A stretch of DNA of 64,000 nucleotides, taken from assembly GCA_937920635.1 (NCBI GenBank), contig CAKZUE010000006.1, forward strand, positions 62,001 to 126,000, read 5' to 3'. The DNA is from an uncultured Bryobacteraceae bacterium. Lineage in GTDB: Bacteria; Acidobacteriota; Terriglobia; Bryobacterales; Bryobacteraceae. The notes beneath the pieces are model-generated. The model was not told where the DNA came from. It did no database searches and worked only from the letters and a program-made list of their open reading frames with translations. Of this stretch, positions 1-64,000 are shown piece after piece (within the stretch, counting starts at the first letter, position 1; each line of letters starts with the position of its first letter). A program made the translations under genes and the position numbers.

Positions 1-885
1 GACGGACGCGTCTTTTTCGGCGCCGAGAATCTGTACGCCTACGCCCTCAACGCCTCGACCGGAGCGCGGCTGTGGCGGAGGCGGCTGGAGGGGCAGTCGT
101 TCAGCTGGCTGTGGCCGGTGGCGAGCCGCCAGGCGGGCGGGGTGGTGATCTTCCGGACGACGCCGGTTTACTCGCACGGGCGGATGCTGATCGATGACGA
201 AAGGTTCCTCCAGCAGACCACCGGCGTCAGCGATGCGACGGACAACAACGGAACGCCGCAGCAATGGTTGAACGAGCAGAGGGCCATCAGCCAGAGGCTG
301 AGGAACAACCCGCACCGGCGGTCTCTGTGGGTGCTGCGCGCCACCGACGGGCAGGACCGCTACAGCGCGCCGGAGCCCGTGTTGTGGACCAGCGGGAGCG
401 GCGACGCGGGGGCGCCGCCGGTGGTGGACGACGCGGGCGGGCGGGCGTGGATGACGGCGCGGAGCGCCTGGGCGCGTTTCGATGGCTTTGGGGTAAGGCC
501 GTTCGGAGACCTGATGCGCGTGAACCTGAATTTCGATCCCAACGTTTACAATGACGGAATTTCGATCGAATCCAGGCTCTTTCTTCAGTATTTCAACTGC
601 GCCAGCCCCTATTCCGGATGCAAGGAAGCCTGGGAAGACTTTCACAAAATCAGCGACGAATTCGAGGTTTTGACAGGCGCATCGAACGGCATCGTCTCTT
701 CGAACTGGGTCTCGGTCGGAGGGGTGGATCTGTCCAGCCACCGGACATTCAACATCCGCTTTTACAGCACCGACGACACCGGCGGGGCGGGCCTGTACGG
801 GACCCACGTGGGGGCGGTGCTGGCCAACGGCCGCGCCGTGCTGCGGGACACGGCGGGTTTGAAGTCGTACGCAACGCCGCAATAA
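1..885 (+). CDS. PQQ-like beta-propeller repeat protein, 5'-truncated
   Basis: The reading frame is open from base 1, so the start lies outside the window and only the last 294 residues are seen. The first residues (GRVFFGAENLYAYALNASTG, then RLWRR) form a typical PQQ-like propeller blade: a strand, 'YALNASTG' and a closing 'W'. This suggests a quinoprotein-like or BamB-like propeller protein, probably secreted. The rest (about residues 40-294) is less conserved and looks like further beta structure; the region around CASPYSGCKE has two close cysteines. The gene ends 16 bp before the giant modular glycosidase-like gene on the same strand, so the two are probably co-transcribed. No PQQ-dehydrogenase active-site motif is visible, so an enzymatic role is not claimed. 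Confidence 0.7.
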   Translation, partial: DGRVFFGAENLYAYALNASTGARLWRRRLEGQSFSWLWPVASRQAGGVVIFRTTPVYSHGRMLIDDERFLQQTTGVSDATDNNGTPQQWLNEQRAISQRLRNNPHRRSLWVLRATDGQDRYSAPEPVLWTSGSGDAGAPPVVDDAGGRAWMTARSAWARFDGFGVRPFGDLMRVNLNFDPNVYNDGISIESRLFLQYFNCASPYSGCKEAWEDFHKISDEFEVLTGASNGIVSSNWVSVGGVDLSSHRTFNIRFYSTDDTGGAGLYGTHVGAVLANGRAVLRDTAGLKSYATPQ

Positions 886-901
886 AGGATGGAGGCGAAT
901 C

Positions 902-3900
902 ATGAAACCAGCGGCAGTCTTGTTCCTGCTTGCGGCCGCGGGAGTGAACGCGGCGGCAGCCGACGCGGCGACGGCGCGGCGGTATGCGCTCGAACGTCTG
1001 GAGGTGCGCAACATCGGCGCGGGCGCCGACCGCCTCCGGGCGGAACTGGACTCGGAGGTCCGCCGGTACCTCGATTTCGTGAGCCGGAACGGGCGGCCCG
1101 GCCCGGCCTACTTCGAAACGGGGCTCATTGGCAGCTTCATGCTCTACGGCAACCCGGCGGAGACGGTTTATGTGATGTCTGTGGCGCTGCCGTATCTGGC
1201 GCCCGAGACGCAGGAGCGGACGCGGGCGTTTCTGCGGGCGCTGGTGCGCGAAGCGGACCCGACCGAGGTGGCCTTCGAACACTGCGGCGGATGGGGGGAG
1301 TGCGAGCTGAGGCCGCCGCGGCGCGAGTTCCACCTGCTGCCCATGCCGCCGAATCCGGATCCGATCCGGCCCAACCTCTGGCCGCCGCCGCAAGTGCCTG
1401 CCGAGACGATCTATGCGTTGTGGCAATACGCCGAGGCGACCGGCGACTGGGAATTCATCTCCACAACGCGGCCGCCCTCGGGGGCCCGCTGGACGAGGCT
1501 GCGGAATCTCTTCCAGCAGATCCCGGCGCAGCCGGCCCGGTATGGCGAGATTGCAGGGGCGATCGGCTGGGTGCGCATGCTCGAGCAGTTCGGGCTGACC
1601 AATGATGCGACCTATCCGGCGGCGCTGGAAAAGATCCGCGCGGGATTGACGGCGGGGGCCAATTTCAGCGCGTTTATGGACGGGGCATTTCAGAGGCATA
1701 TCGGGGGCCGGCAGCAAGATTGGGCCTTTTTGCCATTTCATTTCCACCGCGATACGAATGCGGTTGGAGTCTTTTTTGCGCCGGAAATCGGCCGATTGCT
1801 GGCCGAATTCAGCCTGGCCGACGTGCGGCGGCGCGTGACGGAGAATCCGCAGGAGGGCCAGCCGGGCCAGCCCGCGGCGATCGAGCGTCACTGGCCAAGC
1901 TGGTTCCTGTACCGGGGCGAATACCCTCCCATTGACGTGTGGACGGGCCACTACGGCGAAAACCACATGGTGACCCCGGACACCCCGTGGGCGCTGTTCA
2001 TGGTGCATGCCTACGTGTACAACGAGCCCGGCGGGACGCTGGAGCAGTACGTGGACGCGCCGTATGTGATCGGAGACCTCTGCCACTGGCAGCGGATCGT
2101 GGGCGCCATTCAGGGCTTCGGGGAAAAGAGGTGGGTTCCGCTGGGCGGCGGCACGCCCCCGCCGAATCAGCCGCCCGCAGTGGCGCTGACCGCTCCGGCG
2201 AACGGCGCCACATTCTTCGCTCCGGCTGCGGTGGATCTGGCTGCCACGGCTTCGGATCCCGACGGCAGCGTCACGCGGGTGGAGTTTCTGGTGAACGGCA
2301 GCGTGGCGGCCACAGCCACGGCCGCACCCTACACGGCGCGGGTGACGCTGAGCGCCGTGGGGAGCTATACGATCGCGGCGCGGGCGTTCGACAATGCGGG
2401 GGCGTCAGCGGCCTCGCCCGCGGCCACCATTCAGGTGACGGCGCAGACGCCGCCGCCGGACGCCACCCCGCCGTCCACGCCGCAGGGATTGCAGGCGTCG
2501 GCGCTCAGCTCCACGTCGGTGCGGCTGGCCTGGCAGGCTTCCACGGACAACGTCGGTGTGACCGGCTACGAGATCGAGCGCAACGGGACGGTGTTGAGCC
2601 AAGCCGCGCAGGCGACAGAGTACACGGACACCGGCCTGACAGCCGCCACCACATACACATACCGCGTGCGGGCGCGGGACGCGGCGGGGAACCGCTCCGG
2701 CTGGAGCGCCGCTGCCGCGGTGACGACGCCGGGTTCCGGCGGAGGCGGCACGCCGCCGCCGCAGGTGACGAACCTGCTGGCCAACGGCGGCTTCGAAACG
2801 GGCAATCTGCAAGGGTGGAGCCTGGACTGGGGCCTGTCGGTTGCGGGCACGGCGGCGCACACAGGCAATTACGGCGTGAAGATGAACGGCGACGGGCGCA
2901 TCACGCAGGTGTTCCGGACCGTCCGCAGCCGGCGGTATTACGTGATGGCACGCATTCGCATCGACCGGGAGATCGTGCGGGCCAGTTGGGGCGGGGTGCG
3001 CGTGCAGATCACGAATTACAGCAACTGGAACGAGCTGGGGCAGCGCACGCTGACGCCGCAGGAATCGCCTGTCGGCCGATGGACGCGGGTCGATTTCAGC
3101 TTTGTCGCCGCTTCCACGCAAACGCGGATCGCGTTTGAGAACTTCAGCGGCGGCGGGCGGTACGAGGCCAGCGGCGACGAATTTTACGTCAGCGAGACGC
3201 CGATTCCGGCGGACGGCCAGGCGCCGGCAAACCAGCCGCCGGCGGTGGCGTTGACGGCGCCGGCAAATGGAGCGGTGTTCGTGGCGCCGGCTAGTGTGGA
3301 TGTGACAGCGTCGGCGTCGGATCCGGACGGCACGGTGGCGCGGGTGGAGTTTCTGGTCAACGGCGAGGTGGCGGGCGTCGACACGAGCGCGCCGTACAGC
3401 TACCGCGCCACGCTGCCCTCGCCGGGAACCTACCAACTGGCGGCACGCGCGGTGGACAATCAGGGGGCGCAGACGGCCTCGGCGGCGGTGACGGTCACCG
3501 TGCAGGCGGCGCCGGACACCACGCCGCCTTCCACGCCGCAGTCTCTGACGGCCACGGCGGAAAGCCCGTCGAGCGTGCGGCTCCAATGGCAGGCTTCCAC
3601 CGACAACGTTCGGGTTGCTGGATATGAGCTGGAGCGCAACGGGACGGTAATCGGGCAGCCCCTGATCACGGCGACGGAGTTCACGGATCAGAACCTGGCG
3701 GCGGCCACCGCCTACACCTACCGCGTGCGCGCCGTGGACGGGGCGGGCAACCGCTCGCCGTGGTCGGCGCCGGCGACGGCGGCGACGCCCGCCGCCGGCG
3801 GCGGAACGGTCAACAACATTCTGCAGAACGGCGGACTGGAGACCGGCGATTTCAGCGGCTGGAATCACGACTGGGGGTTCACGGTGAGCGCGGCGGCGGC

Positions 3901-6900
3901 GCACAGCGGGCGGTTCGGGCTGAAGATGGACGGCGACGGCAGCATCACGCAGACCTTCGGCACCGTGCCCGGCAGGCGCTACTACGCGATGGCGCGCGTG
4001 CGGATCGACCGCGAGATCCAGCCGCCGGGCTGGGGCGGCTTGCGGGTGAACCTCACGGCGTGGGACTGGACGGAGCTGGCTTCCGCCATCGTCACGACGC
4101 AGGAAGCGCCGGCGGGGCAGTGGAAGCGGCTCGATTTGACCTTCACCGCGACGACGGCGGTAACGCGGATCCAGTTCAGCAACTTCAGCGGCGGCGGGCG
4201 CTACGAGGCCAGCGGCGACGACTTCATCGTCAGCGAGACGCCGATTCCGCCCGATGGCGCGCCTGCGCCGAATCAGCCGCCGGTGGTGTCGATCACGGCG
4301 CCGGCCAGCGGGGCTTCGTTCACGGCGCCGGCGGCGGTCAGTGTCGCTGCGGCAGCCTCGGATCCCGATGGCGCGGTGGCGCGGGTGGAATTTCTCGTGA
4401 ACGGAAGCGTGGCGGCGACGGACACGGCTGCCCCCTACTCGGCCAATCTGACGCTGGCCAACGCCGGGACGTACACGCTGACGGCGCGCGCCGTGGATGA
4501 CCGGGGCGCAAGTGCGGTGTCGGCGCCGGTACCAATCACGGTGACCGAGCCCTCTTCGGGCGGCGGAGGCGGCGGAGGCGGCGGGGGCGGCGGCGGGGGC
4601 GGCGGCGGGGGCGGCGGGACGCCGTCCTCGAACCTGCTGGCCAATCCGGGCTTCGAGAGCGGCAATCTGAACGGCTGGTCGGGCACGGCGCAGGCGACGC
4701 AGGAGGACCGCTACTCCGGGCAGTGGTCGGCGCGCATCACCACGGACTCGATCACGCAGACGGTGGAGACCACCCCGGGTGAAACCTACAAGCTGACCGG
4801 CTGGGCGCGGGTGGCGGCGGAGACGGGCAGCGACTGGGGCGGGTTCCGGCTGGAAGTCATCAGTTGGGACTGGAAGACGCTGGCGCACTCGGGCTACATT
4901 TCGCGGGAAAGCGCCGGGGATGGCTGGGTGAAATACGCGCTGACGTTCCGGGCGGCGACGGCGCAGACGCGGATCGCGGTGGGCTTCTTCGGCGGCTCTT
5001 CCCTGCGGATGACGGTGTATGTGGACGACCTCGCCGTGTTGCGCAAGACTGGTTCGGGAACACCGCCGGAGCTGACGGCGGTGGTGCAAGTGCGCGAGGG
5101 CGCGGGCGGGGAGCGGCTGCTCGACTACCGGGTGACGGGCGACGATGCGGACGGCGCCGTGATCCGCTACAACTGGGACTTCGGCGACGGCGTGCGCTCG
5201 CAGTGGCCGGCGGGCACGCGGCGCGTGGCAGTGCCGGGCCAATACACGGCGGTGCTGCGCGCTTCCGATGACGACGGCAACGTGGTGACGCGCACGGTGG
5301 CCTGGAGCGCGCCCGCGCCCGCAGGCGCGCCGCGGATCGCCATCACCGAGCCGGCCGACGGGGCCACGGTGAGCAGCGCTGCGCTGACCGTGCGTGGCAC
5401 GGCGGACGGGGCGCTGGCGGGGATCCTGGTCACAACGGACCGGGGGGTAATGGCTCCGACCGCGGCGTCGCCGTCCTGGCAGGCGTCCCTGACGCTGAGA
5501 CCCGGCTGGAACCGTGTGCTGGCCCAGTTGCGCGACACGCAGGGGCGCGTGGCCACGGCGGAGCGGCGGGTGCGCTACGTCCCCGCGGGGGCGTTGGCGG
5601 TGACCGACATCCGCGAGACAGGCGCGGCGGAGCGGTGGGAGCCCCTTGTGATCCGATTCCGGCTGGCCAACAGCGCGGCTACGCATCCCCATCTGCCCTA
5701 TGACGCGAACCCGCCGCGCGGGCTGGAATGGGTGGACGGCGTGAGCGTGGACGCGGTGTTCACGCGCGACAACTGGGCCACCGTGCTGCGGCGTCCGGCG
5801 TTTCTCGAACAGCGCTACCAGAAGGCGCTGAAGTCGAACGAGGAGTGGATGTATCCGGAGGGCGAGCCGGAGTGGACGGTGCGGTTCGCCCCGCCGCAGG
5901 AGGGCGTCTGGCGCTACCGGATCGAGGTGCGGGAGGCGCGGGGGACGGCGCAGTCGGGCGAGCGGAGCTTCATCGCGGGCGCGCCCTCGCAGAGCGGCAA
6001 CCGCGGGCCGGTGCGCGTGTCGCAGGCCGACTGGCGGTATTTCGAGCACGCCGACGGGACGCCGTTCCTTGGCGGCGGCAGCGGCATCGGCGCGGGACCG
6101 GGGCGGTTCTCGTATGAGATGATCGAAAAACTGAACCAGGTGGGCGCGGGCAACCAGACGATGTTCCGTTACTGGATCAGCGGCCAGATCTGGGGCTCGG
6201 CGTGGGGACCGTGGAGTTCGCGCACGCTGTCTTACGATGGCACGGTGCCGGCCACCGGGCTGTCGCTGGAAAGCGCCTACGGCCACGGGCTGGCGGCGCT
6301 GCGGCTGGATGAGCGGAATCCGCTGATGTTTTACGGGTTCTCCAGTTCGTCGGCGCCGCTGGTTCCAGGCCGCCGCTACCGCGTGATGGCGCGCTGGCGC
6401 ACGGAGGGCGTGACGGGACCGCGCACCAGCGGACAGCCTTACGGCGTCTGCATCCGGTTCACGGGCTGGCCCGAGCCGGGCCAGACGGCGGCCGAGCCGC
6501 TGGTGGTGAACCATGTGGCCGGCGACACGCCGTGGCACGTCTCCTACGGCGATTTCACAGCCACGGCGGACCTGGCGCCATTCATTTCCGTGATCCTGGA
6601 AAACGCCACCGCAGGGCGGGCGTTTGTCGACGAGATTGCGATGTACGAGCTGGAAAGCGGCGGCGCGTTGGGCGCGCAGGTGCTGCAATCGCCGAAATTC
6701 AACTCGCACCTGACGTTCGACGCGCGGCGCAGCGCGGGTCTGGATGACATGCTCGACGCAGCGCGCCGGCTCGGAATCACGCTGCGGCTGGTGATCAGCG
6801 AAAAGCAGGAGTTCCTGCTCAACCATCTTGGCCCCGAAGGGCTGGCCGACCGCAATCCGGGCAACTTCAATAACGGACCGGGCACGCCGGGCGGCTGGCT

Positions 6901-7816
6901 GCACGAGGCCTATTGGCGCTACCTGTTCGCCCGATACGGCGCCTTCCGCTCGGTGCATAGCTGGGAGCTGGTCAACGAAGAGGCGCCGGGGCCGGGAGCG
7001 CACTTCCGGCTGGCCGCTCGGCTGGCTGAGCTGGCCGCAGCCGACGGCAACCCCCATCCGGCGACAACCTCCACCTGGGCGACCTTTGCGGAAGAGGCGT
7101 GGCGGCACCCGGACAGCGCGCCGATCTCGAACGTGGATTTCCATGTGTACGTGCGCAATGGCTGGATCGAGCCCCGCGAGGAGCTCGCCAACGATTCGGC
7201 GCGGTTCTTCGCCGAATACGACCGGGCTTCCCTGCAGATGAACTGGGGCAAGCCTGCCACCTGGGGCGAGCAGGGCATCAACGGCCCGCGCTCGACCGAC
7301 GACGAAGACACCGGACTGGCACGCGACCGCAACGGCGTGTGGCTGCACAAGATGATCTGGGCGCGCTGCGGCCCGGGCGGCGTCTATCCGCTCTACTGGT
7401 ATACGGACAACATCTTCAATTTCGGCCTGCACCGTCTGTACGGGAACTGGAACCGCTTCATGAGCGGGATCGCCCTGAACAACGGCCGCTATGTGGATGC
7501 CGCGGCGCGCGCCTCCCATGCCGACCTGCGCGTGCTCGGGCAGAAAGACACGGCGGGGGGCCGCGCGCACCTGTGGATCGACAACCGCCGCCATACGTGG
7601 CGGGCGGTGGTCGACGGGGTTTCCGTGGCGCCTGTCAGCGGCACGGTGGCCGTGGCGATGGGCGCGGCGAACGCCCTGTTCTCGGCGACGTGGTATGACA
7701 CGTCCACGGGACAGCCCATGCGCACGGAGAACGTGCAAAGCAACAGCGCCGGAGAGGTGACGCTGTCCGTATCCGGACTGAGAACGGACACGGCGGTGCG
7801 GCTGGAGCGGCGGTAG
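902..7816 (+). CDS. Giant secreted modular protein: Ig/FN3/CBM repeats, PKD, DUF5060 and clan GH-A-like glycosidase domain
   Basis: 2304 residues with an N-terminal signal peptide; a GGAGG site precedes the ATG. Approximate order: unrecognised domain 20-415; bacterial Ig-like 422-513; fibronectin III 523-611; jelly-roll carbohydrate-binding-like module 623-770; a second Ig-FN3-CBM set 776-1117; Ig 1123-1215; a pure glycine linker 1219-1240; third CBM 1242-1383; PKD (YNWDFGDG) 1387-1470; Ig-like 1477-1560; DUF5060 1563-1692; C-terminal catalytic-like region 1697-2304. In the last region, E2026 in ELVNEE and E2123 in TWGEQG fit the acid/base and nucleophile of a clan GH-A TIM barrel. The likely role is cell-surface or extracellular polysaccharide binding and hydrolysis; the substrate is unknown. 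The Ig-FN3-CBM sets recur every roughly 1,050 bp with near-identical stretches, which indicates recent internal duplication. No anchoring domain was recognised. Confidence 0.85.
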   Translation: MKPAAVLFLLAAAGVNAAAADAATARRYALERLEVRNIGAGADRLRAELDSEVRRYLDFVSRNGRPGPAYFETGLIGSFMLYGNPAETVYVMSVALPYLAPETQERTRAFLRALVREADPTEVAFEHCGGWGECELRPPRREFHLLPMPPNPDPIRPNLWPPPQVPAETIYALWQYAEATGDWEFISTTRPPSGARWTRLRNLFQQIPAQPARYGEIAGAIGWVRMLEQFGLTNDATYPAALEKIRAGLTAGANFSAFMDGAFQRHIGGRQQDWAFLPFHFHRDTNAVGVFFAPEIGRLLAEFSLADVRRRVTENPQEGQPGQPAAIERHWPSWFLYRGEYPPIDVWTGHYGENHMVTPDTPWALFMVHAYVYNEPGGTLEQYVDAPYVIGDLCHWQRIVGAIQGFGEKRWVPLGGGTPPPNQPPAVALTAPANGATFFAPAAVDLAATASDPDGSVTRVEFLVNGSVAATATAAPYTARVTLSAVGSYTIAARAFDNAGASAASPAATIQVTAQTPPPDATPPSTPQGLQASALSSTSVRLAWQASTDNVGVTGYEIERNGTVLSQAAQATEYTDTGLTAATTYTYRVRARDAAGNRSGWSAAAAVTTPGSGGGGTPPPQVTNLLANGGFETGNLQGWSLDWGLSVAGTAAHTGNYGVKMNGDGRITQVFRTVRSRRYYVMARIRIDREIVRASWGGVRVQITNYSNWNELGQRTLTPQESPVGRWTRVDFSFVAASTQTRIAFENFSGGGRYEASGDEFYVSETPIPADGQAPANQPPAVALTAPANGAVFVAPASVDVTASASDPDGTVARVEFLVNGEVAGVDTSAPYSYRATLPSPGTYQLAARAVDNQGAQTASAAVTVTVQAAPDTTPPSTPQSLTATAESPSSVRLQWQASTDNVRVAGYELERNGTVIGQPLITATEFTDQNLAAATAYTYRVRAVDGAGNRSPWSAPATAATPAAGGGTVNNILQNGGLETGDFSGWNHDWGFTVSAAAAHSGRFGLKMDGDGSITQTFGTVPGRRYYAMARVRIDREIQPPGWGGLRVNLTAWDWTELASAIVTTQEAPAGQWKRLDLTFTATTAVTRIQFSNFSGGGRYEASGDDFIVSETPIPPDGAPAPNQPPVVSITAPASGASFTAPAAVSVAAAASDPDGAVARVEFLVNGSVAATDTAAPYSANLTLANAGTYTLTARAVDDRGASAVSAPVPITVTEPSSGGGGGGGGGGGGGGGGGGGGTPSSNLLANPGFESGNLNGWSGTAQATQEDRYSGQWSARITTDSITQTVETTPGETYKLTGWARVAAETGSDWGGFRLEVISWDWKTLAHSGYISRESAGDGWVKYALTFRAATAQTRIAVGFFGGSSLRMTVYVDDLAVLRKTGSGTPPELTAVVQVREGAGGERLLDYRVTGDDADGAVIRYNWDFGDGVRSQWPAGTRRVAVPGQYTAVLRASDDDGNVVTRTVAWSAPAPAGAPRIAITEPADGATVSSAALTVRGTADGALAGILVTTDRGVMAPTAASPSWQASLTLRPGWNRVLAQLRDTQGRVATAERRVRYVPAGALAVTDIRETGAAERWEPLVIRFRLANSAATHPHLPYDANPPRGLEWVDGVSVDAVFTRDNWATVLRRPAFLEQRYQKALKSNEEWMYPEGEPEWTVRFAPPQEGVWRYRIEVREARGTAQSGERSFIAGAPSQSGNRGPVRVSQADWRYFEHADGTPFLGGGSGIGAGPGRFSYEMIEKLNQVGAGNQTMFRYWISGQIWGSAWGPWSSRTLSYDGTVPATGLSLESAYGHGLAALRLDERNPLMFYGFSSSSAPLVPGRRYRVMARWRTEGVTGPRTSGQPYGVCIRFTGWPEPGQTAAEPLVVNHVAGDTPWHVSYGDFTATADLAPFISVILENATAGRAFVDEIAMYELESGGALGAQVLQSPKFNSHLTFDARRSAGLDDMLDAARRLGITLRLVISEKQEFLLNHLGPEGLADRNPGNFNNGPGTPGGWLHEAYWRYLFARYGAFRSVHSWELVNEEAPGPGAHFRLAARLAELAAADGNPHPATTSTWATFAEEAWRHPDSAPISNVDFHVYVRNGWIEPREELANDSARFFAEYDRASLQMNWGKPATWGEQGINGPRSTDDEDTGLARDRNGVWLHKMIWARCGPGGVYPLYWYTDNIFNFGLHRLYGNWNRFMSGIALNNGRYVDAAARASHADLRVLGQKDTAGGRAHLWIDNRRHTWRAVVDGVSVAPVSGTVAVAMGAANALFSATWYDTSTGQPMRTENVQSNSAGEVTLSVSGLRTDTAVRLERR

Positions 7817-7982
7817 CCGGAAAGAACTGCCGGATGCTGTGAAGCGCGCGGCGGCACAGGGCAACGGTACAACCGCCTGGCCGCGCCTCTGTGCCACCCG
7901 CGGCGGCGGCACCAACTGCTGGAACAAGCCGCGACGACCCCGCGTGACATCAGCACGAATGAAAACCGGCGCGAGCCGCCCC

Positions 7983-8065
7983 GCCTGTCCCCATGACGCC
8001 GCATAAAGAGCGCAAGCGCCCTTTCGCGATCACTTGAGGGGTGATTTTAAAAACTGGGGACAGGC
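7983..8065. repeat. Inverted repeat GCCTGTCCCCA / TGGGGACAGGC
   Basis: Two perfect 11-bp arms (7983-7993 and 8055-8065) enclose 61 bp. The arm shares the core GGGGACAGG with the three longer elements at 19177, 58455 and 58661, so it is probably a diverged member of the same intergenic repeat family. It lies between two convergent genes and may act as a transcription barrier. Confidence 0.65.
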
Positions 8066-8272
8066 CCGCCCGGGCGCCAATTTCGCCGCTGACCGCTCCC
8101 TCCGGGCGCTCAGGCGCCCTTCGTCGCCGTTCAGAAAGCGCTGCGCGCCCTCCAGTCTCATCGCGGAACACGGCTTCGCGAACCCGTGCCGCGCGCAAGC
8201 CGCGCAGCGGCCGGAGTGAGTGGACTCTCCGCGGCGGCTGGGCTGCGGTGGTTGTTGCGGCGGTGTTGGGGC

Positions 8273-8513
8273 CGCTTGGTCGCGCCTGCGGCGCTCCCGC
8301 GCGGCTCGGATGGGGCTTGGGGTAACCGCTTGGTCGCGCCTGCGGCGCTCCCGCGCGGCTCGGATGCGGCTCGGATGGGGCTTGGATGGGGCTTGGGGTA
8401 ACCGCTTGGTCGCGCCTGCGGCACTCCCGCGCGGCTCGGATGCGGCTCGGATGGGGCTCGGATGGGGCTTGGGGCAACCGCTTGGTCGCGCCTGCGGCGC
8501 TCCCGCGCGGCTC
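8273..8513. repeat. Tandem direct repeat array, about 76-bp unit, four copies
   Basis: The conserved 35-bp head begins CGCTTGGTCGCGCCTGCGGC and occurs at 8273, 8327, 8403 and 8479, giving periods of 54, 76 and 76 bp; the last copy is cut after its head. The tail of each unit is a smaller tandem repeat of an 11-bp GGCTCGGATGG-type motif, with one to three copies. Length differences between units therefore come from the inner repeat. The array ends five bases before the stop codon of the minus-strand gene at 8518. Units are directly adjacent with no unique spacers, so this is not a CRISPR array. Confidence 0.9.
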
Positions 8514-8517
8514 TTGA

Positions 8518-9042
8518 TCAGGCGGTGCGCGAGTCGCGGGAGCGGAGAAGGCGGACGCCGCGCGAGTGGGCGTCGCCGTTTCCGTTGCCGTTGATGCCGT
8601 TGGCGGCTGAGGCGGCCAGGGCGCGGGCGTTGAATATGGACGCCTGTTCGGTCAGCGACTTCATGTCGCTGCCTTCCTCGACTACCATTTCATGCTCCAC
8701 CCAATTCGAGAGAGGAATGTTGCGGAAGAAGAGACGCTCCTGCATCACCAGCGACTTGCGGTTGACAAACATCGACTTGTTCTCTCGCATGAAGTGCCGC
8801 TCCTCCACCCGGAAGTCGGCCAGGAGCTGGTCGAAGGCCTGCCGCGAGGCGATTTCCTCCGCCGCGCGGACCTTCTCTTCCATCAGCTTCTCCTGGTTGC
8901 GGATGACTGCCTGCGCTTCGGCGAGGCTCTCCCGCTCTTTCGCCACGGCCACCTCGAGCCGCGCCTGCATGACGTAGTAACTGAGCAGGGCGCTGCCCAT
9001 GGCGATGAACAGCGGCAACAGGATCCAGACGAGCGCCGTCAT
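8518..9042 (-). CDS. Small membrane-anchored coiled-coil protein of unknown function
   Basis: I do not recognise the family. One N-terminal membrane segment (TALVWILLPLFIAMGSALL) is followed by a helical, charged stretch rich in Glu, Ala and Arg, about residues 25-70, likely a coiled coil. A conserved-looking middle (HFMRENKSMFVNRKSLVMQE) and a low-complexity Gly/Asn tail (GINGNGNGD) follow. I chose the ATG at 9042, about 174 residues, because AGGA lies seven bases upstream; in-frame ATGs at 9048 and 9063 would add two or seven residues but lack a good ribosome site. It is downstream of the glycosyltransferase on the same strand with a 59-bp gap, so it may share its transcript. The tandem repeats begin just after its stop. 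Confidence 0.75.
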   Translation of the reverse strand: MTALVWILLPLFIAMGSALLSYYVMQARLEVAVAKERESLAEAQAVIRNQEKLMEEKVRAAEEIASRQAFDQLLADFRVEERHFMRENKSMFVNRKSLVMQERLFFRNIPLSNWVEHEMVVEEGSDMKSLTEQASIFNARALAASAANGINGNGNGDAHSRGVRLLRSRDSRTA

Positions 9043-9101
9043 AGTCATGTCCTGCCCATTCATCGGCGGGGCCGGCGGCGGACTTTAGCCGGGGAAACGC
9101 C

Positions 9102-9980
9102 TTATTGCGTGGGATCCAGACGGCGCCCCTGGAGGATGTTCCAGGCCAGCGCCAGGCGGAGCGAAAACAGCGCTGCAAAAAAGCACTGGATACGGAACCA
9201 CAGAGCGGCGAAGAAGCCCCCGTGCTTGGCGAGGTACGCGGCGGCGCCCGCCACCGCGTCGGAGGCCAGTTCTTCGCGCCCGGCCACCGGCCGCAGCGGC
9301 GGATGCAGCACCGCCGCGGCATCCGGCGCGCACACCAGCCGCCTGCCCGCGCCCCCGATCTGGCGCCAGACGTCGAGCAGCGCCCAATGCTCGGAGAACC
9401 GTTTCTCGTTCAAATAGTTCATACCGGCCAGGAAAGTCTTTCGCACGAGCACCGCCCAGTCTTCCACGCCTTCGGCCGCGCCGCCGCTCAGGGGCGCGCG
9501 CGGCAGCGGCTCCAGGTTCAGGCTGGCGCGCCGCAACGTGGCGGGATCGGGCAGTTGGAAGGCGCATTCCACGGTGTTGCCTTCCGGATCCCGGAAGGAG
9601 GGAAACGCAGCGGTCGCGTCAGAACGCTGTTCGAGCAGCGCCGTCAGCTTTTCCAGACAGTCCGGCGCCACTTCCACGCGCGGATCGAGAAACAGGATCA
9701 GGTCCGCGTGCGCCGAGCGCGTGGCGATGTTGCGCGCCCGGGTCTTGCCGAAGTACATCGGCATGCGGATGACCTGCACCCACGGCCGCGCGGAGTCCAC
9801 TTCGGCGGAGCCGTCCCGGCTGCCAGCGTCCACCACGAGCACTTCCAATCTGTCGAACACGGTGCTGCGGGCCAAAGCGTCGAGACAGCGCTCGAGCTCC
9901 GCGCGGCAGTTGTGCGAAACGATGACAGCGGAGATCAGCGGAGGAACGGCTTCGGGCGGAGAGGTCTCAGGAACCACCAC
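9102..9980 (-). CDS. Family 2 (GT-A fold) glycosyltransferase
   Basis: 292 residues. The N-terminal half has the GT2 pattern: strand and loop SAVIVSHNC near residue 17, LEVLVVDAGSRDGS near 45-58 (nucleotide-sugar binding) and LILFLDPRVEV near 95-105 in the position of the metal-binding DXD-like motif. The motif is degenerate here, FLDPR. The C-terminus is hydrophobic (FRIQCFFAALFSLRLALAWNIL) and may sit on the membrane, as in rhamnosyltransferase-like GT2 enzymes. The only start giving a complete fold is a GTG, and no strong ribosome site is seen. The donor and acceptor cannot be told from sequence; cell-envelope or exopolysaccharide glycosylation is an inference. Confidence 0.8.
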   Translation of the reverse strand: MVVPETSPPEAVPPLISAVIVSHNCRAELERCLDALARSTVFDRLEVLVVDAGSRDGSAEVDSARPWVQVIRMPMYFGKTRARNIATRSAHADLILFLDPRVEVAPDCLEKLTALLEQRSDATAAFPSFRDPEGNTVECAFQLPDPATLRRASLNLEPLPRAPLSGGAAEGVEDWAVLVRKTFLAGMNYLNEKRFSEHWALLDVWRQIGGAGRRLVCAPDAAAVLHPPLRPVAGREELASDAVAGAAAYLAKHGGFFAALWFRIQCFFAALFSLRLALAWNILQGRRLDPTQ

Positions 9981-10013
9981 AGGGAATCATAGCGTACCGC
10001 CCCGGCGAATGGC

Positions 10014-10655
10014 TCAATCAATGATGCCCTTGCGCAGGGCGAACCGCACCAGTTCGCCCGCCGAGTGGAGATTGAGCTTCTCCATGATGCGGCCGCGGTG
10101 CGCGTCCACGGTGTAGACGCTGAGATTGAGCAATGACGCGATTTCCTTGTTCGTCTTGCCCTCGGCGATGAGCTGAAGAACCTCCCGCTCTCGCGCCGTC
10201 AGCAGGTCAACCGGGTCGCTCACATGCTGGCGGTAGTCGGCCAGGACGCAATCGGCAACGGCCGAAGCGATGTAGCCTTCTCCCCGGGCCACGGCGCGGA
10301 CGGCGGAGACCAGATCGGCGTCAAAGGCGTCCTTGAGCAGATAGCCGCGGGCGCCGGCGCGCAGAATCTCGCGCACGTACACCGAGTCGCGGTGCATGGA
10401 AAGCGCCAGCACGCGCGTGCGCGGCGAAGACTCGCAGATGCGGCGGGTGGCCTCGATCCCGTTCAGCTCCGGCATGGCCACATCCATCACAACCACGTCG
10501 GGCTGGAGTCTCCCCGCCTTTTCCATCGCCTCCCGGCCGTTCGCGGCTTCCCCCACGATCTCCAGATCCGGATGTGCTTCCAGGATGCGGCGGAATCCCT
10601 GGCGCACGAGGGAGTGGTCATCGGCGAGCAAAATCCGGATGGTCTTCCTGGTCAT
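10014..10655 (-). CDS. NarL/FixJ-type response regulator (REC + LuxR HTH)
   Basis: 213 residues. The receiver domain is residues 5-122, with the acidic pocket ADD at 11-13, the phospho-acceptor D58 in VVVMDVAMPE, and the conserved lysine in YLLKDAF. The LuxR-type helix-turn-helix spans about 148-205 (LTAREREVLQLIAEGKTNKE, then VYTVDAHRGRIMEKL). Its ATG overlaps the TGA of the upstream histidine kinase by four bases (ATGA), so the two are translationally coupled and form a cognate pair. Target genes are unknown; no obvious target operon adjoins it. Confidence 0.93.
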   Translation of the reverse strand: MTRKTIRILLADDHSLVRQGFRRILEAHPDLEIVGEAANGREAMEKAGRLQPDVVVMDVAMPELNGIEATRRICESSPRTRVLALSMHRDSVYVREILRAGARGYLLKDAFDADLVSAVRAVARGEGYIASAVADCVLADYRQHVSDPVDLLTAREREVLQLIAEGKTNKEIASLLNLSVYTVDAHRGRIMEKLNLHSAGELVRFALRKGIID

Positions 10656-12001
10656 ACGGCGGTCTGGCCGGCGGGCACGGCGCGCGCGGCCACCGGGATC
10701 AGGGCCTCCACGGCGAGCCCCGCGCCCGGGGCAGTTTGAATTTTCAGCTCTCCACCTGCGCTGCGGGCGCGGGCCCGCATGCCCACCATGCCAAGTCCTC
10801 CACCCGGGACTTGGGCCGGGTTGAGTCCTTCTCCATTGTCGGCAATCCGCAGGCGGGCCCGGCCGTCATCGAGATCAAGCGAAACGGACACCTTCGAGGC
10901 GCCCGAGTGCCGGGCCACGTTGGTCAGCGCCTCCTGCGCAATGCGGAACAGGTGCGTCTCGACCTCGTCGGGGAGCCTTTCGCGGACCGTGCACTGGAAT
11001 TCCACTTCGATCCGGCTGCGCTGCCGGAACCGGTCGCAAAGCCACCGCAGCCCTGCTTCCAGGCCGAAATCATCGAGCATCGTCGGGTGCAGCAACTGAG
11101 AGATCTCCCGCATCGTCCCCATCGAGGAATCGACGATTTGCAGGCAGTCCTCGATGAGGTGCGGCTGCACCTCGGGCCTCCCCCCCAGCGCCACCAGATT
11201 GGCTTTCAGCGCCGTGAGCGCCTGGCCGAGCTCGTCATGCAGTTCATGCGAAAAACGCTGCGCCGTGCTTTCCTGCTTCTCGAGCAACTGCCAGCTCACG
11301 CGGCTCAATTCGCCCGTCTGCCACTCGAGCTCACGAATCAGGCGCAGAGTCCAGCGGGCCGCGTAGACGGCGCAGATTACCGCCATCAGGAAGCCTGCGC
11401 CCAGCAAAATCGCCGACTGCTGCGCCAGACGCACGGACAACTCCTCAATCCGCTGCTTGAGCGCTACCGACCGCCGTGTTTCCACCTCCACCAGCTTGTC
11501 CACCAGGCCCAGCACCTGCTGGTGCGCGTGCATCAGACGTCGGATCGGCCGGCGCTGCGAGGCGTCCTCGCCCAGAATGAGGCGGGCTTGGTCAGAGAAG
11601 TCCGTCGCTGCGTGGTACAGGTCTTGCCACAGCGCTTGCTCGGGCTCGCCGGCCGATTCGGCCGCGATCCGCTCGATATCACGGTCGGAGGCGTCCAACT
11701 GGCCGAGCAACTGAGCCTCGTCGATCTCTTCGGGCTGGCGCGCGAAGCCGGCGAAGACCGCGTTGATGGCGCGCTGGCCCCGGAGCACGGCATCGAGCAG
11801 GTTCTGGATGCGGATCTGCTCCTCGAGCAGCTCCGCCGAGGCGGCGCGAATCGAGGCGATGTTGCGCACGCCCAGCAGGCCGGCGGCCAGCAGGCACAGC
11901 ATTACCAGTCCGTAACCGGCGATCAGGACGCGGCGGATGGCGCGCCGCGTCACTGGCCGCACAACCACATGCCCGGGCGAGGAGACCGCGGATGGATTCA
12001 T
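10652..12001 (-). CDS. NarX/DesK-type sensor histidine kinase (HisKA_3)
   Basis: 449 residues from the ATG at 12001, where an AGGG precedes it; an in-frame TTG at 12031 would add ten residues. The order is membrane segment 25-45, a mostly helical periplasmic domain about 50-190 resembling a four-helix CHASE3-like sensor, membrane segment 194-216, the dimerisation/phosphoacceptor motif HELHDELGQ with H255, and a C-terminal HATPase domain (TNVARHSGAS as N box, IADNGEGLNP as G1, GGGLGMVGM as G2). It phosphorylates the coupled NarL-type regulator encoded next. The ligand is unknown: no PAS, GAF or cysteine motif is present. Confidence 0.92.
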   Translation of the reverse strand: MNPSAVSSPGHVVVRPVTRRAIRRVLIAGYGLVMLCLLAAGLLGVRNIASIRAASAELLEEQIRIQNLLDAVLRGQRAINAVFAGFARQPEEIDEAQLLGQLDASDRDIERIAAESAGEPEQALWQDLYHAATDFSDQARLILGEDASQRRPIRRLMHAHQQVLGLVDKLVEVETRRSVALKQRIEELSVRLAQQSAILLGAGFLMAVICAVYAARWTLRLIRELEWQTGELSRVSWQLLEKQESTAQRFSHELHDELGQALTALKANLVALGGRPEVQPHLIEDCLQIVDSSMGTMREISQLLHPTMLDDFGLEAGLRWLCDRFRQRSRIEVEFQCTVRERLPDEVETHLFRIAQEALTNVARHSGASKVSVSLDLDDGRARLRIADNGEGLNPAQVPGGGLGMVGMRARARSAGGELKIQTAPGAGLAVEALIPVAARAVPAGQTAV

Positions 12002-12091
12002 TCGATGGGCCCTGATTCCATGAAACCGCAATCGCGCCCGGCCCGCGCAATCCCCTCCGCGGGCGATAAAGAATTCCGAAACCGGGTCAGG

Positions 12092-12817
12092 CTATTCCGC
12101 CCGGATCACGATCTCCCCGATGCCGCCCTTCACTTCCAGCTTCAGCCTGGCGGCGGTCTTGCCGGTCTTCGCGCTGTGCCAGCGGCCGTCACCCTTCTCG
12201 AGTCCGATCACCTGGATGTTGCCGATGCCGCCCTGCGCGGTCGCCTCCACGCCTTCAGCGGGCACCAGCACCTCGGCGCGCCCGATGCCGCCGTTGATCT
12301 TCGCCACCACGTCGTGATCGAGCTTCAGGCGCAGATCGGCCTTTACTTCGCCGACGCCCAGGTTCATCTCCAGGTTCCGCAGCGGCACTTCGCGGAAGTC
12401 CAGCCGGCTCTCGCCCGCGCCGCAGCGGATCAACAGGTCGAGCGGCACGCCGCCGCCCAGTCGGATCTCCCACTGATTGCGAACATTGCCCAGGGCGGGC
12501 GGAGGATTTCCGTGAGAAATGGTGAGCCGCCGCCGGAAGCCGCTCTCCTCGAACCGCACCTGCGGCTTGAGCGCGGGCGCGTTGTAGGTGAAATCCGCTT
12601 CCATCAACTCCGCGGCGCCTCCGCTCACCTGCAATTCGCCCGCGGCGAAGTGGATCTCGGCCGTGATGCGCTCGGCGCCTTCGGCGCGCGCCTTTTCGAT
12701 GACCACCCTTTCGCTCCGGTCTTCACCGGCGCTGCTTTGCGGAGGGACGTTGCAGCCCGCCAGCAAGAGCACGACAAGCGCCGTCAGGGCGCCTCCGTGG
12801 ATCGGCATTCCACTCAC
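12092..12817 (-). CDS. Putative lipoprotein with beta-rich toastrack-like domain
   Basis: I chose the GTG at 12817 because AGGAGG lies six bases upstream; the ATG at 12808 is the alternative. The product is about 241 residues with a lipobox (VLLLAGC, C22), so it should be lipid-anchored. The rest is repetitive beta structure with short strands alternating around 'GG-IG' turns (NGGIGRAEVLV, QGGIGNIQVIG, KGGIGEIVIRA). This resembles the right-handed toastrack or DUF4097/LiaF-type C-terminal domains of cell-envelope stress proteins. A function is not known. It is transcribed in the same direction as the upstream GH29 gene, 56 bp downstream, and may be a distal gene of that unit. Confidence 0.8.
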   Translation of the reverse strand: MSGMPIHGGALTALVVLLLAGCNVPPQSSAGEDRSERVVIEKARAEGAERITAEIHFAAGELQVSGGAAELMEADFTYNAPALKPQVRFEESGFRRRLTISHGNPPPALGNVRNQWEIRLGGGVPLDLLIRCGAGESRLDFREVPLRNLEMNLGVGEVKADLRLKLDHDVVAKINGGIGRAEVLVPAEGVEATAQGGIGNIQVIGLEKGDGRWHSAKTGKTAARLKLEVKGGIGEIVIRAE

Positions 12818-12873
12818 TGGGCACCTCCTCTTGCTGAATACGATCCGCGCTTGAGCGGTGTTCCCGGATTCGC

Positions 12874-14613
12874 TCAGGCGATGGGCCGCAGAACCACGCG
12901 CTCCAGGTTCATCGTGCCGGCGGCGGGAGCGATGCGCACGCGCACCTCGTTGCGTCCCGGGCGCAGTTCCAGCTCGCCCAGGCGGCGCGTCTTGAACACC
13001 CAGTCGCCGCCGGTGGCCTCGGCCTTGCCCTCGAGCTTCGCCCCGCCCGCCTCGACCGTAAAGCCGGCGCCGGCGCGGCGCGCCGAGTAACTGATCTCGA
13101 CGGCATAGCGGCCGCCCCTGGGAGCTTCCACGATCCAGTACGGGATGTCGCGGTCGCGCGTCCACTGCGTGAGGAAGACATGGCCGAGCGCGTTCTCCTT
13201 CTTCGCGCGCTGCTCAAACTCGGTGTCGATCTCGCAGGACTCGACGCCCAGCGTGATGACGCCCTTCTGGTCCGGGCGGTTGAAGAAAGGCTCGGTGACG
13301 GGCTCGCCGTCCAGCTCCAGGGCGATGACGCTGGCGGTCTCGTCCGGCGCCTCGCCCGGCAGATCGAGCACGATGCCGGCGCCTTCGCGCACGGCCCTGA
13401 TCTGGCGAGCGGGATCGGCCAGAAGCCGCGCCTTGTGCACGAGGTTTTTCAATCCCTCCACGCGCAGCTTCCCGTCAGCGGGCCACTGAAACACGTGCAG
13501 GTACAGCGTGCGGCCCTTCGCCGTGGCGCGGCCGAAGAACGGCATGCGTTCGAACGGGCTGGCGGTGGTCTCGTAAATCGACTCGCCGTTCACCCGCAGC
13601 CAGCGGCCGATGGCGTTGAGGCGCGAAACAAATTCCTCCTGAATCGTTCCATCGGGCCGCGGGCCCACATTGAGCAGCAGGTTGCCGCCCTTGCTCGCCA
13701 CTTCGATGAGCATGCGAATCAGATCGCGCTCGGTCTTGAAGACGGTCTCGTACTTGTTGTAGCCCCACGAGTCCTGGTTGATGGTAACGCAGGCTTCCCA
13801 CAGCACCGGCTTGCCGTCGGGGCTTTTCAGACCCGTGGCCGGGACGTACTGCTCGGGGGTGCCGAAGTCGGCGCGGTTGCCGGGCTTGCGTTCATAGAGG
13901 CGGTCGTTGATCAGCGTGTTCGGTTGCAGGCTGCGGATGAAGTCGTAGATCTCGTCGTCGCGCTTCGCGTTGGCCAGCGTGTGCTCCCATTCGCCGTCGA
14001 ACCAGATCACCGCCACGTCGCCATAGCCGGTGAGCAGCTCGCGGAGCTGTTCTTTCATGAAGTCGATGTAGCGGTTGTTGTCGCCGCCTTCCTTGTAGTT
14101 GTCCGGATACTCCCAGGCGCGCCGCGGACGGTAGTCGGGGTGATGCCAGTCCATGATGGAGTGGTAGAAGCCGAGCCGCACGCCATGGCGTTTGGCCGCG
14201 GCGGAGAGGTCCTTGAGCGGATCGCCCTTGTAGGGCGTGATCTCCATGTCGTAATCGCTCACGCGGCTGCGGTAGATGCTGAAGCCGTCGTGGTGCTTGG
14301 AGGTGATGACGATGTAGCGGGCGCCGGCGTTCTTCGCCAGCTGCACCCACTCGTCGGCGTTGAAGCGCACGGGGTTGAAGCGGCGCGCGTACCTGTCATA
14401 CTCGGCCTGCGGGATCTGGGCCTGATGCCGGATCCATTCGTGGCGCCCGATCACCGAGTACACACCCCAGTGGATGAACATGCCGAATTTCGCCTCGCGA
14501 AACCAGCGCGTGCGCTCCGCCTCCGGCAGCGGCGGCTGCGAAGGCTGGGCGGCGGCGGGCATCGAGGACAGCAGCAGAAGGATGGCGGAAATGCGTGGGA
14601 AGCGGGCAGGCAT
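12874..14613 (-). CDS. GH29 alpha-L-fucosidase, secreted
   Basis: 579 residues with a signal peptide ending near AAAQ22. The catalytic (beta/alpha)8 barrel is about residues 28-380, with hallmarks FGMFIHWGVYS (44-53), ITSKHHDGF (103-111), YHSIMDWH (150-157) and VIWFDGEWE. D206 in that last motif matches the conserved GH29 catalytic nucleophile. A C-terminal beta-sandwich domain follows, and residues 470-579 look like a second beta domain (DUF5077 or CBM-like). It should release L-fucose from glycans in the periplasm or outside the cell. The gene is divergent from a Gfo/Idh/MocA oxidoreductase with an 86-bp gap. Fucosidase is the family's main activity, but other GH29 specificities cannot be excluded. 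Confidence 0.93.
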   Translation of the reverse strand: MPARFPRISAILLLLSSMPAAAQPSQPPLPEAERTRWFREAKFGMFIHWGVYSVIGRHEWIRHQAQIPQAEYDRYARRFNPVRFNADEWVQLAKNAGARYIVITSKHHDGFSIYRSRVSDYDMEITPYKGDPLKDLSAAAKRHGVRLGFYHSIMDWHHPDYRPRRAWEYPDNYKEGGDNNRYIDFMKEQLRELLTGYGDVAVIWFDGEWEHTLANAKRDDEIYDFIRSLQPNTLINDRLYERKPGNRADFGTPEQYVPATGLKSPDGKPVLWEACVTINQDSWGYNKYETVFKTERDLIRMLIEVASKGGNLLLNVGPRPDGTIQEEFVSRLNAIGRWLRVNGESIYETTASPFERMPFFGRATAKGRTLYLHVFQWPADGKLRVEGLKNLVHKARLLADPARQIRAVREGAGIVLDLPGEAPDETASVIALELDGEPVTEPFFNRPDQKGVITLGVESCEIDTEFEQRAKKENALGHVFLTQWTRDRDIPYWIVEAPRGGRYAVEISYSARRAGAGFTVEAGGAKLEGKAEATGGDWVFKTRRLGELELRPGRNEVRVRIAPAAGTMNLERVVLRPIA

Positions 14614-14624
14614 GGCTGTGGGGT

Positions 14625-14675
14625 ATTCTATCGCCCGGATGCGGCGAACGGCAGGCGGCCGTGCTCGCCTAGAAT
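14625..14675. promoter_or_regulatory. Candidate divergent promoter pair (TAGAAT boxes)
   Basis: A TAGAAT -10-like hexamer occurs on the minus strand (14625-14630) and on the plus strand (14670-14675) within the 86-bp gap between the fucosidase and the Gfo/Idh/MocA gene. No good -35 box is seen for either, and the fucosidase transcript would be nearly leaderless. This is weak evidence. Confidence 0.25.
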
Positions 14676-14699
14676 GACAGAAGTGGAGCGGTATCAGCC

Positions 14700-16040
14700 A
14701 TGAAAACAGAACGTCGGACGTTTCTCGGAGCCGCGGCGGCAGCGGCGACGGCGCGCATGCCCATCCTCGGCGCCAATGACCGGGTGCAGATCGGGATCGT
14801 GGGCCTGGGCGGACGCGGGCGCAATCATATTGAGCTGTACAACGGGATCGAAGAATGCCGCATCACGGCGGTGTGCGACGTGAACCAGGCGGCGCGCGAG
14901 CGCGCCGTCGCCATGATCGAAAAGGCCAAGGGCTACAAACCGGCGGAGTTCGCCGACATGCGGCAGATGTTCGAGTCGAAAGAGATCGACGCCGTGTCGT
15001 TGCCGCTGCCCAACCACTGGCACGCGCTGGCCACGATCTGGGCCTGCCAGGCGGGCAAGGACGTGTACGTGGAGAAGCCGGCCAGCCACAACATGTTCGA
15101 GAGCCGCAAGATGGTGGAGGCCGCGCGCAAATACAAGCGCATGGTGCAGGTGGGCTCGCAGAGCCGGTCTGTCCAGCACAAGGTCGAGGCCATCCAGATG
15201 CTGCGGGACGGGGTGATCGGCAAGGTGTACATGGCGCGCGGGCTGTGCTTCCGCCGCCGCTTCTCCATCGGCCACACGCCGGACCAGCCCGTGCCGCCGG
15301 GCGTCGATTGGGACAAGTTCCTCGGGCCCGCGCAGATGAAGCCGTTCAGCGTGAACAAATTCGAATACAACTGGCACTGGTTCTGGGACACCGGCAACGG
15401 CGACATCGGCAACCAGGGCGTGCACGAGATGGACATCGCGCTGTGGGGGCTGGGCCGCAAGGACTGGCCGAAGTCGGTGATGGGCAGCGGCGGCAAGTTC
15501 CTCTGGCAGGACGACCAGGAGACGCCGAACACGCAGCATGCCTCCTTCCACTGGGACGACGGCGAGATGACGTTCGAGGTGCGCAACCTGCCCACGCCGC
15601 CGGAGGCGCTGGCGCCCATCCGGGGCGCCAACTACGTCGGCAACATCTTCTTCGGCGAGAAGGGATTCATGGTGCTCGATCAGGCGGGATATGCCGTCTA
15701 CCGCAGCGTCCTGGCGGATTTTGTCGGAGCGCGCAGCGCCGGCGCCGGCGGCCGCGACAAGTACGAGAAGACCGCCGAAGGCAAAGCCAGCGGCGAAGGC
15801 ACCAGCGCGCACATGAAGAACTTCATCGAAGCGGTGAAGTCCCGCGACCACACGAAGCTCGCCGCCGACATCGAGACCGGCGCGCTGGCGGCCGACTTCT
15901 GCCATCTGGCCAACATCGCCTACCGCGCCGGCCGCACTTTGAAGCTGGACGCCAGCGGCCGCTTCATCGGCGACGCCGAGGCCAACGAGATGCAGACGCG
16001 CCAGTACCGGCCGCCGTACGTGGTGCCGGAAAAGGTCTGA
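14700..16040 (+). CDS. Gfo/Idh/MocA-family oxidoreductase, Tat-exported
   Basis: 446 residues. The N-terminus carries a twin-arginine signal (TERRTFLGAAAAAA). The Rossmann fold follows with IGIVGLGGRGRNH near residues 31-43 and the family motif VEKPASHN near 123. The C-terminal GFO_IDH_MocA dimerisation domain includes WHWFWDTGNGDIGNQGVHEMD-type residues around 225-245. The family binds NAD(P) and oxidises, reduces or redox-epimerises sugars or cyclitols; Tat-exported members with tightly bound cofactor are common in Acidobacteriota and Planctomycetota. Divergence from the GH29 fucosidase suggests a role in sugar breakdown, but the substrate is not readable. It is followed by trxB after 46 bp. 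Confidence 0.9.
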   Translation: MKTERRTFLGAAAAAATARMPILGANDRVQIGIVGLGGRGRNHIELYNGIEECRITAVCDVNQAARERAVAMIEKAKGYKPAEFADMRQMFESKEIDAVSLPLPNHWHALATIWACQAGKDVYVEKPASHNMFESRKMVEAARKYKRMVQVGSQSRSVQHKVEAIQMLRDGVIGKVYMARGLCFRRRFSIGHTPDQPVPPGVDWDKFLGPAQMKPFSVNKFEYNWHWFWDTGNGDIGNQGVHEMDIALWGLGRKDWPKSVMGSGGKFLWQDDQETPNTQHASFHWDDGEMTFEVRNLPTPPEALAPIRGANYVGNIFFGEKGFMVLDQAGYAVYRSVLADFVGARSAGAGGRDKYEKTAEGKASGEGTSAHMKNFIEAVKSRDHTKLAADIETGALAADFCHLANIAYRAGRTLKLDASGRFIGDAEANEMQTRQYRPPYVVPEKV

Positions 16041-16086
16041 ACAAAACTGGCCGAATCTGTTTCCGGAAACTGGAGCCTGAAATCCC

Positions 16087-17010
16087 ATGAGAAATGTCAT
16101 CATCGTCGGATCCGGATGCGCGGGCAACACCGCTGCCATTTACACCGCGCGCGCGGGGCTCAAGCCGCTCGTCGTCAGCGGGCACGAGCCCGGCGGGCAG
16201 CTCTCGCTCACCACGGAAGTCGAGAACTTCCCCGGCTTCCCGGAAGGCATCCTGGGTCCGGAGCTGGTGGAGAACATGAAGAAGCAGGCGGAGCGGTTTG
16301 GCGCCGAGTATGTGCCGGGGCTGGTGGAAGAAGCCGATCTCAGCCAGCGGCCGTTCCGGGTCCGCATCGATGACCGCTGGGAGGAGTGCCGCACGCTGAT
16401 CATCGCCTCCGGCGCCAGCGCCCGCTGGCTGGGGCTGCCGAATGAGCAGAAGCTGATCGGCCACGGCGTCAGCTCCTGCGCCACCTGCGACGGCTTCTTT
16501 TACCGGGACAAGAAGATCATGGTGGTGGGCGGCGGCGACTCAGCGATGGAAGAGGCGAACTTCCTCACGCGCTTCGGCCAGGAGGTGACCATCGTCCACC
16601 GCCGCGACGAGTTCCGCGCCTCGAAGATCATGCTCGACCGCTGCCGCGCCAATCCGAAGATCAAGTGGATCACCAGCGCCGTGATCGACGATGTGTATGA
16701 CGTGGAAAAGGGCTTCGTGACCGGCGTAAAGCTGCGCAACGTCAAGACCGGCGAGACGTGGGTGCAGGAGGTGGACGGGCTGTTCCTCGCCATCGGCCAC
16801 GTTCCGAACACAAAGCCCTTCGTGGGGCAGATCGAGCTGGACCCCGACGGCTTCATCGTCAGCCACGGCGGCGCCCGCACCAGCGTGACGGGCGTCTTCC
16901 ACGCCGGCGACGTCCAGGACCGGGTCTACCGCCAGGCGATCACCGCTGCGGGCGCCGGCTGCATGGCGGCGATCGAGGCGGAACGGTTCCTGGAAGCCGA
17001 AGGCCACTGA
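16087..17010 (+). CDS. trxB: Thioredoxin-disulfide reductase
   Basis: 307 residues, the usual length. The FAD-binding GxGxxG is IIVGSGCAGNTAA at 5-17. The redox-active CATC is at 131-134 (SSCATCDGFF), followed at once by the NADPH-binding VVGGGDSAMEE; the C-terminal FAD motif is VFHAGDVQDRVYRQAITAAG. The enzyme uses NADPH to reduce thioredoxin in the cytoplasm. GGAG precedes the start. The thioredoxin gene itself is not in the window. It sits between the Gfo/Idh/MocA gene and an aminotransferase, all on the plus strand with short gaps. Confidence 0.96.
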   Translation: MRNVIIVGSGCAGNTAAIYTARAGLKPLVVSGHEPGGQLSLTTEVENFPGFPEGILGPELVENMKKQAERFGAEYVPGLVEEADLSQRPFRVRIDDRWEECRTLIIASGASARWLGLPNEQKLIGHGVSSCATCDGFFYRDKKIMVVGGGDSAMEEANFLTRFGQEVTIVHRRDEFRASKIMLDRCRANPKIKWITSAVIDDVYDVEKGFVTGVKLRNVKTGETWVQEVDGLFLAIGHVPNTKPFVGQIELDPDGFIVSHGGARTSVTGVFHAGDVQDRVYRQAITAAGAGCMAAIEAERFLEAEGH

Positions 17011-17024
17011 GCGGGCGCGCCGCC

Positions 17025-18320
17025 GTGAACCGGCTGGAAACATTTTTGTCCGATTATGGTGCGCGGAGCGCCGTGCCCTCGCCCGCCAACCGGATGATGG
17101 CGGCCTTTGCGCACGGCTTCCGCGACGGCTTCGACATCAATCTCGGCGTCGGCTATGTGAATGAGCGCACCATCCCCGCGGCGCTGTTCGTCGAGGCCAT
17201 GCAGGCGGTGGCTGGCGATCCGGCGCGCTACCGTCAGGCGTTCAACTACGGCGGCCCCGAGGGCTCGCCGAACTTGATCCGCTCCATGCGCCAGTTCCTG
17301 CGGCGGCACGAATCAGGGCTCGATGAGACCACGCTGGCCTCCAGGCGGCTGATCATCGGGCCGTGCGGCGCGATGAGCGTGCTGGAAGGCTTCGCCGAGA
17401 TCTGCCCGCCCGGCATCGTCGTCACATCCGACCCGGGCTACTACATCTACCTCGATGCGCTCGAGCGCCGCGGCTTCCGCCTGCTGGCCATACCCGAGGA
17501 CGGCGAGGGGCTGCGCACGGATCTGCTCGAAGAGCGGCTCGCCGCGCTGGGAGACGATGCGGCGCGCGTGTCGTTCTTCTACGTGATGACGGTGAGCAAC
17601 CCGACCGGCGCCGTGCTGTCCAATGCGCGCAGGCGCGCCGTGCTCGCCATCGCCTCGGAGTTCGCGCGCCGCACGGGACGGCGCGTGCCGCTGGTCTTCG
17701 ATCTGGCGTATGAGCAACTGGTGCACGATCCTTCGCTGCCGCGCCCGCAGTCTGTGCTCGCTGAGGACGAGCTGGGCATCGCTTACGAGGTGGGGACGCT
17801 TTCCAAGATTCTTGCTCCTGCGCTGCGCATCGGCTACCTGCTGGGGCCGGATGGGCCGCTGATGAACGCCATGGTGCAGCGCACGAGCGACGCGGGATTC
17901 AGCGCGCCGCTGTTCGTGCAGGAGATGGCCTCGTGGATGCTGGACGGGCCGATCGATGCGCAGATCCAGGCCGTCAATGAAGGCTACCGGCGGAAGGCAC
18001 TGGCCGTGCGCGCGGCCATCGAGGATCGGCTGGGCCCGTGGATCGAGTCTCTGACGGGCGGCTCGGCGGGCTTCTATTTCTACCTCACGCTCCGAACGCC
18101 GGAGACGCATCCCGAGTCGCCGTTTTTCGCGGCTCTGGCCCGCGGCGGCGACGCGCCGCGCGTGATTTACATTCCCGGAGTGTATTGCGTGGCCGCCGAC
18201 GGCGGGCTTCGTGAGGTTTCGCGGCGGCAGTTGCGGCTGTCGTATGGCTTCGAAGAGACGGAGCGGATTCTGGAAGCCGTGGAATGGATGCGCCGCGCGG
18301 CGGAGGAGTGCGGCGGCTGA
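17025..18320 (+). CDS. PLP-dependent class I/II aminotransferase
   Basis: 431 residues from a GTG start 14 bases after the trxB stop; the frame upstream is a shadow of trxB. Fold-type I aspartate aminotransferase signatures are present: FNYGGPEGSPNL near residues 73-84, VSNPTGAVLS for cofactor and substrate binding, FDLAYEQL with the PLP-ring Asp, and GTLSKILAPALRIGYLLG with K261 as the Schiff-base lysine. The C-terminal RLSYG arginine should bind the substrate carboxylate. It resembles MocR-like or 2-aminoadipate/aromatic aminotransferases (LysN/KAT type), but the substrate cannot be set from sequence. Confidence 0.9.
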   Translation: MNRLETFLSDYGARSAVPSPANRMMAAFAHGFRDGFDINLGVGYVNERTIPAALFVEAMQAVAGDPARYRQAFNYGGPEGSPNLIRSMRQFLRRHESGLDETTLASRRLIIGPCGAMSVLEGFAEICPPGIVVTSDPGYYIYLDALERRGFRLLAIPEDGEGLRTDLLEERLAALGDDAARVSFFYVMTVSNPTGAVLSNARRRAVLAIASEFARRTGRRVPLVFDLAYEQLVHDPSLPRPQSVLAEDELGIAYEVGTLSKILAPALRIGYLLGPDGPLMNAMVQRTSDAGFSAPLFVQEMASWMLDGPIDAQIQAVNEGYRRKALAVRAAIEDRLGPWIESLTGGSAGFYFYLTLRTPETHPESPFFAALARGGDAPRVIYIPGVYCVAADGGLREVSRRQLRLSYGFEETERILEAVEWMRRAAEECGG

Positions 18321-18359
18321 GGCTTCCTCCGCGGATCGGTCTGTCACAATGGCGGTGCA

Positions 18360-19124
18360 ATGAAACTCGGGCTGGGACTGATCGAAATCGGCAGGCCATG
18401 GGGCGCCGGGTGGTCGGGGCTTCCTTCTGACGAGCAGGTGGAGCGGCTGCTGGAAGCGGCGCTCGAAGAAGACGTGACGTTCTGGGACACGGCTTCGTCC
18501 TACGGCTCGAGCGAAGAGCGCGTGGGGCGGTTTTTGCGCGGGCGCCAGGATCTGCTGGCGCGCGTGACGCTGGCGACCAAGTTCGGCGACGTGTGGGAGC
18601 CAGGGATGGAAGAGTCCTACGGCGATCACTCCTACGACGCGCTGCTGCGGAGCCTGGACCGCTCTCTGGCGCGGCTGCCGCGGATCGACCTGCTCCAGGT
18701 GCACCGCGCTACCGAGGAGGCGCTGCGGCGGGAGGACGTGTACCGGGCGCTGGAAGAGGCGCGGCGGCGCGGAGTGGCGGAGTTCGGCGCCAGCGTCAAG
18801 ACGATGGAGGCGGCGCGAATCGCGGTAGACTCCGGCTGGTTCGGGTGGCTCCAGATTCCATACAATCCGCTTCGGCAGGAGATGGCGCCCGTGTTTGCGC
18901 TGGCGCGCGAGCGCGGCGTGCGCCTGCTGGTGAACCGCCCCTTCGCGGAAGGGAGCCTGTTGCGGGACCCGGACGGACGCCCGGTGGAAGGCGCTGAGGC
19001 GCGCCGCCGGGCGTTCGAGTTCATCCGCGCGCAGGCGTTCGAGGGCTTCGTGCTGGCAGGCACGAAATCCGCGGAGCATCTGCGCGAGAACGCGCGGCTG
19101 TGGCGGAGCCTGGAAGGCGGGTGA
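18360..19124 (+). CDS. Aldo/keto reductase
   Basis: 254 residues. The catalytic tetrad is visible: D43 and Y48 (WDTASSYG), K74 (LATKFG) and H115 (LLQVHR). Residues near 135-165 (GVAEFGASVKTMEA) and 175-180 (QIPYNPL) follow the TIM-barrel pattern of AKR enzymes. It is shorter than the roughly 320 residues common in the family, with a short C-terminus, and the NADPH-binding region near GTKSAEHLREN is still present. It probably reduces a carbonyl with NADPH; the substrate is unknown. It is the last gene of the plus-strand run from 14700 and is followed by a hairpin. Confidence 0.9.
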   Translation: MKLGLGLIEIGRPWGAGWSGLPSDEQVERLLEAALEEDVTFWDTASSYGSSEERVGRFLRGRQDLLARVTLATKFGDVWEPGMEESYGDHSYDALLRSLDRSLARLPRIDLLQVHRATEEALRREDVYRALEEARRRGVAEFGASVKTMEAARIAVDSGWFGWLQIPYNPLRQEMAPVFALARERGVRLLVNRPFAEGSLLRDPDGRPVEGAEARRRAFEFIRAQAFEGFVLAGTKSAEHLRENARLWRSLEGG

Positions 19125-19131
19125 AAAGAAA

Positions 19132-19164
19132 ACGGGCAAGAGCCGCAGCCGCGTTCTTGCCCGT
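19132..19164 (+). terminator. Hairpin downstream of the aldo/keto reductase gene
   Basis: A perfect 10-bp stem, ACGGGCAAGA (19132-19141) with TCTTGCCCGT (19155-19164), and a 13-nt loop lie eight bases after the stop codon. There is no direct T-run, but the repeat element that follows at 19177 supplies a second stem with T-tract, so the pair probably ends transcription. Confidence 0.6.
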
Positions 19165-19176
19165 GGATTGAGCCGG

Positions 19177-19209
19177 AAAAAAGGGGAATTGTGTTCCTGT
19201 CCCCTTTTT
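19177..19209. repeat. GGGGACAGG-family palindromic intergenic element, copy A
   Basis: This is the same 32-bp sequence as at 58455 (inverted) and 58661 (same orientation). Its ends form a perfect dyad, AAAAAGGGGA and TCCCCTTTTT, around a 12-nt loop. The resulting stem-loop with A- and T-tracts on both sides is a plausible bidirectional terminator between the convergent aldo/keto reductase and gpmA genes. The T-run overlaps the gpmA stop codon. Confidence 0.85.
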
Positions 19210-19958
19210 CAGGGTTGTTTTTTGCCCTGGCGCGCCACGGCTTCCATGGCGGCTTTCACTTTTTCGGGATCGCCGAGGTAGTAGGACTTGATCGGTTTCA
19301 GCTCCGCGTCCAGTTCGTAGATGAGCGGCATGCCGGTAGGGACGTTCAGCTCGATGATGTCGGAGTCGCTGATGTTGTCGAGGAACTTCACCAGCGCGCG
19401 CAGGCTGTTGCCATGCGCGCCGATCACCACGCGCTGCCCGGTTTTGATGCGCGGCGCGATGGATTCATGCCACAGAGGAAGGAAGCGCGCCACCGTGTCC
19501 TTCAGGCACTCGGTGAGCGGCAGCTCCTCCTTCGAGAGCGAAGCATAACGGCGGTCGCGTCCGGGGAAGCGCTCGTCGTCCGGCGTCAGCGCCGGCGGCG
19601 GCACGTCGTACGAGCGGCGCCAGATCTTCACCTGATCCTCGCCGAACTTCGCCGCCGTCTCGCTCTTGTTCAGCCCCTGGAGCGCGCCGTAGTGGCGCTC
19701 GTTCAGGCGCCAGTGGCGCTCCACGGGCAGCCAGTCCTGGTCCATCACGTCGAGCACGATATTCATCGTCTTGATGGCGCGTTTAAGCACCGACGTGTAG
19801 ACGAAATCGAACTCGAAGCCCGCTTCCTTCAGCACGCGCCCCGCTTCATAGGCTTCCTGGACGCCTTTCTCGCTGAGATCGACGTCCGTCCAGCCGGTGA
19901 AGCGGTTCTCTTTGTTCCAGGTGGATTCGCCGTGGCGGATGAGGACGAGTTTGTACAT
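19209..19958 (-). CDS. gpmA: 2,3-bisphosphoglycerate-dependent phosphoglycerate mutase
   Basis: 249 residues, the normal length of the dPGM class. The RHGE signature is at residues 8-11, with H9 the phospho-histidine ([10 protein letters not shown]). E87 lies in [10 protein letters not shown], and the second catalytic histidine is H182 in [11 protein letters not shown]. It interconverts 3- and 2-phosphoglycerate in glycolysis. It follows eno with only 15 bp between them, so the two consecutive glycolytic steps form an operon. Confidence 0.97.
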
Positions 19959-19973
19959 CGCGTCGCGGTCTCC

Positions 19974-21383
<1,410 letters not shown>

Positions 21384-21464
21384 TCAGACCGCCGTGTCGG
21401 AAATTCCGTCACGCCGCGGCGCTGCTCGAAGACGTAAGCCTTGTGAATGCAACACGCGGCGATT

Positions 21465-21480
21465 TGGCCCGCAAACTGCT
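21465..21480 (+). promoter_or_regulatory. Candidate sigma-54 promoter of the Qrc-like operon
   Basis: TGGCCCGCAAACTGCT fits the -24/-12 consensus TGGCACG-N4-TTGCW with two mismatches. The invariant GG (21466-21467) and GC (21478-21479) have exactly ten bases between them. Transcription would start near 21491, giving a 30-nt leader with the AGGAGG site of the first operon gene. A sigma-54 activator gene lies at the far end of the operon, which supports the assignment. No rpoN is in the window. Confidence 0.5.
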
Positions 21481-21520
21481 GTTGCAAGGGTGAACGGCAA
21501 GACCGTTCAGGAGGTGTTCA

Positions 21521-21799
21521 ATGTTCGGAGTCGATTGGAACGACCCGCAAACGCTCTGGCTCAACCTGACCAACCTCGGGCTGGGCATCATCACGTTGAT
21601 CTGCGTCGGAGTCGCCGCGTATGCCGGCCTGGCCGAGGTGGCTGCGCGCTGGCGGAAGGCGGCGGAGGCTGAAGCCGACGCGACGATGGCGACGCACGGC
21701 TTCCACACGCCGGAGCTCGGCTTCACCATGGCTGACGGCGGCGAGCCGGAACAGCCCGTAGAAGAGAAGAAGAAGCGCCGCCGGACCCGGAAGTCCTGA
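21521..21799 (+). CDS. Small membrane protein, first gene of the Qrc-like operon
   Basis: 92 residues; AGGAGG lies seven bases upstream of the ATG. One membrane segment (LGLGIITLICVGVAAYAGLAE, about 18-38) is followed by a hydrophilic tail ending in a strongly basic stretch (EEKKKRRRTRKS). I do not recognise a family. Its position immediately downstream of the candidate sigma-54 promoter and 28 bp before the first GcvH-like gene suggests an accessory or small membrane subunit of the complex. Confidence 0.8.
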   Translation: MFGVDWNDPQTLWLNLTNLGLGIITLICVGVAAYAGLAEVAARWRKAAEAEADATMATHGFHTPELGFTMADGGEPEQPVEEKKKRRRTRKS

Positions 21800-21827
21800 G
21801 TGCGCGGGCCCAAGGGAGGGCGAGTCC

Positions 21828-22718
21828 ATGCAGTGCCCATTCCTGAAAGAGGCGCGTGTGCGCTGGTGCCGGGCGGCGGGCATCCGCAAACCGATCGCTG
21901 AATCGCAGAGCGACGATGCGGCCTGCCGCTGCCTGGACGAGCGCTTCCGCGACTGCCGCTGGGTCTCGCCGGAGTTCCACGAGGCTCCGCCGCCCTGCCC
22001 GCACCTGGAGCATGCCCTGGTACAGTACTGCGAAGCCGCGCCGCTGACGCGGTTTGTGCCGTTCAGCGAGCCGCTGCTGACGCGCTGCGGCACCGACGCG
22101 CACAAGTATTGCGACTTCTATCTGGACCTGCTGCGGGCGGCGCGGCCGCCGCTCAAGGACCAGGAGTTCTCGGCGCCGGAGGATCTGTTCTACACGCGCA
22201 ACCACTGGTGGATCGACCTTCAGGAGCAGGGGCTGTGCCATCTGGGCGCCGATGCGTTCCTGGCCCGGCTGTTGGGAGGCGTGGAACGCGCGGGCATCCT
22301 GACGCCGCGGGGCACGGCGTTTCCGGCGGTGGTGTTTACCTGCGGCGGAACGGACTTCACGGTTACATTTCCAGCGCAGATCCGGATTGAAGCTGCGAAC
22401 CCGCATCTGCGGATCGAGCCGCGCCGGATGCTGCGCGAACCGTACTCGGCGGGCTGGCTGTTCCGCGGCATCATTGGCGAGGGCCAGATGCGGGAGCTGA
22501 AGGAATCCCTGATCACCGCCTCCGAGGCGAGGCGCCTGATGGAGGAAGACGCGCGGCGCGTCAACGAAATGCTGCAATCCCTGCGCCCGGCGGGCGCCGT
22601 GCCGGCCATGGCCGACGGAGGGCTGTTTGAGGAAGGGCTCCTCGGCCTGCTCGAGCCGCACGAAGCGCTCCGCCTGTTTCATGAAACCGGCTCGCCTGCG
22701 GCGGGCCAGCGGAGATAG
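21828..22718 (+). CDS. Cys-rich protein with degenerate GcvH-like domain (N-terminal partner of the Qrc-like operon)
   Basis: 296 residues. The first 95 hold nine cysteines (3, 14, 33, 35, 43, 57, 68, 87, 95), enough to bind an iron-sulfur cluster or zinc; which is not known. Residues 122-215 fit the glycine-cleavage H-protein (lipoyl-like) fold: YTRNHWWIDL matches the HEWV entry strand and REPYSAGWLF matches the DPYGEGWL exit. The region that should carry the lipoyl lysine (FTCGGTDFTVTF) has none, so lipoylation is not expected. A helical C-terminus follows (EARRLMEEDARRVNEML). It ends six bases before the pentaheme cytochrome gene, and a second such protein closes the operon. A role in assembly or as a structural subunit is an inference. 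Confidence 0.75.
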   Translation: MQCPFLKEARVRWCRAAGIRKPIAESQSDDAACRCLDERFRDCRWVSPEFHEAPPPCPHLEHALVQYCEAAPLTRFVPFSEPLLTRCGTDAHKYCDFYLDLLRAARPPLKDQEFSAPEDLFYTRNHWWIDLQEQGLCHLGADAFLARLLGGVERAGILTPRGTAFPAVVFTCGGTDFTVTFPAQIRIEAANPHLRIEPRRMLREPYSAGWLFRGIIGEGQMRELKESLITASEARRLMEEDARRVNEMLQSLRPAGAVPAMADGGLFEEGLLGLLEPHEALRLFHETGSPAAGQRR

Positions 22719-22724
22719 GAGAAC

Positions 22725-23309
22725 ATGATTCGGACAGGCATTCTGTTCCTGGCTGGTTTCAGCGTGGCCCTGAGCGCGGGCTGGTGGAGCGTTCCGCGCC
22801 TTCTGTACCGAACAGAGCCGCAGCCGGCGCAGTTCAGCCACATCGCCCACACGGGCGAGAAGGGCGGCATGAGCTGCGAGGACTGCCACTCGTTCCGCGC
22901 CGACGGCACCTTCGCCGGCATTCCGAAGCTCGAGACGTGCGCCGCCTGCCACAGCGCGCCGATGGGCGAGACGCAGGCGGAGAAGGACTTCATCGCGCGC
23001 TTTGTCGAGCCCGGCGTCGAGCCGGAATGGAAGGTGTACTCGCGCCAGCCGGACAATGCCTGGTTCCCGCACTCGGCCCATGTGCTGCGGGGCAAGGTGG
23101 CCTGTGAGAAGTGCCACGGCGAGATCGGGAAGTCGGACAGGCTGCCTGTCTACCGGGTGCACCGCTTCACCGGCTATCCGGAGGACGTGATGGGGAAGCG
23201 CGCCGGGCCGCTCGGCCTGAAGCGCGCGGGCGGCATGCGCATGGACGACTGCGTGGCCTGCCACCGGCAGAACCGGATCGAGCATAGCTGCCTCGATTGC
23301 CACAAGTGA
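22725..23309 (+). CDS. Pentaheme cytochrome c, QrcA-like
   Basis: 194 residues with an uncleaved-looking N-terminal membrane anchor (ILFLAGFSVALSAGWW). Five CXXCH heme c sites are present: CEDCH 51-55, CAACH 72-76, CEKCH 127-131, CVACH 176-180 and CLDCH 189-193. Extra histidines (H39, H42, H116, H119, H146) could be distal ligands. It is of the cytochrome c7/c3 type and matches the position and size of QrcA/ActA, the periplasmic multiheme subunit of CISM (iron-sulfur/molybdoprotein-type) complexes. Electrons would pass between a periplasmic cytochrome and the iron-sulfur subunits encoded next. AGGAG precedes the start. Confidence 0.88.
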   Translation: MIRTGILFLAGFSVALSAGWWSVPRLLYRTEPQPAQFSHIAHTGEKGGMSCEDCHSFRADGTFAGIPKLETCAACHSAPMGETQAEKDFIARFVEPGVEPEWKVYSRQPDNAWFPHSAHVLRGKVACEKCHGEIGKSDRLPVYRVHRFTGYPEDVMGKRAGPLGLKRAGGMRMDDCVACHRQNRIEHSCLDCHK

Positions 23310-23328
23310 AGGCGGGAGGGCAAGACTC

Positions 23329-25224
23329 ATGAAGATCGACCGTAGAGATGTCCTGTCCCTGGCCGGCGGCGCGGCAGCCGGGCTGGCGGTGTCTCCGCTG
23401 CCGTGGCGGCTGCTGGGCGACACGGCCATCTGGAGCCAGAACTGGCACTGGATGCCTCGCGTGCCGCGCGGCGCCATCGAAGAGCGCGAGGCGCGCTGCA
23501 CGCTGTGCCCGTCGGCCTGTCCCGTGAAGCTGCGGATGACCAACGGCATCGTGCATGGCGTTGCGCCCAACGGCGGCGCCCTGTGTCCCGCCGGTTTCGC
23601 CGCGCATCATCTGGCGTGGCATCCGCTGCGGCTGCGCGAGTGCCGGCGGAAAGACCAGGCGGTTCCACTCGAAGAGGCGCTCTCCTCGCTGCGCGCGGCG
23701 GTGGCGCAGCGCCGCGGCGCCGTGGCGGTGCTCGACCTGGCCCCGGGGCGCGCCTCCTCGCTGCTGCACCGCCGCCACATGGCTGCGCTCGGCGGCGCGT
23801 ATCTGATGCCGCCCCGGATTGAAGGCGGCACGGCGCACGCGGTGGAAGCTCTGCTCGAAAAACGCCGCGCACTGGCTGCCGATCTCGCTAGCGTCAAGGC
23901 CGTGCTCTCGGTGAGCACCCCATTGCTCGACGGCTGGGCCGCTCCCTCTTCGGCCGTCGAACGCGGCTTCCGCCTGATTCAGGCGGAGCCGCACCGCTCG
24001 CGCACCGCCGGGCTGGCCGACGAGTGGCTCCCCGTGAAGCCGGGCTCGGAAACCGCCCTGCTGCTGGCTGTCGGGCATTGCTGGCTCAAGCGGCCTGAGA
24101 TGGCGCAACAACTCGAGCGGCTGAAGGGCGCGGAGGCGTGGCGCCAGGCGGCGGAAGCCATGCCGCCGCAGCGCGCGGCGGAGCTGGCGGGCATCGAAGC
24201 GGCGCGCATCGAAGCCGCTGCCGCCGATCTGCTCGGCCACCGCCCGTCGCTCGTTCTGGCCGACGGAGATCCGGTGGGCGGCCCCCTGAGCCGCGAGGCG
24301 CGCGCCGCCGCGGCGGCGCTGAATATTCTGCTCGGCGCGGAAGGCTTCCGCCCGGTGCCGCCGCTGCCCCTGCCGAAAGACTGGACGCTGGCCGAGGCGC
24401 AGAGCCTCGAAGAGGCGGGCGACGGCTCGATCGGTGTGCTCATCATCGACGAGCCCTGGCCGGGAGTTTCCGTGCCGTGGCAGCTCGTCGAGAAGAAGCT
24501 CGCGCGCGGCGCCGTGGTGGCGGCCGTCACCTGGAACCGCGCCCAGTTTGCTCGCCATGCCGAATGGCTGATTCCCGCGCCGGTGTGGCTGGAGGCGCCG
24601 CTGGACGCCGCGCAGCCGCACGATGCGCCGCGCGCGCAGATCGCGGTGGCCCCGGCGGTGATGGCAAGGCCGAAAGACACGATCTCCGCCGCGGAGGCGA
24701 CGGCGCGGCTGGCGGGCGTCGAGATGACGGCCGCGGATGAGTTTGCCGCGCTGGCGCAGGCGGCCGGCAGTGAAGCGGCGCAGATCGGCGACAACGGCTT
24801 CTACTGGAGCAGCGAGGCGAAAGGCGCCGCACCCGCCGCGGCGCGCATCGCGCCGGAGCAGTGGACAGCGGAGACGTGGCTGCGCGCGGCCGCGCCCAGC
24901 GCGGCATCGCCTGCGGTGGTCGCCTTCGGGTGGCGGCAGGCGGCCGTGTCGCCGATGCTCGGCAAGCTGTGGCAGGAGTCGGAACTCCGCGAAGGGCCGC
25001 AGCAGGCCGTGCTGCACCCGGATCTGCTGCGCCGCCAAGGCATGGAGGAAGGCGTGCTGGCGCGGCTCATGTCTCCGCGCGGAGCCTGGCCCGTGCGGGT
25101 GCGGGCGGCCGAGACCCGGCCGGATGTGATTGCCGTCTGCGGCGGGCCGTCGCTCGCGCTGGCCTGCGAAGTCCGGCCCGACGGCGCCTGGACGCTGGGT
25201 GAAGCCAAGGTGGTGAAGTCATGA
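23329..25224 (+). CDS. Molybdopterin-oxidoreductase-like subunit, QrcB-like
   Basis: 631 residues. A Tat signal (RRDVLSLAGGAAAG) indicates folding in the cytoplasm and export. An N-terminal [4Fe-4S] motif, C57, C60, C64 and C86 (CTLCPSAC ... ALCP), is typical of the Moco/bisPGD oxidoreductase family. The sequence just before it (IWSQNWHWMPRVPRG) resembles QrcB, which in Desulfovibrio lacks a pterin cofactor. The protein is short for the family (700-1000 residues is common), and no clear cofactor-ligating Cys/SeCys or Ser is obvious; loss of the cofactor is an inference. Its stop overlaps the ATG of the ferredoxin subunit by four bases. Confidence 0.85.
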   Translation: MKIDRRDVLSLAGGAAAGLAVSPLPWRLLGDTAIWSQNWHWMPRVPRGAIEEREARCTLCPSACPVKLRMTNGIVHGVAPNGGALCPAGFAAHHLAWHPLRLRECRRKDQAVPLEEALSSLRAAVAQRRGAVAVLDLAPGRASSLLHRRHMAALGGAYLMPPRIEGGTAHAVEALLEKRRALAADLASVKAVLSVSTPLLDGWAAPSSAVERGFRLIQAEPHRSRTAGLADEWLPVKPGSETALLLAVGHCWLKRPEMAQQLERLKGAEAWRQAAEAMPPQRAAELAGIEAARIEAAAADLLGHRPSLVLADGDPVGGPLSREARAAAAALNILLGAEGFRPVPPLPLPKDWTLAEAQSLEEAGDGSIGVLIIDEPWPGVSVPWQLVEKKLARGAVVAAVTWNRAQFARHAEWLIPAPVWLEAPLDAAQPHDAPRAQIAVAPAVMARPKDTISAAEATARLAGVEMTAADEFAALAQAAGSEAAQIGDNGFYWSSEAKGAAPAAARIAPEQWTAETWLRAAAPSAASPAVVAFGWRQAAVSPMLGKLWQESELREGPQQAVLHPDLLRRQGMEEGVLARLMSPRGAWPVRVRAAETRPDVIAVCGGPSLALACEVRPDGAWTLGEAKVVKS

Positions 25225-25958
25225 GGAAGCTCGGCGCAGAGAACAAAACGGCGCGTTACGCGATGCTGATCGATCTGGACCGCTGCAACGGCTGCGGCGC
25301 TTGCATGGTGGCCTGCGCGGTGGAGAACAACGTGCCGCCGCCGCAGCCATCGGCCACGCCGCGCACCGGGTTGAACTGGCTGCGTGTGTTCCGCCTCAAT
25401 ACGGGCGGGCGCGACGCCTTCATCCCGGTGATGTGCATGCAATGCGGTGATGAAACCCCCTGCCAGAGCGTCTGCCCGCAGAAGGCGGTGGAGTTCGACC
25501 CGGCGACGGGCATCGTGGGACAGATCCCCGAGCGCTGCCTGGGCTGCCGCTACTGCATGGCCGCCTGCCCCTATCAGGCGCGCGTCTTCAACTGGTGGGA
25601 TCCGCAGTGGCCCGCGGGCATGGAGCAGGCGCTCAACCCGCGGGTGAGCGCGCGGCAGCGCGGCACGGTGGAGAAGTGCAACTTCTGCCACGGGCGCTGG
25701 CAGGCGGCGCTCGAGAAAGCCGCGCAGGACGGCGAGTCCGGACCGGTGCGCTACACGCCCGCCTGTGCGGAAGCCTGCCCGGCGCAGGCCATCCGGTTCG
25801 GCGATCTGAACGACGAAGAGTTCGCGGCCGAGTGCCGGGACAGCGGCGCCTTCCGCCTGCTGGAATCTCTCGGCACCGGGCCAAAGGTGTTCTACAGAAC
25901 CTCGCGCGCCGAGGTGCGGGAAGCGACGCGGGGGTTCGGGGAGGTGAAGCGTGGTTGA
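25221..25958 (+). CDS. Four-cluster ferredoxin subunit, QrcC-like
   Basis: 245 residues without a signal peptide, as expected for a subunit exported with its Tat partner. Four cysteine motifs should hold four [4Fe-4S] clusters: CNGCGACMVAC, CMQCGDETPCQSVCP, CLGCRYCMAACP, and CNFC with the later ACAEACP. This is the PsrB/NrfC/QrcC electron-wire arrangement. It would carry electrons between the QrcB-like subunit and the NrfD-type membrane subunit. Unlike the related region of ActB in this window, its third motif keeps all four cysteines. It overlaps both neighbours (four bases with 23329-25224, eight with the next), which shows tight coupling. Confidence 0.93.
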   Translation: MRKLGAENKTARYAMLIDLDRCNGCGACMVACAVENNVPPPQPSATPRTGLNWLRVFRLNTGGRDAFIPVMCMQCGDETPCQSVCPQKAVEFDPATGIVGQIPERCLGCRYCMAACPYQARVFNWWDPQWPAGMEQALNPRVSARQRGTVEKCNFCHGRWQAALEKAAQDGESGPVRYTPACAEACPAQAIRFGDLNDEEFAAECRDSGAFRLLESLGTGPKVFYRTSRAEVREATRGFGEVKRG

Positions 25959-27210
25959 CCGGATCGACGAAGCCTGGATCGCGCGGGGCGTGCGGCGCGC
26001 GCCGTTCAGCCGGTTCCTGCTGTGGGCGGCGCCGTGGGCGGCATTGCTGCTGCTGGGCGCCTACGCGATTTTCCTCTGCCTGCGCGACGGCCTGTTCCAT
26101 ACCAACATGGACAACCGCTACGTGTTCGGGCTGTGGATCTTTCTCGATCTGACGGTGATCGCGCTGGGCGCGGGCGCGTTCTTCACGGGCTTCCTGCTGT
26201 ACGTGCTGCGGAAGACGGAACTGAAGGCGGTGATCAACAGCGCCGTCGTGATCGGGCTGGTCTGTTACAGCGGCGCGGTGCTGATTCTGGCCGTCGACGT
26301 GGGCCAGCCGCTGCGCGCGTGGTTCACCTTCTACCACCCGAACGTGCACTCGATGCTCACCGAGGTGACTTTCTGCATCACCTGCTACCTGACGGTGCTG
26401 CTGATCGAGTACGTGCCGGTTTTCCTGAAGAACCGCCGGCTGAAGTGGAAGCCGTCGATGCTGGTGTTCGAGTACCACCTGCACAAGGTGATGGTGGTGT
26501 TCGCGCTGATCGGGACGCTGCTGTCGTTCTTCCATCAGGGCTCGCTCGGCGGGCTGTTCGGCGTGCTGCGCGGGCGGCCGTTCGCCTTCCGCGAGGGGCT
26601 GCTGATCTGGCCGAGCACGTTCTTCCTGTTCGTGCTGTCGGCGATGGCGGTGGGGCCGTCGTTCGTGGCGCTGACAACGGGGCTTGCCGAAAAGATCACC
26701 GGGCGGCGGCTGGTGAAAAACGAGGTCTACCAGACGCTGGGGCGGATCTCGGGCAAGCTGCTGCTGGCCTATGTGTTCTTCAAGTGCCTGGACACGCTGC
26801 TGTGGATCAACCAGACGGCGCCGGAGCGCGGCTTTCCCGCGCACCGGTTCTACGAGTACGGCGGCGCGTTCGGCACGTGGATCCTGTTTGCGGAGATCGC
26901 GCTGCTGGGCCTGGTGCCGGCGCTCATTCTGCTGAAGCCGGAGTGGCGCGCGCGGCGCGGGCTGCTGCTGGGCGCGGCGGCGATGGCCTGCCTGGGCGTG
27001 ACGCTGAACCGCTTCGTGTTCACCATCCAGACGCTGGCGCTGCCGACGATGCCGTTCGACCGGCTGCTGCTGTACTGGCCGTCGTGGCAGGAGTTCGCGG
27101 CGTTCGGATTCGTGGTGGCCTACGGCATGCTGGTGTACTCGTTCTCCTACCGGTATCTGACGCTGTTTCCGCAGGAGCGGGAGCTGGCGATGACGGAGGC
27201 GCGGAGGTAA
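25951..27210 (+). CDS. NrfD/PsrC-family quinone-binding membrane subunit, QrcD-like
   Basis: 419 residues from a GTG with GGAGG upstream. About ten hydrophobic helices are visible, for instance FLLWAAPWAALLLLGAYAIF near 18, LWIFLDLTVIALGAGAFFTG near 62, and FGFVVAYGMLVYSFSY near the end. This is the ten-helix NrfD fold that binds menaquinone near the periplasmic face. Conserved-looking polar residues inside helices (F-H-Q-G-S-L-G-G near 195-202, W-x-E/Q near the C-terminus) are typical of the family. It should couple quinone redox chemistry to the exported iron-sulfur subunits. Confidence 0.92.
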   Translation: MVDRIDEAWIARGVRRAPFSRFLLWAAPWAALLLLGAYAIFLCLRDGLFHTNMDNRYVFGLWIFLDLTVIALGAGAFFTGFLLYVLRKTELKAVINSAVVIGLVCYSGAVLILAVDVGQPLRAWFTFYHPNVHSMLTEVTFCITCYLTVLLIEYVPVFLKNRRLKWKPSMLVFEYHLHKVMVVFALIGTLLSFFHQGSLGGLFGVLRGRPFAFREGLLIWPSTFFLFVLSAMAVGPSFVALTTGLAEKITGRRLVKNEVYQTLGRISGKLLLAYVFFKCLDTLLWINQTAPERGFPAHRFYEYGGAFGTWILFAEIALLGLVPALILLKPEWRARRGLLLGAAAMACLGVTLNRFVFTIQTLALPTMPFDRLLLYWPSWQEFAAFGFVVAYGMLVYSFSYRYLTLFPQERELAMTEARR

Positions 27211-27213
27211 GCC

Positions 27214-28044
27214 ATGTTTCCCTGGGTGTACGGCTTTGAATGGAACGCCGGATATCTGATCTTCCTGGGCGTGTTCTTCACGGTGGCCCTGGTGGTGGCG
27301 GGCACGGTGTTGGCCGCGCTGTGGCGGAGCTTCCGCACGGTTCGGAAGAAACAGGAAGGGCGCGTGTACTGGCACACTGCCTTTGAAGAGCTCACGCCCG
27401 AGGAGCGCCGCTGCCGGCACGCGATCACGGGCGAGTTGCCGGAGCGGTGCTGCGACCGCGAATTCGACTGCCGCGGCTGCCGCATCCACGCGCGGCTGCT
27501 GTATTCGGACGAAGCCGCGGCCCATGCCGCCGGATCCGGACAGGCTGAGGCGTGCGGTGTGGCCGTGCCGCTGGACCGCTACTACCACCGCGGCCACACC
27601 TGGGTCCGCGAAGCCGAAGACGGCACGCTGCTGGTAGGGCTGGACGATCTCGGCCGCCGCCTGCTGGGCGCGGACGGCACGGTCGAGACGCCGCCGGCGG
27701 GCGCGGAGCTGCGCGTGAACGAGCCCGCCTTCGTGGCGCGGCGCAATGGCGTCGAGGCGCGGATCCTGTCGCCGGTGGACGGGACCGTGCTCGGCCCGGC
27801 TTCAGACGGAGAGGCGCTGGTGCGCGTGCGCCCCGCGGAGGATTTCCGCACCACGCATCTGCTGCGGGGAGGCGAAGCCGTGGCCTGGATGCGTCACGAG
27901 CTGGACCGGTTGCAGGTGGCGCTGGCGGCTTCCTGCGGCGCGGCGTCGCTGGCCGATGGCGGCGCAGTGGCAGAGGATCTGGGCCGGCGGCTGACGGCGC
28001 GGGAGTTCGACACCGCCTGCGGACTGGCGTTCCTGGACGTGTGA
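27214..28044 (+). CDS. Membrane-anchored GcvH-like protein with Cys motif, last gene of the Qrc-like operon
   Basis: 276 residues. A membrane segment (about 12-36) is followed by a Cys motif: C67, C79-C80, C86 and C89 in RCRHAITGELPERCCDREFD then CRGC. The pattern CxxxFDCxxC recalls Cys motifs I associate with GcvH-like proteins of anaerobic Deltaproteobacteria (from memory, not checked). Residues 120-205 are GcvH-like (YYHRGHTWVREAEDGTLLVG; SPVDGTVLG is the lipoyl-hairpin region), but the lipoyl lysine position is glycine (RNGVEAR). It starts three bases after the NrfD stop and ends three bases before the convergent sigma-54 activator gene. It probably belongs to the complex or its assembly; no catalytic role is claimed. 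Confidence 0.78.
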   Translation: MFPWVYGFEWNAGYLIFLGVFFTVALVVAGTVLAALWRSFRTVRKKQEGRVYWHTAFEELTPEERRCRHAITGELPERCCDREFDCRGCRIHARLLYSDEAAAHAAGSGQAEACGVAVPLDRYYHRGHTWVREAEDGTLLVGLDDLGRRLLGADGTVETPPAGAELRVNEPAFVARRNGVEARILSPVDGTVLGPASDGEALVRVRPAEDFRTTHLLRGGEAVAWMRHELDRLQVALAASCGAASLADGGAVAEDLGRRLTAREFDTACGLAFLDV

Positions 28045-28047
28045 GGG

Positions 28048-29400
28048 TCAGCGCTCGATGCCGTAGCGCTTGAGCTTTTCGTAGAGCGTCGAGCGGTCGA
28101 TGCCAAGTGATGCGGCGGCCTCTTTGACGTTGCCGCCGGTGCGGCGCAGCGCCGCCTCGATCATGAGTTTCTCCATGTCGGCCAGTGTCAGGTTGTCGGG
28201 CATCTGGATTTTGGCCGCGCCATTGTTTCGCAGGAAGGAGAAGTCCTCTGCCGTGAGCGTCCTGCCACGGCAGCTCACAATGGCGCGCTCGACGGCGTTC
28301 TCCAGTTCGCGCACGTTGCCCGGCCAGGAGTGGTCCATCAGCAGGCGCATGGCATCCTGCGCAATCTCCTCCACGGGTTTGCCGAGCTCGTGCGAAATGC
28401 GCTCGACGAAGTGCCCGGCCAGCAGTGGAATGTCCTCGCGGCGCTCCCGCAGCGGCGGGATCTGGATCTCGATCACGTTGAGGCGGTAGAAGAGGTCTTC
28501 ACGGAACTTGCCTTCTTCCACGAGCGCGCGGAGGTCCTTGTGCGTGGCGGCGATCACACGCGCATCCACATGGACCTCCTCCGACCCGCCGACGCGGTAG
28601 AACGAGCGTTCCTGCAACACGCGCAGCAGGTCCGCCTGGAGCTTGGGGCCGATGTCGCCGATTTCGTCCAGGAAGATGGTGCCGCCGTCGGCGAGTTCGA
28701 ACTTGCCCTTCTTGCGCTCCGCCGCGCCGGTGAAGGCGCCCTTCTCGTAACCGAACAGCTCGCTTTCGAGCAGGGTTTCCGCCAGCGCGGCGCAACTGAC
28801 GGCGATGAAGGGTTTCTGGGCGCGGTTGCCGGAGAAATGGATGGCGCGGGCCACCAGTTCCTTGCCCGTTCCGCTCTCGCCGCGGATGAGCACGGTGCTG
28901 CGCAGGCTGGAGACTTCGCGCGCCAGCTCCAGCACCTCGAGCATCCGCGGGCTCTTGCAGATGATGTCGTGGAACTGGTAGCGGCGCTGGAGCTTCTTGC
29001 GGAGGATGAGGTTCTCGCGCTGGAGGCGTTTCACCTTGATGATGCGGCCGACCAGCAGCGAGATCTCCTCGGGGTTGCAGGGCTTGACGATGTACTCCTG
29101 GGCGCCTTCCTTGATGGCGGTGATGGCGGTGTCGACGGTGGCGTAGGCGGTGATGATGATGATGGAGGCGTCGGGATGGAGGCGGCGGATCTCCATCAGC
29201 GTGTCGATGCCGTCCATGCCGCCGGGCATTTTCAGGTCGATGAAGTAGATGGCGTAGTCGGTTTTCTTCGCCAGCTCCACCGCCTCGCGCCCGCTGGACG
29301 CGGTGTCGACGAGGTAACCGTCCTCGCGCAGCCACGCGGCCAGCGACTCGCACATGATCTCTTCATCGTCGACGACCAGGATCTGCCATTGCGGCTTCAT
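28048..29400 (-). CDS. NtrC-family sigma-54-dependent response regulator
   Basis: 450 residues from the ATG at 29400, which overlaps the archaemetzincin stop (ATGA). The receiver domain is 5-120 with D55 ([10 protein letters not shown]) and K106. The AAA+ sigma-54 interaction domain has Walker A GESGTGKE at 174-181, the sigma-54-contacting GAFTGA at 221-226 and Walker [12 protein letters not shown]. The C-terminal Fis-type HTH ends with [20 protein letters not shown]. It activates sigma-54 promoters when phosphorylated by the heme-motif kinase upstream. The candidate promoter at 21465 makes the convergent Qrc-like operon its likely target. Confidence 0.95.
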
Positions 29401-29942
29401 GCGGACACCTCCCGGAGGCGCGCCGCGCAGGACGGGCACGGCGCCTCCCCTTTCAGATCGATCTGTCCCACCTGCACCGACAGCCGCATGACGCAGCCCG
29501 GCGAGGAGCAGTGCACCAGCCCGAGCAGATGCCCCGCCTCATGCACCGCCTCCTTGCGCGCGCGCTCCAGCAGCAGCGCTTCGTTGCCTGGCAGGCCGTA
29601 GAATTCCTGCCGCAGCCGCGCCACCGACACCACGCCCGCGCGTCCCTTCAACTGCGCCTGCCCGTAAACGAAGCTGAGCATGGGGATGAACAGATCCACG
29701 CCCGTCACCGCCAGCGCTTTCGGGATGCCCTCCGGCAGCGAGGCAAGGACGCTTTCGAGCACCGCCGGCGCGCTCCATTGCGCGCGGCGGGCGTCGTAGG
29801 CGCCCTGCGGGATCTCCAGGGGCTTGAGCCCCGCCACGCGGACGGGCAGGCATTGCTCAAGAGCCGCGGCCATCGCCGGGATCACGCCTTGCGGCACGGC
29901 GCGGTCTTCGGGCGTTCTCAATTCGAAGACGCCCACGACCAT
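29397..29942 (-). CDS. amzA: Archaemetzincin-type zinc metalloprotease (peptidase M54)
   Basis: 181 residues from the ATG at 29942 (a GTG one codon earlier is possible). It holds the full archaemetzincin signature: HEAGHLLGLVHC with H134, E135, H138 and H144, then C145, C150, M152, and a CPSC at 169-172. The histidines bind catalytic zinc and the four cysteines a structural zinc in the family. There is no signal peptide, so it should be cytoplasmic. Substrates of bacterial archaemetzincins are not established. Its ATG overlaps the kinase stop (TGATG) and its stop overlaps the regulator start (ATGA). A protease locked between a kinase and its regulator is unusual and suggests a role in the signalling circuit. 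Confidence 0.9.
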   Translation of the reverse strand: MVVGVFELRTPEDRAVPQGVIPAMAAALEQCLPVRVAGLKPLEIPQGAYDARRAQWSAPAVLESVLASLPEGIPKALAVTGVDLFIPMLSFVYGQAQLKGRAGVVSVARLRQEFYGLPGNEALLLERARKEAVHEAGHLLGLVHCSSPGCVMRLSVQVGQIDLKGEAPCPSCAARLREVSA

Positions 29943-31555
29943 CACCCCCGCACCGCCCCGGACGCCTCGGTCACGGGCGTCTTCTGCAAAGGCAGGCTGA
30001 CCGTGAAGGTGGTTCCCTGGCCGGGGCGGCTCTGCACTTCGATCTCGCCCAGATGCGCCTGGACGATGCCGTAGGTCACCGCCAGCCCCAACCCCACGCC
30101 CTTGCCTTCGGGTTTGGTGGTGAAGAAGGGATCAAAGATCTTCGGCAGCACCTCCGGCGGAATCCCCTCGCCGTCGTCGGTGACGCGGATGAAGACCTCG
30201 CTGTCGCGGCGTCCGGTTTCGACCCGGAGAGTGCCCCTGCCGTGCGGCTGCATCGCCTCGGCGGCGTTCAGGGCGAGATTCAGGATCACCTGCTGCATCT
30301 GCGAGCGGTCGCACAGCACCGGCGGCAGGGCCGGATCCAGTTGCAGTTGCACCTCTACGTTGGCGAGCTTGAACTTGTGCGACACCAGCGAAAGGGTGGA
30401 TTCAATCACCTGGTTGAGGTTGGTTTCTATGTGATGCGGGGCTGAGCGGCGGGAGAAAGCCAGCAGGTCGCCGACGATGCGCCCCACGCGCGTGGTCTCC
30501 GAAGCGATCTGCCCCAGGTAGCGGCGGAAGTCCGCCAGCCGCTCCGGCGGCACGCCGTCTTCGCGCAGCAGGCGCTCCATCAGTTTGGCCAGGTTCAGCA
30601 CGCCGGCCACGGGGTTGTTGATCTCATGGGCGACGCTGGCGGCAAGCTGGCCGAGCGAGGCCAGCCGGTCGCTTTGCATGAGCTTCTGGTGGGCGCTTTT
30701 CAGTTCCCGCGTCCGCTGCTCGACCTTTTCCTCCAGCTCCTGGGTGAAGCTGTTGATGCGGTCCATGGCGTCCTTGAGCCGCACCCGCATGACTTCGAAG
30801 GCGCGCGCCAGGTCGGTGATCTCGCCGGCATGATCCGGGATTTCGACGGGGTGGTCCAGCTCCATGCGGCTGATCGACTCCGTGCTGGCGATCAGCCGCT
30901 GGATCGGCTGGCTGAAAAACCGGCGGGCGAAGAAATAAATCAGCGGGCAGATCAGCAGGATCTCGCCAATGGCGCGCACGGCGATGCGCGTCTGCATGTT
31001 GGCCAGTTCCTCGTCCACGGTATCGAGCTTCAGGCTCACTTCCAGCACCCCGAGCACCCGCACCTGCGGCGGATGGGCGTGGCAGTCGGCGTTGCTGCAC
31101 TGCCGTTCGTTCGGGATGGGCGTGATCACCGACAGCCGCCGCGGACCTTCCGTGCGTTCGTGGATCTCCACCCGCTCGCGCAGCGACAGCGCAGGAAGCT
31201 GCAGCCCTTGCCGGTGGCACCGCGAACATTGCGGATCCTCGAGGGCAAACCGCTGTCCTACGTCCTCCTGATTCGTAGAGAACGTCACCTCACCCTGCCC
31301 GTTGAACAGCCGCAGCCGGTCGATGCCCTGCTTCTCGGCGATGGTCCGCATTGTCTGGTAGACGTCGTCGCGGCGGTCGGCGAGCATGGCATGCCAGGTG
31401 GCCGAGGTGATGCTGCCGGATAGCTGATCGGCGCCCGCGATCACCACGTCCAGCATGTGGCGCTCCTCGGCGCGGTAGATCGTGTAGCCGGAGATCACGG
31501 CGATGACGCCCACCACCGCGGCCACCGCCAGCATGAGTTTGGTGACCAGGCGCAT
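29942..31555 (-). CDS. Sensor histidine kinase with periplasmic heme c-like motifs
   Basis: 537 residues from the ATG at 31555 (AGGAG upstream); the longer open frame upstream lacks similarity. Membrane helix 5-25; periplasmic sensor about 30-190 containing CSRCH (110-114) and a CX4CH motif, CSNADCH (153-159); helix 196-212; HAMP to about 265; coiled coil 268-295; HisKA with H310 (ASVAHEINNPVAG); and a full HATPase (NLALNAAEAMQP, VTDDGEGIPPE, GKGVGLGLAV). Periplasmic CXXCH sites in a kinase suggest covalent heme sensing redox state, oxygen, NO or periplasmic cytochromes. It heads the kinase-protease-activator unit that faces the Qrc-like operon. Confidence 0.93.
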   Translation of the reverse strand: MRLVTKLMLAVAAVVGVIAVISGYTIYRAEERHMLDVVIAGADQLSGSITSATWHAMLADRRDDVYQTMRTIAEKQGIDRLRLFNGQGEVTFSTNQEDVGQRFALEDPQCSRCHRQGLQLPALSLRERVEIHERTEGPRRLSVITPIPNERQCSNADCHAHPPQVRVLGVLEVSLKLDTVDEELANMQTRIAVRAIGEILLICPLIYFFARRFFSQPIQRLIASTESISRMELDHPVEIPDHAGEITDLARAFEVMRVRLKDAMDRINSFTQELEEKVEQRTRELKSAHQKLMQSDRLASLGQLAASVAHEINNPVAGVLNLAKLMERLLREDGVPPERLADFRRYLGQIASETTRVGRIVGDLLAFSRRSAPHHIETNLNQVIESTLSLVSHKFKLANVEVQLQLDPALPPVLCDRSQMQQVILNLALNAAEAMQPHGRGTLRVETGRRDSEVFIRVTDDGEGIPPEVLPKIFDPFFTTKPEGKGVGLGLAVTYGIVQAHLGEIEVQSRPGQGTTFTVSLPLQKTPVTEASGAVRG

Positions 31556-31574
31556 ATAGGACTCTCCTGTCTGA

Positions 31575-31580
31575 ATTATA
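31575..31580 (-). promoter_or_regulatory. Candidate -10 box of the kinase operon
   Basis: A perfect TATAAT reads on the minus strand 20 bases upstream of the kinase ATG. No recognisable -35 box lies 16-18 bases further up, and the leader would be about 13 nt, just enough for the AGGAG site. This is weak support only. Confidence 0.3.
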
Positions 31581-31608
31581 CGGGGCTGGCCGGTTCGCGG
31601 GGGGGCGT

Positions 31609-32838
31609 TCAGGCGTCCAATTCCGGTGCGGGGCTGACCACCGTCACGCCGCTGGGCGTCACGTGATGGCCGGCGGCGCGGTCTCGGCTGGGATCTTCGC
31701 CGATGACGGAACCCTCCGGGATCTGGACGCCGCTGTCGATGATCGCCCGCCGGATGCGCGAATAGCGCCCGACATTGACGCCATGAAGCAGAATCGAGTC
31801 CTCGATGTCGCAATAGGAGTTCACGCGCACGCCGGGACTGAGGATCGAGTGATGGACGCGTCCGCCGGAGACGATGACGCCCGGTGCGACGATGGAATCG
31901 GTGGCCACGCCCATGCGGCGTCCGCCCTGGGCGAAGACGAACTTCGCCGGGGGCGCCTGCGGCATGCGGGTGCGGATGGGCCAATCGGTGTCGTAGAGAT
32001 TGAATTCCGGCGTTACGCTGACCAGGTCCATGTTGGCCTCGTAGTAGGCATCGATGGTGCCGACGTCGCGCCAGTAGCGCACGCACTTGCGGTTCAGGTC
32101 GCGGAAATCATAAGCGGCCACTCTGTGCGAGCCGATCAGCGCCGGCAGCACGTTCTTGCCGAAGTCATGCTCGGAATCCGGATCCGCGGCATCCGCCCGC
32201 AGCGCCTCCAGAAGCACCGGCGTCCGGAAGATGTAGATCCCCATCGAAGCGGAGATCATGTTCGGGTCGAACGCCGACCGGACGGGACGGCCATGCTGGG
32301 GTTTTTCTTCGAAGCCGCGGACACGGAAGGTGGCCGGATCGATGTCCACCACGCCGAAGCGCGGCGCTTCCGAAGGATCCACCTGGATGGTGGCGATGGT
32401 GACGTCCGCCCCGTGGCGCAGATGGCATTCCACCATCTCGCGGTAGTCCATCTTGTAGATGTGGTCGGCGGCCAGGATGAGCACGAGGTCGGGCTTCTCG
32501 ACCACGATGCTTTCGATGTTCTGGTAGACGGCGTCCGCCGTGCCCAGATACCAGTCGGAATGGATGCGCTTCATCGGAGGGATCACTTCGATGAACTCGC
32601 CCATTTCTCCTGAAAACAGATCCCATCCCTCGCGAATATGGCGGGTTAATTCCAGGGATTTGTACTGAGTGAGGCAAAAAATCCGGCGCAGGCCCGAATT
32701 GACGCAGTTGGACAGCGTGAAGTCGATGATGCGGTAATAGCTGCCGAACGGCACGGCCGGTTTCGCCGTCCGCCGGGTGAGAGGATACAGCCGCTCGCCC
32801 GCGCCGCCAGCCAGCAGGATGGCGAGGAGGCTCTGCAT
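31609..32838 (-). CDS. glgC: Glucose-1-phosphate adenylyltransferase (ADP-glucose pyrophosphorylase)
   Basis: 409 residues from the ATG at 32838 (MQSLLAILLAGGAGERLYPL). The nucleotidyltransferase domain has the pyrophosphorylase loop LAGGAGERLYPLTRRTAKPAV, then NSGLRRIFCLTQYKS, and HSDWYLGTADAVYQN, and the sugar-phosphate lysine and neighbours in FEEKP and ISASMGIYIF. A C-terminal left-handed beta-helix follows (ISGGRVHHSILSPGV-type hexapeptides). It makes ADP-glucose from ATP and glucose-1-phosphate for glycogen synthesis and is usually allosterically regulated. No glgA or glgB is in the window. It is downstream of the TIG-domain gene on the same strand. Confidence 0.97.
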   Translation of the reverse strand: MQSLLAILLAGGAGERLYPLTRRTAKPAVPFGSYYRIIDFTLSNCVNSGLRRIFCLTQYKSLELTRHIREGWDLFSGEMGEFIEVIPPMKRIHSDWYLGTADAVYQNIESIVVEKPDLVLILAADHIYKMDYREMVECHLRHGADVTIATIQVDPSEAPRFGVVDIDPATFRVRGFEEKPQHGRPVRSAFDPNMISASMGIYIFRTPVLLEALRADAADPDSEHDFGKNVLPALIGSHRVAAYDFRDLNRKCVRYWRDVGTIDAYYEANMDLVSVTPEFNLYDTDWPIRTRMPQAPPAKFVFAQGGRRMGVATDSIVAPGVIVSGGRVHHSILSPGVRVNSYCDIEDSILLHGVNVGRYSRIRRAIIDSGVQIPEGSVIGEDPSRDRAAGHHVTPSGVTVVSPAPELDA

Positions 32839-32952
32839 CACTTTCCAGAATACCCGCTTTCCACCCCTTGCCCCGGCGGGTGCTGTGCCGATAAGGGGAA
32901 TCCGTCTCCGCTCCTGCAAGAAGCGGCTTCGCGGGGCGGGATGGCAGCTCCG

Positions 32953-33309
32953 CTATTCTTCCACTTCGAACCGCACCGGTTGTTCGATCAGCTTGGGTTC
33001 TTTGCCGCGGGTCAGGACCATCAGGCGATACCGGGTGCCCGGCTTGGCCCCTTTCGGGATCACGCTCTTCAGCGTCGTGGCGTCCTGCTCTTTGATCGCC
33101 ATCTCAATATCGTTCTGGCCGTCGGTGAGGTACAACTTGGCCACGTGTTGCTTGTCCAGGTTCTCGCCCGTTACGACGATCTCCGTGCCGATCTTCCCGC
33201 TCATCGGTTCCACCGACGTGCACCGCGGGATCGGCTCCTGGGCGATGGCAGGAGGAGCGGCAAGGATTCCCACCAGCAGCGCCGCCAGCAACATGAGAGA
33301 CAACCGCAT
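32953..33309 (-). CDS. Small secreted TIG/IPT-like protein
   Basis: 118 residues: a signal peptide (LMLLAALLVGILAAPPAIAQ) and then one Ig-like TIG/IPT module (SVEPMSGKIGTEIVVTGENL, typical of the fold's first strands and GTxVxITGxxF loop). No catalytic residues are seen, and the function is unknown. The gene has a strong ribosome site (AGGAGG) and the best sigma-70-like promoter in the window (33387-33415), so high expression is likely. It lies between a LuxR-type regulator and glgC, all on the minus strand. Confidence 0.85.
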   Translation of the reverse strand: MRLSLMLLAALLVGILAAPPAIAQEPIPRCTSVEPMSGKIGTEIVVTGENLDKQHVAKLYLTDGQNDIEMAIKEQDATTLKSVIPKGAKPGTRYRLMVLTRGKEPKLIEQPVRFEVEE

Positions 33310-33386
33310 CTGAAATTCCTCCTACTTCGATCCTAGGCTCCGCCATGGCCGAATGCAAGAGGGAAGAGTCAGGATTTCGAGGAAGA

Positions 33387-33415
33387 ATTCTACATCTTGC
33401 AGGCAAGAGCTTCAA
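33387..33415 (-). promoter_or_regulatory. Sigma-70-type promoter of the TIG-domain gene
   Basis: TTGAAG (33410-33415) and TAGAAT (33387-33392) are separated by exactly 17 bases on the minus strand. The start would be near 33380, with a leader of about 70 nt before the ATG at 33309. Confidence 0.6.
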
Positions 33416-33458
33416 TCCGCCGCAAACAGCCACCCTCACGCAATGGAATGTAGCCGTT

Positions 33459-33477
33459 GGCGGCTTCCGTGGCCGCC
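33459..33477 (-). terminator. Possible hairpin downstream of the LuxR-type regulator
   Basis: A GGCGGC/GCCGCC stem with a 7-nt loop lies 10 bp past the regulator's stop on the minus strand. No T-run follows, so it may only attenuate transcription. Confidence 0.35.
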
Positions 33478-33487
33478 TGGGCCCGCG

Positions 33488-34219
33488 TCACCGCTCGCTG
33501 TCGGGCAGGTGCAGCCCCTTGTGAATCGCGTACAGCGCCAGTTCCAGACGGTCGGACACGCCGAGCTTGTCGAAGATGTTGTGGAGATGATTTTTCACCG
33601 TCTGTTCGCTGATGAACATCTTCTCCGCCATCTCCTTGTTCTTGTAGCCCTGCGCCACCAAAGCCACAATCTCGCGCTCGCGCGCGCTCAGTGGAGACCG
33701 CTCCCGCACCCTGCCGCCCTGCACGGGCGCCGGTTCCGCCGCCGGCGAAGCAAATTGCCGCATCACGGCGGCGGTCGTCTGCGAATCCAGCCAGATCTCG
33801 CCCGACTGCACCTTGCGGATGCTCTTGACGATGAGTTCCGACGCCGTCTGCTTCAGCACGATGCCCCGCGCGCCCAGCTTCATCGCCTGCACAAACTCGT
33901 TCTTGTCCTCGCTGGCTGTCAGGATGATGACTTTCGCCGGACAGCCCTTCTCCTGCAAGGTCTGAAGCGTTGTGATGCCGTCCAGGTTGGGCATGCGCAG
34001 ATCGAGCAGAATGATGTCCGGCTGGTGCTGCGCCACCTGATCGAGCACTTCGCGCCCGTCCGATGCTACCGCGACTACTTCGATGTCGTCTTCCAGGCTC
34101 AGCAGCTTCTTCAGCCCGTCGCGGACAATCGGGTGGTCGTCGGCGATCATCACCCGGATCTTTCCGCCGCTGGAGGGATTCTCAGCCTGTTCCTGTGTCG
34201 GTTTTTCGGTCGGGCTCAT
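33488..34219 (-). CDS. NarL/LuxR-family response regulator
   Basis: 243 residues from the ATG at 34219, with GGAGG four bases upstream. A short disordered N-terminus is followed by a receiver domain, residues 20-140, with DD at 27-28 and D73 (IILLDLRMPNLD). A linker follows (about 155-175, with PAAEPAPVQGG), then a LuxR HTH (LSAREREIVALVAQGYKNKE, then QTVKNHLHNIFDKLGV). No kinase gene adjoins, so it is an orphan here. Its own promoter contains an AGTACT palindrome in the spacer, which could be an autoregulatory site. Confidence 0.93.
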   Translation of the reverse strand: MSPTEKPTQEQAENPSSGGKIRVMIADDHPIVRDGLKKLLSLEDDIEVVAVASDGREVLDQVAQHQPDIILLDLRMPNLDGITTLQTLQEKGCPAKVIILTASEDKNEFVQAMKLGARGIVLKQTASELIVKSIRKVQSGEIWLDSQTTAAVMRQFASPAAEPAPVQGGRVRERSPLSAREREIVALVAQGYKNKEMAEKMFISEQTVKNHLHNIFDKLGVSDRLELALYAIHKGLHLPDSER

Positions 34220-34248
34220 GGTACCTCCGGCCAAGCTTCCTCTTTTCA

Positions 34249-34277
34249 ATTCTAGGAAGACCCAGTACTAAAGTAAA
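34249..34277 (-). promoter_or_regulatory. Sigma-70-type promoter with AGTACT palindrome in the spacer
   Basis: On the minus strand TTTACT (34272-34277) and TAGAAT (34249-34254) are 17 bases apart, upstream of the LuxR-type regulator. The palindrome AGTACT, in the octamer AGTACTAA at 34264-34271, sits in the spacer. A second AGTACTAA lies at 34334-34341, 70 bp away. The pair may be operators. Confidence 0.5.
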
Positions 34278-34353
34278 CTACGCAGTCGCCCTACGTTTTT
34301 TGCCGCCGAGACCTGATTCCTGCCTCGGGTGAAAGTACTAAGGCACCGGGCGC

Positions 34354-36459
34354 TCAGGGGCGCATGCCCGGTGACAGCCGCCGCGGCGCGGGAGATTCGA
34401 AGCACGAGCCGGGCCGGATCTGCACATCCAGCGTGCCACTCCGGAGGCGGACTTCCACCCGGTTCGGACGGCCGGGGTGGAATTCCCCATCCACCACGGC
34501 ATTGCCAACCCGGTAACCGCGCAGGATGACTGGCGGCGCGCCGCAGGGAAGCTGCGGCGCCACATGGAGCTGCGACGCCATCGCATCGGGCTCCAGCCCC
34601 AGCAACCCGGCAAAGACGGGGTGGATCAGCGCCACCGAGCTGAACAACTGATGCGGCACGGCCCGCGGTCCCGGCGCCAGGCGGTCTCCGCTGAAGTATT
34701 CGGCCAGGAAGCCCGCCCCGGCGAGCCCCGCAGCCTGCCGCATTCCGTCGAGCGCCGCCAGCGCCGCCGCCGGCTGCCCGTGCCGGAACAGCGCCACCAA
34801 CACCTGCGAGGTCACAAACGGCCAGACGCTGCCGTCGTTGTAGCCGAGCGGGTTGTAATACGGGCTGTCGGTGGCGAACAGGCGCGCGCCCCACGGGGTC
34901 ATCAGCATCGGCGAAGCCATGGACGCGGCCGCGCGGCGAGCCAGGTCCGGTTCGATCCCTCCCTCGGCCAGCAGCATGCCCTGCCAGGCGGAGTTGGCTT
35001 CGTAACGCGTGCCGTCGCGCAATTCGGCAAAGGCGAACACGTCCTTGCCCGGCACGAACCATCTCTCCACCGCTTTCCGCGCCGCCGCCAGCAGCGTTTC
35101 CGCCTCCCGCGCCTCCGCCTCCGCACCCTTCCAGCGCGCGATGCGCGCCCACCCGCGCAGCCCGGCCAGCCACACGCCTTGCAGGTACACATCGCGGGCG
35201 ACCCTGCCGCTGAGCGCGCCCGTCTCCACCGCCGCCGCGCCGCCCTTCAGATTGGAAAGCAGCCCGTCCTCGTCGCGCATGGTGAGCGCATAGCGCCAGG
35301 CGCGCTCCAGTTGCGGCCAGCGCTGCTCGATCCACTGCCGGTCGCCCGTCTGCCGCACGTACAGCTCCGCCGTGTGCAGAAACAGCGGCGTGGTGTCGGC
35401 GTGGTAAAAGCCGTAGGGATAGCTCGGCCAATCGAGCAATGCCGCCGACTGCGTCCACTCGTGCATGATCTTGCCGTCGGCGCGCTGCCGATCGAGCAGA
35501 AAATCCAGCGCCGCCCGCGCCCCGGTGAAATCGCCGTAGTCGAGCATCGCCCAGACGCTGATCATCGTGTCGCCGCCGAAATACCAGCCGAAGCCCGGCC
35601 GCTGGCTGGCTCCCGACGGCGCCCAGCCCGCCACCAGCCCGCAGCCCACGCCCTCGTTGCACGCCCAGCCACGTTCGATCGCCGCACGCGCCCAGTCGTA
35701 GGCGTCCGAAAAGGCCCCCCACCGCAGCTCTGCTGTTTTTGCGAAAAAGGCGCGGAAATGCGCCTCCGCTTCTTGCAGAATGCGCTCCGGCGCCTGGATC
35801 GCTTCGTCGTAGTCTTTGCGGGATGCAGCGAACAGGATGGGCACGGCGCCGGATGCTTCCACATCAAATTCGATTGACACCGTGCGCTCGGGAAGCTGGT
35901 GGCCCACCTGCTCGCTGATGCGGCGGAATGCCGGCGATCCGAGCACCGGGCGGAAGCGGCGCTGCCCCTCGGTGAACGTCAGCACGCCGGACTTCGCGTC
36001 CCACGACGTCGACTGCCCGCCGAAGGACGCGGGCCACATCGGCTGCATCTCGGGGATGAACGTGGCGCGGAAGCGCAGCGGGCGCGACGTTTCGATGTCG
36101 AGAAGCACCGCCGCCACCGGCTTGTCCGGCGACGCGGTCCAGGTCTGGCGCACGGTGAATGCCGGATGCACATGGACAAGCGTCACCGCATGCGGGCGGA
36201 TGATCGCCGTCTCGGCCAGCTCGCTAAGCGGCAGAGGATCGAGCGCCTGATCGACGTAAACCGAAAGCCGGAAGCCGCGTCCCAGCTTGATGGGAAAGAT
36301 CCATGCCTCCAGTTGGCCGTCTTCAGAGCCGAGCAGCGCCGCGCGGCGGCCGTTGGCCGCGATGTACTTGCCGGGTTGCGCGGTTTTTTCGATCAGAGGC
36401 TGGGCGCAGGCGCCGGCAGCCAGCAACAGGACCGCGTAACGAAAGCGCATAGATCGCAT
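34354..36459 (-). CDS. Secreted (alpha/alpha)6-barrel glycosidase, debranching/glucoamylase-like
   Basis: 701 residues. The signal sequence ends near GACAQ; the cysteine could be a lipobox, though its context is poor. A beta-sandwich domain of about 25-230 precedes an (alpha/alpha)6 barrel of about 235-600, with FGWYFGGDTMISVWAMLDYG, KIMHEWTQSA, and NPLGYNDGSVWPFVTSQV. These are motifs of amylo-alpha-1,6-glucosidase or GDE_C-type enzymes; the Asp in GGDT and the Glu in HEWT are candidate catalytic acids. A short beta tail follows. The substrate is likely an alpha-glucan or related oligosaccharide, which fits glgC nearby, but rhamnosidase-like families share the fold. The ATG at 36450 is an alternative start. 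It diverges from the czcC-like gene with only 37 bp between. Confidence 0.78.
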   Translation of the reverse strand: MRSMRFRYAVLLLAAGACAQPLIEKTAQPGKYIAANGRRAALLGSEDGQLEAWIFPIKLGRGFRLSVYVDQALDPLPLSELAETAIIRPHAVTLVHVHPAFTVRQTWTASPDKPVAAVLLDIETSRPLRFRATFIPEMQPMWPASFGGQSTSWDAKSGVLTFTEGQRRFRPVLGSPAFRRISEQVGHQLPERTVSIEFDVEASGAVPILFAASRKDYDEAIQAPERILQEAEAHFRAFFAKTAELRWGAFSDAYDWARAAIERGWACNEGVGCGLVAGWAPSGASQRPGFGWYFGGDTMISVWAMLDYGDFTGARAALDFLLDRQRADGKIMHEWTQSAALLDWPSYPYGFYHADTTPLFLHTAELYVRQTGDRQWIEQRWPQLERAWRYALTMRDEDGLLSNLKGGAAAVETGALSGRVARDVYLQGVWLAGLRGWARIARWKGAEAEAREAETLLAAARKAVERWFVPGKDVFAFAELRDGTRYEANSAWQGMLLAEGGIEPDLARRAAASMASPMLMTPWGARLFATDSPYYNPLGYNDGSVWPFVTSQVLVALFRHGQPAAALAALDGMRQAAGLAGAGFLAEYFSGDRLAPGPRAVPHQLFSSVALIHPVFAGLLGLEPDAMASQLHVAPQLPCGAPPVILRGYRVGNAVVDGEFHPGRPNRVEVRLRSGTLDVQIRPGSCFESPAPRRLSPGMRP

Positions 36460-36496
36460 CCATGAATTGTTAATCTAGGTCTTTCGAGATCTTCTC

Positions 36497-37714
36497 ATGA
36501 AACGCCTGCTGGCGATTTTCTTCTGCGCGCTCTCCGCCGGCGCGCAGGAAATGCTCACCCTGGACGCGGCGGTCAAAAGCGCTCTGGAGTCGCATCCCCT
36601 TCTGGCGGAGGGACGGCAGCGGGTGGAAAGCGCGCGCGGGCAGCTCCGCCAGGCGCCGCTCACGTTCAATCCGAAGCTGATCCTCCAGGCGGAGAACTAC
36701 AGAAACTGGGGTTCGCGTCCCATCCAGTTGGGCCGGGAAACGGACGACTTCGCCTATCTCCAGCAGACGTTTGAAACCGCGGGCAAGCGCGGCAAGCGGG
36801 CCGAGCTGGCCTCGCGCGGACTGCGCGCGGCCGAGCTCGAGCTGGACGTGCTCCGGCGCAACGTCGCCCGCGATGTGTCGCTGGCCTACTGGGCGGCGCT
36901 GGGCGCCCGGAAAATGCATGAATTATTGCTGGAAAGCGTCCGGAATTTCCAGAAAATCGTCGAATATCATGAAATCCGGGTGCGCGAAGGCGCGATGGCG
37001 GAAAACGACCTGCTGCGCGTGCGGCTGGAGCTCGGCCGGATCGAGCTGGCGGCCAACAACGCAGCGCTGGACGCCGCCAAAGCGCGCATCGAACTGTTCC
37101 GCGCGATGGGGCGCACGGATTTTCCGGAGGTGAGATTCGCAGAACCGCTCCAGCCCGGCGTGGACCAGCCTCTGCCGTGGAACGAAGACGAGGCTCTGGC
37201 CCGGCGGCCGGAAGCGCTGTTGGCGCGACAGCGGGTGGAGCAGGCGCGCGCGGATCTGGTGTTGCAACAGGCCAACGCGCGGCCGAACTTCGACGCGCTG
37301 TTCGGCTACAAGCGCTCCATGGGCGAGAACACGCTGATCGCCGGGCTGCAATGGGACCTGCCCGTGCTGAACCGCAACCAGGGAAACATCCAGAGCGCTA
37401 CGGCCGGCATCAAGGCGGCCGAGGCGAACCTCGCCGCCACCGAAGCCATCATCCGGGCGGAGGTGCAGGCGGCGGCGGCCGAATATCAGACGCGGCGCCG
37501 CCAGATCCGCGACCTCGTCGGGCGGCTGGTGGAAGGCGCGGGCGAAACCGCGAAAGTGGCGCAGGCGGCCTACCGCCTGGGCGGCGCGGACCTGCTGCGG
37601 CTGCTGGACGCCGAGCGGCTCCGCATCGAAATCGAGCTTGTGAACTACCGCGCGTGGATGGAATACCGGCAGAGCCAGGAAGTGCTTGCTTACGCGCTGG
37701 GGGTGAAGCCATGA
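36497..37714 (+). CDS. TolC-family outer-membrane efflux protein, CzcC-like
   Basis: 405 residues with a signal peptide (LLAIFFCALSAGAQ). It has two copies of the OEP helical-hairpin pattern (LTLDAAVKSALESHPLLAEG near 21-40, then PLPWNEDEALARRPEALLAR near 230-249) and long coiled-coil helices. It forms the trimeric outer-membrane channel for the RND pump encoded next. Its TGA overlaps the ATG of the adaptor gene (ATGA). Order and coupling are those of czcCBA heavy-metal operons. Confidence 0.93.
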   Translation: MKRLLAIFFCALSAGAQEMLTLDAAVKSALESHPLLAEGRQRVESARGQLRQAPLTFNPKLILQAENYRNWGSRPIQLGRETDDFAYLQQTFETAGKRGKRAELASRGLRAAELELDVLRRNVARDVSLAYWAALGARKMHELLLESVRNFQKIVEYHEIRVREGAMAENDLLRVRLELGRIELAANNAALDAAKARIELFRAMGRTDFPEVRFAEPLQPGVDQPLPWNEDEALARRPEALLARQRVEQARADLVLQQANARPNFDALFGYKRSMGENTLIAGLQWDLPVLNRNQGNIQSATAGIKAAEANLAATEAIIRAEVQAAAAEYQTRRRQIRDLVGRLVEGAGETAKVAQAAYRLGGADLLRLLDAERLRIEIELVNYRAWMEYRQSQEVLAYALGVKP

Positions 37715-38919
37715 ACCGATATGCCGCGGCGCTGGCGGCGACATTGCTTTTGGCAGCCTGTCAGAAAGAAGCGCCGAAACAGGCGCCGGCCGCGGAGGCG
37801 CAGGCCGCGCCGCGCGCCGTCGAGCTCGATCAGGCGGCTCTCGGCCAGGCGGGGCTCCGCGTCGAACCCGCGGAGGAGCAGGCCGTGCCCGTGACCGTGC
37901 GCGCCAACGGGCGCCTGTCGGCCAACGAAGAGCAGACCTGGCGCGTTGGCGCCATCACCGACGGACGCATCATGAAGGTGCTGGTTCGCGTCGGCGACCG
38001 GGTGGAAAAGGGACAGGTGCTGGCCCGCATGTTCAGCCACGACGTGCACGAGTCGCGGGCCCTGTACCGCCGCGCCGTGGCCGAGTACAACCGCCTGCAA
38101 TCGAATCTCGCTTACGCCCGCCGCCAGCGGGACCGCATGCAGCGCCTTTTGGAGATGAAGGCTGCCAGCCAGGAGCAGCTCGACACGGCCGACAATGAGC
38201 TGCGCAACGCCGAAACGGCGCTCCGCGCGGCCGAGATCGAAATGAACCGCACGCGCGAGCACCTGGTCGAGTTTCTCGAAATCCCTGCCGAGAGCACCGG
38301 GCGCCATGAACCGGGCGGGGCCGCGCTCTCCGACGACGATCTGATCCCCATCCGGGCACCTGCCGCCGGAACTGTCATCAGCCGGCTGGTGACGGCCGGC
38401 GCGGTGGTGCAGTCTTCGGGGGAAATGTTCGTCATCAGCGATCTGTCTTCGATCTGGGTGATCGCCAACGTGCAGGAGGAGTTCCTCTCGCGCGTCCGCC
38501 CGCGCATGGCGGCGGCTGTCACCGTGCAGGCGTATCCGGACCGCCGCTTCACGGGCCGCGTCATCCGCGTGGACGAGAAGCTCGATCCGGAGACCCGCAC
38601 CGTGCAGGCCATTGTCGAGATCGACAACCGCGCCGGGCTGCTGAAGCCCGAGATGTACGCGGTGGTGGAGCTGGAAGCCGGCTCGAGCGAACGCGGGCTC
38701 TTCATCGCGCAGACCGCCATCCAGGATCTCAACGGGCAGCCTTCCGTTTTTGTCGAAACGCGCCCCGGGCGCTTCGAGCCGCGCTCCGTGGAGACCGGAC
38801 GCGCGCTGGACCGCCTGGTGGAGATCCGCCGCGGGCTGAAAGCCGGCGAGCGCGTCGTCACCGAGGGCAGCTTCGTGCTCAAATCGCATCTGCTGAAGTC
38901 GACGCTCTCCGAGGAATAG
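37711..38919 (+). CDS. RND efflux periplasmic adaptor lipoprotein, CzcB-like
   Basis: 402 residues; lipobox LLLAAC with C17. The membrane-fusion protein order is visible: a beta-barrel strand and lipoyl half-motif (GRIMKVLVRVGDRVEKGQVL), a coiled-coil hairpin 110-190 (RALYRRAVAEYNRLQSNL), the second lipoyl half (IRAPAAGTVISRLVTAGAVV) and a barrel (VIRVDEKLDPETRTVQAIVE). It bridges the inner-membrane pump and the outer-membrane channel. No N-terminal His-rich metal-binding extension is seen. It starts within the last codon of the TolC-family gene and ends three bases before the pump gene. Confidence 0.93.
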   Translation: MNRYAAALAATLLLAACQKEAPKQAPAAEAQAAPRAVELDQAALGQAGLRVEPAEEQAVPVTVRANGRLSANEEQTWRVGAITDGRIMKVLVRVGDRVEKGQVLARMFSHDVHESRALYRRAVAEYNRLQSNLAYARRQRDRMQRLLEMKAASQEQLDTADNELRNAETALRAAEIEMNRTREHLVEFLEIPAESTGRHEPGGAALSDDDLIPIRAPAAGTVISRLVTAGAVVQSSGEMFVISDLSSIWVIANVQEEFLSRVRPRMAAAVTVQAYPDRRFTGRVIRVDEKLDPETRTVQAIVEIDNRAGLLKPEMYAVVELEAGSSERGLFIAQTAIQDLNGQPSVFVETRPGRFEPRSVETGRALDRLVEIRRGLKAGERVVTEGSFVLKSHLLKSTLSEE

Positions 38920-38922
38920 CCG

Positions 38923-41900
38923 ATGTTGCAGCGGATCATCGACTTTCATCTGCGCAACCGCTGGCTGGTGCTGCTCGGCGTGCTGCTGATCGCGGCGTTC
39001 GGCGTGTGGGTGATGCTCAACATCCCGGTCGACGCCTTCCCGGACCTGACCAACAACCAGGTGGTCGTGGTGACCGAGTGCCCGGCGATGGCGCCCAGCG
39101 AGGTGGAGCAGCTGGTCACGTTCCCGATTGAAAGCGCGCTGATGGGCATTCCGCGCACGCAGGGCATCCGGTCGATCTCGAAGCTCGGCCTGTCCATGGT
39201 GACGCTGATCTTCGACGACGACGTGAACACCTGGTTCGCGCGGCAGCTTGTCAATGAGCGCTTGCAGGAGGTGCGCGGGCGGCTGCCGCAAGGGCTGGAT
39301 CCGGTGCTCGGCCCGATGGCCACCGCCTTCGGCGAGGTCTACCAGTACACGGTGGAAGGCGAAGGGTACTCGGCCATGGATCTGAAGACGATCCACGACT
39401 GGCAGATCCGTTTCGCGCTGCGCACCGTGCCCGGCGTGAATGAAGTGAACAGTTGGGGCGGCGAGACGAAGCAATACGCGGTCGTGGTCGACCCGGTGAA
39501 GCTCCAGCGCTACGGACTCGACCTGCGCACGGTCTTCGAGCGCGTGCGCGACAACAACACGAATTTCGGCGGCGGCTTCATCGAGCACGCGATGGAACAG
39601 TACACCGTGCGCGGGCTGGGCCGCGTGGAGAGCATCGGCGACCTGGAGCGGATCGTCGTGCTGGCGCGCGCCGGAACGCCCGTGCTGCTGCGCGACGTGG
39701 CCGAGATCCGGCTGATGGCGATGCCGCGCCAGGGCGCCACGCTGCGCGACGGCAAGGGCGAGATGGTGAGCGGCATGGCCATCATGCTGAAGGGCGAGAA
39801 CGGGCGGCGCGTGATCGAGCGGGTGAAGGCGAAGCTGGCTTCCATCCGCCTGCCCGAGGGCGTCCGCGTGGTGCCTTTCTACGACCAGAGCATGGTCATC
39901 GACGGCACCATCCGCACGGTGGCGCGGGCGCTGCTGGAAGGCGGCGGGCTGGTGATCCTGATTCTGGTGCTGTTCCTGGGCAACCTGAGGGCGGCGCTGA
40001 TCGTGGCGGCGGTGATCCCGCTGTCGATGCTGTTCGGCTTCATGGGCATGGCCGTTTTCGGCGTCACCGCGAACCTGATGAGCCTCGGCGCCATCGACTT
40101 CGGCATGATCGTCGACGGCTCGGTGGTGATGATGGAGAACGCCGTGCGGCGGCTGCGGCGCAGCGATTGCAGCGAAGACCGCGAGAAGTGCCTGGAGCGC
40201 ATCCGCGTGGCGGCGCACGAAGTGGCGCGGCCCATCCTGTTCGCGGTGGCCATCATCGTCGCGGTCTACATGCCGGTCTTTTTCCTGGAGGGGCTGGAAG
40301 GGCGCATGTTCCGGCCGATGGCGATCACGGTGTGCTCGGCGCTGCTGGGGAGCCTGATCCTGGCCCTGACGGTGGTGCCGGCGGCGGCTTCCGTGCATCT
40401 GCGCCCCGGAATGAAGACGTATTCGGAGCGATGGATGGAGTGGCTGCGGGTGCGCTACCTCGCCCTGCTGGAGCGGGCGCTGCGGCGACGCCTGTGGCTG
40501 GTGGGGGCCAGCGTCGCCTTGCTGGCGGCGGCTGTGGCGAGCGTGTTTTTCATCGGCACCGAATTCATCGCGCGGCTCGACGAAGGCTCGATTCTCATCG
40601 AAACCCGCAAGATGCCCGGCATCTCGCTCACCGACTCCGTGCAGATCAGCAACCGCGTGGAGAAGATTATCCTCACGTTTCCAGAAGTCACAGGCGTGGT
40701 CACGCGCATCGGGCGCCCCGACGTGGCGACGGAGGCCATGGGCATCAATCAGGGCGACGTCTACGTGCTGCTGAAGCCGCGGGAGCAGTGGACGCGGTTC
40801 CGCAGGAAGGAGGAGCTGATCGAGGCGCTGGCCCAGGCGCTGGAAGTCGTCCCCGGCGTCAGCTACAACTTCACGCAGCCCATGGCCATGCGGCTCGACG
40901 AGACCATCTCCGGCATCAAGGCCGATGTGGCCGTGAAGATCTTCGGCGAGGATCCGCGCGTGCTGGAGCAACTGGCAGAACGCGCGCTGCGCGTCATCTC
41001 CGCCGTTCCGGGCGCGGCTGACGAGCAGATGGAGATCGTCTCCGGCGTGGCTGAGTTGCGCATCGAGATCGGCCGCGAGGCGCTGGCCCGCTACGGCCTC
41101 AACGTGAGCGACGTGCAGGACATGATGGACGCCGCCATCGGCGGGCGCACGGTGAGCGAACTGATTGAGGGGCAGCGCCGCTTCGCCATCGTCGTGCGCC
41201 TGCCGGAGAGCTACCGCGCCAACGACGAGGCCATCCGGGGGCTGATTCTGAACGCGCCGGGAGGCGAACGCGTCCGCCTCGGGCAGGTGGCGCGGGTGTC
41301 GATGGCGCGCGGCCCGGAGGTGATCTCCCGCGAAAACGGCCAGCGCCGCATCGTGGTGCAGTGCAACGTGCGCGGGCGCGACCTGGGCAGCTTCGTGGCG
41401 GAAGCCGAGCGGCGGCTGGACGAGTCGCTCCGCCTGCCCGCGGGCTATTCGATCGACTGGGGCGGCCAGTTCGAGAACCAGCGCCGCGCCATGCGCCGCC
41501 TGATGATCGTCGTGCCGGCGTCGATCCTGATCATCTTCGGCCTGCTGTTCTTCACCTTCTCCAGCGCGCGCCAGGCGCTGCTGATTCTGACCAACGTGCC
41601 CTTCGCTTTCATCGGCGGCATCGCCGCGCTGTGGGTGCGCGGCCTGAACCTGAACATCTCGGCGGCCATCGGCTTCATCGCGCTGTTCGGCGTGGCGGTG
41701 CTGAACGGCATCGTGCTGGTGAGCTCCATCAACCGCTTGCGGCAGTTCGGCCTGCCGATGGAGCAGGCGCTGCTCACCGGCGCCGGCATCCGCCTGCGCC
41801 CCGTGCTGATGACGGCGCTGGTGGCGAGCTTCGGCTTTCTGCCGATGGCGCTGGCCACCACCACGGGCGCCGAAGTCCAGCGCCCGCTGGCGTCGGTCGT

Positions 41901-42045
41901 CATCGGCGGCCTGGGTTCGTCCACGTTCCTGACGCTGTTCCTGCTGCCGCTGATGTATCCGTGGTTTTCTCCGAAGCCCGCCGAGCTGCCCGTTCCGTAC
42001 GACAGCGACCAGCTCGCCCAGGCCATCGAGCACGAGATCGAGTAG
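38923..42045 (+). CDS. Heavy-metal efflux RND pump, CzcA family
   Basis: 1040 residues, normal for HME-RND proteins, with about 12 membrane helices and two periplasmic loops. The proton-relay helix IV reads SLGAIDFGMIVDGSVVMMEN, with the D..G..VD....E pattern of the CzcA (divalent cation) rather than the CusA (monovalent) branch. N-terminal PVDAFPDLTNNQVVVVTECP is typical of the family. It exports Zn, Co, Cd or Ni by proton antiport; the exact ion is not readable. It is convergent with the REC-XRE regulator gene, 11 bp between stops, and no metal-responsive regulator adjoins. Confidence 0.95.
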   Translation: MLQRIIDFHLRNRWLVLLGVLLIAAFGVWVMLNIPVDAFPDLTNNQVVVVTECPAMAPSEVEQLVTFPIESALMGIPRTQGIRSISKLGLSMVTLIFDDDVNTWFARQLVNERLQEVRGRLPQGLDPVLGPMATAFGEVYQYTVEGEGYSAMDLKTIHDWQIRFALRTVPGVNEVNSWGGETKQYAVVVDPVKLQRYGLDLRTVFERVRDNNTNFGGGFIEHAMEQYTVRGLGRVESIGDLERIVVLARAGTPVLLRDVAEIRLMAMPRQGATLRDGKGEMVSGMAIMLKGENGRRVIERVKAKLASIRLPEGVRVVPFYDQSMVIDGTIRTVARALLEGGGLVILILVLFLGNLRAALIVAAVIPLSMLFGFMGMAVFGVTANLMSLGAIDFGMIVDGSVVMMENAVRRLRRSDCSEDREKCLERIRVAAHEVARPILFAVAIIVAVYMPVFFLEGLEGRMFRPMAITVCSALLGSLILALTVVPAAASVHLRPGMKTYSERWMEWLRVRYLALLERALRRRLWLVGASVALLAAAVASVFFIGTEFIARLDEGSILIETRKMPGISLTDSVQISNRVEKIILTFPEVTGVVTRIGRPDVATEAMGINQGDVYVLLKPREQWTRFRRKEELIEALAQALEVVPGVSYNFTQPMAMRLDETISGIKADVAVKIFGEDPRVLEQLAERALRVISAVPGAADEQMEIVSGVAELRIEIGREALARYGLNVSDVQDMMDAAIGGRTVSELIEGQRRFAIVVRLPESYRANDEAIRGLILNAPGGERVRLGQVARVSMARGPEVISRENGQRRIVVQCNVRGRDLGSFVAEAERRLDESLRLPAGYSIDWGGQFENQRRAMRRLMIVVPASILIIFGLLFFTFSSARQALLILTNVPFAFIGGIAALWVRGLNLNISAAIGFIALFGVAVLNGIVLVSSINRLRQFGLPMEQALLTGAGIRLRPVLMTALVASFGFLPMALATTTGAEVQRPLASVVIGGLGSSTFLTLFLLPLMYPWFSPKPAELPVPYDSDQLAQAIEHEIE

Positions 42046-42056
42046 GCCCGCGCGGC

Positions 42057-42686
42057 TCAGAACTCGATGGAAGCGAGAATCTGGCTCGGCTTGAGCCCGA
42101 AGGCGCGCGAGATCGCCAGCAGGCTTTCCATGGAGGGCAGGTTCGCGCCGCGCTCGATCGAGCTGATCTGGCTGACGCTGAGCCGCGTGGCCGCGGCCAG
42201 CTCTTTCAGCGACCAGCCGCGCTCGGCGCGCAGCACGCGGATGCGCTGACCCAGCTTTTCGCGCAGCCGGCCGGTGAGCGCGCGCCCCAGCCCGTAGCGT
42301 TCGGCCGCGTTGGCCAGCACCTGGCGGAGCTGGTTCAGCGTGAACGGCTTGGCCAGGTAGTCGAAAACGTTCTTCTTGAACGTGGCCCGCATGTCTTCGA
42401 GCGAGGGATATCCGGTGACGATGATCACGCACAGCTCCGGCCAGCGCTGCATCAGCTTTTCGAGCACCTCCTCGCCGTGCGTGCGGCCCATCTTCATGTC
42501 GAGCAGGACAATTTCGGGGCGCCGCTCTTCGGCCGCCTCGAACAACTCTTCGGCCCGCTGGAAGACGCGCACCGCGTAATGGCCCTCGTCCGACAGCAGA
42601 TCTTCGATGTAGGTGAGGAAGTCGCGGTCGTCGTCGAGCACGGCGACGTCGATCAATTCCTGTTCCGGCTGCGGGTCGGTCGTCAT
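42057..42686 (-). CDS. Response regulator with receiver domain fused to XRE-type HTH
   Basis: 209 residues. The receiver domain (10-130) has DDD at 18-20, D63 (IVLLDMKMGRTH) and K113 (YLAKPF). The output domain (148-202) is a Cro/C1-type HTH: LGQRIRVLRAERGWSLKELA, then SQISSIERGANLPS. XRE-type outputs are rare among response regulators, which usually use OmpR, LuxR or Fis domains. Its ATG overlaps the kinase TGA (ATGA), so the two form a pair. Divergence from the act-cox operon suggests control of aerobic respiration; this is an inference. Confidence 0.92.
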   Translation of the reverse strand: MTTDPQPEQELIDVAVLDDDRDFLTYIEDLLSDEGHYAVRVFQRAEELFEAAEERRPEIVLLDMKMGRTHGEEVLEKLMQRWPELCVIIVTGYPSLEDMRATFKKNVFDYLAKPFTLNQLRQVLANAAERYGLGRALTGRLREKLGQRIRVLRAERGWSLKELAAATRLSVSQISSIERGANLPSMESLLAISRAFGLKPSQILASIEF

Positions 42687-44158
42687 GGCTTTTCACCTTC
42701 CTGCGGAGCGGGCAGCACCACCTCGAGCGCCGCGCCGCCCTGCTCTCTGTTGTATGCGCGGATCCGCCCTCCGTGCTGATGCACGATGCCCTGCGCCACC
42801 GTGAGGCCCAGCCCCGTCCCCTGCGCGTCCAGGCGGTCGCTGACGAAGGCGTCGAACACCTCCGGCAGGATCTCCGGCGGAATTCCGGGGCCGTTGTCCT
42901 CCACGGTGATGCGCACGGCGGGACTGCCGTCCAGCCGCGCCTCTTCGGCCCGGACCGTGATCTCGCCCCGGCCCGCCGGCACGGCGATCAACGCGTTTCT
43001 TAACAGGTTCACAAATACCTGCACCAGCCGCCCGGAGTTGCCGCAGACGCGCGTCTCCGCGGAGACCTCCACGCGCAGCGCCACCTCGCCCGCCTTCTCG
43101 TCGATCGCCACAAGCTGCCATGCCTCGTCGATCAGAGGCCGCAGTTCCAGCGGTTCCATCGCCTCCCGGCGCAGCCGCGCGAAATCGAGCAGCGAAGCGC
43201 TGATCCGCCGCAGCCGGTCGGTGACGCGCTTCATCCTTTCCAGGCGCGCCTGCATCGCCTCATCGCAACTTTTCTCCAGCAGCTTCTCGATCGAGCCGTG
43301 CAGCACCGCCAGCGGCGTGTTCATCTCATGGGCGACGCTGGCGCTCAACATGCCAAGGCTCACCAGCCGGTCCTGCGCCTCCAGGTTCCGACGGGCCTGT
43401 TCCAGCTCGTCTTCGCGGCGCCGCAGCGCGCGCACCGTGTCATTGTGCGAGCGCAGGATCAGCCCGATCTCGTCTCCCGGGATGAAGGCTTCGTCAATGA
43501 TCTCCGCCCTCCGGTCGCCGCGCCGCGTGGCGGCATCGGCTTCCAGCAGCAGCCGCAGCGGCTGATAGACGTAGCGGGGCAGGACGAACAGCTCGAGCAC
43601 CAGCACCGCCAGAACGTAGAGCACGCCGAGCGCGGCGAACAACCCCACCTGCACGCCCGCCACCACGCTTTCATAGAACCGCACCGGCAGTGTCAGACGG
43701 TAATAGCGCTGCGTGCCGGGGATCAGTTTATAGACATGCTCGCCAGGCGCGCGCCAGACGCGCCCCGGATACTGCCGCATCCACTGTTGCGCCGCTTCGG
43801 GCAGCCCGAACTCCGCCGCCGTGCCCTGGCGCAGTTCGTAAGCGCGCAGCGCCATCTCATCGCCGGTCTCGGGCAGAAGGGCCGAGAAGGCGTTGAGGAT
43901 CAGCGTCATCTCGCGCTCCTGCGCCTGCCGCAGACGCCCCTCGACAACGTCGATCACGGTGAAATATACTGCACAGGCCAGGAGAAGGAAGAAGCTGTTG
44001 TGCAGCACCATCAGCTTCGGCCGGACTCTCAGGTCGCCGAACCTCCGGCTGACGCCTTTCAGCGGCCGCGCTTCCATCAGCCGCGCGGGCAGCCCCGGCG
44101 CCGCTCCAATCGGCTGCGTCCTTTCCGGCGGCGGAAGCATCTCATTATTGCCGGACAA
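42683..44158 (-). CDS. Sensor histidine kinase, partner of the REC-XRE regulator
   Basis: 491 residues from a TTG with AGGAG eight bases upstream; the ATG at 44140 is the alternative. Membrane helix 51-70, a small periplasmic domain about 75-160, helix 168-193, HAMP 195-245, coiled coil, HisKA with H277 (LSASVAHEMNTPLAV), and HATPase (NLLRNALIAVPAG, VEDNGPGIPPE, GTGLGLTVAQ). The periplasmic domain has no cysteines or hemes, so the signal is unknown. It is transcribed away from the alternative complex III operon with a 138-bp gap that must hold both promoters. Confidence 0.92.
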   Translation of the reverse strand: MSGNNEMLPPPERTQPIGAAPGLPARLMEARPLKGVSRRFGDLRVRPKLMVLHNSFFLLLACAVYFTVIDVVEGRLRQAQEREMTLILNAFSALLPETGDEMALRAYELRQGTAAEFGLPEAAQQWMRQYPGRVWRAPGEHVYKLIPGTQRYYRLTLPVRFYESVVAGVQVGLFAALGVLYVLAVLVLELFVLPRYVYQPLRLLLEADAATRRGDRRAEIIDEAFIPGDEIGLILRSHNDTVRALRRREDELEQARRNLEAQDRLVSLGMLSASVAHEMNTPLAVLHGSIEKLLEKSCDEAMQARLERMKRVTDRLRRISASLLDFARLRREAMEPLELRPLIDEAWQLVAIDEKAGEVALRVEVSAETRVCGNSGRLVQVFVNLLRNALIAVPAGRGEITVRAEEARLDGSPAVRITVEDNGPGIPPEILPEVFDAFVSDRLDAQGTGLGLTVAQGIVHQHGGRIRAYNREQGGAALEVVLPAPQEGEKP

Positions 44159-44173
44159 GAATTCTTGCTCCTA

Positions 44174-44202
44174 TTGCGGAAATAGTATGGCTGTGGTAGA
44201 AA
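44174..44202 (+). promoter_or_regulatory. Candidate promoter of the act-cox operon
   Basis: TTGCGG (44174-44179) and TAGAAA (44197-44202) are 17 bases apart on the plus strand. The match to consensus is modest (three and four of six). The leader would be about 90 nt and contain the GC-rich hairpin at 44213-44233. Confidence 0.35.
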
Positions 44203-44212
44203 AAGAGACAAG

Positions 44213-44233
44213 CGCCCCGGCCCCGCCGGGGCG
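44213..44233 (+). promoter_or_regulatory. GC-rich hairpin in the act operon leader
   Basis: CGCCCCGG (44213-44220) pairs perfectly with CCGGGGCG (44226-44233) around a 5-nt loop, about 64 bases before the actA ATG. There is no T-run, so it is not an intrinsic terminator. It may stabilise the 5' end or be a protein-binding dyad. Confidence 0.4.
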
Positions 44234-44296
44234 GGCGAAACTGCCAGGCCAAGTCAGAGGGGCTGAAGCGGATTTCCCACAATCAGACATCCTGCC

Positions 44297-44941
44297 ATGA
44301 CTGTCTTCTCGAAGCAGTTCGACACGAAGCTGCGCCTTGCCGCCGGTGCAGTTGTGGTCCTTCTCGGCGCAGGCGGCGCCGTCGCGGCGTACCTCCTCCA
44401 CCCCCGGCAGCTCGACACCGGCTACATGCCCGCGCAGCCCGTGCCTTACAGCCACAAGCTGCACGCGGGCAATCTCGGCATGGACTGCCTCTATTGCCAC
44501 ACGACCGTGGCGCAGTCCAACTACGCCGCCGTGCCGATGACGGAAGTCTGCATGAACTGCCATGTGCGGGTGAAGGAAAAAAGCCCCAAGTTGCAGCCCG
44601 TGCGCGACAGCTACGCGAGCGGCAAGCCCATCCCGTGGGTCAAGGTTCACCGCCTGCCGGACTACGTTTATTTTAACCACCGGGCTCACGTGACCGCGGG
44701 CGTGAGCTGCGTCAGTTGCCACGGGCGCGTGGATCAGATGACGGAAGTGCGGCAGGTGCAGCCGCTGTCGATGGCATGGTGCCTCGAGTGCCACCGCAAC
44801 CCCGCGCCGCATGTCCGTCCGCCCGAGCTGGTTACCAAACTCGACTGGCAGCCCGAGGGCGATCCGGCAGTGCTCGGCGCGAAGCTGATCCGCGAAAAGG
44901 GCATCCACCCGCCCGACAACTGCTCCGCCTGTCACAGATAA
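44297..44941 (+). CDS. actA: Alternative complex III pentaheme cytochrome c subunit ActA
   Basis: 214 residues with an N-terminal membrane anchor (AAGAVVVLLGAGGAVAAYLL). Five CXXCH sites: CLYCH 64-68, CMNCH 85-89, CVSCH 138-142, CLECH 162-166 and CSACH 209-213. This is the periplasmic electron-exit subunit of the quinol-oxidising complex, which hands electrons on to the oxidase. First gene of the act-cox operon; 17 bp separate it from actB. It resembles the QrcA-like protein at 22725 in heme number and anchor, which fits common descent of the two complexes. Confidence 0.95.
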   Translation: MTVFSKQFDTKLRLAAGAVVVLLGAGGAVAAYLLHPRQLDTGYMPAQPVPYSHKLHAGNLGMDCLYCHTTVAQSNYAAVPMTEVCMNCHVRVKEKSPKLQPVRDSYASGKPIPWVKVHRLPDYVYFNHRAHVTAGVSCVSCHGRVDQMTEVRQVQPLSMAWCLECHRNPAPHVRPPELVTKLDWQPEGDPAVLGAKLIREKGIHPPDNCSACHR

Positions 44942-44958
44942 CCCCAAGGCCTGCGACC

Positions 44959-47919
44959 ATGAACGAACTCATCCAGCTCAACCTCTCCAGCCTCACCGGC
45001 AGGAAATACTGGCGCAGCCTGAACCAGCTCGCCGATACGCCGGAGTTCCGCCAGTGGGTGGAACGCGAGTTTCCCGAAGGCGCCTCGGAGATGCTCGACA
45101 GCGGCTCGCGCCGGACGCTGCTGAAGCTGATGGCCGCGGGGTTCGGCCTCGCCGGCCTCACCGCCTGCCGCCGCCCCGCCGAAAAGATTCTTCCTCTCTC
45201 GAAAGGCGTTGAAGGCTACGTGCATGGCCGTCCGCTGCACTACGCCACCGCCGTCGAGACCTGCGGCATCGCTTCCGGGCTCGTCATCGAGTGCAACGAC
45301 GGCCGGCCCACGAAGGTGGAGGGCAATCCGCGCCATCCTTTCTCGCTCGGCGCCACCAACGCCTTCCAGCAGGCGATGATCCTGGATCTGTACGACCCGG
45401 ACCGCGCCCGCCAGGTGCAGAAGCAGGGCGTGAAGTCTTCGTGGGCCGAGTTCGAATCGTGGTGGATGGAACAGAGCGCGAAGCTCGGCGATGGCGCGGG
45501 GCTGCGCATTCTTTCCTCGCGCTCCACGTCGCCGTCTCTCGAAGCGCTGAAGGCGGAGATCGCGAAGAAGTTCCCGCAGTCGGCCTGGATCGAATACGAA
45601 CCGGTCAGCTTCGACCGAGCGCTGGAGGGAGCGCGCCTCGCTTTCGGCAGGCCGCTTGTGCCGCACTACCGGCTCGAACAGGCCGATGTGATCGTCTCGC
45701 TCGACTGCGACTTCCTTGGGCTCGACACGCTCTCCGCGCAGCCAGTCAAGCAGTTCGCCGCGCGCCGCAAGCCCGAGGACGGCAAAGAGCTGAACCGGCT
45801 CTACGCGATCGAAGCGAATTTCACGATCACCGGCGCGATGGCCGACCACCGCCTGCGCGCCCGCTCCTCCGATGCCGGGGCCATCGCGCTGGCTCTGGCG
45901 CGCGAGCTCAACGTGAGCGGCGCGGAGCTGAAGGTGTTGAGCCAGGGCGGCGACAGGCAGCAGAAATTTGTGGCCGTGGCAGCCAAAGACCTGATGGCGC
46001 ACCGCGGCCGTTCGCTGGTCGTGGCCGGCCCGCGGCAGCCCGCCGAGGTGCACGCGCTGGTGGCGCTGATCAACCAGGCGCTCGGAAACACGGGCCAGAC
46101 GGTGGTCTATACGCGGCCGGCGTTCGCCGCCGCCGACACGCTCGGGGCGGTGCAGAAACTGGCCGAGGATCTCGCCGCGGGGCGCGTGAATACGCTGTTC
46201 GTGCTCGGCGGCAATCCGCTGTTCACGCTGCCTGCCGGCCCCGATTGGGCCGCGCTGTTCCGGAAAGCCACGGTGGCGGCGCTCACGTTCGACGAAAACG
46301 AAACGTGGAAAGCGGCGGCGTGGCAACTGCCGGAAGCGCACCCGTTCGAAGCGTGGGGAGATGTCCGCGCGCTCGACGGCACGGCCAGCATCCAGCAGCC
46401 GCAGATCCAGCCGCTCCACGGCGGACGCACCGCGCTGGAGATCGCCGCGCTGATCGCCGGGCGCGCCGAGCGCCGCGGCCACGGCATTGTCCGCTCGTAC
46501 TGGGCCGCGCAGTGGGGCGCGCAGGCGGAACAGAAGTGGAAGCAGGCGCTCTACGAAGGCGTCATTGCGGGCACGCAGTTTCCGCTGGAGGAAGCGAAGG
46601 CCGATGCGGCGCGCGTGCTGGCCGCCGCGCAGAGCGCGTTGAAGCCCGCGCCGGCGGGCATCGAAACGGTCTTTTATCCCTCCTGGCACACGCTGGACGG
46701 CCGCTTCGCCAACAATGCGTGGCTGCATGAGACGCCCGATCCGATGACGAAGCTCGTCTGGGACAACGCCGCGCTGCTCAGCCCCGCCACGGCGAAGCGG
46801 CTCGGCGTAAAAGACGGCGACGTGCTGGAAATCTCTTCCGGAGGCCGCCAGATCCGCTGTCCCGCACTGGTGCTGCCGGGCCACGCCGACGATTCGATTT
46901 CGCTTCAGCTCGGCTTTGGACGCTCCGCCTGCGGCCGGGTGGGCCGCGGCGTCGGCCACCGCGTGGAAGGGCTCCGCGCTGCGGCCAACTTCTGGTTCGG
47001 CCCGGCGGAGGCGCGCAAGACCGGCGCCACGTACAAGCTGGTCACCACGCAGGAGCACCACACGCTGATCGAGCCGATCACCGGACTCAAGCGCCACAAC
47101 ATCGTGGAAGAGTTCAGCGTGGAGCAATACCGCCATCGCGCCGAACACGGCAGGCACGAACCGCACCCGGCAACAGACCTTTTCCCCGAGTTTGATTACT
47201 CGAAGGGCTACCAGTGGGGCATGGCCATCGACCTGAGCGCCTGCATCGGCTGCAACGCCTGCATGGTGGCCTGCAACGCCGAAAACAACATCCCCGTGGT
47301 CGGCAAGGAGCAGGTCTCCAAGGGCCGCGAGATGCACTGGATCCGCCTGGACCGCTACTTCAGCGGCGAGGAGGAAGACCCGCAGGCGGTGGTGCAGCCC
47401 ATGGCCTGCGTGCAGTGCGAGAAGGCGCCGTGCGAAAGCGTCTGCCCCGTGGCCGCCACGGTGCACAGCCCGGAAGGCATCAACGAGATGGCTTACAACC
47501 GCTGCGTGGGCACGCGCTACTGCCTCAACAACTGCCCCTACAAGGTGCGGCGGTTCAACTTCCTGAACTGGAACAAGGACATTCCGGAGATCCGGAAGAT
47601 GGTCTTCAACCCCGACGTGACGGTGCGCATGCGCGGCGTCATGGAGAAGTGCAACTACTGCGTGCAGCGCATCGAGGAGAAGCGCTCGCAGGCCAAGGCC
47701 GAAGGCCGCCGCCCCATCCGCGACGGCGAAATCGTCACCGCCTGCCAGCAGGCGTGCCCGGCCGACGCCATCGTCTTCGGCAACATCAACGATCCGGAAA
47801 GCCGCGTGGCGAAGCTGAAGCAGCAGGCGCGCGATTATTCCGTGCTCGAAGAGCTCAACACGAAGCCGCGCACGACGTACCTGGCGCGCGTCCGCAATCC
47901 CAATCCGGAGCTTGTCTGA
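44959..47919 (+). CDS. actB: Alternative complex III fused molybdoprotein-like/iron-sulfur subunit ActB
   Basis: 986 residues. A Tat motif (SRRTLLKLMAAG, R51-R52) and a lipobox (LTAC, C70) predict an exported lipoprotein. Residues about 75-740 are Moco-oxidoreductase-like (ActB1), and about 750-970 form the ferredoxin part (ActB2), with CIGCNACMVAC, CVQCEKAPCESVCP, CVGTRYCLNNCP and CNYC plus ACQQACP. The third motif has T in place of the second cysteine, which predicts one [3Fe-4S] and three [4Fe-4S] clusters, as reported for this complex. The pterin domain carries no cofactor in characterised ACIII. It relays electrons from the quinol site in ActC to ActA. Confidence 0.95.
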   Translation: MNELIQLNLSSLTGRKYWRSLNQLADTPEFRQWVEREFPEGASEMLDSGSRRTLLKLMAAGFGLAGLTACRRPAEKILPLSKGVEGYVHGRPLHYATAVETCGIASGLVIECNDGRPTKVEGNPRHPFSLGATNAFQQAMILDLYDPDRARQVQKQGVKSSWAEFESWWMEQSAKLGDGAGLRILSSRSTSPSLEALKAEIAKKFPQSAWIEYEPVSFDRALEGARLAFGRPLVPHYRLEQADVIVSLDCDFLGLDTLSAQPVKQFAARRKPEDGKELNRLYAIEANFTITGAMADHRLRARSSDAGAIALALARELNVSGAELKVLSQGGDRQQKFVAVAAKDLMAHRGRSLVVAGPRQPAEVHALVALINQALGNTGQTVVYTRPAFAAADTLGAVQKLAEDLAAGRVNTLFVLGGNPLFTLPAGPDWAALFRKATVAALTFDENETWKAAAWQLPEAHPFEAWGDVRALDGTASIQQPQIQPLHGGRTALEIAALIAGRAERRGHGIVRSYWAAQWGAQAEQKWKQALYEGVIAGTQFPLEEAKADAARVLAAAQSALKPAPAGIETVFYPSWHTLDGRFANNAWLHETPDPMTKLVWDNAALLSPATAKRLGVKDGDVLEISSGGRQIRCPALVLPGHADDSISLQLGFGRSACGRVGRGVGHRVEGLRAAANFWFGPAEARKTGATYKLVTTQEHHTLIEPITGLKRHNIVEEFSVEQYRHRAEHGRHEPHPATDLFPEFDYSKGYQWGMAIDLSACIGCNACMVACNAENNIPVVGKEQVSKGREMHWIRLDRYFSGEEEDPQAVVQPMACVQCEKAPCESVCPVAATVHSPEGINEMAYNRCVGTRYCLNNCPYKVRRFNFLNWNKDIPEIRKMVFNPDVTVRMRGVMEKCNYCVQRIEEKRSQAKAEGRRPIRDGEIVTACQQACPADAIVFGNINDPESRVAKLKQQARDYSVLEELNTKPRTTYLARVRNPNPELV

Positions 47920-47922
47920 CCC

Positions 47923-49329
47923 ATGGCCGATCTCGCAATCGATCCGCGAATGGAACTGAACCCGCCCCTGGTGCAGGGCGGCATGACCTACTCCGACGTC
48001 ACCGACAAGATCAGCTCGATCGTCGAGGGCAAGGCGCCGAAGCAGTGGTGGATCGCCATGGCCGTCGCCGTGCCGCTGGCCCTGCTGCTGTTCGCCTGCC
48101 TCGGCTATCTGGTGACGACGGGCATCGGCGTCTGGGGCAACAACTCGCCGGTGGGCTGGGGCTGGGACATCACGAACTTCGTCTGGTGGATCGGCATCGG
48201 CCACGCCGGCACGCTGATCTCGGCCATCCTGTTCCTGTTCCGCCAGAAGTGGCGCACGTCGATCAACCGCGCGGCGGAGGCGATGACGCTGTTCGCCGTG
48301 GCGTGCGCCGCCATCTATCCGCTGTTCCATACGGGCCGGCCGTGGCGCGCCGCCTACTGGCTGTTCCCGCTGCCCAACGAGCTGCTGCACATGTGGCAGA
48401 ACTTCCGCAGCCCGCTGATGTGGGACGTCTTCGCCGTCTCCACTTACGGAACCGTCTCCGCGCTGTTCTGGTATGTGGGGCTGATCCCCGACCTGGCCAC
48501 GCTGCGCGACCGCTCCACCACGCCCATCCGCAAGACCATTTACGGATTGCTGAGCCTCGGCTGGCGCGGCTCGGCGACGCAATGGCGCCACTACGAACTC
48601 GCCTATCTGCTCCTTGCGGGGTTGTCGACGCCGCTGGTGCTCAGCGTGCACTCGATCGTGTCGTTCGACTTCGCCACCTCGCTGCTGCCGGGCTGGCACA
48701 CGACGATCTTCCCGCCGTACTTCGTCGCCGGCGCCGTGTTCAGCGGCTTCGCCATGGTGGTGACGCTGATGACGCTGGCGCGCTGGATCTACGGGCTGGA
48801 AAACCTGATCACGATGAAGCACCTCGAGAACATGTGCAAGGTGATGCTGGCCACCGGCATGATCGTCGGCTTCGCTTACGGCACAGAGTTCTTCATCGCC
48901 TGGTACAGCGCCAACCAGTATGAGCGGTTCATCTTCCTCAACCGCGCCTTCGGCCCCTACTGGTGGGCCTACTGGTCGATGATCGCCTGCAACGTGATCG
49001 CACCGCAGTTCTTCTGGTTCAAAAAGTTCCGCACGTCAATCCCGGCGATGTTCATTCTCTCGATCTTCATCAACATCGGCATGTGGTTCGAGCGGTTCGT
49101 GATTATCGCCACGTCGCTGCACCGCGATTTTCTGCCCTCAAGCTGGGGCTACTTCTCGCCCACCTGGGTCGACATCGGCACCTACTTGGGCACGTTCGGC
49201 CTGTTCCTGACGCTGTTCCTGCTGTTCCTGCGCTTCCTGCCCGCCATCGCCATCAGCGAGGTGAAGGGCGTGCTGCACCAGCAGGTCAGCGCTCCGCATG
49301 GAGTTCCCGCGCATGGAGGCAGCCACTGA
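47923..49329 (+). CDS. actC: Alternative complex III quinol-binding membrane subunit ActC (NrfD family)
   Basis: 468 residues with about ten membrane helices (for example [22 protein letters not shown] near 43 and [19 protein letters not shown] near 425). It belongs to the NrfD/PsrC family; polar residues inside helices, such as [11 protein letters not shown] near 90 and HSIVSFDFA near 243, are hallmarks of the quinol-oxidising ActC. It starts three bases after actB and its TGA shares a base with the actD ATG. ActF is its paralogue in the same operon. Confidence 0.95.
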
Positions 49330-49916
49330 TGCTGGAAGCGGTTCTTTCCAAACTCGGCCTGCCGGGCTACGAGCCGGAAGCCGCGCGCCAGAAGGTATTC
49401 GGCGTCATCGGCGACTTTGACACGCCGGAGGACCTGCTCCGTGCCATCCGCACGGCGCGCGCCGCCGGCTACACGCGGATGGAAGCGTTCTCGCCGTTCC
49501 CGGTGCACGGGGTGGACGAAGCGCTGGGCGCGCGGCGCAGCCCGCTGGGCCGCATCGTCATCGTGTTCGCCCTGCTCGGACTGGCCGGCGCCGTGCTGCT
49601 GCAATGGTGGACCGGCGCGGTGGATTACAAGCTGATCGTTGCAGGAAAGCCGCTGTTCGCGCTGGAGCCGTCGGTGCCCATCATGTTCGAGCTGGCCGTG
49701 CTGCTGAGCGCCTTCGCCGCCGTGCTCGGCATGTTCCACCTGAACCGGATCCCCACCTACTACCACCCGTTCTTCAACTACTCGCGCCACGCCGGCGCGA
49801 GCAACGACCGCTTCCTGCTCGCCATCGACGCGCAGGATCCGAAATTCCAGGCCGAGGACGCCGTGCGCTTCCTCGACTCCTGCGGAAGCCGCCACACGGA
49901 GGTTGTCGAAGCATGA
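49329..49916 (+). CDS. actD: Alternative complex III subunit ActD (DUF3341)
   Basis: 195 residues from the ATG at 49329. The soluble N-terminal domain (FGVIGDFDTPEDLLRAIRTA, then YTRMEAFSPFPVHGVDEALG) is the DUF3341 signature. Two membrane helices follow (IVIVFALLGLAGAVLLQWW, about 78-96, and MFELAVLLSAFAAVLGMFHL, about 120-139). The NRIPTYYHPFFN motif after the second helix is also typical. It is a non-redox structural subunit of the complex. Start and stop overlap actC (one base) and actE (four bases). Confidence 0.94.
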   Translation: MLEAVLSKLGLPGYEPEAARQKVFGVIGDFDTPEDLLRAIRTARAAGYTRMEAFSPFPVHGVDEALGARRSPLGRIVIVFALLGLAGAVLLQWWTGAVDYKLIVAGKPLFALEPSVPIMFELAVLLSAFAAVLGMFHLNRIPTYYHPFFNYSRHAGASNDRFLLAIDAQDPKFQAEDAVRFLDSCGSRHTEVVEA

Positions 49917-50530
49917 CACGCGCCGCTTCCCGCCCGGTCGCCGCCGCGCTGCTGGCCATCGCCGCCACCGCGCTCACGGGCTGCTCGAACTTCCCCTCCC
50001 GCCAGCCGCCCATCTGGGTCTGGTGGGACATGAAGAAGCAGGACAAGTACAAGCCGCAGGCGGAGAGCGCGTTTTTCGCCGACGGGCGCGCGAGCCGCGC
50101 TCCCGTGGAAGGCTCGCTGGCGCAGGAGCTCTACCGCCCCGACGCCGCCTTCTCCACGGGCATCCACCCCGACGGCACCTACGTGGCCCGCAATCCTCTG
50201 CCGATCACCAGGGAGACGCTGGCGGAGGGGCAGCGCAAGTTCGACATCTACTGCGCGCCCTGCCACGACCGCACCGGCTCCGGGCGCGGCGTTGTGCCGG
50301 CCAAGTCGGTCTGGGTCCCCGGCAACCTGCACGACGAGCGCATCGTGAACTTCGTCGATGGCGAGCTTTATCACGTGATCGCCAACGGCCGCCGCTCGAT
50401 GCCCGGCTACCGCTACCAGATCTCGGAAAAGGACCGCTGGGCGATCGTCGCCTATATCCGCGCGTTGCAGCGCTCCTGGCGGGGCACCCTCGACGACGTG
50501 CCGCCGGAGCTTCAGTCCAGGATTCGATAA
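49913..50530 (+). CDS. actE: Alternative complex III monoheme cytochrome c lipoprotein ActE
   Basis: 205 residues. Signal and lipobox LTGC (C24) give a lipid-anchored periplasmic protein. One heme c site, CAPCH 114-118, lies in FDIYCAPCHDRTGSGRG, and M in RRSMPGYRYQ is the likely axial ligand of a class I cytochrome c. This is ActE, the second cytochrome of the complex and a candidate donor to the caa3 oxidase. It starts inside the actD stop (ATGA) and is followed by actF after 17 bp. Confidence 0.94.
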   Translation: MTRAASRPVAAALLAIAATALTGCSNFPSRQPPIWVWWDMKKQDKYKPQAESAFFADGRASRAPVEGSLAQELYRPDAAFSTGIHPDGTYVARNPLPITRETLAEGQRKFDIYCAPCHDRTGSGRGVVPAKSVWVPGNLHDERIVNFVDGELYHVIANGRRSMPGYRYQISEKDRWAIVAYIRALQRSWRGTLDDVPPELQSRIR

Positions 50531-50547
50531 GCAGCGAGGGAAACCGA

Positions 50548-51747
50548 ATGGCCCACCACAGAGAACACGCTTCGGAAACCTACTTCCTCCAGGCGGAAGC
50601 CTGGAGCGCCGTGCGCAACTCGCTGGCGCTGATCGCTCTCGTCTCCTGGCTGGCGCTGGCCGCCGGTTATGCGCTGGACCGCCAGCAGTTCCACTTCTCC
50701 TATCTGGTCGCGTTCGCGTTCTTCGCGTCCGTGTCTCTGGGCGCCCTGTTCTTCGTCATGTTGCAGCACCTCACGGGCAGCGCCTGGAGCGTCACCGTGC
50801 GGCGGCTGATGGAGAACATGATGCGCGCCGTGCCGCTGGCATTTTTGCTGGTGCTGCCGGTGTTCCTGGGCGTTCACTCGCTGTACGAGTGGTCGCACGC
50901 CGAGGCGGCGAAGGATCCGGTCCTCTCGGCCAAGCTCGGCTATCTGAACGAAAAGTGGTTCATGCTCCGCGGACTCATCGCCATTGCGCTGTGGAGCCTC
51001 TTCGCCTTGCGGCTGTATGCGATCAGCCGCCGCCAGGACGATTCCGGCTCGATCGAGCACACCCGGGCCGCGGCGAAATGGAGCGCGCCGGGTACAGTGG
51101 TGCTTTTTCTCACCGCTTCGATGGCCGCTTTCGACTGGATCATGTCGCTGGAGCCGCACTGGTTCTCGACGATGTACGGCGTGTATTTCCTGGCCGGCGG
51201 CGCGGTGGGCTTCATGGCGGTTCTGATCGCCGTGGTGCTCGGGCTGCGTTCGGCCGGTTATCTGACGCAATCGGTGCGCGAGGAGCATTACCACGATCTG
51301 GGCAAGTGGCTGTTTGCGCTCACCACCTTCTGGGCGTACGTCACGTTCTCGCAGTACATGCTCATCTGGTACGGCAACCTGCCCGAAGAGACTTTCTGGT
51401 TCCATAAGCGGCTTCAGGGAAGCTGGGCTGCGTTCGGCCCGATTCTCGTCATCGGCCACTTCCTTCTGCCGTTCTTCACGCTGCTGCCGCGGGCCAACAA
51501 GCGCAACATCAAGCTTCTGGGCTTTTTCGCCGGCTGGATGACGCTGATGCATTTCTGCGACCTGTACTGGCAGATCATGCCCGTGCTGCACACGAAAGGC
51601 GTGGCGCTGCACTGGATGGACGCCGCCGCGTGGCTCGCCGTGGGCAGCGCCTACGGGCTGGTCTTCTGGCAGGGGCTGAAAGAGAAGCCGCTCGTTCCGG
51701 TGGGCGACCCCCGGCTCGAGCAGTGCCTGGCATTTCATAACGTCTGA
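50548..51747 (+). CDS. actF: Alternative complex III membrane subunit ActF
   Basis: 399 residues from the ATG at 50548 with GAGGG upstream. About ten membrane helices are seen (ALIALVSWLALAAGYAL near 29, YLVAFAFFASVSLGALFFVM near 52, through AAWLAVGSAYGLVFW near the end). It is NrfD-like and a paralogue of ActC, completing the six-gene ActA-F set. The motif LHHLTGSAWSVTVRR-like (LQHLTGSAWSV near 72-82) and FDWIMSLEPHWFSTMYG near 195-210 are typical of ActF. Confidence 0.94.
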   Translation: MAHHREHASETYFLQAEAWSAVRNSLALIALVSWLALAAGYALDRQQFHFSYLVAFAFFASVSLGALFFVMLQHLTGSAWSVTVRRLMENMMRAVPLAFLLVLPVFLGVHSLYEWSHAEAAKDPVLSAKLGYLNEKWFMLRGLIAIALWSLFALRLYAISRRQDDSGSIEHTRAAAKWSAPGTVVLFLTASMAAFDWIMSLEPHWFSTMYGVYFLAGGAVGFMAVLIAVVLGLRSAGYLTQSVREEHYHDLGKWLFALTTFWAYVTFSQYMLIWYGNLPEETFWFHKRLQGSWAAFGPILVIGHFLLPFFTLLPRANKRNIKLLGFFAGWMTLMHFCDLYWQIMPVLHTKGVALHWMDAAAWLAVGSAYGLVFWQGLKEKPLVPVGDPRLEQCLAFHNV

Positions 51748-51764
51748 GCGAGCGGAGGCTGACG

Positions 51765-52235
51765 ATGTCCGAAATCAAACCCGAACTCGATTCCACCGCC
51801 CCCGACACGGCTGTCTTCGTCGATGGCATCGATTACGACCAGCGCGAGGCGCGCGCCGGACTCATCGCCGCCGTCAGCGCCGGCATCCTCGCGCTGCTCG
51901 TAGTCATGATCGTCGGCGTGTACTGGCTGTACGTCGTCGCTTACGAGCGGATCGATCAGCAGGTGTACTCCGGCGCGCCCAGCAAGGAGCTGCTCGCCAT
52001 CCGCGAACGCGAAGAGGAGAATCTGCACCGCTACAGCTTCATCGATAAAGAGAAGGGCATTGTGCGCATCCCCATCGACCGCGCCATGGAGATCCTGGCG
52101 GCGGATGCCGCGGCGGGCAAGTTGACCTACAACACGAAGACCTATCCAGCCAAGCCCGAGCCTCCGGGCGGCGCCGCCGGCGGCGATGGAGCCGCGGCGC
52201 CCGCGCCCGCCGCTGCGCCGGCGCAGAAGCAGTAA
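51765..52235 (+). CDS. Small single-span membrane protein between actF and sco
   Basis: 156 residues. An acidic N-terminus (residues 1-28), one membrane helix (AGLIAAVSAGILALLVVMIVGVYWLYVV, about 30-57), a soluble helical region (SKELLAIREREEENLHRYSF, then VRIPIDRAMEILA) and a low-complexity Gly/Ala/Pro tail. The sequence IDRAMEILAA resembles the conserved end of small proteins often encoded in ACIII-oxidase operons. I do not recognise a named family. Its place suggests a subunit or assembly factor of the ACIII-oxidase supercomplex. Confidence 0.8.
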   Translation: MSEIKPELDSTAPDTAVFVDGIDYDQREARAGLIAAVSAGILALLVVMIVGVYWLYVVAYERIDQQVYSGAPSKELLAIREREEENLHRYSFIDKEKGIVRIPIDRAMEILAADAAAGKLTYNTKTYPAKPEPPGGAAGGDGAAAPAPAAAPAQKQ

Positions 52236-52245
52236 GGACGCAAGG

Positions 52246-53079
52246 ATGACTTTCTTTCGCGCACTTCCGGCGGTTCTTGCAGCCCTGATGGCGGCAATGG
52301 CCCCCGTGCGCGCCCAGTTGCCCTCTCACGAAACGCCCCGCGAACTGGAAGGCGTCGGCATCGAAGAAAAGCTGGGCCAGAAGATCGATCTCTCGCTCCA
52401 GTTCATCGGCGAAGACGGCTACCCGCACGCGCTGCGCGAATACTTCTCCTCCGGCAAGCCGGTGATCCTGAACCTCGTCTATTACTCCTGTCCCATGCTC
52501 TGCACGCTGGTGCTCAACGGGCAGACGGAAGCGCTGCGGCAGATCCCGCAGACGGCGGGCCAGGACTTCGAGATCGTCACCGTCAGCATCGATCCGACCG
52601 ACAACTACAAGCTTGCGCAGTCCAAGCGCGCCGCCTACCTCGAGTCCTACGAGCGCTCAAAACAGGGCTGGCACTTCCTCGCCGACTATCAGAACAACGT
52701 CTCGCGGCTCGCCGCCCAGGTCGGTTTCCGGTACCGCTGGGACGACCGCACCAAACAATACGCCCATGCCGCCGCCATCATGGTGCTCTCGCCCGACGGC
52801 ATGGTGAGCCGGTATCTGTACGGCGTGCGCTTCAAGCCCTTCGACGTGCGCCTGGCGCTGGCTGAAGCCGCCAGCGGCAAGACGGGCATCAGCGACAAGA
52901 TTCTGCTGTATTGTTTCCACTACGATCCTGCCGCCCGCAGCTACACGCTGGTGGCGATGAACATCATGCGCGCTGGCGGGGCGCTTGCCGTGCTTGTGCT
53001 CGGCTACGCGCTCTTTCGCCTCTGGCGCCGCGAGCGCCTGCGCGCTTCAACCCGGACTGAGATGGTGACTGCCAAATGA
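52246..53079 (+). CDS. SCO1/SenC/PrrC-type copper chaperone
   Basis: 277 residues with a signal peptide (ALMAAMAPVRAQ). The thioredoxin-like fold has the copper site C82 and C86 (SCPMLCTLV) and the distal H174 (YAHAAAIMVLSP). A C-terminal membrane helix (GGALAVLVLGYALFRLW) makes this an anchored Sco, as in the longer Sco-family members of ACIII operons. It delivers copper to the CuA site of subunit II, whose gene overlaps its stop by four bases (ATGA). Confidence 0.95.
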   Translation: MTFFRALPAVLAALMAAMAPVRAQLPSHETPRELEGVGIEEKLGQKIDLSLQFIGEDGYPHALREYFSSGKPVILNLVYYSCPMLCTLVLNGQTEALRQIPQTAGQDFEIVTVSIDPTDNYKLAQSKRAAYLESYERSKQGWHFLADYQNNVSRLAAQVGFRYRWDDRTKQYAHAAAIMVLSPDGMVSRYLYGVRFKPFDVRLALAEAASGKTGISDKILLYCFHYDPAARSYTLVAMNIMRAGGALAVLVLGYALFRLWRRERLRASTRTEMVTAK

Positions 53080-54017
53080 ACTGGTTCCGCGATTTCCTGT
53101 TGCCCCGCGGGGCGTCCACGCACGTCGGTGAGATGGATGGGCTGTTCATGTTCATCACATGGCTCACCGTGTTCTTCTTCTTCTTCAACGGCGCGCTGAT
53201 CCTCTACGCCGTCCGCCGCTGGCGCCGGCGCTCGAACAAAGAGGTGACGCCGCACATCACGCACGACACGCGGCTGGAGCTCGTCTGGAGCCTGATCCCG
53301 CTCGCCGTGGTGATGCTGATCTTCCTCTGGGGCTTCAAAGGCTACGTCAAGGCGTGGGTGGTTCCCAACGATGCGATGGAGATCATCGCCACCGGCAAAA
53401 AGTGGGTGTGGGAGTTCGAATACCCCGACGGAACGCGCACGCTGAACGATCTGCACGTGCCCGTCAACCGTCCCGTGAAGCTTGTGCTCACCTCCGAGGA
53501 CGTGATCCACAGCTTCTACATCCCCGAATTCCGGCTCAAGCGCGACGCCATTCCCGGCCGCTACACCGAACTCTGGTTTACGGCTACCGAACCGGGCATC
53601 GCGCAGGTGTATTGCACCGAGTATTGCGGCAAGGGCCACTCCGACATGCTCGCCCGCATCTTCGTCGACACACCCGAGCAGTACGAGACGTTCCTCCGCG
53701 AGGGCGACGAACAGGTGCAGAAAATGCCGCTCAAGGATTTGGGCCGCCTTGTCTGGGAGAACAAGGGCTGCGCCACCTGCCACTCGCTCGACGGCACACG
53801 GGGCCAGGGGCCATCGTGGAAGGGCATCTGGAACCAGAGGCACCGGGGCGCCGATGGCAAGGAGCACCTGGTGGATGCCGACTACATCCGCCAGTCCATC
53901 CTGATGCCGCAGGCGATGGTGGTGCAGGGATATGAGCCGATCATGCCGACTTACCAGGGGTTGCTGCGCGAGCGCGAGATCCTCGGGCTGATCGAGTTCA
54001 TCAAAGAGTTGCAGTAG
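53076..54017 (+). CDS. coxB: Cytochrome c oxidase subunit II with fused cytochrome c domain (caa3 type)
   Basis: 313 residues. Two N-terminal membrane helices ([20 protein letters not shown], then [19 protein letters not shown]) precede the CuA cupredoxin domain: DVIHSF for the first His ligand, then [12 protein letters not shown] with both cysteines, His and Met. A C-terminal class I cytochrome c follows with heme site CATCH at 232-236 and a methionine in ILMPQAMV or IMPTYQ as axial ligand. Fusion of heme c to subunit II defines caa3 oxidases. It receives electrons from ActA or ActE and passes them to subunit I. Confidence 0.96.
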
Positions 54018-54027
54018 GAAAGGGAGA

Positions 54028-55686
54028 ATGGCAATGTCAGAGGGAGTTCTTCACGCCGGCGCTGGGCACGCCGTGCATCACGCGGATTACCTCGAAGAGC
54101 CGAAGGGGCTCTGGAGCTGGCTGACCACAGTCGACCACAAGCGGATCGGCCTGATGTACATGTGGTCGGTCCTCTTCTTCTTCCTGGTGGGCGGCATCTT
54201 CGCGCTGCTGATCCGCCTGGAGCTGCTGACGCCGAAGCAGACCATCATGGACGCGGAGACTTACAACCGCGTCTTTACGCTGCACGGCGCCATCATGACG
54301 TTCCTCGTCATCATCCCGGCGATCCCGGCGGCGCTCGGCAACTTCGCCCTGCCGCTGCTGCTCGGCGCCAAGGACGTGGCCTTCCCGCGGCTGAATCTCG
54401 CCAGCCTGTATGTCTACTGGACCGGCGCGGCAATGGCTGTGGCGACGCTGGCGCTGGGCGGCGTGGACACCGGCTGGACGTTCTACACGCCGTATTCCAC
54501 CACCACCGGCGGCGGCGTCACGCTGATGGTGCTGGCGGCGTTCGTGCTCGGGTTCAGCTCCATCTTCACGGGCGTCAACTTCATCGCCACCATCCACAAG
54601 CTGCGCGCGCCCGGCATGGGCTGGTTCGAGATGCCGCTGTTCTGCTGGGGCATGTACGCCACGGCGCTCATCCAGATTTTGGCCACGCCGGTGCTCGGCA
54701 TCACGCTGTTGCTCATCGTGATGGAACGCGTGCTGGGAGTCGGAATCTTTGACCCGCAACTCGGCGGCGACCCGGTGCTGTTCCAGCATTTCTTCTGGTT
54801 CTACTCGCACCCGGCGGTCTACATCATGATCCTGCCCGCCATGGCGGTCATCAGCGAAGTAATCCCGACTTTCTCGAAGAAGACGATCTTCGGCTATAAG
54901 GCGATCGCCTTCTCGTCGGTGGCCATCGCGCTGCTGGGCTTCCTCGTGTGGGCGCATCACATGTTCGTCGCTGGCATGAGCCTGTTCGCGGGCGCGATCT
55001 TCAGCTTCCTGACGTTCTTCATCGCCATTCCGTCGGCCATCAAGGTGTTCAACTGGATCGCCACCATGTGGCGCGGCTCCATCTCGCTGGAAGCGCCGAT
55101 GCTCTATGCCATCAGCTTCCTGCTCATCTTCACCATCGGCGGCCTCACCGGACTGTTCCTCGCCGCGCTGTCCACTGACGTTCATCTGCACGACACTTAC
55201 TTCGTCGTCTCGCATTTCCACTATGTGATGGCCGGCTCCAACCTCATCGCCCTTTTGGCCGGCATGCACTACTGGTGGCCCAAGATGTACGGCCGCCTCT
55301 ACAACAAAAAGCTGGCGGCCATCTCGTGCGCCCTCATCTTCATCGGCTTCAACATGACGTTTCTGCCGCAGTTCGTCCTGGGCAGCCGCGGCATGCCGCG
55401 CCGCTACTTCAACTACCTGCCGCAGTTCCAGGACCTTCACGTCGCCTCGACGATCGGAAGCTGGGTGCTGGCCGCCGGATTGTTCCTCACCGCGGCCTAT
55501 CTGCTGGCTTCGTTCCGCCAGCCGAAAGGGATGGCCGCCAACCCCTGGGGCGGCCGGACGCTGGAGTGGGAGACCACGTCGCCGCCCACCACGCACAACT
55601 TTGAAGGCCAGCCGGTTCTCCAGCACGGGCCGTACGACTACCGGCCGGAGCCTGCGCCTGTCGGCGTGAAAGAACTGGCGCACTGA
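54028..55686 (+). CDS. coxA: Cytochrome c oxidase subunit I (A2-type heme-copper oxidase)
   Basis: 552 residues, 12 membrane helices; an ATG two codons further in (54034) is an equally possible start. Heme and CuB ligands are visible: [10 protein letters not shown] (heme a), YSHPAVY (CuB His H261 cross-linked to Y265), WAHHMF (two CuB histidines) and VSHFHYVM (heme a3 and heme a). Helix VI has Y259-S260 in place of the glutamate of mitochondrial-type enzymes, the mark of the A2 subgroup. Proton pumping is expected. It reduces oxygen at the heme a3-CuB centre. Confidence 0.97.
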
Positions 55687-55709
55687 TTTCCTTGCGAGAG
55701 TAGACATCC

Positions 55710-56384
55710 ATGAGCACTGCCGTACCCTCCGCGCACGCACACGCCGAAGGCGGCCACACGCCGTTCCTTCAGCATCACTTCCGCGAAATGTCGCAGCAGT
55801 TCGACGCTGCGAAGATAGGGATGTGGCTGTTCCTGGTGACGGAGGTGCTGCTATTCGGCGGCCTCTTCGTCGGCTACGGCATCATGCACGCCCGCCATCC
55901 CGAAGCGTTCATGGCCGCCCACCATCATCTAGACAAGACGATGGGCGCGCTAAATACCGTGGTGCTGCTGATTTCCAGCTTCACCATGGTGCTGTCGGTG
56001 TGGGCGGCGCAGACCAGCCGCAAGAAACTGCTGATCCTGTTTCTGCTGCTGACGCTGGCCTGCGCCGGCACCTTCATGGTGGTGAAGTACTTCGAGTACA
56101 GCCACAAATTCCATGAAGGGCTGCTGCCTGGCAAGTATTACTCGCACAAGGGTGACACGGTGCCGGGCCAGTTCCTGTTCTTCAGCTTCTACTTCATGAT
56201 GACCGGCCTGCACGGCATCCACGTGCTGCTGGGGATGGCGGCGATCGCCTGGCTGGTCTGGCGCGCCGCGAGAGGCCACTTCTCGAGCGCGTATTACGCG
56301 CCGGTGGAGATCACCGGCCTCTACTGGCACCTGGTGGATCTGATCTGGATCTACCTCTTCCCGCTGATGTACCTGATCTCCTGA
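55710..56384 (+). CDS. coxC: Cytochrome c oxidase subunit III
   Basis: 224 residues with five to seven membrane helices. Subunit III landmarks are KIGMWLFLVTEVLLFGGLFVG near 34, with the conserved Glu in a membrane helix, MTGLHGIHVLLG near 160-171, and YWHLVDLIWIYLFPLMYL at the end. It stabilises the oxygen-reducing core and sustains proton uptake. It starts 23 bases after coxA. Confidence 0.96.
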   Translation: MSTAVPSAHAHAEGGHTPFLQHHFREMSQQFDAAKIGMWLFLVTEVLLFGGLFVGYGIMHARHPEAFMAAHHHLDKTMGALNTVVLLISSFTMVLSVWAAQTSRKKLLILFLLLTLACAGTFMVVKYFEYSHKFHEGLLPGKYYSHKGDTVPGQFLFFSFYFMMTGLHGIHVLLGMAAIAWLVWRAARGHFSSAYYAPVEITGLYWHLVDLIWIYLFPLMYLIS

Positions 56385-56396
56385 GGAGGCGCGACG

Positions 56397-56798
56397 ATGA
56401 CCCACGCGAACGAACACGCTCATCCCGTCACCAGCCCGAAGACATACGGGCTGGTGCTGCTGGCCCTGCTCGTGCTGACGGTGATCACCGTGCAGGCCTC
56501 CTACTTCGACTTCGGCCCCTGGAACACGGTGGTGGCCCTGATCATCGCTTCGGCGAAGGGCTCGCTGGTGGCGCTATTCTTCATGCACCTGCGCCACGAC
56601 AAGTTCAACGCGGTGATCTTTGTCGGCGGGCTGCTGTTTCTGGCGATCTTCCTGATCTGGACCCTGTTCGACATCAGCACGCGCCAGACGGTGCTGCCCT
56701 CGAACCTGAAGACTCCGGTGGAGGAGTTCCCCGGCGCGCCGCTCGGCGGACCGGTGCGGCCCTCCACGGGCCAGCCCCGCGGCATGCCTGCCCAGTGA
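56397..56798 (+). CDS. coxD: Cytochrome c oxidase subunit IV (prokaryotic COX4 type)
   Basis: 133 residues with three membrane helices (YGLVLLALLVLTVITVQASYF near 18, TVVALIIASAKGSLVALFFMHL near 45, VIFVGGLLFLAIFLIWTLF near 76). The second helix with KGSLVALFFMHLR is the prokaryotic COX4 signature. The C-terminus is Pro-rich. This is the last gene of the act-cox operon and is followed 42 bp later by a strong terminator. Confidence 0.92.
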   Translation: MTHANEHAHPVTSPKTYGLVLLALLVLTVITVQASYFDFGPWNTVVALIIASAKGSLVALFFMHLRHDKFNAVIFVGGLLFLAIFLIWTLFDISTRQTVLPSNLKTPVEEFPGAPLGGPVRPSTGQPRGMPAQ

Positions 56799-56840
56799 CC
56801 CGCAGGCTTTGACTCTCTGAAAGCGTCCGGAACGCTCCGC

Positions 56841-56871
56841 GCCCCGCTCCAGCGGGGCGTCCTTCTTTCTA
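56841..56871 (+). terminator. Intrinsic terminator of the act-cox operon
   Basis: CGCCCCGCT (56841-56849) pairs perfectly with AGCGGGGCG (56852-56860), directly followed by the T-rich TCCTTCTTTCT. It lies 42 bp after the coxD stop and closes the 12.5-kb respiratory operon. Confidence 0.9.
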
Positions 56872-56958
56872 CGCCCATGCAGACCGGCGCCAGGGAGTTT
56901 CCAAGGCCGGCCCGGGTCTGTCAAACTGGGGAAGCAACCGCAGGAGAACATTCGGACT

Positions 56959-58455
56959 ATGTACTGGCTCGGCATCGATATCGGCACCGGCGGCAGCCGC
57001 GCGTTGCTTGTGGACGAGAAGGGGAAATTGGCGGCGGGCTTCACCGCGCCGCACGAAGATATCCGCATGGAGCGTCCCCTGTGGGCTGAACAGCGCCCGG
57101 AAAATTGGTGGGACGCGGCGCAGGCGGCCATCCGCGGCGTCATGCAGGAAGCGGGCGTCAGCGGAGATCAGATCAAAGGCGTCGGCCTCAGCGGCCAGAT
57201 GCACGGTCTGGTGCTGCTGGACGCGGACAACCGCGTGATCCGGCCCTCGCTGATCTGGTGCGACCAGCGCAGCCAGCCGCAGGTGGACTTCATCCACCAG
57301 ACCGTCGGGCGCGCCAACGTGGTGGCGCACACGGCCAACCCGATGCTGACCGGATTCACGCTGCCCAAGCTGCTTTGGGTGAGGGACAACGAGCCGCAGA
57401 ATTTCGAGCGGGCGCGCAAGGTTCTGCTGCCGAAAGACTATGTGCGTTTCATGCTCACCGGCGTCCATGCCACCGAGGTGAGCGACGCTTCGGGCACGGG
57501 GCTGCTGGACGTGGTGACGCGGCGGTGGTCGGCGGCGATGATCGAACAGCTTGGCCTGGATGCGTCGCTGTTGCCCGAGGTGAAGGAGTCGGCCGACGTG
57601 ACCGGAACCGTGACACGCGCGGCGGCGGAGGCCACGGGGCTCAAGGAAGGCACGCCCGTGGTCGGCGGCGCCGGCGATCAGGCGGCCAGCGGCATCGGCA
57701 ACGGCATCGTGCACGCGGGCGTGGCATCGTGCACCATCGGCACGTCGGGCGTCGTGTTCGCGTATCTGGACCGGCCGCACTACGACCCGCAAGGGCGCGT
57801 GCACACCTTCTGCCACGCGGTGCGCGGCAAGTGGCACGTGATGGGCGTAACGCAGGGCGCGGGGCTGAGCCTGCAATGGTTCCGCAATCAGTTCGCCCCG
57901 GGCGCCGATTACGACTCGCTGATGGCGGAGGCGCAGAGTGCGCCGCCGCTGGCGCACGGGCTCTTCTGGCTGCCTTACCTGATGGGCGAGCGCACGCCGC
58001 ATCTGGATCCGATCGCCCGCGGCGGCTGGATCGGGCTGACGGCCAAGCACGGGCGCGCGGAGATGATCCGCGCCATTGTGGAAGGCGTCAGCTACAGCCT
58101 GAAAGACTGCCTGGGCGTGATCGAGAACATGGGTGTGGACATCCAGTCCGTGCGCGCCAGCGGCGGCGGAGCGCGCAGCCCGTTCTGGCGCCAGATGCTG
58201 GCCGACATCTTCCGCCGCGGCGTGGCGACGCTGGAGAACTCCGAGGGCTCGGCCTACGGCGCGGCGCTGCTCGCCGTGGCGGGCACGGGGCAGTATGCGA
58301 GCGTTGAAGAGCTGTGCGGCGTGGCCATCCACGAGACCGAGTGCCTGATCCCCAACGTCCACGAATCGGCCGCCTATGAGCGCGGCTATGAAGTTTTCTC
58401 GATCCTGTATCCGACGCTGAAGCCTGTTTACAGCCTGATCCAGCAAATGGCCTGA
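56959..58455 (+). CDS. xylB: Xylulokinase
   Basis: 498 residues, FGGY family. The N-terminal ATPase-like domain begins LGIDIGTGGSRALLVDEKG. SGQMHGLVLLD near 78-88 and CDQRSQPQVD near 100 are xylulokinase marks, and the catalytic base is the Asp of GGAGDQAASGIG near 241. The C-terminal domain has the FGGY-type signature VRASGGGARSPFWRQMLADI. It phosphorylates D-xylulose to feed the pentose phosphate pathway. No xylose isomerase or transporter adjoins. Its stop codon overlaps the A-run of the repeat element at 58455. Confidence 0.94.
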   Translation: MYWLGIDIGTGGSRALLVDEKGKLAAGFTAPHEDIRMERPLWAEQRPENWWDAAQAAIRGVMQEAGVSGDQIKGVGLSGQMHGLVLLDADNRVIRPSLIWCDQRSQPQVDFIHQTVGRANVVAHTANPMLTGFTLPKLLWVRDNEPQNFERARKVLLPKDYVRFMLTGVHATEVSDASGTGLLDVVTRRWSAAMIEQLGLDASLLPEVKESADVTGTVTRAAAEATGLKEGTPVVGGAGDQAASGIGNGIVHAGVASCTIGTSGVVFAYLDRPHYDPQGRVHTFCHAVRGKWHVMGVTQGAGLSLQWFRNQFAPGADYDSLMAEAQSAPPLAHGLFWLPYLMGERTPHLDPIARGGWIGLTAKHGRAEMIRAIVEGVSYSLKDCLGVIENMGVDIQSVRASGGGARSPFWRQMLADIFRRGVATLENSEGSAYGAALLAVAGTGQYASVEELCGVAIHETECLIPNVHESAAYERGYEVFSILYPTLKPVYSLIQQMA

Positions 58456-58487
58456 AAAAGGGGACAGGAACACAATTCCCCTTTTTT
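58455..58487 (+). repeat. GGGGACAGG-family palindromic element, copy B (left arm)
   Basis: Core GGGGACAGGAACACAATTCC reads on the plus strand, flanked by an A-tract and a T-tract. It begins at the last base of the xylB stop codon and can act as its terminator. Confidence 0.85.
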
Positions 58488-58660
58488 GTCTCCAGGCGCG
58501 GAGAGCAAGGGAAGCCGGCTTTCGGCCGCTCATGGCGCCGGAAGTGGTGGCGTTCTGGCGTCCAGGCCCTCGTGCGGCCTTCCATCGCGTCACACCATGG
58601 GGCAGCGGCCCGTGGCCGCGGCTCGGGCACAGCGTTCCAGACCTGCAAGGCTCGGGATAG

Positions 58661-58692
58661 AAAAAGGGGAATTGTGTTCCTGTCCCCTTTTT
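58661..58692 (-). repeat. GGGGACAGG-family palindromic element, copy C (right arm)
   Basis: The same 32-bp sequence as copy B, inverted, ending 16 bp before the ATG of the membrane-protein gene at 58709. It has the same orientation as the solo copy at 19177. Confidence 0.85.
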
Positions 58693-58708
58693 GAGAGAAT
58701 TCCGGGGC

Positions 58709-59983
58709 ATGTGTGGAGGGCGGCAGGTGTGGCCGTGGCTGGCGGTTCCGGCGGTGGCAATGTCCCTGGGGTGGGGGCTCCGCGGATTCATTGGGGGCGG
58801 GCCGCTGGGGGCGATGATCCCGGGCGCGATGATCGGGCTGGTGATCGCTGCCCTGCTGAAACAGGCACGCCAGGCCGCGTGGCTGGCTGCGTGCGGCGCT
58901 TTGGGCTTCGGCCTGGGCGGGCAGATGACCTACGGGCAGACGGTGGGGCTGTCGCTGAAGCCGGAGACGTTCTGGTGGGCGATGCTGGGCTTCGCGTTGA
59001 AGGGCGGGGCATGGGGACTGGCGGGAGGCGCCGTGCTCGGCGCGGGACTCCTGCGCGGGCGCGAAGGATGGCGTGACAGGCGCTTCCTGTGGGCGCTGGC
59101 TGCGATGCTCGCGGCGACGTGGGCGGGCTGGCGGCTGGTGAACGCGCCGAAGCTCGTGTATTTTTCCGATCCGTTGAACAAGCCGCGCGAGGAGGTCTGG
59201 GCCGGGCTGCTGGCCGGAGCGCTGGCATTTCTGATAACCGCCGCGCACGGGCCGCTGCGGCGCGTGGCATGGCGGTTCGCGCTGTGGGCGGCGGCAGGCG
59301 GCGCGCTGGGCTTCCCGCTGGGCGCGGCCCTGCAAGTCTGGGGCAGGGGGCTGGAAGGCTGGCGCTGGCTGGACTGGTGGAAGGGCATGGAGTTCACGCT
59401 GGGCGCTCTGCTCGGGCTGGGTCTTGGCATCGCTGCCTGGCGGTCCCGGTGGGAGCTTGCTGCCGAGGCTGGGGAATCGCCGCAGGCAGACGTCTCGCTG
59501 CCCGGTTCGCTGCTGCTCGCAGCGGCGGCGGCGGTGGTCTGCATCGGCATCGAGTACCGCATGCCGCTGCGCTTCAACTACAGCCTTGGAGCCGCGGTGG
59601 TGCTGGCGGCGGCGCTGCGGTCTTCGCTCATTGCCAGGCATGTGGCGCTCGCCGTCACCGTCACGGCATTCGTCCTGGATTTTGTCGAGAACACGCCGGC
59701 GTTGGCGGGCGCCGCGGGTTGGGTGGTGGTCCTGGCTGCGGCAGTCCTGTCGGCCGTGTGGGTCTCACGAACACACGATTTGCGGATTCTGTTTTTGGGG
59801 CTGATGTGGAGCGCCGTGGCGGCGTCACTCCTGAAAACCTTGGTTCCGCCGCTGCTGACGAGCCCGGGCCATCTGCTGACGGAGGCCTTGTTCGCGGGCA
59901 TGGCCGCGCTCTGCACGCTGTGGATCCGCGCTCTGCCACCCGCGGCGGATGAAGCACCGGCGGCCCCGCGGGTGGCATCCTGA
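58709..59983 (+). CDS. Polytopic membrane protein of unknown function
   Basis: 424 residues from the ATG at 58709; an in-frame TTG at 58691 lies inside the repeat and is less likely. About 11-12 hydrophobic helices rich in Gly and Ala (LAVPAVAMSLGWGLRGFIGG, then GAMIGLVIAALL, and others). Small-residue motifs such as GFGLGGQMTYGQTVGLSLKP near 70-90 stand out. No transporter signature or charged catalytic motif was recognised. It is followed five bases later by the heme A synthase gene, so the two are likely co-transcribed. A function is not assigned. Confidence 0.8.
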   Translation: MCGGRQVWPWLAVPAVAMSLGWGLRGFIGGGPLGAMIPGAMIGLVIAALLKQARQAAWLAACGALGFGLGGQMTYGQTVGLSLKPETFWWAMLGFALKGGAWGLAGGAVLGAGLLRGREGWRDRRFLWALAAMLAATWAGWRLVNAPKLVYFSDPLNKPREEVWAGLLAGALAFLITAAHGPLRRVAWRFALWAAAGGALGFPLGAALQVWGRGLEGWRWLDWWKGMEFTLGALLGLGLGIAAWRSRWELAAEAGESPQADVSLPGSLLLAAAAAVVCIGIEYRMPLRFNYSLGAAVVLAAALRSSLIARHVALAVTVTAFVLDFVENTPALAGAAGWVVVLAAAVLSAVWVSRTHDLRILFLGLMWSAVAASLLKTLVPPLLTSPGHLLTEALFAGMAALCTLWIRALPPAADEAPAAPRVAS

Positions 59984-59988
59984 ATAGC

Positions 59989-60873
59989 ATGAACGCGCAG
60001 CGGCCCTACACGCGGTTTGCCTGGGCGGTTCTGGGCTGGAATTTTCTGGTCATCCTGTGGGGGGCGTTCGTGCGCGCCACCGGCTCGGGCGCGGGCTGCG
60101 GCAGCCACTGGCCGCTGTGCAACGGCGAGGTGGTTCCGCCGTCGCCCAGCGTGCAGACCATGATCGAGTTCACGCACCGCCTCACCAGCGGGCTGGCTCT
60201 CATCGGGGTGCTGGCGCTGGTCTGGTTCGCCCGCAGGCTCTGGCCGCGCGGGCACGCCGTGCGCCGCTGGGCGTGGGCATCACTCGGCTTCATTATCATT
60301 GAGGCCTTGCTGGGCGCGGGGCTGGTGCTGCTTGAGTATGTTGAACAGAACGCCTCTGCCGGGCGCGCTCTCTACCTCTGCGCACATCTGACCAACACGT
60401 TCCTGCTGCTGGCGGCGCTGGCAGGCACGGCGTGGCACTCGATGACGGAAGAGCGGTGGCGGTTCGGCGCCGTCTCCGGCTGGATGCGAGCCGCGCTGGC
60501 GGCGGTCCTGTTGGCCAGCATCACGGGCGCGATTGCCGCGCTCGGCGACACCGTGTTCCCGGCGGTCTCGATGCTGGAAGGAATCCGGCAGGAGTTCTCG
60601 GCTGACAGCCCCGCTTTGTTACGGCTGCGCCTGATGCACCCGGTCGTAAGCGTGGCGGCGGCTGTGGTGGTGCTGGCAGCCGCTTTTCAACAGGTGCGCG
60701 GACAGTTGCAGAGGGCCATCACGGTTTGGGTGGTCGTCCAGCTCGCCGCGGGCGCGGTGAACGTGATCCTGCTGGCACCGGTGTGGATGCAACTTCTGCA
60801 CCTGGCATTGGGCGCTTCGCTCTGGCTGCTGGTATTCTCCTCAACATTGCCTTCCCTTCGCCCCGGGCGTTGA
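59989..60873 (+). CDS. ctaA: Heme A synthase (COX15/CtaA family)
   Basis: 294 residues with eight membrane helices. The heme-ligand histidines and motifs are present: RATGSGAGCGSHWPLCNGE near 25-43 (with the loop cysteines C33 and C40), IEFTHRLTSGLAL near 57-69, CAHLTNTFLLLA near 130 and LRLMHPVVSVAAA near 210, LHLALGASLWLLV near 270. It oxidises heme O to heme A for the oxidase encoded by coxA. Heme O synthase is not in the window. A cysteine pair in the first periplasmic loop is typical of the Bacillus-type enzyme. Confidence 0.93.
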   Translation: MNAQRPYTRFAWAVLGWNFLVILWGAFVRATGSGAGCGSHWPLCNGEVVPPSPSVQTMIEFTHRLTSGLALIGVLALVWFARRLWPRGHAVRRWAWASLGFIIIEALLGAGLVLLEYVEQNASAGRALYLCAHLTNTFLLLAALAGTAWHSMTEERWRFGAVSGWMRAALAAVLLASITGAIAALGDTVFPAVSMLEGIRQEFSADSPALLRLRLMHPVVSVAAAVVVLAAAFQQVRGQLQRAITVWVVVQLAAGAVNVILLAPVWMQLLHLALGASLWLLVFSSTLPSLRPGR

Positions 60874-60911
60874 CCACCCACCGCCAGCGCGTGCTTCACA
60901 AGATTGTTGCA

Positions 60912-60927
60912 AACCTGTAACAGGGTT
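60912..60927. promoter_or_regulatory. Dyad AACCTGTAACAGGGTT upstream of the TonB receptor
   Basis: CCTGT and ACAGG form a perfect inverted repeat around one base, extended by AA and TT at the ends. It lies 110 bp upstream of the receptor ATG, in a place suited to an operator. The binding protein is unknown. Confidence 0.35.
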
Positions 60928-61004
60928 TCTGGTAGACTGAGGCCATGCTAGGGGTGCGCGACCGTTTCACAAAATGGCTCGCGCGTTCACATAGTTAGTT
61001 TGAC

Positions 61005-61019
61005 TTCAGGAAACCTGAA
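61005..61019. promoter_or_regulatory. Perfect dyad TTCAGG-AAA-CCTGAA in the TonB receptor leader
   Basis: Six-base arms around a three-base centre, 17 bases before the ATG and next to the GAAGGAG ribosome site. It could be an operator or, as RNA, a small hairpin that affects translation. Confidence 0.4.
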
Positions 61020-61035
61020 CGAAGGAGACAACTGA

Positions 61036-64000
61036 ATGACTCAGGCTCTTCGCAGAGTGACTGCCTTGTTTGCAGTTCTCATGCTGATCGGGCTGTGCGC
61101 GATGGCGCAGTCCGACAACGCCGCTATTTCAGGCATTGTCCGCGATCCATCCGGCGCGGTCGTGGCCAACGCCAAAGTGACGATCAAGAACGAGGGGACC
61201 GGCTTCGAGCGCCAGGCCACTACGAACGAATCCGGCCTGTACAACGTGCCCAACCTGCCTCCCGGCTACTACGAGGTGAAGGTCGAGGCGCCCGGATTCA
61301 AGACCTTCGTCAAGACCCGCAACAAGCTCGACGCCGCGCTGCCGATCCAGGTGAACGCGGACCTGGCGGTCGGCCAGCTCACCGAATCGGTGACGGTGGA
61401 AGCCAGCGTCGCTGTGTTGAACACGGAGACGGCGACCGTCGGCAAGACTGTCGAACAGACCCAGATCCAGAACCTCGCCCTGAACGGGCGCAACCCGCTG
61501 TTTCTGGCGATGCTGAAGCCCGGCGTGCGCCGCGGCTCGCCGATGAACAACCTGAGCTTCGCCATGGACTCGGGAGGCTTCACCATCAACGGCAGCCGCT
61601 CGCAGGACAACGTCATCACCTTCGATGGCGCGGTGGCGACTCGTACGCGCGCCAACGGAACCTCCATTGGCACCGTGGATCTGGATGCCATCCAGGAGGT
61701 CCAGGTGCTTACCGCCACCTACGCCGCCGAGTATGGCCGTTCCGGCGGCGGGCAGGTGCGCATGGTCACCAAGTCCGGCAGCAAGGAGTTCCACGGGACC
61801 TTCTTCGAATACTTCCGCAACAACAAGCTGGACGCCAACTCTTGGGCTCGGAACCGCAACCCGGCCACCAATTTCACCCCGCCTCTCAAGTACAACCAGT
61901 TCGGTTACAACCTCAACGGTCCGGTGATGATCCCCAAGGTGTTCAACGAGAACCGCGAGAAGCTGTTCTTCCTTTGGAGTCAGGAATGGGTTAGGCGCCG
62001 CGTCGAGGACACCAGCTTCCAGCGCGTGCCCACCGCTGCCATGCGGGAAGGCGACTTCAGCGAGCTGCTTCAGCCGAGCATTTTCTACGGTACCGCTCGC
62101 ATCCTTCGGGACCCGGCGACGGGCAATCCGTTCCCCGGCAACATCATCCCGAAGGCGCAGCAGAGCCCCAATGGCATGGCGTTCCTCCGCACCTACCCGC
62201 TGCCCACTGGCGCCTATCAGGGCAACACCAACTGGTTCAAGGTGCGCCCTTCGAGGCAGAACCAGCGCAAGGACACAATTTCGATCGACTACAACCCGTC
62301 CACCAATCACTTCCTCAAGTTCCGCCACAACAACTACGCCTACACGGCGCTGGACAGTTTCCGCTCCGGCTTTGATTACGCGATCACCGATTGGTCGCGC
62401 CCGAACAAGACCGCCAGCCTCGGCCATACCTGGACCCTGAGCCCGACCATGATCAATGAAGCCTTGATCACGGCGTCGGTCGACCGCGTCTACATCGGCG
62501 TGGACCGCACGGGCGAGCGCTACCTGCGGAGCCGCAGCGGGATCAATTACCCCTACATCTTTCCGGAGCGCAAAGAAATCTTCGACAAGGTCCCGACCAT
62601 CGCGATTCCCAACGTCGGCACAATCGACGGCGGACCCTACCCGGCCAGCTCCACCGGCCCCATCTATCAGCTCGCCAACAACTTCACGATGATCAAGGGC
62701 AACCACACCTGGAAGTTCGGCGTCAGCTTCGAGCGCTCCGGTCAGAATGACTTCGACCAGATCAACGTCACCGGCGTGCCCGGCGGCACCAACAACCAGA
62801 ACGGGCGCTTCGTCTTTGACGATGTGCGCCCGGGCGGCGCGCCTGGTACCGGCACCGGACTCGGCAATGCCGCAATGGGCCTGTTCTCAACCTACGCCGA
62901 AATCGGCCCCCGCAGCTTCACTCCCTACCGCGGCCACATGTTCGAGTTCTTCGGCCAAGACTCCTGGCGCGTGAACTCGAAGCTGAAGCTGGAACTCGGC
63001 GCCCGCGGCACCTGGATGAACGGCTACTACAAGTCGCTCTGGGGCAACATCGCCGTCTTCCGGCCCGACAAATACGACCCAGCCAAGGCTGCCGTGCTCG
63101 ACCGCGCCACCGGCAACGTCCTTGCCGGCGACCGCTACAACGGCGTCGTGATCCCCGGCAAGAAGTTCCCTGATGCCGGCCGCGGCCGCGTCCCGGCCAT
63201 CGACAGCGGCGAGTTCGACCGCCTGCTCGACGGTGGAAGCCCCTATCCGTCGCCGAACCAGTTCAATCTGGTGCCGCGCATCGGCCTGGCCTACCAGGCC
63301 AGCTCGAAGAACGTCTTCCGCGCCGGCCTCGGCGGCTTCGTCTCCCGTCCCGGCGTGTACGACAGCGTCTTCCTCGGCGGCAACCCGCCCTGGCAGCCCA
63401 TGGTCTCGGTCACCAACGGCGTCGCCGACAACCCGGGCGCCGGCCCCAAGGTGGCCTTCCCGCAGTTCTTCATGACCATCGATCCTGTCTACCGCATTCC
63501 GCGCAGCTACAACTGGAACGTCAGTTACCAGCGGCAGCTCACTGGCGACACCACGGTGGAGGTCGGCTACATCGGTTCCACCGGCATGAACCTGTCGCGC
63601 GAGCGCGACCTGAACCAGTTGCCCACCGGCACCACCTTCCAGCCCTGGGCCGCCGGCGCCAACGTCAACTGGCTCCGGCCCTACAAGGGCTTCGCCAACA
63701 TCCCCATGCTCGAGCACTCCGGCCGCAGCGAGTACAACGGTCTCCAGATCGAGGTCAATCGCCGCTTCTCCAAGGGGCTGCTGTACAACTTCGCTTACAC
63801 CTTCTCCAAGTTGATGGACAACAACTCCGGTCCCCGCGAAGGGTTCATCGACGTGTATAACCAGCAGCTCAACTGGGGCAAGTCGGGCAACGACACCCGC
63901 CACGTGGCCATCTCCAGCTTCGTGTGGGATATGCCGTTCTTCAACAACGCCCAGTCGCGCTTCGTGCGCACCACCGTCGGCGGCTGGCAGATCTCCGGCA
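61036..64000 (+). CDS. TonB-dependent receptor, Oar-like, with carboxypeptidase-regulatory N-domain (3'-truncated)
   Basis: 988 residues are visible and the frame is still open at the window end. Signal peptide to about residue 24 (ALFAVLMLIGLCAMAQ). A carboxypeptidase-regulatory-like beta-sandwich follows at 27-110 (ISGIVRDPSGAVVANAKVTI, GLYNVPNLPPGYYEVKVEAP), then a plug-like domain about 125-240 (FTINGSRSQDNVITFDGAVA, AEYGRSGGGQVRMVTKSGS) and the start of the beta barrel. This architecture is very abundant in Acidobacteriota, where such receptors are thought to import oligosaccharides or other large substrates. The substrate is not readable. AAGGAGA precedes the ATG. Confidence 0.92.
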   Translation, partial: MTQALRRVTALFAVLMLIGLCAMAQSDNAAISGIVRDPSGAVVANAKVTIKNEGTGFERQATTNESGLYNVPNLPPGYYEVKVEAPGFKTFVKTRNKLDAALPIQVNADLAVGQLTESVTVEASVAVLNTETATVGKTVEQTQIQNLALNGRNPLFLAMLKPGVRRGSPMNNLSFAMDSGGFTINGSRSQDNVITFDGAVATRTRANGTSIGTVDLDAIQEVQVLTATYAAEYGRSGGGQVRMVTKSGSKEFHGTFFEYFRNNKLDANSWARNRNPATNFTPPLKYNQFGYNLNGPVMIPKVFNENREKLFFLWSQEWVRRRVEDTSFQRVPTAAMREGDFSELLQPSIFYGTARILRDPATGNPFPGNIIPKAQQSPNGMAFLRTYPLPTGAYQGNTNWFKVRPSRQNQRKDTISIDYNPSTNHFLKFRHNNYAYTALDSFRSGFDYAITDWSRPNKTASLGHTWTLSPTMINEALITASVDRVYIGVDRTGERYLRSRSGINYPYIFPERKEIFDKVPTIAIPNVGTIDGGPYPASSTGPIYQLANNFTMIKGNHTWKFGVSFERSGQNDFDQINVTGVPGGTNNQNGRFVFDDVRPGGAPGTGTGLGNAAMGLFSTYAEIGPRSFTPYRGHMFEFFGQDSWRVNSKLKLELGARGTWMNGYYKSLWGNIAVFRPDKYDPAKAAVLDRATGNVLAGDRYNGVVIPGKKFPDAGRGRVPAIDSGEFDRLLDGGSPYPSPNQFNLVPRIGLAYQASSKNVFRAGLGGFVSRPGVYDSVFLGGNPPWQPMVSVTNGVADNPGAGPKVAFPQFFMTIDPVYRIPRSYNWNVSYQRQLTGDTTVEVGYIGSTGMNLSRERDLNQLPTGTTFQPWAAGANVNWLRPYKGFANIPMLEHSGRSEYNGLQIEVNRRFSKGLLYNFAYTFSKLMDNNSGPREGFIDVYNQQLNWGKSGNDTRHVAISSFVWDMPFFNNAQSRFVRTTVGGWQISG

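Follow-up and report, generated by a model that had tools for sequence, protein, structure and literature searches.

Sequence comparison links a predicted sigma-54 promoter before a Qrc-like operon of a Bryobacteraceae bacterium to the neighbouring NtrC-type regulator

A seven-gene Qrc operon in an uncultured Bryobacteraceae bacterium is probably driven by a sigma-54 promoter, which would be activated through a pair of upstream dyads by a regulator encoded convergently with the operon (rough probability 0.87). The window, i.e. the whole stretch of 64,000 nucleotides that was analysed, corresponds to G000:C6:62001-126000, where G000 is the bacterium's own 4.15 Mb genome, which is 98% complete. 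The main comparison set consisted of 61 genomes of the family (Bryobacteraceae, Acidobacteriota), own genome included. The promoter region and operon comprise the following features.

21373-21389, plus strand: enhancer site 1, 17 bp, containing the perfect dyad GTCTGA-TTT-TCAGAC (EM motif, relatives' model)
21396-21412, plus strand: enhancer site 2, 17 bp, GTCGGAAATTCCGTCAC, after a 6-bp spacer (EM motif, relatives' model)
21465-21480, plus strand: sigma-54 -24/-12 box TGGCCCGCAAACTGCT, GG-N10-GC (motif, family conservation, relatives' matrix)
21491, plus strand: predicted transcription start (offset from the -24/-12 box; the 5'-terminal hairpin begins here)
21491-21509, plus strand: predicted 5'-terminal mRNA hairpin, 7-bp stem and 5-nt loop, directly before the ribosome site
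21510-21514, plus strand: ribosome-binding site GGAGG, 6 nt before the ATG
21521-21799, plus strand: first gene, small membrane protein of 92 aa (no family match)
21828-22718, plus strand: H1, GcvH-like-domain protein (domain search)
22725-23309, plus strand: QrcA multihaem cytochrome (199.2 bits, cut-off of 180 passed)
23329-25224, plus strand: QrcB-like protein (169.2 bits, below the cut-off of 440)
25221-25958, plus strand: QrcC-like iron-sulphur protein (290.2 bits, below the cut-off of 400)
25951-27210, plus strand: QrcD NrfD-like membrane subunit (570.3 bits, cut-off of 570 passed)
27214-28044, plus strand: H2, second GcvH-like-domain protein (domain search)

The operon had been called Qrc-like in the sequence-only reading, and the term is apt, as QrcA and QrcD exceed their NCBIfam cut-offs and QrcB and QrcC fall below theirs. 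The Qrc genes are flanked in nearly all relatives by H1 and H2, in which the GcvH-like domains are weak and the lipoyl lysine is, by eye, seemingly missing. The same reading had proposed a GG-N10-GC box in TGGCCCGCAAACTGCT, a start 30 nt before the first gene and a correctly spaced ribosome site. The sequence, coordinates and spacing of the box were verified, and the distances from the predicted start to the ATG at 21521 and from GGAGG to this ATG are as had been described. The box is located between the plus-strand operon and a divergent gene that was named by eye as enolase; an enolase gene also lies beside the operon in G044, a genome of the same genus. Besides the -24/-12 GG-N10-GC element, a sigma-54 promoter needs RpoN, and the genome encodes one (single PF04552 match, 3.6e-59), which by eye carries the TRRTVAKYRE box.

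The generic sigma-54 consensus is TGGCACGNNNNTTGC. At three or fewer mismatches, this consensus matched the window 213 times, fewer than the 297 expected from shuffles, i.e. no enrichment, and a generic scan as sole evidence was rejected as uninformative. As judged by sequence comparison, the bare motif is weak without relatives, and far above chance once these are used. All 17 upstream regions first examined (the window and 16 relatives) include GG-N10-GC, at four or fewer mismatches, before the small gene. In the full set, all 20 Bryobacteraceae operons with an available 5' end have a GG-N10-GC box upstream of the first gene, at a distance of 36-96 nt, the family boxes having been chosen initially by the GG-N10-GC pattern with up to four mismatches. 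These 20 operons are those of the same 16 relatives, G045 and G012 (5' ends taken from other contigs), G044 and the window; G005, of which no 5' end was seen, is not counted, and the operon 5' end is absent from the fetched contig in three of 19 family relatives (L054, L065 and L067). When both strands of the window (127,966 positions) were scored with a matrix built from 18 relatives, neither the window nor the same-genus genome being among them, the best position was the window site (13.4 bits, next 12.7). In leave-one-out scoring, an equal score is expected 0.001-0.047 times per locus in 100 nt.

The predicted leader hairpin begins at the predicted +1/+2 in five genomes, those of the window and, in similar form, of L129, L055, L066 and L063. 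Its outer T-A pair in the window is C-G in the same-genus L129, a two-sided compensatory change. Most other relatives compared do not have the hairpin. Its position agrees with the start predicted at 21491.

A search upstream of the box for NtrC-type enhancer dyads revealed the two 17-bp dyads at 21373-21412. An EM search over 17 upstream regions, which assumed one site per sequence, returned a 40-bp element made of two 17-bp sites 6 bp apart, with a total of 693 bits as compared with 270 +/- 7 (maximum 281) in 20 dinucleotide-shuffled sets. The consensus from 14 relatives is GTGCCGGATTTCCAGAC, spacer, GTCTGAAAATCCnnCAC. A sequence-only model was trained on these 14, with the window excluded and with L061 and L064 left out because of a second site that is offset or poor (poor in L064). 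In the bacterium's own genome, where 150 of 977 first-look candidates were scored, the sole match at E<=10 (1.6e-4) is at 21375-21412, with 24.1 bits on the plus strand and 16.7 bits on the minus strand. Across the 61 genomes, 21 places were found at E<5e-3, 19 of them before Qrc operons; these 19 are the 14 trained sites and five that had no part in the training (own genome, G011, G012, G044 and G045), and the remaining two have no Qrc homologues. One of the latter, an enhancer-like pair at G053:C201:22060-22092 (21 bits plus, 18 bits minus) with no Qrc-operon homologue there, is by its sequence a possible extra target of the regulator; the other is on G041:C38. Within the window, a partial match at 33298-33321 (9.9 bits), only 31 nt upstream of the following potential start codon, was rejected as a second target, and the model scan gave no strong dyad match that would indicate autoregulation of the kinase and regulator genes.

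The distance from enhancer start to box is -80/-81 in seven cases, -90 to -93 in nine, -102 in one, -114 in two and -138 in one. Successive distances differ by roughly one turn of the DNA helix (Rayleigh R of 0.73 for a 10.5-bp period), and the upstream dyad enhancer is in helical phase with the promoter, as is characteristic of NtrC-type systems.

High-scoring QrcD (>520 bits) is encoded in 20 of the 61 family genomes, own among them, 13 scoring above the curated cut-off. A QrcD profile search of genome contigs gave 20 loci, five of which (L146, L147, L149, L153 and L155) duplicate the contigs of L063, L055, L065, L060 and L066, to judge from identical lengths and match identities. The enhancer model also found operon pieces that are scattered over separate contigs or had been overlooked by the QrcD search. 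Thus G044, which is Qrc-negative by QrcD, was exposed by its enhancer match as carrying an operon on a contig that ends inside qrcB. The QrcB fragment, H1, small gene product and QrcA of G044 are 79-91% identical to those of the window, and its QrcA scores above the cut-off.

Three genes on the opposite strand follow the operon.

28048-29439, minus strand: NtrC/AtoC-type response regulator with receiver, AAA+ domain with GAFTGA and Fis-type HTH; its true start is likely near 29400
29397-29945, minus strand: archaemetzincin-like peptidase (M54), between kinase and regulator (PF07998, 1.2e-19)
29942-31555, minus strand: sensor histidine kinase with CSRCH and CSNADCH in its presumed periplasmic domain

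The regulator had been described as the only sigma-54 activator in the window, convergent at the far end of the operon, and both points hold. PF00158 has 17 matches genome-wide, of which one is inside the window (C6:90462-90965, window 28462-28965); about ten other strong sigma-54 activators are encoded in the genome. The protein has the make-up of an NtrC-type activator, including Walker A and the GAFTGA loop in the AAA+ domain. Of 26 segments from relatives, with two contigs entering the count twice, 25 contain G[AS]FTGA, and the one of L134 was unread by the pattern. The NCBIfam equivalog cut-offs were missed for AtoC (492.6 against 714), NtrC (432.5 against 558.6) and ZraR (429.7 against 760).

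An orthologue of the regulator (68-82% identity; next best 52%) was identified in 22 of the 61 family genomes, comprising 20/20 QrcD-positive genomes versus 2/41 others (G027 and G037; Fisher 4e-14, a test that ignores shared ancestry). When Qrc is scored by QrcA, the regulator is present in 20 of 21 positive genomes, the exception being G044, where it is perhaps missing because the contig ends inside qrcB. The gene adjoins H2 in seven of 19 relatives; two contigs end too soon to judge, and in 10 of the 17 informative relatives it lies apart from the operon. Among 199 genomes drawn from the phylum, the regulator is found in 3/3 with QrcD (own, G089 and G122) versus 2/196 others. G089 and G122 belong to other families of the phylum and have the whole gene set; their enhancer is visible by eye (model score 10.6 bits in G122, unlisted for G089), and of their two boxes that of G122 alone is GG-N10-GC. 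By eye, the L171 box has GA in place of the -12 GC. A paralogous regulator (49-52% identity) is encoded less than 3 kb from a second QrcD-like/HybB-type gene (G000:C53:11623-15775), with a similar arrangement in many family genomes; the two sets may represent sister regulatory systems.

In three genomes without Qrc (G027, G245 and G221), the regulator gene converges on a gene for a membrane protein of 43-45 residues. This protein, encoded beside the regulator at L135, L173 and L174, resembles the start of the window's first gene product. Upstream of the tiny gene lie a dyad pair, which reaches only 7-10 bits by the model and was read by eye, and a GG-N10-GC box, which in G027 is so near the ATG that start codon or box may be misassigned. 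Since enhancer and box are kept in these genomes, the link between regulator and enhancer would be separable from Qrc itself. In G037 the regulator and kinase are present, but no match was obtained to Qrc or to the small gene.

Qrc operons were also found in MAGs labelled Ignavibacteriae/Bacteroidota (L150-L152, L154, L156-L161, L163 and L164), labels that may be wrong, binning errors also being possible. The regulator, archaemetzincin and kinase genes are convergent in L157, L159 and L160 and divergent in L163 and L164, and only the kinase end of this set is present on the L158 contig. Seven upstream regions from these MAGs have GG-N10-GC (four) or GG-N10-GT (three), and six of the seven loci also carry paired dyads, with a distance to the box of -124 to -126; in L161, nothing beyond a loose resemblance to the enhancer was found. 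As far as can be judged from sequence, the same predicted switch, with a matching regulator, recurs before almost every related electron-transfer operon examined, in two phyla. According to passages of a 2021 survey, QrcD is restricted to Deltaproteobacteria (PMC8076601).

The proposed pairing of the sigma-54 promoter with the neighbouring NtrC-type regulator is supported by these comparisons, namely conservation of the box and of the paired dyad upstream of it, the joint presence of regulator and Qrc whether or not their genes are neighbours, the same genes and enhancer in the Ignavibacteriae MAGs, and the regulator, dyads and box in the three Qrc-less genomes. The element at 21465-21480 would drive the small membrane protein, H1, QrcA-D and H2. 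The kinase encoded just upstream of the regulator presumably phosphorylates it, and a regulator oligomer would then bind the dyads at 21373-21412, ~80-120 bp before the start. The bound regulator may loop onto the sigma-54 polymerase, with ATP used for promoter opening.

An unlikely alternative is that the promoter is sigma-54-dependent and another enhancer-binding protein activates it, the neighbour controlling something else. The genome has around ten other strong activator domains of this type, and the regulator does not adjoin the operon in 10/17 relatives; against this, the orthologue tracks the operon even when apart from it and is retained next to the same dyads in genomes without Qrc, and the dyads were found once in the bacterium's own genome. 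It is considerably less probable that GG-N10-GC is a chance occurrence, the operon having a housekeeping promoter and the dyads being bound by an ordinary activator or repressor. Generic consensus matches are indeed common, but the box is present in 20/20 operons, holds the top matrix rank and is helically phased to the dyads. Least probable of all, the dyads, being inverted repeats, might act at the level of RNA or DNA structure, as an attenuator or a terminator of an upstream gene, instead of serving as an enhancer bound by a protein. However, the dyads precede the predicted start, and in the window they are located before the divergent enolase gene and not after it; enolase is unmatched in the loci of 19 relatives, and the 17-6-17 layout is kept across phyla. 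Activation by the convergent regulator through the paired dyads is preferred.

The CSRCH and CSNADCH motifs of the kinase precede a HAMP domain, and the protein has a sub-threshold match to PF21563, a class-40H chemoreceptor sensor. Class-40H sensors bind haem. In the kinase segments of relatives, CX4CH is kept in 24/25 and CXXCH in 19/25 (two contigs counted twice), and two of the six segments without CXXCH are cut segments. These c-type haem motifs suggest that the kinase would be a periplasmic redox sensor that binds c-type haem and responds to a redox signal. The archaemetzincin gene is kept with the kinase and regulator in most Qrc-bearing loci examined, and had no match beside the regulator in four Qrc-less genomes examined.

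No match to dsrA was found in the bacterium's own genome. This gene is present in nine of the 61 family genomes, five of the 21 that are Qrc-positive by QrcA and four of the 40 negative. Qrc without dsrA is seen in 16 of the 21 Qrc-positive family genomes, own included. Given these counts, Qrc is here probably not mainly part of sulfate respiration.

As in two-component activation by NtrC, AtoC and ZraR, a receiver-AAA+(GAFTGA)-Fis HTH protein is combined with paired upstream dyads and a -24/-12 box, but the window regulator is below the equivalog cut-offs and has its own dyad sequence and target operon. Subunits QrcA, B, C and D are shared with the Desulfovibrio Qrc menaquinone reductase as it is described in parts of PMC6303296 and PMC13059093, whereas the window operon adds three genes and a dedicated two-component system, in a genome without dsrA. 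Passages of PMC10564751 on the Bryobacteraceae sulfate reducer MAG CO124, of the same family, report qrcABCD transcribed under anoxic conditions and mention neither promoter nor regulator; the present genome differs in having no dsrA match. Genome-wide sigma-54 and enhancer mapping is available for the Qrc-bearing D. vulgaris (PMC4641369), and a term search of the main text of that sigma-54 regulome study returned no mention of qrc, DVU0692 or DVU0695. A term search of PMC12316311 returned nothing on this regulation, and no description of it was found in the open-licence literature, from which many papers are omitted, on Qrc, sigma-54, Acidobacteria and archaemetzincin. The mechanism is of a classical kind; within the literature searched, neither the regulon nor its conservation across phyla appears to have been reported.

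A broader proposal, to which we give slightly less than even odds, is that the kinase with periplasmic c-type haems, the archaemetzincin and the sigma-54 regulator form a dedicated redox-switch module. The oldest target of this module would be the tiny membrane protein, and Qrc would be a passenger that joined later or can be separated from it. The module may have moved across Acidobacteriota and Ignavibacteriae, and would make the synthesis of a quinone-linked complex depend on the redox state of periplasmic cytochromes, in bacteria mostly without dsrA. The main reading supplies Qrc outside the classical sulfate reducers with a candidate regulator that is open to experiment and with a predicted operator of 40 bp. 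It also ties Qrc to a predicted haem-bearing sensor, through which it might be learned under what conditions environmental Acidobacteriota and Ignavibacteriae produce the complex.

Follow-up and report, generated by a model that had tools for sequence, protein, structure and literature searches.

A Qrc-type operon of an uncultured Bryobacteraceae bacterium with GcvH-fold accessory proteins and an adjoining archaemetzincin gene

The qrc genes and their surroundings

The closest described system is the menaquinone reductase QrcABCD of Desulfobacterota sulfate reducers, in which electrons pass from cytochrome c3 to menaquinone and QrcB is devoid of a Mo or W cofactor. QrcC and the quinone site of that complex are periplasmic, QrcD holds no cofactor, and protons are taken from the cytoplasmic side (PMC6303296).

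In the stretch of DNA analyzed here (64 kb, the window), seven genes at 21521-28044 form one operon coding for a small membrane protein, GcvH1, QrcA, QrcB, QrcC, QrcD and GcvH2 (Table 1). An earlier sequence-only reading had given the coordinates and the main gene content correctly, and its view of the complex as Qrc-like was borne out by the family searches below. Genes for a kinase, a sigma-54 regulator and an archaemetzincin (28048-31555, minus strand) flank the operon and are conserved with it. These three genes and the small membrane protein had not been mentioned in that reading.

Table 1. Features of the qrc operon and adjoining genes (positions in the window)
Feature	Position	Strand	Basis or remarks
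Sigma-54 (-24/-12) promoter-like site TTGGCCCGCAAACTGCT	21464..21480	+	57 bp 5' of first gene
Small single-TM protein	21521..21799	+	First gene of operon; kept in all loci with enough contig
ADGG, within TMADGGEP of small single-TM protein	21731-21742	+	
GcvH1	21828..22718	+	Cys4 motif twice; GcvH-fold domain lacking lipoyl Lys; tail MADGG
MADGG tail of GcvH1	22611-22622	+	
QrcA, pentahaem cytochrome c	22725..23309	+	NF041781; CxxCH motifs
QrcB, molybdopterin-oxidoreductase-like subunit with Tat signal	23329..25224	+	NF041783; CxxCxxxC...C motif
QrcC, four-cluster ferredoxin subunit	25221..25958	+	NF041782
QrcD, NrfD-type membrane subunit	25951..27210	+	NF041784
GcvH2	27214..28044	+	Anchored by TM segment; Cys4/His motif; GcvH-fold domain lacking lipoyl Lys; tail LADGG
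LADGG tail of GcvH2	27952-27963	+	
Sigma-54-dependent response regulator	28048..29400	-	Pfam; start predicted
Archaemetzincin (peptidase M54)	29397..29945	-	PF07998; NF033823; motif
Sensor histidine kinase, periplasmic di-haem c-type sensor	29942..31555	-	Pfam; haem motifs

The A-B-C-D gene order is common to the Desulfobacterota system and to this operon. QrcA and QrcD pass the curated NCBIfam equivalog cut-offs (NF041781, 199.2 against 180 bits; NF041784, 570.3 against 570 bits), whereas QrcB and QrcC do not, their best families being NF041783 (E 1.1e-49; 169 bits, cut-off 440) and NF041782 (E 1.3e-86; 290 bits, cut-off 400). The B subunit is likewise Tat-exported, with a twin-arginine signal at its N-terminus (KIDRRDVLSLAGG), and its CxxCxxxC...C motif is conserved; QrcC contains four ferredoxin-type Cys sets. 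Five CxxCH motifs were found in QrcA and in all of its complete homologues, while a review lists six haems for the Desulfobacterota protein. QrcD is 66-81% identical across 20 loci. The complex is very probably of the Qrc type.

As further points of difference from the described system, the qrc genes here are flanked by genes for GcvH1, GcvH2 and the small TM protein, and the carriers mostly lack dsrA. This gene is absent from the window's genome and was above cut-off in one of 23 carriers (G209), so that a sulfate-reduction role was rejected for most of them.

The pairing of both GcvH-like proteins with the complex held beyond this locus. GcvH2 was present at 20 of 20 QrcD loci, and GcvH1 wherever the upstream contig sufficed, except at L021. 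In two phyla surveyed by search, the genomes with QrcD were exactly those with GcvH2 (3 of 199 and 5 of 148, eight in all), and in every one of these carriers (8/8) the gene for the Qrc-type GcvH2 was located directly 3' of that for QrcD. The operon, kinase, regulator and archaemetzincin are conserved in Acidobacteriota and in Ignavibacteriota/Bacteroidota; that they form a conserved module is practically certain.

The GcvH-fold proteins

At the sequence level GcvH1 and GcvH2 are weak matches to GCV_H (E 0.0011 and 1.1e-6, respectively), and the GcvH equivalog TIGR00527 is not reached (27.1 and 29.1 against 115.85 bits). Structure prediction with AlphaFold2 upheld the GcvH-type fold that had been proposed for them, solved H-proteins being the top structural match both for GcvH1 (Z 15.4, with 128 residues at 1.9 A; Foldseek/VIA) and for GcvH2 (Z 13.6, 2.1 A over 117 residues). 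The pLDDT was about 90 for domain 113-252 of GcvH1 and averaged 78 for the GcvH2 model.

Four canonical GcvHs, two Lys-bearing G031 proteins and small Cys4 proteins, all of which match the GcvH profile without being members, were set aside before counting. The lipoyl lysine, reported missing in the sequence-only reading, was absent from its alignment column in GcvH1, GcvH2 and the wider family, and present, in an ESVKA hairpin, in canonical controls including the same genome's own GcvH. The hairpin has become a short turn, usually with Gly, and no branch has a conserved Lys. A GcvH fold without lipoate is therefore hardly in doubt for GcvH1 and GcvH2, and lipoate carriage was rejected because the hairpin is replaced and a Lys is conserved in no branch. 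The H-protein fold would suit lipoate or another swinging-arm cofactor carried on a different residue, which the same short turn makes exceedingly improbable.

The fold is shared with GcvH and with GcvH-like proteins (TIGR03077 not_gcvH; LbpA of sHdr systems). LbpA is a lipoate-binding protein (PMC6067878), whereas the lipoyl lysine is missing here. The proteins described here differ further in their Cys-rich and/or TM-anchored N-termini, their xDG[GA] tails, and their ties to NrfD modules and two-component genes.

The Cys clusters noted earlier were also recovered: eight invariant Cys in GcvH1 (3, 14, 35, 43, 57, 68, 87, 95) and C67/C80/C86/C89 in GcvH2. The Cys-rich N-terminus of GcvH1 was modeled by AlphaFold2 at low confidence, and no match to it was found by Pfam search. 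These invariant patterns (two repeats in GcvH1) and, in other clusters, stand-alone Cys4 proteins whose genes separate that of the regulator from the FeS genes would fit electron-transfer subunits with Fe-S clusters bound at the Cys4 motifs, through which electrons could leave Qrc on the cytoplasmic side. Such a role for GcvH1 and GcvH2 is improbable: in the wider family, which includes TM-GcvH-DGG and receiver-GcvH forms, most members are without a Cys cluster, zinc would be an equally good ligand for Cys4 motifs so spaced, and the periplasmic QrcC and quinone site together with the cofactor-free QrcD (PMC6303296) leave no transmembrane wire evident. The Fe-S or electron-transfer reading of the clusters proposed earlier is thus possible for the Cys-rich members and fails as a general one; a general function for the clusters was rejected on the same distribution. 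With the signaling and protease genes nearby taken into account, regulation or assembly replaces electron transfer as the likeliest role.

The xDG[GA] motif and the archaemetzincin

The motif xDG[GA] was found near the end of 98 of 98 complete non-receiver GcvH-like proteins read and in none of 31 receiver fusions, against 6.9% of unrelated ORF tails. In the GcvH2 model it falls in a low-confidence linker. FAQDGG[EK]P or TMYDGG occurs in small membrane proteins that are unrelated to GcvH and have no domain in common with it; in some cases (L060-L062) two or three of them are encoded one after another. This recurrence favors a shared recognizer. The GcvH-fold proteins could instead be pure assembly or scaffold factors, the archaemetzincin and motif being co-inherited with no direct link; perfect operon linkage would by itself yield the co-occurrence, and the motif in small membrane proteins without a GcvH domain, tandem in L060-L062, makes this explanation quite unlikely.

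In the small single-TM protein the net charge is -1.7 on the N-terminal side of the TM segment and +1.2 on the C-terminal side, and the basic tail was assigned to the cytoplasm. From such positive-inside charges and the TM-receiver-GcvH domain order seen in family members, the accessory proteins are in all likelihood on the cytoplasmic side. The archaemetzincin, in which no signal peptide was seen, would be cytoplasmic too.

The physiological roles of archaemetzincins are, to our knowledge, largely unknown. An archaeal member was inactive on all standard substrates tried (PMC3427221). The protein encoded here matches PF07998 (E 1.2e-19) and NF033823 (147.3 bits, cut-off 145), and its M54 active-site and Cys4 motif, HExxHxxGxxHCx4CxM...CxxC, is complete (HEAGHLLGLVHCSSPGCVM...CPSC). 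It falls below the CarG cut-off and so is not of the proteolytically inactive CarG type. Its gene is embedded in a respiratory cluster predicted to be under redox regulation.

An archaemetzincin was present in 42 of 42 surveyed motif-bearing genomes, and genomes with only receiver-GcvH proteins were without both protease and xDG[GA] (0/20). All receiver fusions fall in a single clade (support 94/92), so the joint absence may reflect one event only. On these co-occurrences, action of the archaemetzincin at DGG is put forward tentatively; the flexible motif in co-encoded proteins offers a concrete substrate hypothesis for the enzyme.

Regulation, proposed role and sister modules

The kinase comprises HisKA, HATPase, HAMP and Mcp40H-20_sensor domains (Pfam) with the di-haem motifs CSRCH and CSNADCH, and one CxxCH and one CxxxxCH are kept in nearly all homologues. 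The regulator, whose gene has stayed next to the operon in two lineages, has a receiver, an AAA+ domain with GAFTGA and a Fis HTH (Pfam). The promoter-like site is among only three sites scoring at least 23 of 27 on both strands of the window. In most related operons sigma-54 sites were located 31-116 bp upstream, and 49% scored at least 23, compared with 5% of shuffles. From these domains and the conserved -24/-12 site, we infer that kinase and regulator sense the periplasmic redox state and set expression of the operon.

In the proposed model, a Qrc-type periplasmic cytochrome:quinone oxidoreductase would carry a cytoplasmic-side accessory set, with GcvH1, GcvH2 and the small single-span protein predicted to lie on or near the side of the NrfD-type subunit that faces the cytoplasm, as adaptor or as regulatory or assembly subunits rather than lipoate carriers. 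An adaptor or regulatory role is modestly favored. Since the protons of Qrc come from the cytoplasmic side (PMC6303296), a partner on the N-side could plausibly act on it. The archaemetzincin would most likely recognize, and probably cut, the xDG[GA] linker, and might thereby mature the complex or switch it off. Taken whole, with sigma-54 control and the archaemetzincin at DGG, the model is given slightly less than an even chance.

Alternatively, the GcvH-fold proteins would be signaling parts that report the state of the membrane complex to kinase and regulator, the archaemetzincin serving as brake on the signal and the complex being reported rather than targeted. Receiver-GcvH fusions, often in tandem, adjoin the haem-c kinase, and minimal clusters of kinase, archaemetzincin, regulator and GcvH-like genes occur with no NrfD module nearby in three genomes of one family (L059, L154, L155), the L059 kinase bearing an FeFe-hydrogenase-like domain. 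Binding to NrfD may therefore not be universal. The signaling account is nevertheless rather unlikely, because the GcvH1 and GcvH2 genes are within the qrc operon and co-inherited with QrcD specifically, as subunits would be.

The sister branch, where protease and motif are missing and a phospho-receiver is fused directly to the GcvH-fold domain, points to this domain as the regulated element. A widespread, hitherto undescribed respiratory control is a doubtful extension. In it, di-haem kinase and sigma-54 regulator would have NrfD-type quinone complexes produced jointly with membrane-tethered GcvH-fold adaptors lacking lipoate, the conserved DGG hinge of which would be cut by a dedicated archaemetzincin, and the sister branch would exchange proteolysis for receiver fusion. 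If true, archaemetzincins would gain a substrate of physiological relevance, and the H-protein fold would have acquired a novel function. In its lipoate-free form the fold has in any case been drawn into membrane respiration and two-component signaling, with an in-frame receiver-GcvH fusion among the examples.

Searches of the literature, thin on subscription papers, returned nothing joining GcvH to qrcABCD or NrfD, or archaemetzincin to two-component operons, even when broadened, and no relative of GcvH2 was found in plasmid records. Qrc is now placed outside sulfate reducers and tied to an accessory set recurring with other NrfD-type complexes, and the recurrence of this set across phyla suggests an undescribed way to regulate or assemble respiratory complexes. 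In many Acidobacteriota families the set is found beside FeS-NrfD modules for which HmcB/HmcC is the best match. Compared with the Hmc complex and HybA/HybB, these sister modules add GcvH-like proteins, archaemetzincin, kinase and regulator, and no hydrogenase catalytic subunit was seen in the clusters read. A second copy of the set is located beside such an HmcB/C-like module in the window's own genome (L025).

The Qrc-type operon and its GcvH-like proteins

Re-reading of the window confirmed the gene positions of the sequence-only reading. The operon encodes, in order, a small TM protein, GcvH1, QrcA, QrcB, QrcC, QrcD and GcvH2. Neighbouring genes overlap twice and are otherwise no more than 28 bases apart. 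The scores of QrcA and QrcD exceeded the NCBIfam curated cut-offs; for QrcB and QrcC the respective Qrc families were the best matches, yet under these cut-offs. QrcA carried five haem motifs, as did every complete homologue, whereas a review table gives it six haems (PMC8076601). The complex is therefore called divergent and Qrc-type. No dsrA was found in the window's genome, and only one of 23 Qrc carriers had dsrA over the cut-off (locus L077, genome G209 of L015); this type of Qrc is thus mostly unconnected to sulfate reduction.

Using a simple consensus of our own, a -24/-12-like site was located 57 bp upstream of the operon, one of three that strong in the window. Across 35 operons the best upstream site scored a mean of 22.1 versus 19.1 in shuffles and lay 31-116 bp from the first gene in most; sites scoring at least 23 were present in 49% of operons versus 5% of shuffles.

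GcvH1 and GcvH2 matched GCV_H weakly at the sequence level. AlphaFold2 models, made from window and related-locus sequences, bore out the GcvH-type domain proposed for both: the best matches were solved H-proteins (GcvH1, Z 15.4, rmsd 1.9 A, 128 residues; GcvH2, Z 13.6, 2.1 A, 117 residues), and only H-proteins came near those scores. The lipoyl lysine, noted earlier as absent from both, was kept by no family member in an alignment with the genome's own canonical GcvH (ESVKAVSDIYSP), in which canonical controls kept it. The N-terminal Cys part of GcvH1 was modelled with low confidence. It holds two copies of a Cys4 domain (CPYLKEVVMLYC...C...CP) that matches no Pfam family and occurs singly in small stand-alone proteins (L065, L068, L070, L071, L161).

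The proposed co-occurrence with the complex held. GcvH2 lay downstream of QrcD in all 20 loci compared (Bryobacterales and Ignavibacteriota/Bacteroidota), and GcvH1 was present wherever the upstream contig sufficed, save at L021. In the phylum survey QrcD was found in 3/199 Acidobacteriota and 5/148 Ignavibacteriota/Bacteroidota genomes; these 8 were exactly those with Qrc-type GcvH2, the genes adjoining each time. GcvH1 and GcvH2 formed separate clades, each covering both phyla.

As assigned from sequence, the window may also hold an aerobic-type respiratory branch: Alternative complex III-like genes (for a putative multihaem cytochrome, Moco-like/FeS fusion, NrfD subunits and cytochrome c) with an SCO-like gene after them.

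Positions of features in the window and in related loci
Feature	Sequence	Positions	Strand
Qrc-type operon	window	21521-28044	+
ADGG, small TM protein	window	21731-21742	
ADGG, GcvH1	window	22611-22622	
ADGG, GcvH2	window	27952-27963	
Regulator, archaemetzincin, kinase	window	28048-31555	-
Alternative complex III-like and SCO-like genes (putative)	window	44297-51747	
Second module, own genome	L025 (contig C53)	1040-7446	
Kinase-hydrogenase-like fusion	L059	5327-7357	
Stand-alone Cys4 protein	L065	7203-7427	
NrfD-cytochrome fusion	L066	9968-11542	
TM-receiver-GcvH	L075	9434-10534	
Tandem receiver-GcvH genes	L139	17538-19548	

The DGG motif, archaemetzincin and receiver fusions

The operon is followed by three minus-strand genes, which encode a sigma-54 response regulator, an archaemetzincin whose catalytic motif is complete, and a histidine kinase that bears two haem-c motifs, CxxCH and CxxxxCH, in its periplasmic part. 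The three adjoin the operon in both lineages, at some loci upstream instead.

An invariant ADGG was present in the small TM protein, GcvH1 and GcvH2. DG[GA] occurred in the last 75 residues of 98/98 complete non-receiver family members, 117/1704 unrelated ORFs (6.9%) and 0/31 receiver fusions. Small membrane proteins of other clusters also carried the motif (FAQDGG[EK]P, TMYDGG), and in the GcvH2 model it fell in a low-confidence linker preceding the C-terminal helix. Because it is invariant yet flexible and found in unrelated proteins, the motif suggests that one recogniser serves them all.

Among surveyed genomes with sequences read, chosen by GcvH match and not by archaemetzincin, archaemetzincin was present in 42/42 bearing the motif and 0/20 with receiver fusions only. 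The one apparent exception, which we read as G218, lay outside the survey, and its contig (L024) carries archaemetzincin. The receiver clade had a single origin in the tree, and the joint absence therefore counts as one correlated loss rather than several.

Receiver fusions were found in Acidobacteriota family f23 and many Ignavibacteriota/Bacteroidota genomes, often in tandem, adjoining kinase, NrfD and FeS genes in larger loci. The L075 protein (PF00072, E 3e-29; PF01597, E 2.4e-20) and the tandem L139 proteins lack DGG. By their architecture, TM-receiver-GcvH fusions argue for a GcvH-fold domain that is cytoplasmic and tied to phosphorelay.

Proposed function and related modules

We infer that the GcvH-like proteins bind the cytoplasmic face of QrcD/NrfD; the adjacent two-component pair would regulate the complex, and archaemetzincin would act at DGG. 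The protons that Qrc takes up come from the cytoplasm (PMC6303296), and a partner on that side could therefore, as a suggestion only, influence the enzyme. Electron transfer through the Cys clusters, as proposed earlier, is possible for GcvH1 and GcvH2 but was ruled out as a family-wide role, most relatives being without such clusters.

Qrc, the H-protein fold and archaemetzincin are each already known; no description of their combination was found in a search of mainly open-access literature. It is a realistic possibility that the accessory module represents a system of a new type.

A second module in the same genome (L025) encodes GcvH3, which ends in a DGG tail, an FeS/NrfD pair resembling HmcB/HmcC, a haem-c kinase, a sigma-54 regulator and archaemetzincin; no Tat signal was seen in its FeS protein. 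Related modules were found in many Acidobacteriota families and Ignavibacteriota/Bacteroidota, the minimal form (L059, L155; L154 partial) comprising only kinase, archaemetzincin, regulator and GcvH. The L059 kinase is fused to ferredoxin and FeFe-hydrogenase-like domains and adjoins archaemetzincin, regulator and a Cys-rich GcvH-like protein, with no NrfD nearby. At L066 an NrfD subunit is fused at its C-terminus to a cytochrome c7-like trihaem domain (Pfam NrfD and Cytochrome_C7).
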